Origin: Elusimicrobiota bacterium
GTDB lineage: Bacteria; Elusimicrobiota; Elusimicrobia; UBA1565; UBA9628
Reading direction: 5' to 3'
Assembly: GCA_016212825.1 (NCBI GenBank)
Contig: JACRDS010000100.1
Coordinates: 1-43,145, forward strand
Length of the DNA stretch: 43,145 nucleotides
Shown here: piece after piece, positions 1-43,145 of the stretch
How the letters are laid out: the number at the start of each line of letters is the position of its first letter
Position numbering within the stretch: the stretch's first letter is position 1
Notes under the pieces: generated by a model
What the model was told of the DNA's origin: nothing
The model's input: the letters and a program-made list of their open reading frames with translations, nothing else
The model's database searches: none
Made by a program: the position numbers and the translations under genes

Positions 1-1
1 C

Positions 2-661
2 TTCCGCATCGAGATCGCGGGCGGCGAGCCGTTCTGCCATCCTGACCTGGCCGCCATCGTGAGCGCCGTCTCGCGGCGGCACCATGTCCTGCTGGTGACC
101 AGCCTGCCGACGGACACGCGGGCGGTCCTGGACGGCTTCGACCCGGCCCGGGTGTCCTTCAGCGTCAGCTTCCATCCCTCTCACGCGCGGCTCGAGGAGC
201 TGCTCCCCAAGGTCAAGGGCCTGGCGCGCGCGGGGTTCCCGGTCTCCACGAGCATCGTCGCCTATCCGCCTCATTTCCCCGGGCTGGAGGGCTGGCTGTC
301 GGCCTTCAGAGGCGAAGGCCTGCGCTGCTACCTCAACCCTTTCCAGGGCTCCTTCGCCGGGCGCGACTACCCGCGCTCCTATACGGAGGCGGAGTCTTCT
401 TTCGTGCGCGGCAACTCCTTCCCAGACGCGATGGATCTGCGCCTGGGCGAGGAGCGTCCTTTCGGCCGGCTCTGCCGCGCCGGCTGGAAGTACTTCCGCA
501 TCTGGCCCGACGGCGTCATCCACCGCTGCTGCGCGGCCACGGAGCTCGGCCTGCCGCCTCTCGGACACATCCGCGACGAGGCCGTTCCCGTGGACTCCGC
601 GGCCGCCCCGTGCCCGGCCCGGAGATGCTTCGCTCCCAACGAGGTCATATGCCTGGTCTAG
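2..661 (+). CDS. Radical SAM protein, 3' part only (start lies outside the window)
   Basis: The frame is open from the first bases of the window and ends with TAG at 659-661. The visible 219 residues begin inside a radical SAM barrel, with an AGGEPF motif (SAM amino-group contact) near the left edge, so the CxxxCxxC loop must lie upstream and is not seen. The C-terminal part has clustered cysteines (CRAGW, RCCAA, PCPARRC, then a final EVIC), like the auxiliary-cluster (SPASM-type) tail of peptide-modifying or carbohydrate-modifying radical SAM enzymes. A methionine-like start at position 59 is internal and should not be used. The next gene is a small peptide with a RiPP-leader-like motif, which makes a peptide-modifying role attractive, but this is inference; a hairpin and a new promoter separate the two genes. 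Confidence 0.8.
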   Translation, partial: FRIEIAGGEPFCHPDLAAIVSAVSRRHHVLLVTSLPTDTRAVLDGFDPARVSFSVSFHPSHARLEELLPKVKGLARAGFPVSTSIVAYPPHFPGLEGWLSAFRGEGLRCYLNPFQGSFAGRDYPRSYTEAESSFVRGNSFPDAMDLRLGEERPFGRLCRAGWKYFRIWPDGVIHRCCAATELGLPPLGHIRDEAVPVDSAAAPCPARRCFAPNEVICLV

Positions 662-664
662 CAC

Positions 665-684
665 GGGCGGCCCCGCGGCCGCCC
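665..684 (+). terminator. Hairpin after the radical SAM gene, possible terminator
   Basis: Eight bases (GGGCGGCC, 665-672) are exactly complementary to GGCCGCCC at 677-684, with the loop CCGC. The hairpin starts four bases after the stop codon of the radical SAM gene. It is followed by CTGCCTT rather than a clean T-run, so it is at best a weak intrinsic terminator. It lies just upstream of the promoter of the next gene. Confidence 0.45.
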
Positions 685-689
685 CTGCC

Positions 690-718
690 TTGCAAAACCT
701 GCGTTTGGGGTGTATAAT
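690..718 (+). promoter_or_regulatory. Promoter of the small peptide gene (leaderless arrangement)
   Basis: A -35 box TTGCAA at 690-695 is followed after exactly 17 bases by a perfect -10 box TATAAT at 713-718. Only six bases separate the -10 from the GTG at 725, so transcription should begin at or next to the start codon, giving a leaderless message. Confidence 0.75.
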
Positions 719-724
719 TCTAGC

Positions 725-853
725 GTGGCGAACAAGAAAAAGACCGAGCTCAAAGGCCCGTCCTCCAAGAAAGCACGCCGGTACCAGAAGCCTGTTTTAA
801 CCAAGCACGGGCCCCTGGACTCGGACGTGGCCGCCTTCAGCGCGCTCTACTGA
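725..853 (+). CDS. Small peptide (42 aa) with lasso-type RiPP leader motif
   Basis: The open frame runs GTG to TGA and encodes a Lys/Arg-rich N-terminus followed by the pattern Y20-x-x-P23-x-L25-x-x-x-G29 and a 13-residue tail ending in SALY. Y-x-x-P-x-L-x-x-x-G is the leader signature that PqqD-like recognition proteins bind in lasso-peptide precursors and related short peptides. The usual Thr at the penultimate leader position is not obvious, and no PqqD-like, protease or lasso cyclase gene is visible in the window. A strong promoter directly precedes it. The next genes are a glycosyltransferase and an HPr-kinase-like protein; homologs of the latter phosphorylate some lasso peptides. The call as a modified-peptide precursor is therefore an inference. 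A small unrelated basic protein is the alternative. Confidence 0.6.
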   Translation: MANKKKTELKGPSSKKARRYQKPVLTKHGPLDSDVAAFSALY

Positions 854-884
854 GCCCGACGCGTCCCGCCTGCCCGCCCCCTCC

Positions 885-1967
885 GTGAGAATCACATTGG
901 TCGCTGGCTCTTTTTTCGAGGATGCGACCATGAGCTCGGTCCTCTCCGGCCTGTGCCGGTCCCTGCGTTCCCGCTCCCACCAAGCCCTCATCGTCTCCCG
1001 CCCGGCGCCCCGGGCCGGGACCCTGGGGTTCAGTCCGGGGAAGGGAGTGGTCCGGATCGGCTCGACCGGAGGCCTTTCCCGCCTGGTCCGGCATGAAGCG
1101 GCTGGCGTCGTCCACCTCCATTTCTCGGGCTGGCCGCGGCCCTGGCTGCTGGGCCTGGAGAAGGCCCTGGCCCCTTCCGGCGCCCGGCTCGTGGTCACCT
1201 TTCAGGACTTCGACCATCCGGAGCTCCCGCGCGGCACGGCCGCGCAGCGGGCCGGTCTGCGTCGGCTCCTGCGCCGCGCCCACGCCGTGACCGCGGTCTC
1301 GGACTTCCTCCGGGACCGCGTGGAGGCCGGCCTGCCGGAGCTGCGCGGCAACGTGCGCGTCGTGCCCAACGGCGTGGGCCTGCCCGCCCCCCAGTCGGGC
1401 TTCCGGCCGCCGACGCGGCGGCCCTATATCCTCTCCGTGGGCAGGCTGGCGCCCTACAAGGGCACGGACCTGCTCCTCATGGCCTATTCCCAGATGAAGG
1501 ATCCTGGGGCCGACCTGGTACTTTGCGGCGCGCCTTTCCACGGCTCCCACACCGCCGGGCTCATCGCGGCCCTGCGTCTGGGGGGCCGCGTGCATCTGAC
1601 CGGCCTGCAGCCCCCGGCGCGCGTCGCGGCCTTGCTCCAAGGCTGCCTTTTCTACGCGGCCGCGCCGCGGGCCGAGACCTTCGGCATGGCCGTGGTGGAG
1701 GCCATGGCCGCGGGCAAGGCGGTGCTGGCCGCGCGGGTCGGCGCGATTCCCGAGCATCTGCGGCACGGCCGCGAGGGCCTGCTCGCGGCGCCCAAGGACG
1801 TGGACGGCTTGCGCCGGGGATTGGAACGCCTGTCCCGCGACGGCGCCCTGCGCCGTCGGCTGGGCGCGGGCGCGCGGCGCGCGGCGCGGCGCTTCTCCTG
1901 GGACCGCGTCGCGGACCAGTATCTGGGCGTGTATCGGGAGGCCCTCGGCAGAGCATGGAAAGCCTGA
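885..1967 (+). CDS. Glycosyltransferase family 4 (GT-B fold)
   Basis: A 360-residue retaining-type GT-B glycosyltransferase. The N-terminal half has the Rossmann start ITLVAGSFF, and around residues 125-160 come the typical segments AVTAVSDFL and VVPNGV. The C-terminal donor-binding half starts with LSVGRLAPYKG (Lys in the nucleotide-sugar phosphate site) and carries the E-x7-E signature in AETFGMAVVEAMAAGK. The family transfers a sugar from a nucleotide donor, here to an unknown acceptor. The GTG start is chosen because it supplies the first beta strand; no clear ribosome binding site precedes it. It follows the small peptide gene by 31 bases and overlaps the HPr-kinase-like gene by 13 bases, so the three are probably one unit. 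The acceptor may be a peptide, lipid or polysaccharide. Confidence 0.85.
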   Translation: MRITLVAGSFFEDATMSSVLSGLCRSLRSRSHQALIVSRPAPRAGTLGFSPGKGVVRIGSTGGLSRLVRHEAAGVVHLHFSGWPRPWLLGLEKALAPSGARLVVTFQDFDHPELPRGTAAQRAGLRRLLRRAHAVTAVSDFLRDRVEAGLPELRGNVRVVPNGVGLPAPQSGFRPPTRRPYILSVGRLAPYKGTDLLLMAYSQMKDPGADLVLCGAPFHGSHTAGLIAALRLGGRVHLTGLQPPARVAALLQGCLFYAAAPRAETFGMAVVEAMAAGKAVLAARVGAIPEHLRHGREGLLAAPKDVDGLRRGLERLSRDGALRRRLGAGARRAARRFSWDRVADQYLGVYREALGRAWKA

Positions 1968-2959
1968 ACCTCGATTTCCACGGCATCCCGGTCCTGCTGG
2001 AGAGCCGGTCCGCGGAGCTCATCGACGCTTTGCGCCGGGACTTCGAGTACTTCATCGTGCCGGGCGGGGTCCAGGAGCCTCTCCTGTTGCTGACCTTGGA
2101 CTTGGAGTCCATGCCTGCCGAGGAGCGTCCCGAGGGGCCCCCGGACTTCGTGCTGCGGGACTGGCGCGCTTTCGACGCGGGTCCTCTGCGCCGCGTCCTC
2201 TACGACGACGGCGCTCTGGCGGTCTACGATTTCCAGGAGCGGCGGGGCCGCATCTGGTGTTCGGACCAGGGCCGCCTGCACGAGCTGGGCTATCTGGCCG
2301 TGCTCTCTCGCGCGGGCGAGCTGCTCGAGGGCCGCGGACTGCGTCGCGTGCACGCGCTGGGCTTCGCCGCCGGGAACCGGGGCGGTCTGCTCCTGCTGCC
2401 ATCCGGCGGGGGCAAGAGCGTGCTGGCCCTGGAGCTGGTCCGCTCCACGGGCCTGAACCTGCTCTCCGACGATTCGCCCCTGCTCTCGGACAGCCTGCGC
2501 CTGAAAGCCTTCCCCCTGCGCTGGGGTTTCCTGGCCGGGCAGGAGCTCCCCGGCGTGCCGGAGGGCATGGTCCGGCCCTTCCAGCGCAAGGCCTACGGGC
2601 CCAAGAAGCTGGTGGACGTGGGCTTCTTCCGGGGCCGGATCGCGGCCGAGGCGGATGCCGCATGGCTGCTCATCGGCCGCCGTTACGCGGGGCCGCCGCT
2701 CATCTCGCCGGCGTCACGGCTCCGCGCCTTCATCTCTCTGCTCTGGTGGATGGTCGTGGGCGTGGGTCTGGCCCAGATGTCCGAGTACATGGTGGTGCCC
2801 ACCTGGCAGGGTCTCGGGAGCCTCCTGCGCCTCGCCTGGCGCCGGGCCGGGACCGCCTGGCGCCTGGCAGGGACGGCGCGCTGCCTCGTGTTCCGGCTGG
2901 GCCCCGACCCTTCGGCCAATGCCCGGGCCCTGGAGGACCTGGCGCGACGGGAGGCGTGA
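1955..2959 (+). CDS. HPr-kinase-like P-loop protein
   Basis: A 334-residue protein starting at the ATG that overlaps the end of the glycosyltransferase gene by 13 bases. Residues about 143-175 hold a Walker A motif (PSGGGKS, near 149-155) in a hydrophobic strand and then LLSDDSPLLS, the Asp-Asp pair typical of HPr kinase/phosphorylase and its relatives. The N-terminal 130 residues resemble no domain I recognise. The long upstream extension of the frame (from 1523) is a shadow of the glycosyltransferase. A hydrophobic segment near residues 250-275 may contact a membrane. No HPr or PTS gene is nearby. In lasso-type and exopolysaccharide loci such proteins act as kinases on peptides or unknown targets; given the adjacent leader-like peptide, a peptide kinase is a reasonable guess. 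Confidence 0.7.
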   Translation: MESLNLDFHGIPVLLESRSAELIDALRRDFEYFIVPGGVQEPLLLLTLDLESMPAEERPEGPPDFVLRDWRAFDAGPLRRVLYDDGALAVYDFQERRGRIWCSDQGRLHELGYLAVLSRAGELLEGRGLRRVHALGFAAGNRGGLLLLPSGGGKSVLALELVRSTGLNLLSDDSPLLSDSLRLKAFPLRWGFLAGQELPGVPEGMVRPFQRKAYGPKKLVDVGFFRGRIAAEADAAWLLIGRRYAGPPLISPASRLRAFISLLWWMVVGVGLAQMSEYMVVPTWQGLGSLLRLAWRRAGTAWRLAGTARCLVFRLGPDPSANARALEDLARREA

Positions 2960-2966
2960 GGAGCTC

Positions 2967-3146
2967 ATGAAAAGCCCGGCAGGCGCTTTTCAGCGGTGGT
3001 CCGGCGGCTATAGGAGCGGCCGGTTGGGAGCGCTCCCCACGATCCTCTGCGTGGGGGATTCCTTCATGCGGGGCATCGGAGCGCCTCGTAGTAGAATTCC
3101 GACTGGACAATCAGAGAGGTTCCCGAGCTGGATCATGGGTCGATGA
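2967..3146 (+). pseudogene. Remnant of an SGNH/GDSL hydrolase gene
   Basis: A 59-codon frame from ATG to TGA contains LCVGDSFMRGIGAPRS, which matches the nucleophile block (GDS) of SGNH hydrolases, normally followed by some 200-300 further residues. Here the reading frame dissolves after about 25 more codons and ends at a TGA that overlaps the ATG of the sulfatase gene (ATGA). No catalytic Asp-x-x-His block follows. I read it as the truncated 5' end of an SGNH hydrolase, likely left by a deletion that brought the sulfatase gene next to it. A genuine short peptide cannot be excluded. Confidence 0.5.
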
Positions 3147-5035
3147 AAAGAAGGATCGGGTCGTTGCTCTGCTGTGGTCTGCTGGCCGCAACGGCGCGGC
3201 CGCGGCCCGCGGCAGGAAGCCCCCCCACGGCCATCCCAGAGCCGCTCCATATCCTCTTCATCGTCCTGGATGCGGCCAGGACGGACCATCTGTCCTGCTG
3301 CGGCTACCCGAAGCCGACGACGCCGCGTCTCGACGAGCTCGCGCGCCGCGGCGCCGTCTTCCTGAACTGCTTCTCTCCGGCGGCCCGGACAGATGCCTCC
3401 GTTTCGCGCATCCTGTCTTCTCGCCACCTGTCGATCCCGGTCGTTCCGAGCGACGGCTTCGCGTTCGGGAGTTGGCGGGAGACGCCGCAGACGCTTCTGC
3501 GCCGGAGGGATGCCGGGCAGGTCTTCCTGCCGGAGCTGCTCGGGCAGAACGGCTACCGCACGGCCCTCTTCACCTCCCATCCCTGGATCGTGGAGAATTC
3601 GCGGCTCGCGAGGATGTTCTGGGGGCGATTTTACCGCGTGAAGACCGCCGACCGCGACGAGGCCCTCCTGAGCCAGGTCGCTCAATGGCTGCGCGCGGCC
3701 CGGATCAAGCCGGCTTTCGCCTACATCCACCTGCTCTGCCCTCATGCCCCTTATCCCGTGCGCGCCGAACAGAAGGAGTTGCTGCCCGGAGTCCCGCCGG
3801 AAGAGATGGAGCGCATATCGCTCAAGATCGAGCGGCACCGCAGCACAGAAGCCGCGGGCTGGGGCGCCGAGGATCTGGCCCGGCTGACCGGCCTCTACGA
3901 TGCAAATCTCAAGTATGCTGATCGGCAGATCGGCGCTCTTCTCGACCGCGTCCGGGAAGAGGGTCTCGAGGACAGGACCTTGGTCGTCATCACCGCAGAC
4001 CACGCGGAGAATCTCGGGGACCATCGGCAGATTCTGCATGGCGGGCCACATTGGGACAGCGTGACCCGGGTCCCTCTCATCCTGGCGCTCCCCGGCGTCG
4101 TCCCCGCGGGCCTTGTGGTGAAGGACGATGTATCTTCCTTGGACATCGTGCCCACGCTCATCGAGCTGTCGGGCGCCAAGGTCCCGCCTGGGAAGACGTT
4201 CGACGGAGAGAGCCTTCTCCCCAGGATCCGAGAGGAGCGTCCGGTCAGACCGTTCGTGTTGGGAGAGGAATACCTGCGTGAGGGGGGGATCAAGTACATC
4301 TCCGCGCCCGAGCATCTCGCGGACGTGCGGAAGGACCCGGGAGAGACGAGAGACCTCTCCGCGGCCGACCCGGCCTTGCTCGCGCGGATGCGCGCCCGGC
4401 ATGCCGAGCTGTTGGAGCCGTATCTCCAGAGGGCTCGAAAGGCCGTCCGGGCCGGTCCGCCGGCCTATCCCTTCTATTTTCCGATGCAGGCCTTCTCCCC
4501 GTCTCCGGCATCCGCCGTGGCGCAGGTGAAGGGCGGGGAATCGTCGCGGCTGCGGGACCGCGCGGATGCGTGCTGGCTTTTGAGGCACACCGGACAGGAT
4601 TCCATCCTCTATCGGTTGCCGGCTTTCCCGGGGTCCGTCCCCCTGGAGCTTTCCGCTCCTCTGCCTAACGGGGTCTATCAGGTCTCGGCCCTCATCCAGT
4701 GCCTGGGCCCGGAAAGCGGCGGGGCAGATTCCTTTGAATTCCGCCTTTCCTCGGGGACCGCGTTTCGCCGGTGTCCCGTCCATAAGAGTCATCGTGGGGG
4801 AAAGCCGTCCTTATCCGACGACAGCGTTCCCTCGGACTGTCCGTTGGGACCGGTGACTGTCTCGGACGGCGTGTTCCGCCTGGCGGCGCGCGGGAAGCCT
4901 GCGGCGGGGGCCGTGTGCGGGATCTACCATATCCTTTTCGATCCGCCCCGGACCTCTCCGGGACCGAGAGGGGTCTACGAGTTCGACCGGACCGAGGAGC
5001 TCCGGAGGCAGATGCGGAAGGCGGGCTACTGGTGA
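3143..5035 (+). CDS. Sulfatase / alkaline-phosphatase superfamily hydrolase, exported
   Basis: A 630-residue protein with a basic N-terminus and a short hydrophobic stretch (about residues 6-17, including LLCCG, possibly a lipobox). The metal-binding Asp is in VLDAARTDH (D43), and the C-terminal metal ligands lie in TADHAENLGDH (D286, H287), followed by HGGPHWD. The nucleophile block reads ARTDASVSR, so the residue expected to be formylglycine (Cys/Ser) appears to be Thr83. Thr nucleophiles are known in phosphoethanolamine and phosphoglycerol transferases, so a phospho-transfer role fits better than sulfate hydrolysis. Residues about 440-630 form an extra domain I do not recognise. It overlaps the SGNH remnant by four bases. 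The substrate is unknown; a cell-surface glycan or lipid is plausible. Confidence 0.8.
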   Translation: MKRRIGSLLCCGLLAATARPRPAAGSPPTAIPEPLHILFIVLDAARTDHLSCCGYPKPTTPRLDELARRGAVFLNCFSPAARTDASVSRILSSRHLSIPVVPSDGFAFGSWRETPQTLLRRRDAGQVFLPELLGQNGYRTALFTSHPWIVENSRLARMFWGRFYRVKTADRDEALLSQVAQWLRAARIKPAFAYIHLLCPHAPYPVRAEQKELLPGVPPEEMERISLKIERHRSTEAAGWGAEDLARLTGLYDANLKYADRQIGALLDRVREEGLEDRTLVVITADHAENLGDHRQILHGGPHWDSVTRVPLILALPGVVPAGLVVKDDVSSLDIVPTLIELSGAKVPPGKTFDGESLLPRIREERPVRPFVLGEEYLREGGIKYISAPEHLADVRKDPGETRDLSAADPALLARMRARHAELLEPYLQRARKAVRAGPPAYPFYFPMQAFSPSPASAVAQVKGGESSRLRDRADACWLLRHTGQDSILYRLPAFPGSVPLELSAPLPNGVYQVSALIQCLGPESGGADSFEFRLSSGTAFRRCPVHKSHRGGKPSLSDDSVPSDCPLGPVTVSDGVFRLAARGKPAAGAVCGIYHILFDPPRTSPGPRGVYEFDRTEELRRQMRKAGYW

Positions 5036-5048
5036 GGCGGCTCTGCCG

Positions 5049-5077
5049 TTGATTATCCGGATAATAAACAGTATAGT
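5049..5077 (+). promoter_or_regulatory. Promoter with embedded palindromic operator
   Basis: A -35-like TTGATT (5049-5054) and a -10-like TATAGT (5072-5077) are separated by 17 bases. Between and overlapping them lies a perfect 14-base palindrome, ATTATCCGGATAAT (5052-5065), placed where a bound dimeric repressor would block RNA polymerase. The ATG at 5086 is only eight bases after the -10 box. No regulator gene is adjacent. Confidence 0.55.
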
Positions 5078-5085
5078 TGCTGACA

Positions 5086-6264
5086 ATGAAAACCGCCCAA
5101 GCCGTCCCGCGGACCCTGGATTTGGCCGCATTGCTGCGCAAAAAATCCATCATGCTGCTCGGACCCCGCGGCACGGGTAAGAGCTTTCTCATACGTCAGA
5201 CCTTGGGCGATTCGGCATTGCGCGTCGATCTTCTCAGGTCGGACGTCTATCTGCGGCTTTCGGCGTCTCCCGGAGAAATCGAGGGGATGATTGATGCGGC
5301 CGGCCGCGACATCGTGGTTCTAGACGAGGTGCAGAAAGTTCCGGCCCTGCTCGACGAGGTACACCGGCTTATCGAAGAGAAAGGCGTACGGTTCCTGCTG
5401 ACCGGCAGCAGCGCGCGCAAGCTCAAGCGTCGGGACGTCAACCTTCTCGCCGGACGAGCCTGGCCGGCGAGCCTCTTCCCGTTCACTTGGAAGGAATTAG
5501 GCGGCCGCTTCGACTTGGACCGCTACTTGCGTTACGGAGGGCTGCCTCCGGTCTATCTCAGCACGGACCCGGCGGAAGAACTTCGTGCATACGTGGGCAC
5601 CTATCTTAAGGAAGAGATCCAAGCCGAGAGCTTGGTGCGCCGCCTGCCGGCCTTCCATCGCTTCCTCAAGGTCGCCGCGCTCGACAACGGCCGCATGCTC
5701 AACTACGCCCAAGTCGCCAGCGACGCGGGCGTGCCTGCGGCCACGGTGCGGGCGCACTACACCATCCTGGTGGACACCTTGTCTGGATTGCTTCTTGAGC
5801 CATGGCGAGAATCAAAGAAGCGCAAGGCGATCCAAACCCCGAAGTTCTACTTCTTCGATCCCGGCGTGGCCCACACCTTGGCGCAGACCGAGACGCTGGA
5901 CCGGAACTCCGATCTCTACGGCCGCAGCTTCGAACAATGGATCGGCATGGAGCTGCGCGCCCGTCTTTCTTACGTGCGAAGCGACCTGCCGTTGACCTAT
6001 TGGAGAAGCGTTCACGACCAAGAAGTGGATTTTCTGGTCGCGGATCGGGCGGCCGTCGAAGTCAAGGCCGCCAAGCGGGCGACGGACCGGGACGCGGCCG
6101 GACTAGCGGCGCTCGCCGAAGAGCGGGTCTTCAAGAGATTCTACTTGGTCAGCCAGGACCCGACCCTTCGTCGCCGCCAGGTCGGCGAGGCCACGGTGGA
6201 GTTCATCCCCTACGAGACGTTCCTGCGCCGCCTCTGGAGCGGCGAGCTCGACGGCATTCCTTGA
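5086..6264 (+). CDS. AAA-type ATPase of the DUF4143 family
   Basis: A 392-residue protein. The N-terminal AAA domain has the Walker A motif LLGPRGTGKS near residue 22, the Walker B segment IVVLDEVQKVP near residue 80, and the sensor LLTGSSARKL. A winged-helix-like segment follows (NYAQVASDAGV), and the C-terminus has VDFLV with AAVEVKA, the D...ExK pattern of PD-(D/E)XK-like folds that is standard for this family. Function is unsettled; proteins of this type are mobile, often lone genes in accessory DNA. ATG 5086 is preferred over TTG 5077, which lies inside the -10 box. It stands alone between AT-richer flanks and has its own promoter with a palindrome, which suggests transfer and self-contained regulation. 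Confidence 0.85.
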   Translation: MKTAQAVPRTLDLAALLRKKSIMLLGPRGTGKSFLIRQTLGDSALRVDLLRSDVYLRLSASPGEIEGMIDAAGRDIVVLDEVQKVPALLDEVHRLIEEKGVRFLLTGSSARKLKRRDVNLLAGRAWPASLFPFTWKELGGRFDLDRYLRYGGLPPVYLSTDPAEELRAYVGTYLKEEIQAESLVRRLPAFHRFLKVAALDNGRMLNYAQVASDAGVPAATVRAHYTILVDTLSGLLLEPWRESKKRKAIQTPKFYFFDPGVAHTLAQTETLDRNSDLYGRSFEQWIGMELRARLSYVRSDLPLTYWRSVHDQEVDFLVADRAAVEVKAAKRATDRDAAGLAALAEERVFKRFYLVSQDPTLRRRQVGEATVEFIPYETFLRRLWSGELDGIP

Positions 6265-6377
6265 CCTCCAAAGTATTTACCACTGAGCAGGATTGCGGCA
6301 AGACAAGTTTTTTGGCGCACACACTGCATGGACACCTAACTATTCCGGCGGCTGCGCAATGTCCAAAATAATCTTTG

Positions 6378-6383
6378 TAAAAT
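6378..6383 (+). promoter_or_regulatory. -10 box before the tRNA
   Basis: TAAAAT at 6378-6383 lies nine bases before the mature 5' end of the tRNA, a fitting place for its start of transcription. No convincing -35 box is seen. The remaining sequence between the ATPase stop (6264) and here is AT-richer and shows no gene or clear terminator. Confidence 0.4.
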
Positions 6384-6391
6384 AAGCACAT

Positions 6392-6465
6392 GCCCCTGTA
6401 GCTCAGTTGGTCAGAGCAATCCGCTCATAACGGATGGGTCGCAGGTTCAAGTCCTGCCGGGGGCA
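6392..6465 (+). tRNA. tRNA with anticodon CAT (Ile2 or elongator Met)
   Basis: A complete 74-base cloverleaf: acceptor stem GCCCCTG with CGGGGGC (one G-T pair), D stem GCTC/GAGC, anticodon stem ATCCG/CGGAT enclosing loop CTCATAA, variable loop GGGTC, T stem GCAGG/CCTGC with loop TTCAAGT, and discriminator A. The anticodon CAT is at 6426-6428. The CCA end is not encoded. CAT is shared by elongator methionine tRNA and by the isoleucine tRNA whose C is changed to lysidine; it is not an initiator, because the first acceptor pair is G-C. I cannot decide between Ile2 and Met by eye. It is probably co-transcribed with glnS, 26 bases downstream. Confidence 0.93.
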
Positions 6466-6491
6466 GAGATTTCAAGACCGGAGCCCCGACC

Positions 6492-8198
<1,707 letters not shown>

Positions 8199-8214
8199 GC
8201 GGCTCGACCAAGCT

Positions 8215-11200
8215 CTAGCGGCGGGCCTCGCCCAGCCGTTCCATGGCCTCGCGCTGGAGCCCGGAGAGGGCGCCGCGTTCGACCTTGGCCAGGACGCTGT
8301 AGGCGCAGGGCACCACGAACAGCGTCAGCAGGGTCGAGAAGAACACCCCGCCGATGACGGCCAGGGCCATGGGGATGCGCGTCTCCGCGCCCGGTCCCCA
8401 GGCCAGGGCCGGAGGCACGGCGGCCGCGATGGTGGAGATGGAGGTCATGAGGATGGGGCGCAGGCGGATGGGGCAGGCGTCGAGCAGCGCCGGCCGCACC
8501 TCCAGGCCCTCGCGCCGCCTCTGGGTGGTGAAGTCCACCAGCAGGATGGAGTTCTTCTTCACGATGCCCATGAGCAGGATGAGTCCGATCATGGAGTAGA
8601 CGTTGAGGCTCTTGCCGCCGAACCACAGGGCCAGGAAGGCCCCGGACACGCTGAAGGGCAGGGCCAGCAGGACCGTGAAGGGGTGCACGAAGCTGTTGAA
8701 CTGCGAGCCCAGGACCATGTAGGCGACCAGGACGCCCAGCAGCAGTGCCATGATGAGGCTCTGGAAGGATTCCTTGAAGGTCTGGGAGGAGCCCGAGAAC
8801 ACGATGCGGTAGCCGTCCGGGAGGGTCTCTTTGGCGACCCGGGCGATGCGGTCGATGACCGCGGCCTGGGACTTGCCCGGCGCCACGTTGGCGAATATCC
8901 CGATGGAGCGCTCGCGGTCCTTGCGCGTGATGGTGAGCAAAGACGGCTTCTCGTCTATGCGCACGACCTCGGAGAGCCGGATCATCTCGCCGCGGTTGTT
9001 GCGCACGTAGAACTTCTTGATGTCGTCGGAGCTGAGGCGGTACCTGGGCTCGGCGCGCACGCGCACGTCGTAACGGCGTCCCGCCGCGGTGAAGAGCCCG
9101 CTGCGCACGCCGCCCACCATGGCGTTGATGGTGGTGCCGATGGAGGCGATGGAGACCCCGCGCGCGTAGGCCGCCGCCCGGTCCGGATAGACGCGCACCT
9201 CGGGCATGCCGGTGCGGTAGTCCGTGTCCACGTCGATGACCTCGCCGGATTTCTCGAGCTTGTCCTTCAAGCCCAGGCTCAGGTCCACCAGCCTGTCCCA
9301 GTCCGGGCCGCGCACCGTGAACTCGACGGGGAAGCCCCGCGAGGAGGAGAAGCCGGACTGCGATAGGTCCATGATCACGGCCTTGAGGTCCGGGATCTTG
9401 TTGAGCGACTGGCGGGCCTGAGCCATGAACTGAGCCTGGGTGACGCGGCGGCCGCCGGGGCCCTTGGGCCGGTCCCCGGGCTGCTTCATGGTGATGAAGA
9501 CCATGCCGGAGCTCACCTCTCCGCCGCCCATGCCGCCGGCCGATCCGAACCAGCGCTCCACCGCGGGCTGCGCGGAGAGCCAGCGGCCGGCCTGCTGGAA
9601 CCGGTCGTCCGTGAAATCGATGGAGGAGCCCACCGGGGTCTGGAAGCGGACCATGAATATGGACTGGTCCTGGGAGGGCACGAACTCCTTGCGCAAGCGG
9701 CGCAGGGGCAGCAGGGAGAGCAGGAAGACCGCCAGGCCCGCGGCCAGGACCTGCCAGCGGCGGTCCAGGCACCAGGCCAGGGCGCCGCGGTAGAGGCCGG
9801 CGAGCCGGGAGAAGGAGCTGTCCACCGCCGCGGCCAGGGAGTTGCGGCGCTCGTCCACCTCCAGGAACTGCGAGCAGCGCATGGGCGCCAGGGTCAGGGC
9901 CTCCAGAAGGGAGAGCGCCACGGCCGCGGAGATGGTCACGCCGAACTGGAAGAAGAACTTGCCGATGATGCCCTTCATGAACACCACCGGGATGAAGATG
10001 GCCAGGATGGAGACGGTCGCGGCCAGGGCCGCGAAGGTGATCTCGCGCGCCCCGTGGATGGCGCCGTCCAAGCGGTCTTCGCCCTTCTCGCGATGGCGCA
10101 CGATGTTCTCCAGCACCATGATGGCGTCGTCGACCACGATGCCGATGGCCAAAGTCAGAGCCAGGAGGGTGAAGGTGTTGAGGGTGAAGCCCAGGAAGTA
10201 GATGACCAGGAAGGTCCCCAGGATCGAGGTCGGGATGGCCAGCAGGATGTTGATGGTGGAGGACCAGGAGCCCAGGAAGGCCCAGCACACGAACGAGGTC
10301 AGCAGGGCCGAGAGGATGAGGTTGAAGTTCAACTCGTGCACCGCGTCCTTGATGAAGCGGGTGGAGTCGAAGTTGACGGAGAGCTGCATGCCCGGGGGCA
10401 GGAATTTGCGCTCCTCGGCCAGGCGCGCCAGCACCCGCGTGGCCACGGCCACGGCATTGGAGCCGCGCTGCTTGCGGATGCCCATGCCGACGGCCCGGGC
10501 CCCCTGGGCCCGGGCGATGCGCCGAACGTCCTCCAGGCCGTCCTCGACGCGGGCCACGTCCTTGAGCGGGATGGGAATGTTGATGCGCTCGCCGCCGCGC
10601 TGGGTGATGAGCAGCCGGCCGAACTGCTCGGGGTCCGATATCTCGCCCAAAGTGCGGACCGTGAACTCCTTGGACGCGGTCTCGATCTGGCCGGCCGGGA
10701 CCTCGGCATGCTCGCGGCTGATGGCGGCCATGACGTCTTCAGCCGTGATCTGCTTGCGCTCCATGGCTTCGGCGTCGAGCCAGACCCGGAGGTTCCGGGA
10801 GAGCAGGCCGCCCAGGAAGACCTCGCCCACGCCGGAGATGGTCTGGAAGCGGTCCTTGAGACGGTTCTCGGCGTAAAGCATCATCTCCTTGACCGGGCGG
10901 TCCCCGGACAGCGCCAGCCAAAGGATGGGATTGTCCTCGGGGTTGGTCTTGGTCACGATGGGCGGGTCCATGTCGCGGGGCAGGCGGCGCTGGGCCTGCG
11001 CGATCTTGCTCTGCACCTCCTGCAGGGCCACGTCGATGTCCCGGTCGAGTTCGAACTCCGCCGAGACCGTGGCCTGACCGCGGCGGGCGGTGCTGGTGAT
11101 CTCCTTGACGCCCTGGACGCTGGTGAGCGCGTCTTCGATGGTGTCGACGACCTCGGCCTCCATGATCTCGGGCGCGGCGCCTTCCCAGGTCAGGGACACG

Positions 11201-11337
11201 GAGACGACGGGGAAGTCCACGTCGGGCATGGCGCTGACGCCCATGCGGGAGAAGCCGAGCCAGCCGAAGATCATCAGGCCCGCCATGAGCATCCAGGCGA
11301 AGACCGGGTTCTTGATGGAGAGGTCGGACAGGGTCAT
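8215..11337 (-). CDS. RND-family efflux permease (AcrB/MdtB-like)
   Basis: A 1040-residue inner-membrane proton-driven exporter. It begins with a cytoplasmic stub and TM1 (NPVFAWMLMAGLMIFG), then the porter-domain start MPDVDFPVVSV, and repeats this layout after the middle (about residue 520). TM4 has the proton-relay Asp pair in GIVVDDAIMVLEN, and the second half has the matching KNSILLVDF block. It is the last gene of a reverse-strand operon, three bases after the TolC-like gene. No periplasmic adaptor (membrane fusion protein) gene is in the operon or the window, so the complex must borrow one or use an unusual arrangement. The substrate cannot be told from sequence; drug, dye, bile-salt or metabolite export are the family's usual roles. 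Confidence 0.95.
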   Translation of the reverse strand: MTLSDLSIKNPVFAWMLMAGLMIFGWLGFSRMGVSAMPDVDFPVVSVSLTWEGAAPEIMEAEVVDTIEDALTSVQGVKEITSTARRGQATVSAEFELDRDIDVALQEVQSKIAQAQRRLPRDMDPPIVTKTNPEDNPILWLALSGDRPVKEMMLYAENRLKDRFQTISGVGEVFLGGLLSRNLRVWLDAEAMERKQITAEDVMAAISREHAEVPAGQIETASKEFTVRTLGEISDPEQFGRLLITQRGGERINIPIPLKDVARVEDGLEDVRRIARAQGARAVGMGIRKQRGSNAVAVATRVLARLAEERKFLPPGMQLSVNFDSTRFIKDAVHELNFNLILSALLTSFVCWAFLGSWSSTINILLAIPTSILGTFLVIYFLGFTLNTFTLLALTLAIGIVVDDAIMVLENIVRHREKGEDRLDGAIHGAREITFAALAATVSILAIFIPVVFMKGIIGKFFFQFGVTISAAVALSLLEALTLAPMRCSQFLEVDERRNSLAAAVDSSFSRLAGLYRGALAWCLDRRWQVLAAGLAVFLLSLLPLRRLRKEFVPSQDQSIFMVRFQTPVGSSIDFTDDRFQQAGRWLSAQPAVERWFGSAGGMGGGEVSSGMVFITMKQPGDRPKGPGGRRVTQAQFMAQARQSLNKIPDLKAVIMDLSQSGFSSSRGFPVEFTVRGPDWDRLVDLSLGLKDKLEKSGEVIDVDTDYRTGMPEVRVYPDRAAAYARGVSIASIGTTINAMVGGVRSGLFTAAGRRYDVRVRAEPRYRLSSDDIKKFYVRNNRGEMIRLSEVVRIDEKPSLLTITRKDRERSIGIFANVAPGKSQAAVIDRIARVAKETLPDGYRIVFSGSSQTFKESFQSLIMALLLGVLVAYMVLGSQFNSFVHPFTVLLALPFSVSGAFLALWFGGKSLNVYSMIGLILLMGIVKKNSILLVDFTTQRRREGLEVRPALLDACPIRLRPILMTSISTIAAAVPPALAWGPGAETRIPMALAVIGGVFFSTLLTLFVVPCAYSVLAKVERGALSGLQREAMERLGEARR

Positions 11338-11340
11338 GGG

Positions 11341-12600
11341 CTAGGGGAGCTCCTCGGTGGAGACTTTCAGGCGCAGAAGCTCCAGCTTCGCCTGCACGAC
11401 GCTGGCGTCGAAGGCGCTCTTGGCCGCGACCAAAGAGTTCATGGCGGAGAGGACGTCGAGATTGTTGACCAGGCCCAGGCGGTACTCCTGGACCACCAGG
11501 CGGTGGGCTTCCTCGGCCTTGAGGTAGGCCTTCTCGGAGGTCTCGGCCACGGCCACGGCCGCGCGCAGGGCGGCCGCGGCGCTGCGGATGTCGGAGCGGG
11601 CCTGGCGCAGGCCCAGCTCGTAGGCCCAGCGCGCGGCCTCCAGCTGGGAGTCCGCCAGGCGCACGGCCGCGAGCTGCCCGCCGCCCGCGAAGAGGGGCAG
11701 GCTGCCGGCGACGCCGATGTCCCACTTGATGGGGTCGAGCGCGGGCATGCGCTTGAGATAGTAGTTCCCGGTCAGGCTCACGGTGGGCCACCAGGCCCCC
11801 TTGGTGGCGCGCACGCCGGCCTCCTGGGCCAGGACCGTCTTGCGCAGAGCCTGCACGTCGCTGCGCTCCTGGGCGCGGGCCAGCAGGGCCTCTTCCGGCT
11901 CGACCGCACGCAGACGTTCGAGCCTGTCGCGCAGGGCCGTGCGCGCGAGTTCCTGGCCGGTCAGGAAGGAGAGGAGCTCGCGCGCCACCGCGATCTGGCC
12001 CTTCTGGGTCTCGGCCTGGGCCTGCAGGGAGGCCAGCTGCGATTCGACCAGGACCACCTCGCTGCGCCGCGAGCGGCCCAGGGCGACGCGCTCGCGCAGC
12101 TCCCGGACTCGGTCCGCGCTCAGGGCGACGGCTGCCTGCGTGTCCGCAAGCTGGGTCTCCAGGCTGACCGTGAGATAGAATGCGCCGCTCACGTCTCGGA
12201 AGAGCGCGGCTCGGGCCCGCTGCAGCTGCAGCTCGGCGGCCCGGCCGAGGTGCTTGGCCGCCGCCATGGCCGCGTATTCGCGCAGGCCGGAGAAAAGGGT
12301 CTGGGACAGGCTGAGGTTCACCTGGGGTTGGGGGCTCTGGACGGTGACGCCGCCGCCCGCGGCTCCGGATTTATCCAGCCATTTGTCCGATGCGTTGAAG
12401 CTCACGCTGGGCAGGGCTCCGGCCAGGGCCTGGCGGAACTGCTGCTCCAGCTGGCGGACCTGCTCTTCCCGCAGGCGCAGGGATTCGCTGCGCTCCTTGG
12501 CCCAGGCATAGCACCGCTCCAGGTCCGCATCCACGAGCGGCGCTTCCTGGGCGCCCAGGGACGGGAGGAGCAGGGACAGGCAGAGCAGGAGGCGGAGCAT
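11341..12600 (-). CDS. TolC-like outer-membrane efflux protein
   Basis: A 419-residue protein with a Sec signal peptide (MLRLLLCLSLLLPSLGAQ) followed by two long alpha-helical hairpin repeats rich in Ala, Gln, Glu and Arg, as in the outer-membrane efflux family. Such proteins form trimeric channels linking inner-membrane pumps to the outside. The start at 12600 is chosen because it gives the signal peptide and overlaps the stop of the phosphoesterase gene by one base (TAATG); the longer frame to 12672 is a shadow. It is followed by the RND permease gene, its obvious partner. Length is close to the family norm. Confidence 0.9.
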   Translation of the reverse strand: MLRLLLCLSLLLPSLGAQEAPLVDADLERCYAWAKERSESLRLREEQVRQLEQQFRQALAGALPSVSFNASDKWLDKSGAAGGGVTVQSPQPQVNLSLSQTLFSGLREYAAMAAAKHLGRAAELQLQRARAALFRDVSGAFYLTVSLETQLADTQAAVALSADRVRELRERVALGRSRRSEVVLVESQLASLQAQAETQKGQIAVARELLSFLTGQELARTALRDRLERLRAVEPEEALLARAQERSDVQALRKTVLAQEAGVRATKGAWWPTVSLTGNYYLKRMPALDPIKWDIGVAGSLPLFAGGGQLAAVRLADSQLEAARWAYELGLRQARSDIRSAAAALRAAVAVAETSEKAYLKAEEAHRLVVQEYRLGLVNNLDVLSAMNSLVAAKSAFDASVVQAKLELLRLKVSTEELP

Positions 12601-13721
12601 TATCCTGGGGGACGACGGAGAGTGTAGCGAACTATCTCGGCCCGGGTGAAGAGGCGCATGGGCGGCCCCCACTGTCCGGTGCCCGAGGTCACGTAGAGGC
12701 TGCTGGCTCCCTCCCGGTAGAGGCCGTTGAAATCGGGATAGACCAGGCGGACGATGGCGCCGAAGGGGAAGATCTGCCCCTGGTGGGTGTGTCCGGAGAG
12801 CATCAGCCCCACGCCGCGGCGCGCCGCGGTCTTGAAATGCAGGGGCTGGTGGGAGAGCAGCAGGGCGGGCTTGGCCGGGTCGAGCTTGGACAGCACGGCC
12901 TCCAGCTCGCGGCCGGAGAAGCGCGCGGTGCGCAGGTCGTCGACGCCCGCGACCTGCAGGCCGCCGGGCAGGACCGCGACCTCGTCGCGCAGCAGGCGCG
13001 CGCCCATGGCCTGGAATGCGCGGGCCGAAGCCGCGACGCCGTGATAGAACTCGTGGTTGCCCAGCACCGCGAACACGCCCTGCCGGGCCCGTAAGCCCGA
13101 GCCGATACGCGCGAAGGCCCCCTCGTCATTGAGGCCGGCGTCGAGGATGTCGCCGGTGAGCACCACCAGGTCCGGCGAGAGCCCGGAGACCTTCTCCACG
13201 ATGCGCGCGAACTTGGAGAGGGGCACGGTCACGCCCAGGTGCAGGTCCGAGACCTGGACGACGGTAAAGCCGTCCAGGGCCTGGGGGAGGCCGGGCAGGG
13301 GGATCTCGACCTCGCTCAGGCGCGGCATGCGCCAGGCGTTGTAGAGCGACCAGAGCCCCGCGGCCGCGGTGGCGGCCAGCACCGACGCGCGCAGCCACGG
13401 CCGCAGGGCCGCGGACCAGCCCCAGAGCCGGGCGAGCAGGAGGAGCAGGTCGGCGGAGGCCGCGCAGGTGAGCCAGATGAGGACCAGGCCCAGCCATATG
13501 AAGGAGAGGTAGGCGAGCAGAGAGATCCAGGCCCCCGTGAAGTGGCGCAGGCAGTACAGGCACAGGGGAAAGCTCAGAGTCAGCAGCAGGACCGCGACGC
13601 GCGCCGCCGTCGGGGAGACCGGCAGCCCCGGGAAGTTGCGGATGAGCCAGAAGGCCACGTAGTACTGCATCCCTAGATAGACGAGGATGACCGTGGCGAT
13701 GAAGCCGAACATCGCGGGCAT
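12600..13721 (-). CDS. Membrane-anchored metallophosphoesterase
   Basis: A 373-residue protein with about four N-terminal membrane helices (residues 1-125) and a calcineurin-type phosphoesterase domain. All metal motifs are present in order: SDLHLG (DxH), TGDILD (GDxxD), LGNHEF (GNHE), LLSHQP and SGHTHQGQ (GHxH). This layout matches the YkuE-like family, members of which act on lipid or nucleotide phosphates at the membrane. The start at 13721 overlaps the upstream stop by one base (TGATG), and the stop overlaps the next gene, so all four genes of the operon are translationally linked. Given the upstream heptosyltransferase-like gene, an envelope-lipid substrate is plausible but unproven. Confidence 0.88.
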   Translation of the reverse strand: MPAMFGFIATVILVYLGMQYYVAFWLIRNFPGLPVSPTAARVAVLLLTLSFPLCLYCLRHFTGAWISLLAYLSFIWLGLVLIWLTCAASADLLLLLARLWGWSAALRPWLRASVLAATAAAGLWSLYNAWRMPRLSEVEIPLPGLPQALDGFTVVQVSDLHLGVTVPLSKFARIVEKVSGLSPDLVVLTGDILDAGLNDEGAFARIGSGLRARQGVFAVLGNHEFYHGVAASARAFQAMGARLLRDEVAVLPGGLQVAGVDDLRTARFSGRELEAVLSKLDPAKPALLLSHQPLHFKTAARRGVGLMLSGHTHQGQIFPFGAIVRLVYPDFNGLYREGASSLYVTSGTGQWGPPMRLFTRAEIVRYTLRRPPG

Positions 13722-14698
13722 CAGAGCAGCCCTTGCGCCGCGTCGGCGATCTCGGAGGCGGCAAGGCGCTCCCAAGAGCCGGTTCTGAGCAGCCGGACGG
13801 CCTTGCCCCAGGGCCGATGCTTCTCGACCTGGGAATGCGGTCCGGCCAGGCTCAGGACCGGGACGCCCAGGGCGGCCGCGATGTGCCCGGGCCCGGAATC
13901 GGTTCCGATGAAGAGCCGCGCCAGGCTCATGACCGCCTTCATGTTGGCGATGGACTGGTCCTCGGGCAGCCAGACATTGCCTCGCCGCAAGGCTGCGGCC
14001 TCCCGGTCCACCAAAGCCTCGTCCTTGGGGCCGATGAACAGGACGAAGCGGCTGCCGGGCAGGCGGGAGGAGAGCTCTGCGATGAGCGCGCAGCAGTTCT
14101 TAATGGGCCATTGGCGAAGAGGCTCGCCCGAGAAGGGATGCAGGACGACCACCGGCCCCCCGTTTAGAAGAGCGCGGGCTTTGTCCCGCAGCGCCGTTTC
14201 GTCTTGGGAGAGCCCCAGCCGGGGCAGGCAGGCGGCGCGGTCGAGCTTCACCTTGAAGTAGAGCTCCACCAAGGCCAGGTGGTCGTCAATGGTATGGGGA
14301 CCGTGGGCCTCCCAGGGCACGGACAGGGTCAGCAGAGGCCCGCTCTTGCGCATGCCGTAGCCGATGCGCTGCGGTATGCCGCAGAGCCGCGCGCATAGGG
14401 CGCGGCGCCACTCCGTGCCCAGCACGAAGGCCGCGTCGTAGTCCTGCCGGCGCACTTCCAAGAGGGTCTTGAGGAAGGGACCGACGGCGCCCCTGCCTGC
14501 GCCCGGGGCCGCGTCCCAGAACGGGTCGCTGGCATGGAGGCGGTCGAGGTCGGGCTGGCCGGCTAGCGCGCGCGCGGAATAGGCCTTGGTCCAAAGCCCG
14601 ACCTGGGCCCCGGGGCTCAGGGACTTGATGGGCGCGACGGCGGCTGTGGCCATGACTGCGTCGCCGAGATTGTCGAGCGCCAGGATGAGGAATCGCAT
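13721..14698 (-). CDS. Glycosyltransferase family 9 (heptosyltransferase-like)
   Basis: A 325-residue protein of the ADP-heptose:LPS heptosyltransferase family. The N-terminus has the GDAVMATAAV block in the usual LGD-x-x-x-x-P position. The C-terminal nucleotide-sugar site includes VVLHPFSGEPLRQWP, FIGPKDE and GTDSGPGHIAAALG, the last being the family's strongest signature. Such enzymes add heptose (or another sugar) to the lipopolysaccharide core on the inner face of the inner membrane. It is the first gene of the operon that continues into the phosphoesterase, TolC-like and RND genes. The mix suggests envelope assembly or maintenance. Confidence 0.88.
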   Translation of the reverse strand: MRFLILALDNLGDAVMATAAVAPIKSLSPGAQVGLWTKAYSARALAGQPDLDRLHASDPFWDAAPGAGRGAVGPFLKTLLEVRRQDYDAAFVLGTEWRRALCARLCGIPQRIGYGMRKSGPLLTLSVPWEAHGPHTIDDHLALVELYFKVKLDRAACLPRLGLSQDETALRDKARALLNGGPVVVLHPFSGEPLRQWPIKNCCALIAELSSRLPGSRFVLFIGPKDEALVDREAAALRRGNVWLPEDQSIANMKAVMSLARLFIGTDSGPGHIAAALGVPVLSLAGPHSQVEKHRPWGKAVRLLRTGSWERLAASEIADAAQGLL

Positions 14699-14780
14699 GG
14701 AGACCGGAGCGTATTATCGCTTATTTTTCCTCCCGCCCGAATCTGCTAGACTACCGCAGATACCGATAGGAGAGAATTCC
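14699..14780. promoter_or_regulatory. Divergent promoter region between GT9 and dipeptidase genes
   Basis: Rightward, an extended -10 box TGC-TAGACT ends at 14753, and a strong ribosome binding site AGGAGAG (14768-14774) lies six bases before the ATG at 14781. Leftward, GATAAT (reverse strand, 14719-14714) is a likely -10 for the operon starting at 14698, with a 15-base leader lacking an obvious ribosome binding site. No clear -35 boxes are seen. Confidence 0.45.
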
Positions 14781-16013
14781 ATGAAAGAGCAGATCCTGGA
14801 GAAGATCGAGAGCCTGCGCGACTACGCCGTGGAGATGCAGAGGGGGCTGACCGCCATCCCGGCCATCGCCCCGTCGAGCGGCGGCGAGGGCGAGCATGAC
14901 AAGGCCAAGTGGCTCGACGGCGAGCTGCGCAAGCTCAAGTTCGACGAGATCAAGTGGTACAATGCGCCGGACGTGAAGGCCAAGATGAGCATCCGGCCCA
15001 ACATCGTGGCGCGCTGGAAGGGCCAGAGCTCCAATAAGACGCTCTGGATCATGTCCCACACGGACGTGGTGCCGCCGGGAGAGCGCAAGCTCTGGAAGAC
15101 CGACCCTTACACCCTGCACGTGGAGGACGGCAAGCTCTACGGCCGCGGCGTGGAGGACAACCAGCAGGCTCTGGTGGCCAGCCTGCTCGTGGCCAAGGCC
15201 ATGATGGACTGCGGCTATCGGCCGCCCGTAGACCTCGGCCTCCTGTTCGCGGCGGACGAGGAGACGGGCTCGGACCTCGGCGCAATCTGGCTGGCCAAGG
15301 AGCACCCCGAGATCTTCGGCAAGCAGGACATGTTCCTGGTGCCGGACGGCGGCGAGTCCGACGGCTCCATGGTGGAGGTGGCGGAGAAGTCCCTGTGGTG
15401 GCTCAAGATCACCACACGGGGCAAGCAGTGCCACGCCTCCATGCCCGACCAGGGCCGAAACTCCTTCAAGGCGGCCTGCGACCTGGCCATCCGCATGCAG
15501 GGGCTCTACAAGAAGTTCGGCAAGAAGGACAAGCTCTACTTCCCGCCCATGAGCACCTTCGAGCCCACGAAGAAGGAATCCAATGTCCCGAACATCAACA
15601 CCATCCCGGGCGAGGATGTGTTCTACTACGACTGCCGCGTCCTGCCGCAGTACAAGCTCAAGGACGTGGAGGCTTATATTAAGAGCCTGGCCAAGGGCGT
15701 GGAGGACAAGTACGGGGTGAAGATCTCCTTCGAGAACATGCAGCGCGCCGAGGCCGCGCCGCCGACCTCGCCGGACGCCGAGGTGGTCAAGCTGGTCAGC
15801 GAGGCCATCAAGGAGGTCCACGGGGTCAAGGCCAAGACCATGGGCATCGGCGGGGGCACGGTGGCTGCGGTGTTCCGCAAGCTGGGACTGCCCGCGGTGG
15901 TGTCGGCCAAGCTCGACGAGACCGCGCACCAGCCCAACGAGTACTGCATCCTGGACAACCTCATCGGCGACGCCAAGGTCTGCGCCCTGACCGCGCTCAA
16001 GAGCAAGGCCTAG
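14781..16013 (+). CDS. M20-family dipeptidase / metallopeptidase
   Basis: A 410-residue cytoplasmic zinc peptidase. Metal-site motifs are in order: SHTDVVPPG (H93), GRGVEDNQQ (D126 bridging), AADEETGSD (catalytic Glu then Glu ligand, 160-161), VPDGGES (D189) and ETAHQPNE (His near the C-terminus). The lid domain lies between about residues 205 and 320. The family hydrolyses dipeptides or N-acyl amino acids; the long GVEDNQQ form is typical of ArgE/DapE/Acy1-like and carnosinase-like members. ATG 14781 is preferred over longer in-frame starts because of the AGGAGAG site. It is monocistronic and ends at a strong hairpin terminator. Confidence 0.9.
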   Translation: MKEQILEKIESLRDYAVEMQRGLTAIPAIAPSSGGEGEHDKAKWLDGELRKLKFDEIKWYNAPDVKAKMSIRPNIVARWKGQSSNKTLWIMSHTDVVPPGERKLWKTDPYTLHVEDGKLYGRGVEDNQQALVASLLVAKAMMDCGYRPPVDLGLLFAADEETGSDLGAIWLAKEHPEIFGKQDMFLVPDGGESDGSMVEVAEKSLWWLKITTRGKQCHASMPDQGRNSFKAACDLAIRMQGLYKKFGKKDKLYFPPMSTFEPTKKESNVPNINTIPGEDVFYYDCRVLPQYKLKDVEAYIKSLAKGVEDKYGVKISFENMQRAEAAPPTSPDAEVVKLVSEAIKEVHGVKAKTMGIGGGTVAAVFRKLGLPAVVSAKLDETAHQPNEYCILDNLIGDAKVCALTALKSKA

Positions 16014-16032
16014 CGCCGTTCGCCGTTCTCGA

Positions 16033-16071
16033 AAACAGCCCCTGACAAGCTTTGCTTGTCAGGGGCTGTTT
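16033..16071. terminator. Perfect 18-bp hairpin, bidirectional terminator
   Basis: AAACAGCCCCTGACAAGC (16033-16050) is exactly repeated in inverse at 16054-16071, with loop TTT; allowing one bulged A, the stem extends to 20 pairs. A-rich and T-rich edges flank the GC core on both sides. It lies between the convergent dipeptidase gene and the reverse-strand gene ending at 16101, so it can stop transcription from both sides. Confidence 0.85.
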
Positions 16072-16100
16072 CGCGCGCGCCCCTCCGTTTATTGGGTCCG

Positions 16101-16697
16101 TTATGGCTTCTGGATCGCCTCGCGTTCGCGCGAGTAGACCTCGGCGAGCTCCAGGGCCCGGGAGAACCACAGGTGCACGCCGCCCTCGGCGCCGGGCGCG
16201 ATGTTGAGCTCCACGCCCTTGAGGCCGAGCCCCGGGACGTTCATGGCGAGGATCGCCGCGCCGTCCGCAGCGACGGGCGCCACGGCCAGCCGCGCGCCGC
16301 GCGCGTCCGCCAGCCAGATCCAGGGCCGCAGCATGGCCCGGATCGCGTGCTCCACCGGCTCGCCGGCCGGGATGTCCATGGCCAAAGGCGGCACGGAGCA
16401 GGACTTGAAATCCGCGCAGCCCGAGGCGCGCGGCGCCCGCAGGCCCGGCAGCCGAGCGAGCAGTTCCTGGCGCTCGCTGGCCGGGTCGGCTGGCCGGTCC
16501 GCCACCGCGTCCTTGAGGTCCGTCTCCGCGAAGACCGGGGCCGAGGACTGGGTCTTGCCAATCTTCTCGCGGACCTTCGCGTCCGAGGACAGCAGGGCGC
16601 GCAGGCGGTCGTCCGCGGCCGCGGCGGTCTGGGAAGGCGCGGCCTGAAGGGCCGGGGCGCAGAAAAGCACGACGGCGCATAGGGCGGGGAAGCGCAT
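16101..16697 (-). CDS. Small secreted protein of unknown function
   Basis: A 198-residue protein with a clear Sec signal peptide (MRFPALCAVVLFCAPALQAAP). The mature part has a charged helical stretch, two cysteines close together (SGCADFKSC) and a beta-rich C-terminal half, with phrases such as LNIAPGAEGGVHLWF. I recognise no family. The start at 16697 is supported by the signal peptide and by a TATAAT box exactly six bases upstream; the longer frame to 16763 is not needed. It is a single gene, convergent with the dipeptidase gene and divergent from ispH. Periplasmic location is likely. Confidence 0.75.
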   Translation of the reverse strand: MRFPALCAVVLFCAPALQAAPSQTAAAADDRLRALLSSDAKVREKIGKTQSSAPVFAETDLKDAVADRPADPASERQELLARLPGLRAPRASGCADFKSCSVPPLAMDIPAGEPVEHAIRAMLRPWIWLADARGARLAVAPVAADGAAILAMNVPGLGLKGVELNIAPGAEGGVHLWFSRALELAEVYSREREAIQKP

Positions 16698-16703
16698 GGG
16701 TAT

Positions 16704-16733
16704 ATTATAACCGCAAAAAGGCTGAAAATTCAA
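16704..16733 (-). promoter_or_regulatory. Promoter of the small secreted protein gene (leaderless)
   Basis: On the reverse strand, TTGAAT (16733-16728), an 18-base spacer and a perfect TATAAT (16709-16704) are followed by six bases and the ATG at 16697. The message should start at or next to the ATG. Confidence 0.7.
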
Positions 16734-16773
16734 AATCCTTCGGCCCCGGCGCCTAGGACCCATCGAACCGCTT

Positions 16774-16782
16774 TGTTATAAT
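16774..16782 (+). promoter_or_regulatory. Extended -10 promoter of ispH-hypF (leaderless)
   Basis: TGT-TATAAT (16774-16782) is an extended -10 element with a perfect hexamer. Six bases separate it from the GTG at 16789. No -35 match is evident, as often found with extended -10 promoters. Confidence 0.65.
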
Positions 16783-16788
16783 CATCCT

Positions 16789-17640
16789 GTGGAGAAAACT
16801 CGCGAGATCGTCCTGGCGAAGTCGGCCGGGTTCTGCCCCGGCGTGCATCAGGCCCTCGAGCGCGTACGGGTGCTCGCCGAACGCGGCAAAGGCCCGGTCT
16901 TCACCTTGGGGCCGCTCGTGCACAGCGACGTGGTCATAGCCAGGCTCGAAGCCCAGGGCATACGTTCCGTGGACTCCCTGGAAGAGGTCAAGGGCAAGGG
17001 CGGCGTGCTGGTCATCCGCGCCCACGGCATCACTCCGGAGCTCGAGGCCGAGGTCCAGGCGCACGGCATCCCGGTCGTGGACGCCACCTGTCCCTTGGTC
17101 AAGAAGGTCCACAAGGCCATCGCCCGGTACGTCGCGCAGGGCTATGCCACGGTCGTCGTGGGCGATTCCGGCCATGCCGAGGTGGTGGGCCTGCTCGGCT
17201 ATGCCGGCAGAGGCGCCCAGGTGGTGTCCGGCCCGGAGGAGGCGGAGAGGCTCCCGGCGTTCGACAAGGTCCACGTCGTGGCCCAGACCACGCAGGAAGA
17301 GGATGTCTTCCTCAAGACGGTCGCGGCCGTCAGGCGCAGGTCCAAGACCGTGGCCGTGTCAGACACCATCTGCAAGCCCAGCCGCGACCGCCAGCGCGAG
17401 ACGGTCGACCTCGCCGGCAAGGTCGACCTCATGGTCGTGGTCGGCTCCAGGAAGTCGGCCAACACCGCGCGCCTGGCCGCCATCTGCCGCAGGCTCTGCC
17501 CCAACACGGTCTTCGCCGAGTCGGCGGCGGACCTCGACGAGGCTGCGGTCAGGGCGGCGCGGCGCATCGGCGTCACGGCCGGCGCCTCGGCCCCGGACTC
17601 CCTCATCCAGGACGTCGTCTCGGCCCTGCGGAAGGTCTGA
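16789..17640 (+). CDS. ispH: 4-hydroxy-3-methylbut-2-enyl diphosphate reductase (IspH)
   Basis: A 283-residue iron-sulfur enzyme that makes isopentenyl and dimethylallyl diphosphate in the last step of the MEP isoprenoid pathway. The three cluster cysteines are present: GFCPGV (C16), DATCPLV (C101) and DTICKPS (C195). Substrate-binding residues appear in GPLVHSD (H45), RAHGI (H79), the QTTQEED loop and, in place of the usual SSNS, GSRKSANT. Length matches the short bacterial form. The GTG start is fixed by the -10 box six bases before it and by the N-terminal strand preceding C16. It is followed after one base by hypF, probably in the same transcript. Confidence 0.96.
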   Translation: MEKTREIVLAKSAGFCPGVHQALERVRVLAERGKGPVFTLGPLVHSDVVIARLEAQGIRSVDSLEEVKGKGGVLVIRAHGITPELEAEVQAHGIPVVDATCPLVKKVHKAIARYVAQGYATVVVGDSGHAEVVGLLGYAGRGAQVVSGPEEAERLPAFDKVHVVAQTTQEEDVFLKTVAAVRRRSKTVAVSDTICKPSRDRQRETVDLAGKVDLMVVVGSRKSANTARLAAICRRLCPNTVFAESAADLDEAAVRAARRIGVTAGASAPDSLIQDVVSALRKV

Positions 17641-17641
17641 C

Positions 17642-19870
17642 GTGACCCGGCCCCTCCGGCGCCTGCGCCTCTCCGTCTTCGGCGCGGTGCAGGGCGTGGG
17701 CTTCCGGCCTTTCGTCTTCCGCCTCGCCGAGGAGCTGGGCCTCCAGGGCTGGGTGCTCAACGGGCCTTGCGGCGTGATCATCGAGGTGGACGGGGAACAG
17801 CACCTGCTGGCGCGCTTCGCCGGCCGTGTCGTGGCCGAGAAGCCCCGGGCCGCGGTGGTCGCGGCGGTGGAGACGGTCTGGCTGGATGCCGCGGGCTTCC
17901 GGGGTTTCGATATAAAGAAGAGCGAGGGAGCGCCCGCCCCCTCGGCCTGGCTCCTGCCCGACCTGGCGACCTGCCCGGACTGCCTGGCGGAGATCTCCTC
18001 CCCCAAGGAGCGCCGCCACGGCTACCCCTTCACCAACTGCACCCTCTGCGGCCCGCGCTTCACCATCCAGACCGGCATCCCTTACGACAGGCCCAACACC
18101 ACCATGGCCGGCTTCACCCTCTGTCCGGCCTGTCGGGCCGAATACGAGGACCCTGCGGACCGCCGCTTCCACGCCCAGCCTATCGCCTGCCCGCAGTGCG
18201 GGCCGAGGCTCTGGCTGGACGAGTCCGGCGGCTCCAGGAGCGAGGGCGCCGCGGCCTGGCGCCAGGCCGCGGGCCTCATCCGTCGGGGCCAGGTCGTGGC
18301 CATGAAGGGCATCGGCGGCTTCCTGCTCTTGTGCGACGCCCGCAGCCCCGGCGCCGTCAGGTGCCTGCGCGAGCGCAAGCGGCGCAACGAGAAGCCTTTC
18401 GCGGTCATGTTCCCAGACCTCGCATCCATCAGGCAAGCCTGCGAGGTTTCGGAGCTTGAGGCAGTCTGGCTCGAGTCCGCGGCCGCTCCTATCGTGCTCC
18501 TGCGGCGTCAGCCGCACAATCCCTTGATAACGGAAGAAGCTTCTCCCGGCAATCCCTGGCTGGGCGCCATGCTCCCCTATGCTCCCCTGCACCATCTTCT
18601 GATGAAGGAGTTGGGATTCCCCATGGTGGCCACCAGCGGCAACCTCAGCGAGGAGCCTATCGCCAAGGACAACGAAGAGGCCAAGTCCCGGCTGCGGGGC
18701 CTGGCCGACGCTTTCCTGATGCACGACCGGCCCATCGTGCGCCACGCCGACGACTCCATCGTGCGCCTGGCGCGGGGCCGTCAGCTCGTGCTGCGCCGGG
18801 CCCGGGGCTTCGCGCCGTTGCCTCTGCGCACGGGCCGGCCCCTGCGGCCGGTCCTGGCCCTGGGCGCGCACCTCAAGAACACCGTGGCTTTGGGCTGGGA
18901 GCGCCAGATCGTGGTGAGCCAGCATCTCGGGGACCTGGAGACCGCGGCCAGCCTCGACGCTTTCCGCGCGGCTCTCTCGGACCTGGCGCGGCTCTACGGC
19001 TTCCAGCCGGAGCGGGCGGCCTGCGACCTTCATCCGGACTACGCCTCCACCCGCCGCGCCGAGTCCCTGGATTTGCCCGTGGTGCGCATCCAGCATCACC
19101 ACGCGCACGTGGCCGCGCTCATGGCCGAGCAGGACATCGCCCCGCCCGTGCTGGGCGTGGCCTGGGACGGGCTGGGCTTCGGGCCGGACGGCACCATCTG
19201 GGGCGGGGAGTTCCTGGTCGTGGACGAGAAGGGCTTCCGGCGCTTCGCGCACCTGCGCCAGTTCTCCTTGCCCGGGGGGGAGGCCGCCATCAAAGAGCCG
19301 CGGCGCTGCGCCCTGGGCCTGCTGGCCGAGCTCGGGCTGGGGCTCGACCGGCTCGCGCCGCTCTTTCCGGAGGGCTGGGCGGCGGCCCGCAAGCTCCCGG
19401 CTTCCGCGGCGCTCTCGCCGCGCACCTCCAGCGCCGGCCGTCTCTTCGACGGCATGGCCTCTTTGCTGGGCCTGCGCCAGAAGAACTCCTTCGAGGGCCA
19501 GGCGGCCATGTCCCTGGAGCATTGCCTTGATGCCTCCGAGGCGGGAGCCTATCCCGCGAAGGGCGGGGATTGGGAGCCCATACTGCGCGCGGCGCTGGAA
19601 GACATCGACAAGGGGGTTCCGGCGGGCAAGGTCTCGGCGCGCTTCCACAACGGATTGGCTCGGATGATCGTGGCCGTCGCCAAGGACGCGGGACTCGAGC
19701 GTGTGGCCCTGACCGGCGGGGTGTTCCAGAACGCCTATCTCAGCGAGAAGGCGGCCGCGCTCCTGGAGGCCGCGGGCTTCCTGGTCTACACGCACCAGCG
19801 CCTGCCGCCCAACGACGGCTGCATCTCCGCCGGCCAGGCCTATGTCGCCGGCCTGGGCTGGCATGCCTGA
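17642..19870 (+). CDS. hypF: Carbamoyltransferase HypF (NiFe-hydrogenase maturation)
   Basis: A 742-residue protein with all HypF domains in order: acylphosphatase (GVGFRPFVFRLA, near residue 20), two zinc-finger pairs (CPDC, CTLCGPRF, CPAC, CPQCGPRL between about 108 and 190), a YrdC-like domain (about 200-390) and a Kae1-like domain with HHHAH and the end motif TGGVFQNAYL. HypF makes the thiocarboxamide on HypE that becomes the cyanide ligands of NiFe hydrogenase. The GTG at 17642 lies one base after the ispH stop; the much longer frame from 17144 is a shadow of ispH. No hydrogenase or other hyp gene is in the window, so its partners must be elsewhere. Confidence 0.95.
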   Translation: MTRPLRRLRLSVFGAVQGVGFRPFVFRLAEELGLQGWVLNGPCGVIIEVDGEQHLLARFAGRVVAEKPRAAVVAAVETVWLDAAGFRGFDIKKSEGAPAPSAWLLPDLATCPDCLAEISSPKERRHGYPFTNCTLCGPRFTIQTGIPYDRPNTTMAGFTLCPACRAEYEDPADRRFHAQPIACPQCGPRLWLDESGGSRSEGAAAWRQAAGLIRRGQVVAMKGIGGFLLLCDARSPGAVRCLRERKRRNEKPFAVMFPDLASIRQACEVSELEAVWLESAAAPIVLLRRQPHNPLITEEASPGNPWLGAMLPYAPLHHLLMKELGFPMVATSGNLSEEPIAKDNEEAKSRLRGLADAFLMHDRPIVRHADDSIVRLARGRQLVLRRARGFAPLPLRTGRPLRPVLALGAHLKNTVALGWERQIVVSQHLGDLETAASLDAFRAALSDLARLYGFQPERAACDLHPDYASTRRAESLDLPVVRIQHHHAHVAALMAEQDIAPPVLGVAWDGLGFGPDGTIWGGEFLVVDEKGFRRFAHLRQFSLPGGEAAIKEPRRCALGLLAELGLGLDRLAPLFPEGWAAARKLPASAALSPRTSSAGRLFDGMASLLGLRQKNSFEGQAAMSLEHCLDASEAGAYPAKGGDWEPILRAALEDIDKGVPAGKVSARFHNGLARMIVAVAKDAGLERVALTGGVFQNAYLSEKAAALLEAAGFLVYTHQRLPPNDGCISAGQAYVAGLGWHA

Positions 19871-19873
19871 TTG

Positions 19874-19882
19874 TGGTAGAAT
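19874..19882 (+). promoter_or_regulatory. Extended -10 promoter of the symporter gene (leaderless)
   Basis: TGG-TAGAAT (19874-19882) begins four bases after the hypF stop and ends six bases before the ATG at 19889, the same spacing as at four other genes in this window. Confidence 0.55.
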
Positions 19883-19888
19883 CGCCGC

Positions 19889-21433
19889 ATGAACGTTGAA
19901 CTCAGCCTGGGCTGGCTCGACGGGACCATCCTCGTGGCCTATGTCGCGGCCCTGGCGTCCATCGGCTGGTGGGCGGCGCACCGCACCGCCAAGACCACGG
20001 AAGACTACTTCCTGGCCAACCGCTCCATCCCCTGGCTGGTCACCATGGCCAGCTTCGTGGCCACCTGCATCAGCGCCCTGACCTTCATCGGAACCCCGGC
20101 CGAGGGCTTCTCCTCCGACTACCGCTACCTGCTGAGCAACCCGGGCGACATCCTGGCCACCATCTTCATCGCCATGGTCTTCCTGCCGCACTTCCAGAAG
20201 CTGCGCGTGACCTCCATCTACCAGGCCGTGGCCGAGCGCTTCGGCCCGTCCGCGCGCACGACCTGCTCCGCCTACTTCCTCCTGACCCGGTCTTTGGCCT
20301 CCACCGTGCGCATCGTGGCCATCGCCAAGGTCCTGGAGGTGGTCACCGGCGGCGGGCTGTCCTACCAGCAGTGCGTGGTCATCGTGGTGGGCGGCATACT
20401 CGCCTACACCACTTTGGGCGGCGGCCGGGCCATCGCCTGGACCGACCTCATGCAGTTCTGCCTGCTCGTGACCGGGGCGGTCTCCGCCTTGATCTACATC
20501 GTGACCCAGGTGCCCGGCGGCGTCCCCGCCATCATAGACGCGGGCCGCCACGCCGTGACCGCGGACGGGACGGTCTACAACAAGTTCAACTTCATGGAGA
20601 TGTACCAGCCCGGGAACCTGGGGCTGCTCGTCCTCATGACGGTCTGGGGCTTCTTCAACTCCTCGGCCGCCTACGGCACGGACCAGGACATGGTGCAGAG
20701 GCTGCTGGCCTGCAACGACAACCGCAAGGCGCGCTGGAGCCTCATGATCTGGGGCCTGGCCGGCATCCCCATCGCCTTCCTGTTCCTGAGCATCGGCGTG
20801 GGCCTCTACGCCTACGCGCGCGTGCACCCCGAGCTCATCGCGGGCATGACGGACAACGACCACATCTTCCCCCGCTTCATCCTGGGCGTGATGCCGCACG
20901 GCCTGCGGGGCCTCCTGCTGGCCGCGGTGGCCTCGGCCGCCATGGGCAGCGCGGACTCGGCCCTGGCCTCCCTCTCCACGGCCTTCACTTTGGATTTTTA
21001 CAAGCCCTTCTGGGGCAAGGGCCAGCCCGAGGAGCGGGTGGTCAAGGTCTCCAAGATGTCCTTCGTGGGCTTCGGGCTATTCTTCATGGTGGTGGCCATG
21101 GGACTCAAGAGCATGGACAACCTCCTCTGGCTGGCCTTCCGCATCATCGCCTTCACCTACGGGCCGCTGCTGGGCATCTTCGTCGTCGCCATCATGACCG
21201 ACTGGAAGCTGTCCGCGCGCAAGGTCTTGGGATTGATGCTCTGCCCGACCGTGCTCACCTTCTCTTTGGCCATGCTGGCCTGGTACCAGAGCACGCACGG
21301 CGGCGGGCCCGCCTGGCGCGAGCTGCACAAGACCTACTGGCGCTTCTACACCATCTTCGGGACCCTCTTCGTCCCGGCGGGCGCGTGGCTGCTCAGGGAG
21401 AAAGACGAGCGCCCAGCGGCGGCGGCCGCTTAG
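19889..21433 (+). CDS. Sodium:solute symporter (SSS family)
   Basis: A 514-residue integral membrane protein with about 13 predicted helices. Family marks include the N-terminal helix followed by TEDYFLANRSIPW, the unwound first core helix with TCISALTFIGTPAEGF, TLGGGRAIAWTD near residue 175, and ASAAMGSADSALASLSTAFTLDFYK in the sodium-site region. The family takes up sugars, amino acids, nucleosides or carboxylates with sodium; the substrate cannot be assigned here. It is monocistronic with its own promoter, and its last 41 bases overlap the convergent ADP-ribosylglycohydrolase gene. Confidence 0.93.
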   Translation: MNVELSLGWLDGTILVAYVAALASIGWWAAHRTAKTTEDYFLANRSIPWLVTMASFVATCISALTFIGTPAEGFSSDYRYLLSNPGDILATIFIAMVFLPHFQKLRVTSIYQAVAERFGPSARTTCSAYFLLTRSLASTVRIVAIAKVLEVVTGGGLSYQQCVVIVVGGILAYTTLGGGRAIAWTDLMQFCLLVTGAVSALIYIVTQVPGGVPAIIDAGRHAVTADGTVYNKFNFMEMYQPGNLGLLVLMTVWGFFNSSAAYGTDQDMVQRLLACNDNRKARWSLMIWGLAGIPIAFLFLSIGVGLYAYARVHPELIAGMTDNDHIFPRFILGVMPHGLRGLLLAAVASAAMGSADSALASLSTAFTLDFYKPFWGKGQPEERVVKVSKMSFVGFGLFFMVVAMGLKSMDNLLWLAFRIIAFTYGPLLGIFVVAIMTDWKLSARKVLGLMLCPTVLTFSLAMLAWYQSTHGGGPAWRELHKTYWRFYTIFGTLFVPAGAWLLREKDERPAAAAA

Positions 21434-22322
21434 CGCAGAGGGCGCGCGCCAGGCGCTCGAGCTCATCTCGGGCTTCCAGCCGAGCCAGTAGGTCATGCGG
21501 TAGGGCCGGGCTGCCGTTCCTGGCCCCGAACAGCCCCCCGGCCATGGACAGGAGGGTGTCCGTGTCCCCGTCCAGCGAGAGCGAGAACTCGGCCATGGCT
21601 CCGAAGTCCCCGGGGAAGCGGCAGAAGCAATACAGGGCGGTCACCGCGGACTCGTGGGCGCGCACGCTGCTGCCCAGGACTCGGCGCACCTCCGCGGCGG
21701 ACGGGTCCCGGCCCAGCCAGGCCAGAGCCTGGCGCAGGCGCGCGCGGTACTCCTCGGCCCGGGCTCCAGCCAGCAGGGACTCCAGGAAGCCCTTTGGTGA
21801 GAAGTCCGGCCGCAGGGTCAGGGCCGCGGCTCGGGCCATGAGCACGCCGCCCTCCACGCCCAAGGGGTGGGCGTGGGTGATCTCGCTGGAGCGTATGGCG
21901 GCGTCCTCCATGAGGAGCGGTTCGTCGCGGAAGAAAAGGCCGATAGGCGCGGCGCGCATGGCGGCCCCGTTTCCGAAGGAGCCCTGCGGGAAGAGCGCGC
22001 GGCCGGCCTCGCGCCAGGGCCGGCCCGCCCGCACTGCCGCCAGTATCCGGCGCGTGCTCGGGCCGTAGCCGCGCAGGACCTCCAGCCTGCGGGCCCAGCC
22101 CTGGGCCAGATGGTCGCAGTCGACCCCGTCCTTCTCGATGAGGGATTCCGCCAGGCCCATGGTCATCTGCGTGTCGTCGGTCCAGCGCAGGAGGTCCCCG
22201 TGGGGCAGGCAGATGAGGCGCCAGGCGAGCTTCTCGAACGGCCCGCCCTCGTGCGGCGCGCCCAGCGCGTCGCCCAGGGCCAGGCCCAGGAAGCAGCCGA
22301 CGAACCGGTCGGGAAGGTCCAC
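21393..22322 (-). CDS. ADP-ribosylglycohydrolase (DraG family)
   Basis: A 309-residue all-helical hydrolase. The two magnesium-binding blocks are intact: RWTDDTQMTM (D49, D50) and LDGDTDTLLS near residue 245; GDALGAPHEG at the N-terminus and SFGNGAAMRAAPIG are also family signatures. Such enzymes remove ADP-ribose from proteins (DraG acts on nitrogenase reductase) or from small molecules. The GTG start follows the stop of the large fusion gene by seven bases, so it is the last gene of that reverse-strand operon. No DraT-like transferase is visible in the window, so the target is unknown. Confidence 0.9.
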   Translation of the reverse strand: MDLPDRFVGCFLGLALGDALGAPHEGGPFEKLAWRLICLPHGDLLRWTDDTQMTMGLAESLIEKDGVDCDHLAQGWARRLEVLRGYGPSTRRILAAVRAGRPWREAGRALFPQGSFGNGAAMRAAPIGLFFRDEPLLMEDAAIRSSEITHAHPLGVEGGVLMARAAALTLRPDFSPKGFLESLLAGARAEEYRARLRQALAWLGRDPSAAEVRRVLGSSVRAHESAVTALYCFCRFPGDFGAMAEFSLSLDGDTDTLLSMAGGLFGARNGSPALPHDLLARLEARDELERLARALCAKRPPPLGARLSP

Positions 22323-22329
22323 GAGAGGG

Positions 22330-25300
22330 CTAGTGCCGGTCGTAGATCTCGGTCATGTACTCGCCGAGGGTGCGCACCACGACGCGGCCGTCCTCGATGC
22401 GGATGATGAGGGTGTTCGGCCCGGCGCCCTGGCGGGTGAGGCGGCCGATGGAGGCGATGGGGGGCAGGTCCGCGTCCTGCCCGTAGTAGGCGATGGCCTC
22501 TATGGAGGGCGGCGCGGAGCGGGTCTTGAGTCCGAAGAAGCCGGCCACGCGCGCGATGAGGGCGCGGCGCTTGGCCGACGCCTCCAGGGCCTGTGACGCG
22601 GCGCCCAGGTCCTCATATTCGCTGAAGCGCGCCGCCCACTGGAAGCGCACCGCGCTGGCCGTGCGGGAGTCGGAGAGCCGGACGGCCGCGGCCGAGGGCT
22701 TGGCCGAGAACTTGTCAGCCGCGCCCTTGCCGTAGGTTTTGGCGGCCTGCGCCGTCAGGGCCTTGGCGGTCGAGGCGGAGGCGCCGGCCGCCGCCGCGGC
22801 CTGGCTCAAGGAGACCTCCAGGGAGGAGACCGGCTTGTCGCTCAGGGAGGGCTGACGGTCCGCGGCGAGGTGATAGGGGAGGATGGACTTCAAGGTGCGG
22901 ACACGGATGGCCACGCGGCCCGTGGCCGGGTCGCGGGCCACGCTGACGACCTCGGTGTCCGGGGAGAAGAACTTGCCCGTGGCCAGCCAGGAGAGGCACT
23001 CGGCGCAGAGCTTCTTGAACTCGCCGCCCGAGTTGCTCACCACCACGGTCTTGACCTTGGTGCCGGCCGGGGCGTCGGCCAAAGCCGCCAGGATGGCCGT
23101 GCGCTCCGCGCAGAGGGTCACCTCGCGGCTGAGCTCCACGTTCGGGGCCGAGACCCAGCGGCCGTCCGAGAGCTCCACCGCCGCGTGCACGTGGAAATTC
23201 GAGAAGTTGGGCGTTTCCGCGGCCTCCTTCTGCACCGCGGTGTAGGTCTCCAGGGCCTTGGCCACCAGGGTCTTGAGCCGCGCCGGCTCCGGCATGTCGC
23301 CGACCACGTCGACCTGGCGCATGAGCTTCTCGGGGTCCGCGGGCAGCGGGCCCGGGGTGTCGTCCGCTTCGATGGAGGCCTGGATCATCTTAAGGAAGAG
23401 CTCGGTCGCCGCCGCGTCGTGGTTGTTGGCCGCCCATTCCGCCGCGAGCAGCTCGGCGTAGGCCTGGGGCAGATTGGCGAGCTCCTGGGCGCTCATGAGG
23501 TTGATCACCGCGTCCGCCTTCTCGCGCAGGGGCAGGATGTTGGCGCGCTCGTTGACCAGCAGGTGCGACCAGCCCTTGAGGTTGTTGTGCACCGTGATGC
23601 CGCGCTCGTTCTTGTCGCGCTTGAGGCGTCGGGCCAGACGGATCGCGGCTGGAGCCGCGAGGTACACGTTGAGGGTCTGATGGCCTTTGACGGCCTCCAG
23701 GAAGTAGCGGTGCGAGGCGAAGATGGAATCCACGATGACCACGTCGTCGGGGCCGAGTCGGAGGAAATTGCCGCTGTCGAAGGTGGTGGGGCCGTCCATC
23801 ACGTGCTTGGGCAGCTCGACGCGGCCGCCTTCGAGCAAAGTCTTCACGTCCTGGGCGGCGCGCTGGAGGTAGAGGGCTTCGGGGCGGTCGTAATCCGGCC
23901 GGCCCATCGGGTCCAGCGGGATATCGCCGTAGGAGCGGAAGTAGAGGTCCACGGGGAAGACCACCATCCGTCCGTTGAGTCCCTTGTTCATCGCCTCCGC
24001 CAAGGTGGACTTGCCCGCGGCGGTCGGGGCCTCGAGGAGGATGGCGCTGCGGCCGGGCAGGGCCTGGGCCTTCTCCTGGATGGAGGCCAGGGCCTGCGCG
24101 GAATCCTGGCTCTGGAAGCGCATATAATCCGTGCCCTGGAACTGTTTGTCGATCAGGGCCTTGGCCTCGGCCAAGGATGCGTGCTCGGCGGAGGGGACCG
24201 AGGCTCCGCGCTTGAAGAGGGAGGCCAGCTTCTCTGCGCCGCGCACGATGGGGCCGAGCACCGCGTGGGCGGCCTTTGGGGCGTACATCTGGGCCAGCAC
24301 CGTGGAGCCCATGGTGATGGCGATGGCCGCGTTGAGGGCCCAGCGGGCGTCGCCGCCCACCAGCGCGGCGAAGAGGTGCATGAGGCTGCCGGCCACGAGC
24401 AGGCCCTTGAACCAGGGGGAGATGCCCTGGGGAGCGCGCCCCTCGTTCCTGAAGATGGCGTCGTTCTGGCGGATCTGCGGCGCGTCGAGGGCTCCCAGCA
24501 GGACCATGGCGCCGGTGAAGGCCAGGTTGAGGCCCACGGAGAGGGGCATGACGGCCTGCGAGGCGATGAGCGCTATCGGTATGGCCACGGCCGCCGCGGT
24601 GGTCAAGGTGGCCTTGAGCGCACCTTTGTCCTTCTTGTGGTAGTTGAGCTGGCCGACCACGACGGCGCTCTCGGCCAGGCCGGCGACGTTGGCCAGGTTC
24701 CACCAGATGCTCGAGCCGTTGCCGATGCCGACCAAGGTCAGGAGGCCTGCGGCCGCCATCCACATGAGCGGCCCGGCCATGACCACGTCCTTGGTGCCCG
24801 CTGGCCCGGACTTGAAGTTCTTGATGATCTGGGGAACGCCCAGCAAGGTCAAGGTGACGGAGCCGGCCGCGGCCACGAGCCCGACGTTGGAGACCAGGAT
24901 CGGCGCCGCGGCGGCCAGGCCGACGGCGGCCAGGCCGGCGGCGATCCAGCGCACCGTGGGGCTCTGCCAGAGGGACTTGGCGGCCTGCGTATGGACCGCG
25001 GGGACCTCTGTGGGCTTGGCTTGGGCCGGGGCGGCCTTGGCTCTGGCCAGAGGCGTGCCGGGTATGCCGAGGGCGCTGACCGGGGCGGAGACCGCGCCTT
25101 CCGTGGTCTCGGCCAGCTTCTCGTTGCGCAGCTCGGCGAAGACCTGCTCGGCCGCGTCGCGGGAGGTCTCCGCCGGAGCCTTCTGGCTCAGGCCGGGCAG
25201 TTCCAGGCTGGTCTGCACCCGGGCCGAGGTCTTCTGGATGTCGATGGGGCCGGCTTGGCCATCGGCCGTGGGCGTGAAGGTCTTGGCCGGGGCGGCAAGC

Positions 25301-25686
25301 TGGGTCTTGGAGATGGTGAGGGATGCGGGGGAGTTCTGGACCGCGATGGACGTGGTCTGGCCGGGCGCGGCCGTCAGGGTGATCGCCGAGGCGGGCAGGC
25401 CGATGACCGGGGCGGAGAAGGAGCGCTCATTCACCTGGGGCACGCCGATCATGGCCCCGGGGCCGGAGAGGGCGGAGACCGGGGACAAGGACCCGGTCTG
25501 CAGGGATCCGGGGCCGCCGAGCTTCATGCCGCTGACGGGCGCGCTGGGGCCGGTCTGGATGGGGACTACGGTCTGGACCGGCTGGGCCACGATCTGGGCT
25601 GCGGCCGCGTAGGCGGGGAGGCCCCAGGACAGGGCGACTTGGAGGGAGGCCAGGAGGAGGGCCAGACCGCGCTTGGTTCCTGTCAC
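22330..25686 (-). CDS. Multidomain protein: signal peptide, PQ-loop-like membrane region, uridine-kinase-like and cytidine-deaminase domains
   Basis: An 1118-residue protein. Residues 1-30 look like a Sec signal peptide; about 30-240 are a Pro/Ala/Ser/Val low-complexity linker. Hydrophobic helices follow from about 245 to 480, with LLGVPQIIKNF (near 284) and DAPQIRQN (near 402), the spacing and motif of PQ-loop transporters. A kinase domain has APTAAGKSTL (near 555), VDLYFRSYG, then RLARRLKRDKNERG, closely matching uridine kinase. A cytidine-deaminase domain has NFHVHAAVEL, LCAERTAI (near 859) and KKLCAECLSW (near 894), supplying the zinc cysteines. About 150 C-terminal residues are unassigned. 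This joins transport and two pyrimidine-salvage activities in one chain, which is very unusual. The GTG start is set by the signal peptide and by TACACT six bases before it. Confidence 0.8.
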   Translation of the reverse strand: MTGTKRGLALLLASLQVALSWGLPAYAAAAQIVAQPVQTVVPIQTGPSAPVSGMKLGGPGSLQTGSLSPVSALSGPGAMIGVPQVNERSFSAPVIGLPASAITLTAAPGQTTSIAVQNSPASLTISKTQLAAPAKTFTPTADGQAGPIDIQKTSARVQTSLELPGLSQKAPAETSRDAAEQVFAELRNEKLAETTEGAVSAPVSALGIPGTPLARAKAAPAQAKPTEVPAVHTQAAKSLWQSPTVRWIAAGLAAVGLAAAAPILVSNVGLVAAAGSVTLTLLGVPQIIKNFKSGPAGTKDVVMAGPLMWMAAAGLLTLVGIGNGSSIWWNLANVAGLAESAVVVGQLNYHKKDKGALKATLTTAAAVAIPIALIASQAVMPLSVGLNLAFTGAMVLLGALDAPQIRQNDAIFRNEGRAPQGISPWFKGLLVAGSLMHLFAALVGGDARWALNAAIAITMGSTVLAQMYAPKAAHAVLGPIVRGAEKLASLFKRGASVPSAEHASLAEAKALIDKQFQGTDYMRFQSQDSAQALASIQEKAQALPGRSAILLEAPTAAGKSTLAEAMNKGLNGRMVVFPVDLYFRSYGDIPLDPMGRPDYDRPEALYLQRAAQDVKTLLEGGRVELPKHVMDGPTTFDSGNFLRLGPDDVVIVDSIFASHRYFLEAVKGHQTLNVYLAAPAAIRLARRLKRDKNERGITVHNNLKGWSHLLVNERANILPLREKADAVINLMSAQELANLPQAYAELLAAEWAANNHDAAATELFLKMIQASIEADDTPGPLPADPEKLMRQVDVVGDMPEPARLKTLVAKALETYTAVQKEAAETPNFSNFHVHAAVELSDGRWVSAPNVELSREVTLCAERTAILAALADAPAGTKVKTVVVSNSGGEFKKLCAECLSWLATGKFFSPDTEVVSVARDPATGRVAIRVRTLKSILPYHLAADRQPSLSDKPVSSLEVSLSQAAAAAGASASTAKALTAQAAKTYGKGAADKFSAKPSAAAVRLSDSRTASAVRFQWAARFSEYEDLGAASQALEASAKRRALIARVAGFFGLKTRSAPPSIEAIAYYGQDADLPPIASIGRLTRQGAGPNTLIIRIEDGRVVVRTLGEYMTEIYDRH

Positions 25687-25692
25687 ACTAGA

Positions 25693-25698
25693 AGTGTA
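25693..25698 (-). promoter_or_regulatory. -10 box of the fusion gene (leaderless)
   Basis: TACACT on the reverse strand (25698-25693) lies exactly six bases before the GTG at 25686. No -35 box is clear. The remaining bases up to the next gene's stop at 25757 show nothing else. Confidence 0.45.
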
Positions 25699-25756
25699 AA
25701 AGGAATGGCGCGGGGATGGTTGGGCCTCTAGGGCCTCCGGGAAGGGGCTAAAAGTA

Positions 25757-27397
25757 CTAGGCGCCCAGGCCCCAGCGGCGGGCCTCGGCCGGAGAGGTCA
25801 GGCCCTCGAGCACGAGCCGGGCCAGTTCCTTGCCGAAAGGGCTCATCCCGTCGCTCTGCGCGGCCATGAGCCACTCCTCGTCCGTCACCCCCGGCTTGAG
25901 CAGGGATTTGAGCGCCGGGCCCACGGTCAGCAGCTCGAAGGCCGGCGTCACGCCCCGGAACCCCGTGTTGATGCAGGCCGGGCAGCCCACCGGCCGGCCC
26001 AGCTTGCCGCCGGCCGGTTGACCGCCCAGAAGCTCCAGCTCGCCCGGCTTGGCGTCATCCATGCGATGGCAGGCGCACAGCCGCCGCGGCAGGCGGTGGC
26101 CGCACACGGCCAGCAAGGCCCCGCGCACCAGGTCCGCGGGAAGCTCCATGTCGAAGAGCCGGCGCAGAGCGGCCGAGGCCCCGTCGCAGGAGAGCGTGCC
26201 CAGGACCAAGGAGCCCTCGGCGGCCGCCTTGAGGGCGGCGCGCATCACCTCGGCGTCGTTGAGCTCGCCGATGACCAGCACATCCGGCTTGCGCGCCAGC
26301 AGCGCCTTCAGGAGTTCGGCCTGCTCCTTGGAGCCGGCCGGGGCCGTGGAGACCGAGACTCCCGGCGCCTCATAGTGGTGGTGCGACAGCAGAGCGAAGG
26401 CTCCCCGGCCTTTCTTCGCCAAAGAGGCGGCCGCCGCCAGCATAGCGGTCCTGCGGCCCGTGCCCGAGAGCCCCGCGTGGATGATGAGCCCGCCCCGCGC
26501 CAGCAGCAGGGCCTCGTAGCGCTCCAGGTCCTTGGCCGTCAAGCCCAGCTCGTGCGGGTCCAGTATGGGCTTGGGCGGCCCCTCCAGGTGCACGTCCACC
26601 CGCTCGCCATGGATGGTCGGCAGGACGCGGATGATGGCCCGCGGGGTCGGCGCTTCCGGGTCCGCGCTCTCCGCGGTCTTGCCCTCCTGCGGGCGCCGCT
26701 TCTGCGCGATGTCCATGCCGGCCATGGCCTTGAAGCGCGCGGCCAGGGCCCGGTGATAAGGCAGGGGCAGCTCCAGGATCGGGACCAGCACTCCGCCCAA
26801 GCGGTACTGCACCAGGCTCACCCAGGGGCCCGGCAGGATGGCGATGTCGCTGGCGCCGCGGCGGCCCGCGTCGAGCATGAGCAGGCCGGCCAGGCGCGCG
26901 GCCGGGTGCGCGCCGCGCGCCCCCTCGCCCGGCTCCGGCGCGTCGGCCAGTTCCAGGAGCTGGCGCAGGCCCTGGTCCGAGAGGGCCGGGGCCACGGAGC
27001 GCAGGATGCCCAGCAGGTCGTCGAGGTTCTCCTCGTGGGAGTCCGTGGGCGCCAGCGAGGCTCCCGCGCAGACCTCGTCGCGCCGCGCCCGCTTCTCCTC
27101 GCCCAGCAGGCGCAGGAAGGCCCGGCAGGCGCGCTCCAGGTCCAAAAAGGCGGCGCGCAGGCGGTTGCAGAGTTCCGCCGCGTCGCCTTCCGGCGCCTCG
27201 CGCACCAGACGGCCCGCGCGCGCGGCCCAGGAGGCGTAGGGGCCTTCCAGGAAGCCCTTGGCGGATTCGAAGGCGGCCCAGCGGCCGTCGTGGAACTCCT
27301 GGCGCAAGGCCTCGAGCTGCAGGCCCAGGATCTCCGCGGCCATTACCGCGGCCTGCCTGAGCTTCTTGAGGTCCGGCGCGGGCGCGGCCTCAGGCAA
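25757..27397 (-). CDS. GspE/PilB-like secretion ATPase homolog with degenerate Walker A
   Basis: A 546-residue protein. Residues 1-160 are helical and unassigned. From about 175, GASDIAILPG and VQYRLGGVLVPI match the N2 domain of type II/IV secretion ATPases. The nucleotide-binding core has GLSGTGRRT (309-317) where GPTGSGKTT is expected, so the catalytic Lys and the following Thr are both Arg. The Walker B-like KPDVLVIGELNDAEV is retained, as is a tetracysteine-type zinc site (C441, C443, C472, C475). It is probably a non-catalytic or weakened relative, perhaps a structural partner of a true ATPase. It overlaps the upstream permease gene by eight bases; no pilin or secretin gene is nearby. 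Confidence 0.8.
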   Translation of the reverse strand: MPEAAPAPDLKKLRQAAVMAAEILGLQLEALRQEFHDGRWAAFESAKGFLEGPYASWAARAGRLVREAPEGDAAELCNRLRAAFLDLERACRAFLRLLGEEKRARRDEVCAGASLAPTDSHEENLDDLLGILRSVAPALSDQGLRQLLELADAPEPGEGARGAHPAARLAGLLMLDAGRRGASDIAILPGPWVSLVQYRLGGVLVPILELPLPYHRALAARFKAMAGMDIAQKRRPQEGKTAESADPEAPTPRAIIRVLPTIHGERVDVHLEGPPKPILDPHELGLTAKDLERYEALLLARGGLIIHAGLSGTGRRTAMLAAAASLAKKGRGAFALLSHHHYEAPGVSVSTAPAGSKEQAELLKALLARKPDVLVIGELNDAEVMRAALKAAAEGSLVLGTLSCDGASAALRRLFDMELPADLVRGALLAVCGHRLPRRLCACHRMDDAKPGELELLGGQPAGGKLGRPVGCPACINTGFRGVTPAFELLTVGPALKSLLKPGVTDEEWLMAAQSDGMSPFGKELARLVLEGLTSPAEARRWGLGA

Positions 27398-28661
27398 GGG
27401 CTGGCTCCTTGGGACGGCTCTCCTTCGGGATGAACGGGATCACCAAGAATCCCGGGATGGTGGCCAGGCATACCACCAGGTAGAAGTGCTGGTAGCCCAA
27501 GGCCAGCTGGATCTTGCCGCTGAACATGCCCGGCAGCATCATGCCCAGAGCCATGATGCCGGTGGAGATGGCGTAGTTCGAGGTCGGGTAGCGGCTCTCG
27601 CCGGCGCGCATGAGCAGATACACGGTGAAGGCGGAGAAGCCGATGCCGTAGCCGAACTGCTCCGCGGCCACCAGGACCCCGGCCAGCAGCGCCGGCGGCC
27701 GGGCGTAGGCCATCCAGAGGAAGAACAGGTCGGGCAGGTGCAGGGCCAGGACCATGGGCCAGAGGCAGCGCTTGAAGCCGTAGCGCGAGATGAGCCAGCC
27801 GCCCAGGATGCCGCCCGCCACCAGGCCGCCGACGCCCGCGGTCCCGTAGACCACGCCGACCTGGGAGGTGCTCAGGCCCAGCCCGCCCGCCGAGCGCGGG
27901 TCGAGCAGGAAGGGCGTCGCGAGCTTGACCAGCATGGCCTCGGCCAGCCGGTAGAGCAGGATGAAGGCCAGAGTCGCGCCGATATTTTCCTGGCGGAGAT
28001 AGGAGGCCAGGATCTCCCAGAAGGAGACCCCGGCGGACTCCTTCTTCACGGCGGCCCCGTCGCCTTTAGGGAACGGCAAGGCGGCGCGGTGGTAGAGCAC
28101 GAAGAGCACGAAGAGCGCGGCGGGCGCGGCCATGACCAAGGCCCAGCTCAGCGGCACGTCGCCGGTGCGGGTCTCCAGGACCCCGGCCGCGTAGACCAGG
28201 AATCCCGAGCCGAAGATCATGGCCAGGCGGTAGAAAGTCGAGCGGATGCCGGCGAAGAGCGCCTGGCCCTGGTCGTCGAGGGCCAGCATGTAGAAGCCGT
28301 CGGCCGCGATGTCATGCGTGGCGGATATGAAGGCGCCCACGGTGAAGAAGAAGAGGGACATGAGGAAGAAGCTCGGGGCGCGCAAGGACAGGGCCGCCGC
28401 TCCCAGGAGCACGGCCAGGCCCGCCTGGGTGCCCAATATCCAGTTGCGCTTGGTGGAGACCATGTCCACGGCGGGGCCCCAGAACATCTTGATGACCCAG
28501 GGCAGATAGAGCCAGCTCGTCCAGAAGGCGATGCGGTCGTTGTCGATGCCCAGGCGCTTGTAGAGGATCACCGAGACCGTGTTGATGAGGATGTAGGGCA
28601 GACCCTCGGCCAGGTAGAGGGTGGGGATGAAACGCCACGGCGACGCGTCCCGGGGAGTCAC
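27390..28661 (-). CDS. AmpG-like MFS permease
   Basis: A 423-residue major-facilitator protein with about 12 membrane helices. The start YLAEGLPYILINTVSVILYK, WLYLPWVIKMFWGPAVD and HDIAADGFYMLAL are signatures of the AmpG branch, which imports anhydromuropeptides for peptidoglycan recycling. GTG 28661 is the only in-frame start that keeps the first helix complete; it follows the stop of the Cys-rich secreted protein by 13 bases. The gene then overlaps the GspE-like gene. AmpG relatives also include siderophore and acetyl-CoA-type transporters, so the substrate is likely but not certain. Confidence 0.87.
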   Translation of the reverse strand: MTPRDASPWRFIPTLYLAEGLPYILINTVSVILYKRLGIDNDRIAFWTSWLYLPWVIKMFWGPAVDMVSTKRNWILGTQAGLAVLLGAAALSLRAPSFFLMSLFFFTVGAFISATHDIAADGFYMLALDDQGQALFAGIRSTFYRLAMIFGSGFLVYAAGVLETRTGDVPLSWALVMAAPAALFVLFVLYHRAALPFPKGDGAAVKKESAGVSFWEILASYLRQENIGATLAFILLYRLAEAMLVKLATPFLLDPRSAGGLGLSTSQVGVVYGTAGVGGLVAGGILGGWLISRYGFKRCLWPMVLALHLPDLFFLWMAYARPPALLAGVLVAAEQFGYGIGFSAFTVYLLMRAGESRYPTSNYAISTGIMALGMMLPGMFSGKIQLALGYQHFYLVVCLATIPGFLVIPFIPKESRPKEPALA

Positions 28662-28669
28662 GCCCCGGG
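28649..28669 (-). promoter_or_regulatory. Hairpin enclosing the start codon of the permease gene
   Basis: CCCGGGG (28649-28655) and CCCCGGG (28663-28669) form a 7-bp all-GC stem whose 7-base loop contains the GTG at 28661-28659 of the reverse strand. Such a hairpin could restrict initiation or couple it to translation of the upstream gene, whose stop is 13 bases away. It could also be chance in GC-rich DNA. Confidence 0.35.
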
Positions 28670-28674
28670 TCCTG

Positions 28675-29853
28675 TCATTGGCCGGCCGCTTTCCCGGCCG
28701 CCTCGAGGCGCTTCTGCACGTCGGGGGGAACCCTCTGGAGAGGGGCGTCCTTCTTGAGCTGGGGGGGCGGCTCGGGCTTCTTCATCTGCGCTTCTCGGCG
28801 TTGCCGCCGGATCTCGGCGATCTGCTTATATTTGGCGACCTCCGCGGCGGATTTCTTCCGCGCGGCTTCCTTGGAGACCTCGATGTCCTGGGCAGCCTTG
28901 GCCTGTATGGCCTTGAGCCCGGGGTCCGGTACCTGAGCCGCCTTGCGGATGTCCTCCTCGACCTGGCGGGCGACGCGGGCTGCCGCCGCCGCCGCCGCCT
29001 TGCGCGCAGCTTCTTTGTCGGATGCGGTCTTGCTGATCCTGGCGGCCAATCCGGCGCAGAATGCCTGCCTGACCGAGGAGAGGAAGGGCGCGCAGGCCTG
29101 GGGCTTGCGGTTGGCGATGGCATTGCACAGCGCGGAGGCCGCGCAGGCCTGCGGACTCCCTGAGCGCAGGGCGTCCAGGAACGCGACATAGTCATGGCAG
29201 TGCCGTTTGTCCGCGGCGTTTATCCCGGGGGTGGAGTCGCAGGCCGCGACTCCCGACAAGAAGGCCATTTCGGCCAGGCAAGACGTCCCGGGCTTCAAAT
29301 CGATCCCGGCGGCCTTTACCTTGGCGCAGAGATCCGCGCTCGCGCCGCCTTTCAAGGCGGGCAAGAACAGGGCGCAAAAGCGGGCGGCGTCCTTCTCCGG
29401 CACGAAGCTTTCGCTGGATATCAGTTTCTGGCAGGCGGGCGCCGCATCGTTGGATCGGAACACCTTCCAGATCACGGCATTGAGGAACTGAGTCTGTTTG
29501 CAGCTGCGGATGGAGCTCTCGACGGCATTCAGGCGGCGCAGGGCCTCACAGTCCTGCTCAGGATTCGGCATGGCGCCCAGGCAACTGAAGTAGAGCTCGA
29601 GCGCCCCCGCATGGGAGGCGATATCTGTGCTCATTATCGCGGGGTATTCCTTGGCGTGGGAAACGAGGTCCAGGAAATCAAGGGTGCCCTTCTTGCACCT
29701 GTCGTTGACATCGGCCATGACGGCCTCATCCTTGGCCGGGCCAGCGAGAATACCATCAGGCGTGGCGGCGGGATTGGCCGCAGCGGCGGCGGCGGGCAGC
29801 ATCAGCATGAGCGGCAGATAGACGATGAGTCGGTTCGAATCTCTCTTTTTCAT
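28675..29853 (-). CDS. Secreted Cys-rich protein with helical basic C-terminus, unknown function
   Basis: A 392-residue protein with a Sec signal peptide (MKKRDSNRLIVYLPLMLMLPAAAAA). The central part has some fifteen cysteines, mostly paired within short helical repeats, suggesting a disulfide-linked periplasmic domain. From about residue 285 a long Ala/Lys/Glu/Arg-rich helix, likely a coiled coil, is followed by a Pro/Lys-rich tail. I recognise no family. The ATG at 29853 is chosen for the signal peptide and the preceding GAGAGA; the longer frame to 30015 is not supported. It has its own promoter and leads the operon that continues with the permease and GspE-like genes. Confidence 0.75.
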   Translation of the reverse strand: MKKRDSNRLIVYLPLMLMLPAAAAAANPAATPDGILAGPAKDEAVMADVNDRCKKGTLDFLDLVSHAKEYPAIMSTDIASHAGALELYFSCLGAMPNPEQDCEALRRLNAVESSIRSCKQTQFLNAVIWKVFRSNDAAPACQKLISSESFVPEKDAARFCALFLPALKGGASADLCAKVKAAGIDLKPGTSCLAEMAFLSGVAACDSTPGINAADKRHCHDYVAFLDALRSGSPQACAASALCNAIANRKPQACAPFLSSVRQAFCAGLAARISKTASDKEAARKAAAAAAARVARQVEEDIRKAAQVPDPGLKAIQAKAAQDIEVSKEAARKKSAAEVAKYKQIAEIRRQRREAQMKKPEPPPQLKKDAPLQRVPPDVQKRLEAAGKAAGQ

Positions 29854-29885
29854 GGTTCTCTCTCGCGGAGCTTTATACTGACTCA

Positions 29886-29915
29886 AATATACCGTTTTAG
29901 GAGTGAAAAACGCAA
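29886..29915 (-). promoter_or_regulatory. Promoter of the reverse-strand operon starting at 29853
   Basis: On the reverse strand TTGCGT (29915-29910), an 18-base spacer and TATATT (29891-29886) precede a 32-base leader with a GAGAGA ribosome-binding-like run shortly before the ATG at 29853. Confidence 0.55.
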
Positions 29916-29955
29916 CACCTTCGCGCCCGGCGCCCGGACCACCCCGCCGGCAACA

Positions 29956-30039
29956 TGATACACTATATCGTCGTCGGCAGCAGCGCGTCTCCGGCCATGC
30001 AAGGCACCATCCCATCCCAGAAGGAAGCTCCTCGGGGAG
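29956..30039 (+). promoter_or_regulatory. Extended -10 and ribosome binding site of the first radical SAM gene
   Basis: TGA-TACACT (29956-29964) resembles an extended -10 box. Downstream, GGGGAG (30034-30039) lies five bases before a GTG at 30045 and is the best ribosome binding site in this region. If this promoter is used, the earlier in-frame starts at 29955 and 29994 are unlikely. Confidence 0.4.
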
Positions 30040-30044
30040 CCAGC

Positions 30045-31301
30045 GTGGCGCGCGTCCGGGCCGTGCTGGCCCGCCGGCGCTGGACCCTGCGCCGGCGCCG
30101 GGCCGCCGGCGCGCCCCGCTTCACCGTGCAGCGGGCCGCGGACCAGCGCGTCCTCTGCGAGATAGTCCTGGACTCCGGCGCCGGCTGGCGGGGCGCGGGC
30201 CGCAGTTCCCTTACCCCGGCCCTGCGCCTGCGCGTCCTGTCTCGGCCGGGAGTCGCTTGGCGCAGTGACGAACGGAAGGGGCTCGACGAGCTGGGGGCGG
30301 CGCTCTACGGACTGCTCGAGCCTCTGGGTCGGCGCGACAGGGGCGGCGCGCGCGGCCCGGCGTCGGCCGAGCTCCACGAGGGCAAGGGAGGCCGCGAACC
30401 GCTGCTGCGCACCACCTTCGCCTGCAACCAGCGCTGTCCGTTCTGCTTCGTGCCTCTGACCGGCCGCCCGGCGGAACTCGCCGAGATCTCCACCGACCTC
30501 GACGCCCTCGCCCGGCAGGGCTCCCGGTCTCGGGAGCTCATGATCTCCGGCGGCGAACCGACCTTGGACCCGCGCCTGCCCCGCATACTCGCCCTGGCCA
30601 GGCGCAAGGGCTTCCGCCGTTTCGTGCTGCAGACCAACGGGGTCCTCCTCGCGCGCCCCGGCCGGCTCGAGAGCCTGGTCCGGCTCGGGGTGGAGAGCTT
30701 CATGGTCTCCTTCCACGCCCGCACGCCCGGCCTCTACGACCGCGTCACGGGCAGCCGGGGGCAGTTCTCCCGGGCCGTGGCCGGGCTGACCCGCCTGCTG
30801 CGCTGCGCCTCCTGCCGGGTGACGGTCAACGTGGTGGTCAACAGGCACAACTACAGGGACCTTCCCGGGCTGGTCGACTTCGTGGCCGACCTTGCCGCCG
30901 GGGCGGGGTGCCGCCGCCGGCCCGAGTTCTATTTCTCCATGATCAACGAGGCCGGGCACGAGAAGGTCCCGGACTGGGCCGTGGACCTCGGGGACGTCGC
31001 TCCGTTCCTGCGTCGGGCGATGGCGCGCTGCCGCAGACGGAGGCTCCCGGTGTCCCGCTTCGGCGGGGAGACCTCCTTCCCGGTCTGCCTGCTGCGCGAG
31101 CCCGGCCGCCATGCCGCCCAGCGGAGCTTCCCCAAGGACCGCGTGCGCTACGCCGAGGGATTCGCGGGGGAGGCCGGCCGGCTCGGCCGCGCCAAGAGGC
31201 CGGCCTGCCGCCGATGCCGCTTCGACGCCCGCTGCCTGGGAGTGCCGGCGCCGTACGCCCGCCTCTTCGGGCTGGGCGCCCTGCGGCCGCCCCGCGGTTG
31301 A
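30045..31301 (+). CDS. Radical SAM protein (island protein A)
   Basis: The radical SAM cluster motif is CNQRCPFC (C127, C131, C134), followed by ISGGEPTLD and a C-terminal Cys group (CRRCRFDARC) that probably binds an auxiliary cluster. About 120 residues precede the barrel and contain only one Cys; they form a small beta-rich domain I do not recognise. The C-terminal two-thirds is closely similar to the second half of the double protein at 35319-37232, even to the end phrase ALRPPRG. GTG 30045 is chosen for its GGGGAG site; longer starts at 29955 and 29994 are possible. It directly precedes the first nitrogenase-like pair. The reaction is unknown; a peptide or cofactor precursor is the natural guess. 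Confidence 0.85.
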   Translation: MARVRAVLARRRWTLRRRRAAGAPRFTVQRAADQRVLCEIVLDSGAGWRGAGRSSLTPALRLRVLSRPGVAWRSDERKGLDELGAALYGLLEPLGRRDRGGARGPASAELHEGKGGREPLLRTTFACNQRCPFCFVPLTGRPAELAEISTDLDALARQGSRSRELMISGGEPTLDPRLPRILALARRKGFRRFVLQTNGVLLARPGRLESLVRLGVESFMVSFHARTPGLYDRVTGSRGQFSRAVAGLTRLLRCASCRVTVNVVVNRHNYRDLPGLVDFVADLAAGAGCRRRPEFYFSMINEAGHEKVPDWAVDLGDVAPFLRRAMARCRRRRLPVSRFGGETSFPVCLLREPGRHAAQRSFPKDRVRYAEGFAGEAGRLGRAKRPACRRCRFDARCLGVPAPYARLFGLGALRPPRG

Positions 31302-31326
31302 CCGCCCCGGACATGTCTGCTAGAGT
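31298..31326 (+). promoter_or_regulatory. Promoter of the first nitrogenase-like pair
   Basis: TTGACC (31298-31303) overlaps the stop codon of the radical SAM gene; after exactly 17 bases comes TAGAGT (31321-31326), preceded by TGC as in extended -10 boxes. AGAGAGG at 31344-31350 is a ribosome binding site, but no ATG or GTG follows it closely in the reading frame of the next gene. Confidence 0.65.
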
Positions 31327-31444
31327 ATTTCTTCGGCGCGCGTAGAGAGGCCAGCCCATCCTGGAGACCCGCAAGCAGTCCAGCCCCCTGGAAAGAGACG
31401 CCGGGGAGAGGCATGTCAACGCCGGGCCGCAGGCCCTGACCGCG

Positions 31445-33103
31445 ATGGCGCGCCTCCTGGGCCTGGCCCAGAGACGAGGCTGGGCCCTGGAGGGGCTCTG
31501 CCGGGAAGGCCGCCGCGGCGTGCGCCTCTGCCTTCGGGGCGGGACGCACAGCCTGGTCTTCCGGCTCGGGCCGGGGCTGTCTCTGGCCGCCGAGGGGGCT
31601 GCGGGCCCATCGGTGGAGCGGCTCAGCCGGGCCTTGTCCCGCCGCCTGCGCGGGCGCCGCCTGGAGGACGTCCTGCGCCTCATCGAGGCCGACCCGCTCT
31701 CGTTCGCGCAGACCGCGACGCCCGGAGCTCCGCAGGACCGCGTCCGGGTCCCCTGCGTCGGCCAGCCCATCGGCATCCTGGACGCGGGCTGGCGCAATTT
31801 CTTCGCCGACCAGGATTTCGAGGTCCTGCTGGGGGTGCCGGAATGCTCCCCCAAGGGTACGGTCACCATCCAGTACGCCGACGGGGAGTGCTACTACGCG
31901 CGGCCCCAGCGCAGCTTCAACAAGTGGAACTTCCTGGATTGGCCGGACGTGGCCCTCGACGAGACCCCGGGCCGCGACGTGGAGGGCGACTCCCTCATCA
32001 CGACGGAGCTGACCGAGCGGGACATGATCCTGGGGACCGGGGCCCGGGCGGACGCCGTGGTCGCGGAGGCCCGGCGCCTGGCCAAGACCGGCAAGACCCT
32101 GGTCTTCACCCACCTCTGCACGCCCATCATCATGGGCGAGGACTTCCAAGGCCTGGCGCGCCGCTGCCTCAAGGAGGTCGGCGGCGCCACGGTGAACTGG
32201 AGCCAGAAGGACCGCGACGAGAACAACAACTTCGGGGACTACTTCCGCGGAGTCCTGGAGCGGCCGGGCTTCTTCAAGGGCCGCGGCGACCCCCGGTCGG
32301 TCAACCTGTTCCACTTCCCGGCCAGGTGCCGCGAGGAGGAACTGCGGCCGTTCCTCGAGAAGGTCGGCGTCCGGGTCAACATCTGCGTGTTCCCGGAGGT
32401 CACGTTCCCGTCCATCCCGGACCTGCCCAAGGCGCGCTGGCAGGTGTTCTGCGAGCGCAGCTCCTACCCCACCAAGGTCCGCGAGCTCCTGGCCGCCTCC
32501 CCGCGGCGGGTCCTGGACGTGCGCGCCCCGTACGGGGTGGAGGGGACGCGGGAGTGCCTGGCCGCCATCGCGGCCGCGGCCGGACAGGGGAAGGCGTTCG
32601 CGCAGGCCTGGAAGGAGCGGCTGAAGACTTTCCGGCCCGCGTGGGAGGAGCTGCGCCGGCAGGCGCAGGGACACCGCCTCGCCTTCGTGGTCTCGGAGGC
32701 GACCCTGCCCAGGCTGCTCATGCTGCGCTACGGCTACGGCGCGCCCCTGGCCCCGATGGTGCGGGAGATGGGCTTCGGCATAGACCTGCTCTATTACGAC
32801 CTCCACGGCCGGGCGCCGGAGCTCCCCCAGGAGCTGGCCGGGGCCGGCGTCACGACCTTCCGCAGCCCCTGGGAGCTCGAACGCGCCCTGAGGGAGGGCT
32901 CCTTCTCGGCGGCGTTCTCCGACATCTGCTTCGACTGGAGGCTCACGCGGGCCGGCAAGGCGCGTTTCTCCAGCCGCGATTTCGAGATGGGGCTGGAGGG
33001 CGCGCGGCGGACCTTCGCGCGGCTCCTGGACGTCTGCCGGCTCCCTTTCTACCGCCGCTACGCCGCGGAGCTCTCTTCCTCCCGGAGGCCGTTCCATGCC
33101 TAG
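31445..33103 (+). CDS. Nitrogenase component 1-like alpha subunit (first pair)
   Basis: A 552-residue protein of the nitrogenase component-1/DPOR fold. After about 100 N-terminal residues of unknown type, cluster-site cysteines lie in YADGECYYAR (C149) and FTHLCTPIIMGEDF (C225, the NifD C154-like block), with ILGTGARADAV in the place of NifD's FGGekkL. VFCERSSYPTK (C336) aligns with the NifD segment carrying Cys275, but the His442 region has no His. It is thus not a normal NifD. The frame is open upstream to 31346 with protein-like composition, and the ribosome binding site at 31344-31350 fits a CTG at 31361 better than ATG 31445, so the true start may be non-standard. It overlaps the beta-like gene by eight bases. 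Confidence 0.8.
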   Translation: MARLLGLAQRRGWALEGLCREGRRGVRLCLRGGTHSLVFRLGPGLSLAAEGAAGPSVERLSRALSRRLRGRRLEDVLRLIEADPLSFAQTATPGAPQDRVRVPCVGQPIGILDAGWRNFFADQDFEVLLGVPECSPKGTVTIQYADGECYYARPQRSFNKWNFLDWPDVALDETPGRDVEGDSLITTELTERDMILGTGARADAVVAEARRLAKTGKTLVFTHLCTPIIMGEDFQGLARRCLKEVGGATVNWSQKDRDENNNFGDYFRGVLERPGFFKGRGDPRSVNLFHFPARCREEELRPFLEKVGVRVNICVFPEVTFPSIPDLPKARWQVFCERSSYPTKVRELLAASPRRVLDVRAPYGVEGTRECLAAIAAAAGQGKAFAQAWKERLKTFRPAWEELRRQAQGHRLAFVVSEATLPRLLMLRYGYGAPLAPMVREMGFGIDLLYYDLHGRAPELPQELAGAGVTTFRSPWELERALREGSFSAAFSDICFDWRLTRAGKARFSSRDFEMGLEGARRTFARLLDVCRLPFYRRYAAELSSSRRPFHA

Positions 33104-34511
33104 CCAGATCGGCGTGCGGATCAACATCCCCTATCTGCAGGGGGCCTACCTGGCCCTCAACGCCATCCCGGACGCCTACTTCCTCGGGGACGGCCCCAGC
33201 TGCGTCTTCGCCAAGGCCGAGCAGATCCACGGCCGGCACGACCTGTTCTCAACCCTGCTCTCCTGCGACAACGGGCACCGGGTCCAGCACACCGGCGTCA
33301 ACGTCTTCAACATCGCCGGCGACTGCGAGGGCATCATCGCCGAGTCCCTGCGCCGGCTGGCCGCGCTGCCCGGCTGCGGCGCGATCTTCATGGGCGCCAT
33401 GCCCATGTGCTCCATCGCGGGCACGGACTACGAGCGGGTGCTGCGCGAGGCCCTCGCCGGGTCGCGCACGCCGGCTTTCGTCATGCCGCGGCGCTCCGCC
33501 ATCTCCGGGGACTGGCTGGACGGCTACGCCGGGGTCCTGGAAGCTCTGGCCCGGGGCATGGACCTGTCCGGAGCCAAGCGCCGGGCCGGCCAGGTGGCCC
33601 TGGTCGGCTACCTGATGGACCGCAACGAAGGCGAGCACTGGGGCAACCTGGCCGAGCTCCAGCGCCTACTCGCCGCTCTGGGCCTCAAGGCCGGATCGAT
33701 CTGGCTCTCGGGGCGCCCCTACGAGGAGCTGCGGCGGGTCCGCCACGCCGAGGCCGTGGTCTCCCTGCCCCACGGCCGCGCCGCCGGGCGCCTCCTGGCC
33801 AAGCGGCTGGGCGTGCGCCTGGTGGAGGCGGAGCTGCCTTTCGGGCTGGAGGCCAGTCGGCGCTTCGTGGAGGGGCTGGGCCGGGAGCTCGGGCGGGAGG
33901 CCCGGGCCCGCGAGGTCGTCGCCGCGGAGCTCGCGGCGGCCGCCCCGCGCCTGCAGTGGAGCGTGCCGCACGCCTTCCTGCACCGGCGCTTCGTCTTCGC
34001 CGGCGACCCGCACTACGCCCCGGGCTTCGTGGAGCAGATCGAGGGGCTCGGAGGGAGCATCGTGGGGCTCATCCTGATGGGCCAGCCGGTCCATCTCACC
34101 GCGGCGCAGAGGCAGGCCCTGGAATCCCGGCCCCATACGGTCTTCGAGCCCCTGCCCCACATGGTCGAGTGGCTCTGCGACGCCGTGTCCCACGAGGGGC
34201 TGGACCTCCTGGTGGGCAACGGCTTCGCGTTCCGGGACATCAAGCCCGGCCTGAAGTGGATGGAGTTCGGCTTTCCTTCGGAGTGCACCCATTTCCTGCG
34301 CGAGGAGCCGTTCCTGGGCTTCCAGGGCGCCCTGGCCTTCTTCTCCCGCGTGGCCAACGAGACCGTCAAAGGCTTGGTGCTGCGCCCGCCGGAGGCGCCG
34401 GAAGACGGCGCAGAGGACGGAGCCCCGCCGTTCCCAGCTCCCGGAGGTGGCGCCGGAACACGCCGGCGCACGAGTCCCGCGCGGCGCAAGCCGCGCAGAC
34501 CGGGGCCTTAG
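33096..34511 (+). CDS. Nitrogenase component 1-like beta subunit (first pair)
   Basis: A 471-residue protein homologous to the gene at 39604-40908 and, more distantly, to NifK/BchB. The N-terminus (INIPYLQGAYLALN, then GDGPSCVFAKAEQ) carries C36 in the position of the HGPQGC cysteine; C57, C77 and C105 (MPMCSIAGTDY) could complete a bridging Fe-S cluster with the alpha-like partner. The central Rossmann part contains LVGYLMDRNEGEHWGNLAELQRLL, and the end has WMEFGFPSECTHF and PFLGFQGAL, both shared with its paralog. ATG overlaps the upstream stop by eight bases. The last 40 residues have no match in the paralog, and their DNA overlaps the convergent radical SAM gene by 146 bases. Confidence 0.85.
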   Translation: MPSQIGVRINIPYLQGAYLALNAIPDAYFLGDGPSCVFAKAEQIHGRHDLFSTLLSCDNGHRVQHTGVNVFNIAGDCEGIIAESLRRLAALPGCGAIFMGAMPMCSIAGTDYERVLREALAGSRTPAFVMPRRSAISGDWLDGYAGVLEALARGMDLSGAKRRAGQVALVGYLMDRNEGEHWGNLAELQRLLAALGLKAGSIWLSGRPYEELRRVRHAEAVVSLPHGRAAGRLLAKRLGVRLVEAELPFGLEASRRFVEGLGRELGREARAREVVAAELAAAAPRLQWSVPHAFLHRRFVFAGDPHYAPGFVEQIEGLGGSIVGLILMGQPVHLTAAQRQALESRPHTVFEPLPHMVEWLCDAVSHEGLDLLVGNGFAFRDIKPGLKWMEFGFPSECTHFLREEPFLGFQGALAFFSRVANETVKGLVLRPPEAPEDGAEDGAPPFPAPGGGAGTRRRTSPARRKPRRPGP

Positions 34512-35322
34512 CCCGGCGCCGGGTCGGCTCGAGGCTGACGATCTCGGCCAGGCCCGCCGCGCCTGCGACGCGCGCCCTCTCCACCGTGGCCCGGTGGGAG
34601 AAGTAGAGGTCGTTGGAGCACTCCCAGCGTTCCCCCAGGGCGCAGAGGGGGACTCCGAAGACCCGCAAGACGGTCCCCCGCTTCTCCGCGAGACGAGCCA
34701 GCGCCGGCAGCCCGCGCCGCCACCAGGCCAGCGGGACCGCGTTGCGCGCGTAGTCCCGGGCCCCGCGCCCCTCCGGCGCCACCTGGGACAGCAGACAGTG
34801 CCGGACCCGGCCCAGGGCCAGGATGAAGCGCAGGATGTGCTCGAGGCGGTCGAAGTTCCGGCGCGTGACCACGGTGTTGGTCAGCAGGAACAGCCCGGGC
34901 CGGGCCGCGGCCAGGGCGAAGGCGCGCCGGAGCCGGGCGAAGCTCCCGGGCGTGCGGGTCAGCGCGTCGTGCAGCTCCGGGCCGTCTCCGTGGATGGAGA
35001 GGCAGAGCTCGTCGATGAGGGGCAGGGCCCGGCGGGCGAAGCCGGGCTCGGCCAGGCGGCAGCCGTTGGAGGTCACGTAGGTCGAGAACCCCAGGCGCTT
35101 GGCTCCGGCCAGGATGCCCAGGAAGCCGGGGTGCAGCGTGGGCTCGCCCCCGGTCAGGGTGAGGTGGTCGAAGCCCTGGCGGCGCTTGACCGCCAGGACC
35201 CGGGCGATCTCCGCTGATCCCACCGGGGCGCCGCGCCAGCGCGCCAGCCGGCTGGACTCCGAGCAGAAGGAGCAGTCCTGGGTGCAGGCGTAGGAGATGT
35301 GGAACTCCAGCCGTCGGATCAC
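34366..35322 (-). CDS. Radical SAM protein (island protein C)
   Basis: A 318-residue radical SAM enzyme with CTQDCSFC (C13, C17, C20), LTGGEPTLH (58-65), a Ser-Ile-His strand, and a C-terminal Cys group (VCAACAARDSC) suited to an auxiliary cluster. It resembles the first half of the double protein encoded just upstream. The start is GTG 35322, whose GTGA overlaps the TGA of the upstream gene; the longer frame to 35793 is a shadow of that gene. Its 3' end overlaps the beta-like gene on the other strand. Its partner enzymes and substrate are unknown. Confidence 0.87.
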   Translation of the reverse strand: MIRRLEFHISYACTQDCSFCSESSRLARWRGAPVGSAEIARVLAVKRRQGFDHLTLTGGEPTLHPGFLGILAGAKRLGFSTYVTSNGCRLAEPGFARRALPLIDELCLSIHGDGPELHDALTRTPGSFARLRRAFALAAARPGLFLLTNTVVTRRNFDRLEHILRFILALGRVRHCLLSQVAPEGRGARDYARNAVPLAWWRRGLPALARLAEKRGTVLRVFGVPLCALGERWECSNDLYFSHRATVERARVAGAAGLAEIVSLEPTRRRAKAPVCAACAARDSCAGVFRRHLRELGTAGLRPLRRLPAPPAGAAPSL

Positions 35323-37232
35323 GGGGCCCTCCGGCCGCGAGGCGGCCGCAGGGCGGCCAGGCCGAACCGGCGGGCGTACGGCGCCGGGACCCCCAGGCAC
35401 CGGCGGTCGTGGGGGCAGCGCCGGCAGCCGGGGAGCTTGGCCCGGCCGACCGAGCCCGCCTCCCCGGAGAAATCCGCGCCGTAGCGCACGCCTTCCTGGG
35501 ACATCTCGAAGCGGCCCGCGTACCCCGCCGCGTCGCTGAGCAGGCAGGGGGGCAGGGCGGTCTCGCCCGTGAAGCGCTGCATGAGCAGGCCCACGCGCCG
35601 GCCGCGCGCCAGCGCCCGGCGCAAGAACGGCGCCACGCGGCGCAGGTCCACGGCGAAGGACGGGGCCAGCTCGTGGCCGCGTCCGTTCATCATGCTCAAG
35701 CCGACCTGCAGGGGGTCTCCCGCGATGCGCCCGGTTTTGCGGGCGAGCCGGCCCAGGAACCCCATCAGGGCCGGCAGCTCCCGGTAGTTCCAAGCGTTGA
35801 CCAGGACGCAGACCGTGACCCGGCAGTGCGGGGCCGCGAGGAGCCGGGTGAGGCCCGCGACCGCCGTCTTGAACTGCCAGCGGCTGCAGGTGATGCGGTC
35901 GTAGAGGGCGGGCTTGTGGGCGTGGAACGCGATGTCGTAGCTTCGCACGCCCAGGGCGAGCAGCCGGCTCAGCATGCCGGGCCGGGCCAGCCCCACGCCG
36001 TTGGATTGGAGGGCGAAGCGGCGGATGCCCTTGCGCCGCGCCGAGGCGATGACCTTCGGCAGCCGCGCGTCGGCCAGGGGCTCTCCGCCCGACAGGGTCA
36101 GTTCGTCCCGGGGTCCGAGCCGGCGCGCCAGGGCCGCGAGCTCGCGCTCGATCCGGGCGGAGGGCATGCTCCGGTCGTGGCCGGGCAGGAAGCAGAAGGG
36201 GCAGCGCTGGTTGCAGGCCGAGGTGGTCCGGAGGATGAGCTCGACGCCGCCCTCCCCGCCCTGGTGGGTCTCGGCGCTTTCATGCCTAGACCCTCCGCCC
36301 GGGCCCAGGATGCGGCGCAGGATCGGCCGGGGGTCCGTCTTCTGCGGCACGACCTCGGCGGGGTCGTAGCCCTGCCCCATGTCCCAGAGCCCGGCGCAGA
36401 TGCGGGTCAGGGAGCAGAGCCGGCAGGCTGCGGGCTTGCCGTAGCCGAAGCTCCACTGCCGCTCCCGGTAGTGGCGGCGCGCGTCGAGGAAGTCGATGGA
36501 GCGCTCCTCGCGTCGGACCAAGGCGCGGGTCTCGGTGGAGCAGTGGGCGAACTCGCCCATGTAGCACAGCGGCACTTTCTCGACCCGGAAGGTGCGGTCC
36601 GTGCGCTCCAGCCAGCGCATGGCCGCGAGCAGGGAGTCCTTCAGGCCCCTGAGCGCGGGGACCGTCTCCGGGTGTCCCGCCACCCGGCCGGTGAGCGTGT
36701 CGAGGCAGGTCCAGGAGAAGTGGTGGATGTAGGGGAACCTCTGGCAGAGCCAGCGCACGGTCTCATGGATGTGGTCCGAGTTCTGGGCGCAGATGGTCTG
36801 GTTGATGTCCACGTCCGCCTGGTATCGGCTCAGCAGGGCGAGCGTGCGCACGATGTTGGGCAGGGAGTCCGGGTTGCCGCTCAGGAAGGATTGCACCGGC
36901 TTGCGGTGGCTGTGCACCGTGACGTGGAGGTGGCGCAGGCCGGCAGACATCAGGGAGCGGAGGTAGGCCGGGTCCGCGGTGCGCTGGCCGTTGGTGATGA
37001 TCCGGCAGCCCAGGCCCAGGCCCTGGGCGTAGGCGATGAGCTCGGGCAGGGGCTCGTAGAGCGTGGGTTCGCCTCCGGTCAGGATGACCCCGTCGTAGCC
37101 CCGCCGGCGGTAGCGCTCGCAGAAGCGCTTGGCCTGGGACAGGGAGAGTTCCCGCTCGTTGGCCGGGTTGGAGCAGAAACGGCACTCCTGGTTGCACTTC
37201 CTCACGACCTGGATGTATCCGAGATTCGCCAT
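35319..37232 (-). CDS. Tandem double radical SAM protein (island protein B)
   Basis: A 637-residue chain with two complete radical SAM modules. Module 1 has CNQECRFC (C13, C17, C20), LTGGEPTLY and an auxiliary Cys set (near 223, 231, 270, 273, 279). A short Gly/Pro-rich linker (about 308-328) leads to module 2 with CNQRCPFC (C340, C344, C347), LSGGEPLAD and CRRCPHDRRC. Module 2 is a close paralog of protein A, module 1 is nearer to protein C. Two such barrels in one polypeptide suggest consecutive reactions on one substrate. ATG 37232 has AGGG about six bases upstream. It is divergent from the NifH-fusion gene across an AT-rich island and is coupled to protein C by a GTGA overlap. Confidence 0.87.
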   Translation of the reverse strand: MANLGYIQVVRKCNQECRFCSNPANERELSLSQAKRFCERYRRRGYDGVILTGGEPTLYEPLPELIAYAQGLGLGCRIITNGQRTADPAYLRSLMSAGLRHLHVTVHSHRKPVQSFLSGNPDSLPNIVRTLALLSRYQADVDINQTICAQNSDHIHETVRWLCQRFPYIHHFSWTCLDTLTGRVAGHPETVPALRGLKDSLLAAMRWLERTDRTFRVEKVPLCYMGEFAHCSTETRALVRREERSIDFLDARRHYRERQWSFGYGKPAACRLCSLTRICAGLWDMGQGYDPAEVVPQKTDPRPILRRILGPGGGSRHESAETHQGGEGGVELILRTTSACNQRCPFCFLPGHDRSMPSARIERELAALARRLGPRDELTLSGGEPLADARLPKVIASARRKGIRRFALQSNGVGLARPGMLSRLLALGVRSYDIAFHAHKPALYDRITCSRWQFKTAVAGLTRLLAAPHCRVTVCVLVNAWNYRELPALMGFLGRLARKTGRIAGDPLQVGLSMMNGRGHELAPSFAVDLRRVAPFLRRALARGRRVGLLMQRFTGETALPPCLLSDAAGYAGRFEMSQEGVRYGADFSGEAGSVGRAKLPGCRRCPHDRRCLGVPAPYARRFGLAALRPPRGRRAP

Positions 37233-37248
37233 GGCAGGCCCTGCGCTT

Positions 37249-37259
37249 TCTATATAATA
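37249..37259. promoter_or_regulatory. AT-rich divergent promoter island between protein B and the NifH fusion
   Basis: In otherwise GC-rich DNA, TCTATATAATA contains a perfect rightward TATAAT (37253-37258) and overlapping leftward -10 candidates (TATAGA, TATATA, TATTAT). The two genes start 17-33 bases away on either side, so one site may drive both halves of the island. No clear -35 boxes are seen. Confidence 0.5.
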
Positions 37260-37273
37260 CTACTTGCCCATTA

Positions 37274-39607
37274 ATGGTACGATGGGAGTTCATGAGCGCG
37301 CGCCGGAATGTCGAGCGGATTGCCTTCCTCGGCAAGGGCGGGATCGGGAAATCCACCCTGTCGGCCAACATCAGCGCGCTTTACGCCCGCCAGGGGCGCC
37401 GCGTCCTGCACGTTGGCTGCGACCCCAAGCGGGACTCCACGGCCCTGCTCCTGGAGCCCTCCCGGGTCAGGCCCGTGCTCTCCCAGGAAGGCGATTCCCT
37501 CGCCGTGGCCGCGGCCCGCGATTTCGTGGTGCGCAGCCGCCTGGGCATGGACTGCATCGAGGCCGGGGGGCCTCAGCCGGGCATCGGCTGCGCCGGGCGC
37601 GCCATCGGCAAGACCATCGACGTCCTGGAGGCCCAGGGGCTCGTGGCGCGGGGCGGCTACGACGTCGTGCTCTTCGACATCTTGGGCGACGTGGTCTGCG
37701 GCGGCTTCGCCGCGCCCCTGCGAAGGGGCTTCGCGCAGAAGGTGGTCATCGTGGTCAGCGAGGAGATGATGTCCCTCTACGCGGCCAACAACATCGCCTG
37801 GGCCGTGCGCAACCACGCCGAGAACGGCGTGGCCCTCTGCGGGCTGCTGGCCAACCTGCGCGACCCCGGGGCGGACCTGGAGCCGGTGGAGCGCTTCGCG
37901 CGCCGCATCGGCACCACGGTCCTGGGCGTGCTGCGCCGCGACCCGGCCTTCCGGGAGGGCGAACTGCTCGGCCGCTGCCTGGTGGAGACGCACCCGCGCG
38001 GGAAGTCCCTGGCCGCCCTGGACCGGGTGGCCCGGCGCCTGCTGGCCCTGGACCCGGCCTCCTGCCCCCTGCCCGCGCCCATGGGCGACGAGGAGTTCCA
38101 CGAAACCAGCCGCGCCCGCTTCCGCGGCCCGCGCCGTCCCGCGCCCGCAGCCGCGCCCGCCGCGCCGCCGCCTTCCCAGGAGCCGGCGCCGGCCGCGGCT
38201 CGCCTCCCGGCGGCTCCTCTTGAAGGGAAGGACCTGATCCCTTCCCTCGAGCCGGCCGAGGGCGAGCCGCGGGTCCCGCCGTACACCCGCTGGATGATGT
38301 GGAACTGGGGGGTCAAGGACCAGTGGCGCGAGTTCTTCGCTGACGCCGAGCTCGCCCTCCACTCGGGCAAGCCCCTGATGAGGAACGTCGCTTACGTGAT
38401 CCACAAGGAGCTGGAGTGCTTCTTCGTGGAGGCGCGCAGCGACGACGGAGCCGCGTCCTTCTTCAGCCACGCCTGGCCGCGGCACTGCAGCGTGACCCTG
38501 CCCCTGCCCATGGAACTGCGCGCCCTGGGCTGCCGGCAGGTCATCACCGAGATCCGCGACAGCGAGATCGTCCTGGGCGGCAACCGCAAGCTCGAGGCCG
38601 CGCTGGACCGCCTGGCCCGGGACTCCGGGGACCTCTCGCTGGTCGTGTTCCTGCACTCCTGTCCCTCGGTCATCACGGGCGACAACCTCGCGCCCGTCAT
38701 CGAGCGGTTCCGCCGCAAGACGGGCCTGCCGGTGATCTTCCCGGACCGCAACGCGGACCAGCACACCGACGTCCTGGCCGCGGTGTTCGATTGGGCGCTC
38801 CGCGGCCGCCGGGCGGCCAGGCGCAGGCGCTCCGCTCCCAGCGTGAACCTGGTCGGCTTCCCCCGCGACCGGGCCTTGGAGGAGCTGACCGGCATCCTGC
38901 GCGAGACCGGCATCGAGGTGAACGCCTCGCTGCTCCCGGAGTTCGATGTGGAAAGCGTGCGGCGCTATCCGCGGGCGGGCCTCCAGGTGCTCAAACCGCA
39001 CAGCGCCTATGAGACGTTCTACGCGGAGAGGCTGGACCGGCTCGGGATCCCCGCGTTGCGCCCGGAATCCCCCTACGGGATCGCGGGGACCCGCCGCTGG
39101 CTCGGCGAGATCGCCCGGTTCTTCGGCCTGGAAGCGCGCCTGGAGAAGGTCTGGCAGCGCCGGTGGGCTCTGCGCCGCGGAGCCTGGGAGGAGCTGCGGG
39201 CTCAGGCCCGAGGGCGGAGCCTGGGGTTCGTCTGCGACGCGGCGCGGCTGCGCAAGCTCCGGGAGAGCCGCTGGAGCGCCGGCATCCCTCTGGGTCCGAC
39301 CATCCGCGAGATGGGCTTCGGCCTGGAGTGGCTCCTGTGGTGCGGCGGCAAGGACTGCCGCAGTCACGGCGCCCCGGGGCGCCGCTTCCACGGCCCGGAG
39401 GAGCTCGGCGCCCGGCTGCGGGAGTCCCCGGCCCGGGCGTTCTATTCGGACCTCGCCTGCGACACCCGGCTCTCCCGGGCCGGACAGGCCCAGTTCTCTT
39501 TGGCCTTCTTCGAGCCGGGCCTCGACGGCGCTCTGCGCAGCCTGGAGCGGCTGCTGGGCGCCTGCCGCCTGCCCTTCTTCCGGGAGCTTCGCCGCTCCCT
39601 CGGATGA
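37274..39607 (+). CDS. Fusion of NifH-like reductase and nitrogenase component 1-like alpha subunit
   Basis: A 777-residue fusion. Residues about 14-280 are a NifH/BchL-type ATPase: P-loop GKGGIGKST (20-28), CDPKRDST, both [4Fe-4S] cysteines in GIGCAGRAIGK (C106) and FDILGDVVCGGFA (C142), and the arginine next to C106 that is the ADP-ribosylation site in NifH. A Pro/Ala-rich linker (about 283-318) leads to an alpha-like component 1 domain with ECFFVE (C382), LHSCPSVITGD (C463) and IVLGGNRKLEAAL, the counterpart of NifD's FGGekkL. No Cys275 or His442 equivalent is visible, so FeMo-cofactor binding is unlikely. NifH and NifD are normally separate chains. ATG 37292, with GGGAG upstream, is an alternative start. 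The stop overlaps the next start (ATGA). Confidence 0.88.
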   Translation: MVRWEFMSARRNVERIAFLGKGGIGKSTLSANISALYARQGRRVLHVGCDPKRDSTALLLEPSRVRPVLSQEGDSLAVAAARDFVVRSRLGMDCIEAGGPQPGIGCAGRAIGKTIDVLEAQGLVARGGYDVVLFDILGDVVCGGFAAPLRRGFAQKVVIVVSEEMMSLYAANNIAWAVRNHAENGVALCGLLANLRDPGADLEPVERFARRIGTTVLGVLRRDPAFREGELLGRCLVETHPRGKSLAALDRVARRLLALDPASCPLPAPMGDEEFHETSRARFRGPRRPAPAAAPAAPPPSQEPAPAAARLPAAPLEGKDLIPSLEPAEGEPRVPPYTRWMMWNWGVKDQWREFFADAELALHSGKPLMRNVAYVIHKELECFFVEARSDDGAASFFSHAWPRHCSVTLPLPMELRALGCRQVITEIRDSEIVLGGNRKLEAALDRLARDSGDLSLVVFLHSCPSVITGDNLAPVIERFRRKTGLPVIFPDRNADQHTDVLAAVFDWALRGRRAARRRRSAPSVNLVGFPRDRALEELTGILRETGIEVNASLLPEFDVESVRRYPRAGLQVLKPHSAYETFYAERLDRLGIPALRPESPYGIAGTRRWLGEIARFFGLEARLEKVWQRRWALRRGAWEELRAQARGRSLGFVCDAARLRKLRESRWSAGIPLGPTIREMGFGLEWLLWCGGKDCRSHGAPGRRFHGPEELGARLRESPARAFYSDLACDTRLSRAGQAQFSLAFFEPGLDGALRSLERLLGACRLPFFRELRRSLG

Positions 39608-40908
39608 CCATGGCGGAACCGACCACGGATTCCCTCAGGCTCGACCTTCCCTATCTCCTGGGCGTCTACGCCGCGGTCAATGCGGTCCGCGACGCCTACC
39701 TGCTCGTGGACGGCCCCCAGTGCGTCTCGTTCAAGGCCGAGCACATCGCGGGCAAGCACGATTGGCGCTCGAGCCTGCTCGACTGCGCGGGCTTCCACCG
39801 CGTGGTCATGACCGGGACCACCTTCGACTCGGTGGCCTTCAGCCGGGAGCAGACCATCACGGACCTTCTGCGCCGCATCGCCGGGCGGGACGACGCGGGC
39901 GTGGTCCTGGTCTCCTGCCTGACCATGTGCGGCCTGACCGGGGTGCAGTACGACCGCCTGTCCCGGCCCCTGGAGCGCGAGACCGGCAAGCCCTTCCTGC
40001 CCATCCGCTGCGACTCGCTGGAGGAGGATTGGCTCGACGGCTACGCCGCGGTCTGCGCGGCCGCGGTCCGAGCCGCGGCCCTGCCGGGCCGGCGCCGCCG
40101 CAAGGGGGCGGTGGCCCTGACGGGATATCTTTTCGACCGCAACGAAGGCGACCATGCGGCCAATCTGGCCGAGCTGGAGCGGATGCTGGCGGGCCTCTCG
40201 CTGGACCTGGTCGCGGCCTTCCCCTCCGGGGGCGCCTACGCGGACCTGGGAAGGGCGGCCGAGGCCTCTGCCGTGATCTCGCTGCCCTACGCCCGGGAGG
40301 CGGGCCGGACCTTGGCCCGGCGCCTGGGGGTCCCGCTCGTGGAGACCGGGCTGCCTTTCGGTCTGGAGTCCAGCACGCGCTGGCTGAGGGCCGTGGCCGG
40401 CCCGTTCGGCCGCAAGGCCGCGGCCGAGCGATTCCTCTTGCGGGAGACCCGCGCCGCCCTCACCCCTCTGGAGAGGGCGGTCGGCGAGGTCTTCCTCAAC
40501 CGCCGGCTTCTCTACGCCGGGGACCCCTACCTTTTCGAGGGCTTCTGCGAGATCGCGGCCTTGCTGGGTTGCGCCATCGACTCGGCCGCCGTGTTCTCCC
40601 GCCCCGGCCGGCTCGGGCCGCGCGCCCGAGCCCTGGGTCCCGCGGTCCTGGAGCAGCCCGAGGAGCTGGCCTGGCTGCGCGTGGTGGAAGCCCAGCCGCC
40701 GCGCGACCTGTGCGTCTGCAACAACGTCGGCTGGCAGGCGCTGGGCGAGGGGGCCGGACCGGTCATGGAGTTCGGTTTCCCCTCGCATTTCTTCCACAGC
40801 CTGGCTCCGCGGCCGTTCCTGGGCTTCCGGGGTTTCCTCCACTTCGCCGACCGCATGGCCGAGCACCTCATGGCCGCGCGCATGCGGGCTGGGGCGCGGG
40901 GGTCCTGA
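39604..40908 (+). CDS. Nitrogenase component 1-like beta subunit (second pair)
   Basis: A 434-residue paralog of the protein at 33096-34511. C40 in VDGPQCVSFKAE matches the conserved HGPQGC cysteine of NifK/BchB; C61, C105 and C109 (VSCLTMCGLTGVQYD) are further cluster-ligand candidates. The middle has LTGYLFDRNEGDHAANL and the end MEFGFPSHFFHSL with PFLGFRGFL. Its ATG overlaps the stop of the NifH-alpha fusion by four bases, indicating equal production of both chains; ATG 39610 is an alternative. The longer frame from 39163 is a shadow. Together the two proteins would form an alpha2-beta2-like core carrying its own tethered reductase. Confidence 0.86.
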   Translation: MTMAEPTTDSLRLDLPYLLGVYAAVNAVRDAYLLVDGPQCVSFKAEHIAGKHDWRSSLLDCAGFHRVVMTGTTFDSVAFSREQTITDLLRRIAGRDDAGVVLVSCLTMCGLTGVQYDRLSRPLERETGKPFLPIRCDSLEEDWLDGYAAVCAAAVRAAALPGRRRRKGAVALTGYLFDRNEGDHAANLAELERMLAGLSLDLVAAFPSGGAYADLGRAAEASAVISLPYAREAGRTLARRLGVPLVETGLPFGLESSTRWLRAVAGPFGRKAAAERFLLRETRAALTPLERAVGEVFLNRRLLYAGDPYLFEGFCEIAALLGCAIDSAAVFSRPGRLGPRARALGPAVLEQPEELAWLRVVEAQPPRDLCVCNNVGWQALGEGAGPVMEFGFPSHFFHSLAPRPFLGFRGFLHFADRMAEHLMAARMRAGARGS

Positions 40909-40914
40909 GGGCGC

Positions 40915-41460
40915 GTGGCTCGGTCGTCGAGCCGAAGAGGCGGACTCCTGCTCCTCGAGCTGGCGTTCGACGAGCCCGAACATCAGAACGGCGTCGAGGC
41001 GTTCCCCCTGCTCATGGGCGTGGGGCGCAGACTCGGCTGGCCCGTCGCCTGGCTGACTCTGGGCGTGCGCTATGAGCCGGCGATGCTCTACCGGCTGGCG
41101 TCCGGCGACCTGCGCGTCCTGCTCGGGGAGACGGCGCGCACCCGCCCAAGAGCCGTCATCGTCAGCGCGCGACTCGATGAGCGTCAGCGCCGACGGCTCG
41201 AGTCGGCGGGCGCGAGGGTGCTCATCTGCCCCATCGACGAAGGCGCGGTCGATGAGCTCCCGCGCTTCATCAAGACCGCGCTGCCGGAGGCCTGCCGCCC
41301 CTGGCTCGATGACCCGCGCCTCTTCGACCGGCTGGATCCGGATTATCGGCGCAGGCCGCTGAACCGGGCGCCCTGGACCCGCCGCGCCATCATCCGCGTG
41401 GTCGCCGGCATGCGCTGTTCGTATCTCTCGCGCGCCGCTGAAAACCCGTTCTACCGGTGA
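40915..41460 (+). CDS. Cobalamin-type radical SAM protein, N-terminal part up to an in-frame TGA
   Basis: GTG 40915, six bases after the previous stop and preceded by GAGG, starts a Rossmann-like domain (about residues 10-120) of the kind that binds cobalamin in B12-dependent radical SAM proteins; H23-x-x-G26 is present but the usual preceding Asp is not. The radical SAM region begins with GMRCSYLSRAAENPFYR (C168) and is then interrupted by TGA at 41458-41460. The same frame continues without a shift into a protein that supplies the missing CSFC. Either the gene carries a nonsense mutation, or the TGA is read through or recoded, or the base is a sequencing error. On its own this 181-residue product would lack a complete Fe-S cluster site. 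Confidence 0.75.
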   Translation: MARSSSRRGGLLLLELAFDEPEHQNGVEAFPLLMGVGRRLGWPVAWLTLGVRYEPAMLYRLASGDLRVLLGETARTRPRAVIVSARLDERQRRRLESAGARVLICPIDEGAVDELPRFIKTALPEACRPWLDDPRLFDRLDPDYRRRPLNRAPWTRRAIIRVVAGMRCSYLSRAAENPFYR

Positions 41461-41478
41461 CTTCCCGAGGCCGGGAGG
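41461..41478 (+). other. Hairpin immediately after the in-frame TGA
   Basis: CTTCCCG (41461-41467) pairs with CGGGAGG (41472-41478), including one G-T pair, around the loop AGGC. It begins at the base after the TGA. A bacterial selenocysteine element is normally placed further downstream (loop roughly 16-37 bases from the TGA), so this is not a good match, but a structure here could affect readthrough. Confidence 0.35.
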
Positions 41479-42438
41479 GCGCTGCGCTGCTCCTTCTGCG
41501 GGATGCGGTCCATGAGGATGCCCCTGCAAGACGAGCTGGCTTACGCCGTGCGCCACGTGGAGTCGGCCTGCCGCCAGCGGCGGGGCGAAGGCGGCGAGCG
41601 GCGCTTCGAGCTCGTGGGCAGCCGGCTGTGGCCGGGGATCGAGACGCTGGTCGACGCCCTGGCGCGGGCGGGGGTGCGGGGCGCCGAGCTCAACTTCATG
41701 CCGCGCGTCGACGAGCTCCTGGCGCGGCGCGACGCCGTGGTCCGCTGTCTGCCGGTCTTGGCCCGCCAGGGCCTGGCGCTGCGCCTCTATGGGATGGGGG
41801 TCGAGAATTTCTCGCCGGCCGAGAACATGCGGCTCAACAAGGGTGTCGCGGCCGGCCAGGTCCACGAGGCCGCCGGGTTCATGCGGGAGACCGCCGAGCG
41901 GTGGCCCCGGCAGTTCCGGCTGCCTTCCGGCGGTCTCAGCATGATCCTGTTCACGCCCTGGACCACCATCGAGGATCTCCTCATAAATATCCACCATATC
42001 GAACGGTGCCCTCTCATCGACCGGTCCTTCGCCATCGGCAGGCGCCTGCAGCTGTTCCCGGGCCTTCCCATCACCGCCTTGGCGGCCAAGGATGGGCTGC
42101 TCGCCGCCGCAGACGAGCCGTTCTACAACTCGGGCTGCATCACGAGCGCCGACCGGAAGGAGATCCCCTGGCGCTTCCGTCGACCGGAGGTGGAGGTCTT
42201 GTGGCGGCTCGCGCGCAGGCTCTCCTCCAATCACGGCGGCGTGCCCGCCGACGACCCGGAGCGGCGCCGCATCGACGCGCTCTTGGCCGGCCGGCGACGC
42301 CCCTTGACGGAGGACCGCCGCGACCCCTTCACCGTGTTCCGTCGCGCCGTCGAGATCGCGGCAAGCTGGACCGGCTCGCGGAGACGGCGCCGTCGGGCTC
42401 TAAGCCCGGGCCCTCCAGGCAATGGTATGATGAGTTGA
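41461..42438 (+). CDS. Cobalamin-type radical SAM protein, continuation after the in-frame TGA
   Basis: Directly after the TGA the same frame reads LPEAGRALRCSFCGMR, giving the second and third cluster cysteines (C192 and C195 of the joined protein). The rest is a radical SAM barrel with VGSRLWPGIETL, ELNFMPRVDEL, and a tail containing DEPFYNSGC. The first ATG after the TGA (41503) would lose the CxxC, so independent translation from there would make an inactive protein. The reading frame is otherwise undamaged over 325 codons, and the next gene starts two bases after its stop, which argues that the disruption is recent, an error, or tolerated by recoding. The joined protein would have 507 residues, or 506 if the codon is simply lost. 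Confidence 0.7.
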   Translation, partial: LPEAGRALRCSFCGMRSMRMPLQDELAYAVRHVESACRQRRGEGGERRFELVGSRLWPGIETLVDALARAGVRGAELNFMPRVDELLARRDAVVRCLPVLARQGLALRLYGMGVENFSPAENMRLNKGVAAGQVHEAAGFMRETAERWPRQFRLPSGGLSMILFTPWTTIEDLLINIHHIERCPLIDRSFAIGRRLQLFPGLPITALAAKDGLLAAADEPFYNSGCITSADRKEIPWRFRRPEVEVLWRLARRLSSNHGGVPADDPERRRIDALLAGRRRPLTEDRRDPFTVFRRAVEIAASWTGSRRRRRRALSPGPPGNGMMS

Positions 42439-42440
42439 CC

Positions 42441-43145
42441 ATGGATGCCGCCGCCGACCGCGCGCAGGAAGCACTTGCGTCCTCCTGGGACGTCCGGTCC
42501 ATCGGCCGCGCCCGCGGCGGGAGCCGGACCACCCCCCTCACGGAGCGGCGCTGGGCGCACGCCGTCGACTCCCATTGGCACCTCAGCACGACGGTGCGCT
42601 GCCAGCACCGCTGCATCTACTGCTACGAGGGGGACCGGACTGGATTCCACGACGTGCCGCTCAAGGATGCCAAGAGGCTGGTCTCCCTGGCCGCGGCCGA
42701 GGTCCCCATGGTGCTCTTCCTGGGGGCGGAGCCGACCCTCAACCCCCACATGCCCGAGCTCATCCGGCACGCGGTGCGCCTGGGCCTGCGGGCGGGCATC
42801 TCCACCAACGCCCTGTGCCTGGCGGACTGGGGTTATCTGGAGGAATTGCACCGGGCGGGATTGGACCTCGTGGAGTTCTCGTTCTCCTACCCGGACGCCG
42901 AGACCTACGCCAAGATCACGGGCGCGGCTCCAGCGAACTATGTCCGCCTGCTCCGGGCGGTCGAGAACCTCGCCCGATGGCAGGAGACGCTGGGCCGCAG
43001 CCGCTCCGGCGGGCTGTTCCCCAACATCGTGGTCAACGGTTACACGATCGACCGGCTCGAGGACACGCTCCGACAGCTGACCCGCCGCCTGACGCCCGGC
43101 CGCTTCATCCTGACCTTGCTGCGCCTGCACACCGCTCCGCACGCC
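42441..43145 (+). CDS. Radical SAM protein (island protein E), 5' part; continues beyond the window
   Basis: ATG 42441, two bases after the preceding stop, opens a frame that runs to the right edge (235 codons) without a stop. A 50-residue leader is followed by CQHRCIYC (C54, C58, C61), the radical SAM cluster motif, then FLGAEPTLNPHM, where the usual GGEP is GAEP, and the strands GISTNAL, VEFSFSY and NIVVNGYTID expected of the barrel. The C-terminal region and any auxiliary-cluster cysteines are outside the window. The close spacing places it in the same transcript as the NifH fusion, beta-like and cobalamin-type genes. Confidence 0.85.
   Translation, partial: MDAAADRAQEALASSWDVRSIGRARGGSRTTPLTERRWAHAVDSHWHLSTTVRCQHRCIYCYEGDRTGFHDVPLKDAKRLVSLAAAEVPMVLFLGAEPTLNPHMPELIRHAVRLGLRAGISTNALCLADWGYLEELHRAGLDLVEFSFSYPDAETYAKITGAAPANYVRLLRAVENLARWQETLGRSRSGGLFPNIVVNGYTIDRLEDTLRQLTRRLTPGRFILTLLRLHTAPHA

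Follow-up and report, generated by a model that had tools for sequence, protein, structure and literature searches.

What do nitrogenase-like proteins do when their genes lie among radical SAM genes in a genome of the Elusimicrobiota? We addressed this question in Elusimicrobiota bacterium GCA_016212825.1, contig JACRDS010000100.1, positions 1..43,145 of the forward strand (the window, 43,145 nucleotides). We abbreviate nitrogenase-like as NFL, the NifH domain as H, and the alpha and beta chains of component 1 as D and K; genomes with this NFL are called carriers. To our knowledge, nitrogenase relatives of known function act on N2, on chlorophyll or F430 precursors, or on small-molecule C-S bonds, and we know of none acting on a peptide. 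Nitrogenase-like genes of Elusimicrobiota, reportedly found alongside many radical SAM genes by Meheust et al. in 2020 (ISME J 14:2907), were also mentioned in an earlier note on this DNA, and they are indeed in print as the group VI nitrogenase paralog, with tetrapyrrole modification as the suggested role (PMC11257099, available passages). The island NFL is most likely this paralog, going by the shared phylum, and the description in that note as a candidate undescribed system is not supported as such. New here are the copy expansion, a partner radical SAM clade, the association with the His-Xaa-Ser (HXS) system, and carriers named Myxococcota and Deltaproteobacteria.

Gene content of the island

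We found the two component-1-like alpha/beta pairs that the earlier note had read, both with PF00148 domains. The first comprises alphaA (31445..33103, + strand, 70.5 bits), in a clade of group VI type, and betaA (33096..34511, +, 123 bits), which overlap by 8 bp (33096/33103). The second starts with a single ORF (37274..39607, +) that joins a NifH domain (PF00142, 234 bits) to an alpha domain (PF00148, 86 bits), and continues with betaB (39604..40908, +) after a 4-bp ATGA overlap (39604-39607). Thus, the one NifH-like reductase seen earlier is present, but as part of a 777-aa fusion that had been overlooked, with NifH at residues 15-275 and alpha from about residue 350 to the end. Twenty such fusions, the present one included, were found among the stretches read.

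Radical SAM genes surround these pairs. In particular, we identified rSAM1 (30045..31301, +; PF04055, 69 bits), which has a C-terminal Cys motif and belongs to the partner clade, clade X; rSAM2 (34366..35322, −; GTG start; 54 bits); a double radical SAM gene (35319..37232, −) with two PF04055 stretches; and rSAM5 (42441..43145, +; 70.7 bits), which the contig end cuts off. Best E-values per island gene for Pfam domains were 2e-14 to 3e-69, beyond chance. The rSAM2 and double radical SAM genes overlap by 4 bp (35319-35322), betaA and rSAM2 are convergent with a 146 bp overlap, and the double radical SAM gene and the fusion have divergent starts near 37232/37274. The overlaps, the divergent starts and a 2-bp gap before rSAM5 (42438/42441) agree with the arrangement first noted. 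At the other contig end, 2..661 (+) may be a C-terminal fragment of a further radical SAM/SPASM protein, with weak matches below the cut-offs (SPASM 15.3 bits, Radical_SAM 14.6 bits). Upstream of rSAM1, a predicted secreted protein (28675..29853, −) belongs to family u5, whose relatives often lie near HxsD/HxsB and share a stretch with HxsD in 10 of 19 HXS loci.

The count of five radical SAM genes holds for three full genes and the truncated fourth; the fifth, 40915..42438 (+), is a diverged radical SAM-like family with C-x23-C-x2-C, broken by an in-frame TGA at 41458. Neither of its pieces matches a Pfam family at 0.001, the nearest homolog in the stretches read matches none at E 1, and its earlier label as a cobalamin-type enzyme is not borne out. 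The TGA looks like a nonsense change or an assembly error, since five homologs carry G, R or E at this position. Selenocysteine or other recoding was considered and rejected, as the residue differs between these homologs and is never Cys.

A single self-contained island is not supported, because the genome holds 13 component-1 (PF00148) matches over three contigs; a relative holds 18. By comparison, only 4 NifH matches of this genome exceeded the cut-off.

Separate alpha and beta clades

Both pairs fell into one D clade (support 0.936) and one K clade (support 0.972), apart from NifDKEN, BchNB, BchYZ and CfbC-linked sequences, the references of that tree. Within that reference set, the earlier placement of a reductive system outside known nitrogenase-like clades stands. 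Twelve of the 13 PF00148 matches of the genome belonged to these new clades and the 13th was unplaced; among the references, NifE stood closest to the D clade. None of the 10 scanned translations reached a nif equivalog cut-off of NCBIfam, and the alpha-type nitrogenase model gave 44 bits at best against a cut-off of 486.

The NifH domain scored 231 bits with the NifH model (cut-off 394) and 230 with CfbC (cut-off 402). In the H tree, the family occupied ten pure groups with 63 rows in all. The fusion H domain fell into the largest, with 41 rows (support 92), the stand-alone H of this genome (contig C95) into another with 7 rows (support 63), and the rows from Myxococcota into small ones. Because this tree does not unite the family H domains and its root is unclear, we relied on the alpha/beta tree. 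The H-alpha fold model was weak (pLDDT 70.6).

All 35 clade D rows have equivalents of C88 and C154, and the K clade has GPxC in 60 of 69 rows and a second Cys in 48 of 69. The FeMo-co ligands are not apparent in alpha: in a weakly aligned region, C275 was C in 1 of 35 rows and H442 was H in 0 of 35, with C or H within 4 columns of these positions in 9 and 3 of the 35 rows, respectively. A caveat is that the cysteines were mapped through alignments between remote sequences. Among PDB entries, a Mar chain best matched the alpha portion of the D profile, and the K fold was closest to BchB of DPOR, a tetrapyrrole reductase.

Partner radical SAM clade and the HXS association

The best NCBIfam matches of rSAM1, rSAM2 and the double radical SAM protein were HxsC-type models (HxsC 69-110 bits, cut-off 268), which suggests relatives, not members, of HxsC. 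On the radical SAM tree, from which clades were taken because score-ratio clustering was too fine, rSAM2 (best with HxsC4/HxsC, below cut-off) fell in a clade that also includes proteins from HXS loci of genomes without NFL. The N-terminal half of the double protein fell in a clade shared with HXS loci, and the C-terminal half in clade X. Clade X reached at least 230 bits in 12 genomes, all carriers, which upholds the proposed coupling to radical SAM enzymes. Within family f1, it was present at this level in 12 of 17 carriers and 0 of 17 others (p 1e-5), or in 3 of 8 against 0 of 17 (p 0.024) after removal of the eight model-donor genomes and G014; the test is partly circular, with a model built from carrier loci and 31 of 298 radical SAM domains in the tree coming from non-carriers. 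A module of two radical SAM genes flanking u1 adjoins the fusion in several carriers and also sits in the HXS locus of an NFL-free genome, G017. The coupling is not uniform, and neighbourhoods free of radical SAM genes, named earlier as evidence against the system, do occur: of the 17 beta-bearing stretches fetched from family f13, 6 lack a radical SAM gene, and some adjoin translation or envelope genes. Genes in relatives were called with a caller trained on profile hits, and their counts are approximate.

HxsA, HxsB and HxsD are absent from the window itself. On contig C95 of the same genome, HxsA4 (138>55), HxsB (532>370) and HxsD (63>50) exceeded their NCBIfam cut-offs, and the three also did so in L132. 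Across Elusimicrobiota, 33 of the 35 beta carriers had HxsB over cut-off, compared with 41 of the 259 other genomes (Fisher 1e-20, a test that ignores phylogeny); the signal inside family f1 was modest (15/17 against 8/17, p 0.013). In a second phylum, that of G311, HxsB was found in 12 of 13 carriers and 19 of 182 others (p 4e-10). The 19 genomes reached via 20 of the best-80 loci had HxsB over cut-off in 17 cases and in two pieces in two. The survey kept the 80 best candidates out of at least 589, and the phylum range is thus a lower bound.

The genes are also linked in position. In Elusimicrobiota, beta lay at most 20 kb from HxsB in 13 of 33 genomes, where uniform placement predicts 1.3, and none of 200,000 simulated runs exceeded 8 genomes; in the phylum of G311 the figures were 3 of 12 within 20 kb and 0.11 expected (P 2e-4). 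One Myxococcales locus (L113) has the gene order HxsD-like, 61-aa ORF, HxsB (477 bits, cut-off 370), H, D, K. A protein resembling A24 leader peptidases is also recurrent, and in G002 the alpha/beta genes adjoin FixABCX-like genes, which feed nitrogenase in other bacteria.

Proposed role and alternative readings

Because carriers in two phyla nearly always also hold the little-understood HXS system, the complexes likely carry out ATP-driven reductions, acting on a protein of ribosomal origin or on intermediates of it, and of the three substrates guessed earlier (a cofactor, a peptide or another organic compound) the peptide has most support through this link, which the earlier note had missed. 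We tentatively propose, at somewhat under an even chance, that the complexes serve an extended HXS pathway as ATP-driven reductases, reducing groups installed by radical SAM enzymes on an HxsA-type protein or an intermediate. The NifH domain would hydrolyse ATP and hand low-potential electrons singly to a [4Fe-4S] cluster occupying the P-cluster site, presumably held by the two conserved alpha Cys that correspond to C88 and C154, together with one or two Cys of beta. Since no FeMo-co ligands are apparent, electrons would be delivered directly to an organic substrate lying in the cavity between alpha and beta, the route known from DPOR. With 4 NifH against 13 component-1 matches in the genome, one NifH may serve several alpha/beta pairs. 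The HxsA repeat protein as substrate is the weakest step: HxsA is much alike between carriers and non-carriers, a comparison that gave no direct support for this role. Counted against the HXS reading are also the K fold and the 41 of 259 Elusimicrobiota genomes that have HXS without this NFL; three carriers (G002, G011, G321) had no HxsB over cut-off. A bolder version, which we consider rather doubtful, is that the NFLs are post-translational maturases, every one paired with its own radical SAM partner, that reduce the His-Gly-Ser repeat protein of HXS and have multiplied to as many as about nine alpha/beta pairs per Elusimicrobiota genome, building one heavily modified protein.

We consider it a less likely alternative that the complexes are tetrapyrrole reductases of the DPOR/COR/CfbCD type, reducing ring double bonds while radical SAM and B12-type enzymes decarboxylate, methylate or cyclise, as the reported suggestion for group VI in Elusimicrobiota (PMC11257099, available passages) would have it. 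HemB occurs in 53 of 57 genomes and HemC in 52 of 57, carriers or not; being near-universal, they do not track the island, and tetrapyrrole supply is no discriminator. The PF00590 protein tested was best with an rRNA methyltransferase model, below cut-off, and none of the 25 most frequent of 91 neighbour families was tetrapyrrole-specific (75 of 98 neighbour proteins had a family). This reading also does not predict the HXS association. A lower probability still goes to a role in cofactor assembly or activation, in which the NFL reduces metal or FeS clusters of radical SAM enzymes, or builds a metallocofactor with a NifEN-like scaffold and a NifB-like radical SAM enzyme, the final substrate being untouched. 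The 13 alpha/beta against 4 NifH matches are reminiscent of scaffold and catalytic pairs, NifE is the nearest D reference, and the partner clade lies beside NFL genes, but ligands for a NifB-type cluster are not apparent at C275/H442 and, of the 42 models matching rSAM1, the 25 best included none for NifB.

C-S bond chemistry or small-molecule sulfur assimilation, with each pair served by its own radical SAM enzyme as in isrBHDK, is improbable. One radical SAM gene beside HDK is the Isr arrangement, and Mar supplied the best PDB match to alpha; yet Isr D has only the C88 equivalent and K three P-cluster Cys (PMC11423573, available passages), whereas in the island D carries the equivalents of both C88 and C154 and K carries one or two Cys. 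Mar uses nitrogenase metalloclusters (title of PMC12552129), but the island shows no apparent FeMo-co ligands. We do not expect these complexes to fix nitrogen as a distant nitrogenase, and we give this reading a negligible chance: the fold and the NifH domain would fit, but the NifH score falls short of its cut-off, FeMo-co ligands are not apparent, and of the 13 component-1 matches 12 fall outside the Nif references and one was unplaced.

If the extended HXS pathway is the correct reading, an NFL branch would be tied to a ribosomal peptide-type system, nitrogenase-like chemistry would extend to proteins, and HXS would gain a handle; the partner clade and HxsA point to genes for co-expression, and the association is testable. 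Our literature search, which did not extend to subscription papers, found no work linking NFL and HXS and no described HXS product. The HXS system HxsA/B/C/D is described by Haft and Basu (cited in PMC9062424), and the available passages of PMC9062424 name no nitrogenase-like component; here, NFLs, an A24-like peptidase and extra radical SAM enzymes surround it. For group VI, the HXS link, the partner clade and the Myxococcota carriers are absent from the available passages of PMC11257099.

Compared with known systems, the island differs from nitrogenases (Nif/Vnf/Anf) in missing the NifH and NifDK equivalog cut-offs. It resembles Mar and Isr in pairing an NFL with an adjoining radical SAM enzyme, and is unlike Isr in its Cys pattern and unlike Mar in that nitrogenase-type cofactor ligands are not apparent in alpha, the comparison with Mar resting for the trees on a MarH stretch in the H tree. 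Its NifH domain scores as well with CfbC as with NifH, a likeness to CfbCD, but stays below the CfbC cut-off, which L143 and L156 reach; the component-1 genes beside CfbC in these two lie outside the island D and K clades. Finally, like DPOR (BchL-BchNB) and COR (BchX-BchYZ), the island combines a NifH-type reductase with alpha/beta chains apparently lacking FeMo-co; unlike them, it misses the equivalog cut-offs by >100 bits, its D and K form clades separate from BchN/B/Y/Z, and it has NifH fused to alpha and an association with HXS.

Gene content and copy number of the island

Gene calls and Pfam searches placed nine genes in the 13 kb island. On the forward strand, rSAM1 (30045-31301; Radical_SAM, where rSAM denotes radical SAM) is followed by two nitrogenase component-1 genes with Oxidored_nitro (PF00148) domains, alphaA (31445-33103) and betaA (33096-34511), while the reverse strand carries rSAM2 (34366-35322) and a double radical SAM protein (35319-37232), both with Radical_SAM. 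The forward strand continues with a NifH-alphaB fusion (37274-39607; Fer4_NifH and Oxidored_nitro), betaB (39604-40908; Oxidored_nitro), a diverged rSAM-like gene (40915-42438) interrupted by a TGA at 41458, and rSAM5 (42441-end; Radical_SAM), which runs into the contig end. The flanking gene u5 lies on the reverse strand (28675-29853), and rSAM-like sequence was present at each end of the window. In Pfam, Oxidored_nitro scored 70-136 bits across all four component-1 units and Fer4_NifH 234 bits in the fusion; Radical_SAM was supported for four genes.

The gene map of the earlier note held apart from two points: the NifH and alpha genes that it lists separately encode a single fused protein, and its "cobalamin-type" gene (40915-42438) matched neither a B12 nor a radical SAM family in Pfam, and neither did its closest homolog among the stretches read. 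The in-frame TGA of this gene falls at a site that is variable among homologs and has probably arisen by a nonsense mutation or through an assembly error. The convergent overlap of betaA and rSAM2 spans 146 bp (34366-34511), and the C-terminal tail of one of the two genes may have been misread. In-frame TGA or TAG codons were also seen inside nitrogenase-like or rSAM matches of further genomes (G014:C16:74303-75409 and several rSAM matches).

The window's own genome contained 13 PF00148 matches, on contigs C50 (the window), C13 and C95, and four NifH matches above cut-off. In the relatives search, 21 out of 57 genomes (own included) matched PF00148, 17 of them above cut-off, with up to 18 matches in one genome. 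According to a simple gene caller, the stretches fetched from those 17 genomes held 76 beta-like genes, 28 stand-alone NifH, 149 rSAM genes, 16 genes of the diverged rSAM-like type, and 50 alpha-like genes plus 20 NifH-alpha fusions; the fusion is therefore common and no assembly slip.

Association with the His-Xaa-Ser system

Contig C95 of the same genome carried HxsD, HxsB and a GSH-repeat HxsA4 of the His-Xaa-Ser radical SAM system (HXS), each above its cut-off; the run they form also includes rSAM genes and an alpha/beta pair. The beta profile matched 40 out of 294 Elusimicrobiota genomes at 1e-15; five weak matches (other families, best 58-76 bits) were scored as non-carriers, leaving 35 carriers. 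HxsB was above cut-off in 33 of the 35 carriers vs 41 of the 259 other genomes; the two carriers without such a score were G002 (best E 1.9e-85) and G011. For family f1 alone, the counts were 15/17 carriers vs 8/17 others (p 0.013). In 13 of the 33 genomes with both genes, beta and HxsB were no more than 20 kb apart, where uniform placement expects 1.33, and none of 200,000 simulated runs exceeded 8. The converse fails, as many HXS genomes are without this nitrogenase-like family.

The comparison was repeated among 195 genomes of a second phylum, the one to which G311 belongs (its locus L113 bears the title Myxococcales bacterium). Here 13 genomes matched beta at 1e-50, and HxsB was above cut-off in 12 of them (exception G321) vs 19 of the 182 others; 3 out of 12 had beta within 20 kb of HxsB (expected 0.11). 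L113 reads HxsD-like (48.6, cut-off 50), a 61-aa ORF, HxsB (477, cut-off 370), H (the NifH-type reductase), D (alpha) and K (beta). Twenty loci, drawn from the best 80 of at least 589 candidates, were titled Myxococcales, Myxococcota, Deltaproteobacteria or Bradymonadales (16), Spirochaetes (one) or "bacterium" (three), and L105, L106 and L108 showed a NifH gene only. They led to 19 genomes, 17 with HxsB above cut-off and two with HxsB in two pieces on two contigs; one of the 19, G305, shares its HxsB coordinates with G279, a genome already counted among the Elusimicrobiota.

A partner radical SAM clade and recurring neighbours

In the rSAM tree, rSAM1 grouped with the C-half of the double protein in one clade (clade X). 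The other half and rSAM2 fell in clades that also contain rSAMs from HXS loci in genomes free of the nitrogenase-like family. Non-carrier HXS loci supplied 31 of the 298 rows of the whole tree and none of the 32 rows of clade X. A model of 14 clade rows was searched against the 294 Elusimicrobiota genomes: scores dropped from 233 to 187 bits, with no gap thereafter, and the 12 genomes at 230 bits or more were all carriers. In f1 this gave 12/17 carriers vs 0/17 others (p 1e-5), a test that is partly circular because the model derives from carrier loci; leaving out the eight f1 row-donor genomes and G014 (within the clade) gave 3/8 vs 0/17 (p 0.024). A Deltaproteobacteria member of clade X immediately precedes H-D-K in locus L110.

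Among the neighbours, u1 is a membrane protein with A24 leader peptidase motifs (one of four tested members above the Pfam cut-off). It was present in stretches of 12 of the 17 carrier genomes, in several flanked by rSAM genes beside the fusion, and also in the HXS locus of non-carrier G017. The family of the window's u5 co-occurred with HxsD in the same stretch in 10 out of 19 HXS loci. Less frequent were NodU-type carbamoyltransferases (four genes in two carrier genomes, one more in locus L118) and GDSL hydrolases (4 of 75 neighbours).

Several single loci were also recorded. A 1111-aa protein on C95 (L039:8278-11610), in which Pfam recognises 4Fe-4S and NodU-type carbamoyltransferase domains and which also matched the rSAM profiles, sits inside the run of alpha/beta genes. 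A FixABCX-like set adjoins an alpha/beta pair of the family in G002 (C64; L051:4210-7614). The u19 proteins (e.g. L132:8883-9338 and L181:7600-8331), found near HxsD in many HXS loci, are predicted to be secreted and have a conserved T-Y-Y-P-A-P-type motif close to the start. In two stretches of family f13 (L216 of G246 and L212 of G262), a NifH-alpha/beta pair without rSAM has an ElyC-like gene on one side and infC-rpmI-rplT-pheST-like genes on the other.

Predicted substrate and relation to known nitrogenase-like families

The reading that we rank as most likely, and hold tentatively at somewhat under even chances, is an ATP-driven reductase whose predicted substrate would be a ribosomally made protein bearing rSAM modifications, or intermediates of it. 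Against it, an rSAM gene was absent from 6 of the 17 fetched f13 stretches with beta, some f13 beta stretches adjoin infC-rplT-pheST-like genes or an ElyC-like gene (read from sequence starts), and HxsA looks much the same in carriers and in non-carriers G017 and G020. Two further points against it favour tetrapyrroles: the beta fold, and a passage of PMC11257099 that suggests tetrapyrrole modification for group VI, a nitrogenase paralog of Elusimicrobiota.

The alpha/beta tree comprised 36 alphas, 40 betas and 26 reference or outside rows, with MarDK and IsrDK not among them. It recovered one clade of 35 alphas (support 0.936) and one of 37 betas (support 0.972), to which the own genome contributed six alphas and six betas; further members come from contigs with Myxococcota, Deltaproteobacteria and Spirochaetes in their titles. 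The four alpha/beta rows left outside came from loci L137 and L165. In the H tree, the window's fused NifH fell within a pure group (41 domains, support 92); this tree did not unite all H domains of the family in one clade. A separate family of NifH-component 1 fusions, in most cases followed by another component-1 gene, was seen in L120-L129, L133, L139, L167 and other loci, whose contig titles name Clostridia-type bacteria, methanogens and Treponema; the two tested members (L139 and L167) scored under the CfbC and NifH cut-offs.

As for known systems, NifD, NifK, NifE, NifN, BchN, BchB, BchY, BchZ and the neighbours of CfbC all fell outside both clades, and the island translations missed the NCBIfam equivalog cut-offs by wide margins. 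The feature is real and is best described as a variant, fused and strongly expanded, of what is most likely the group VI nitrogenase-like family; what is new is the near confinement of this family to HXS-bearing genomes in two phyla, together with a partner radical SAM clade.
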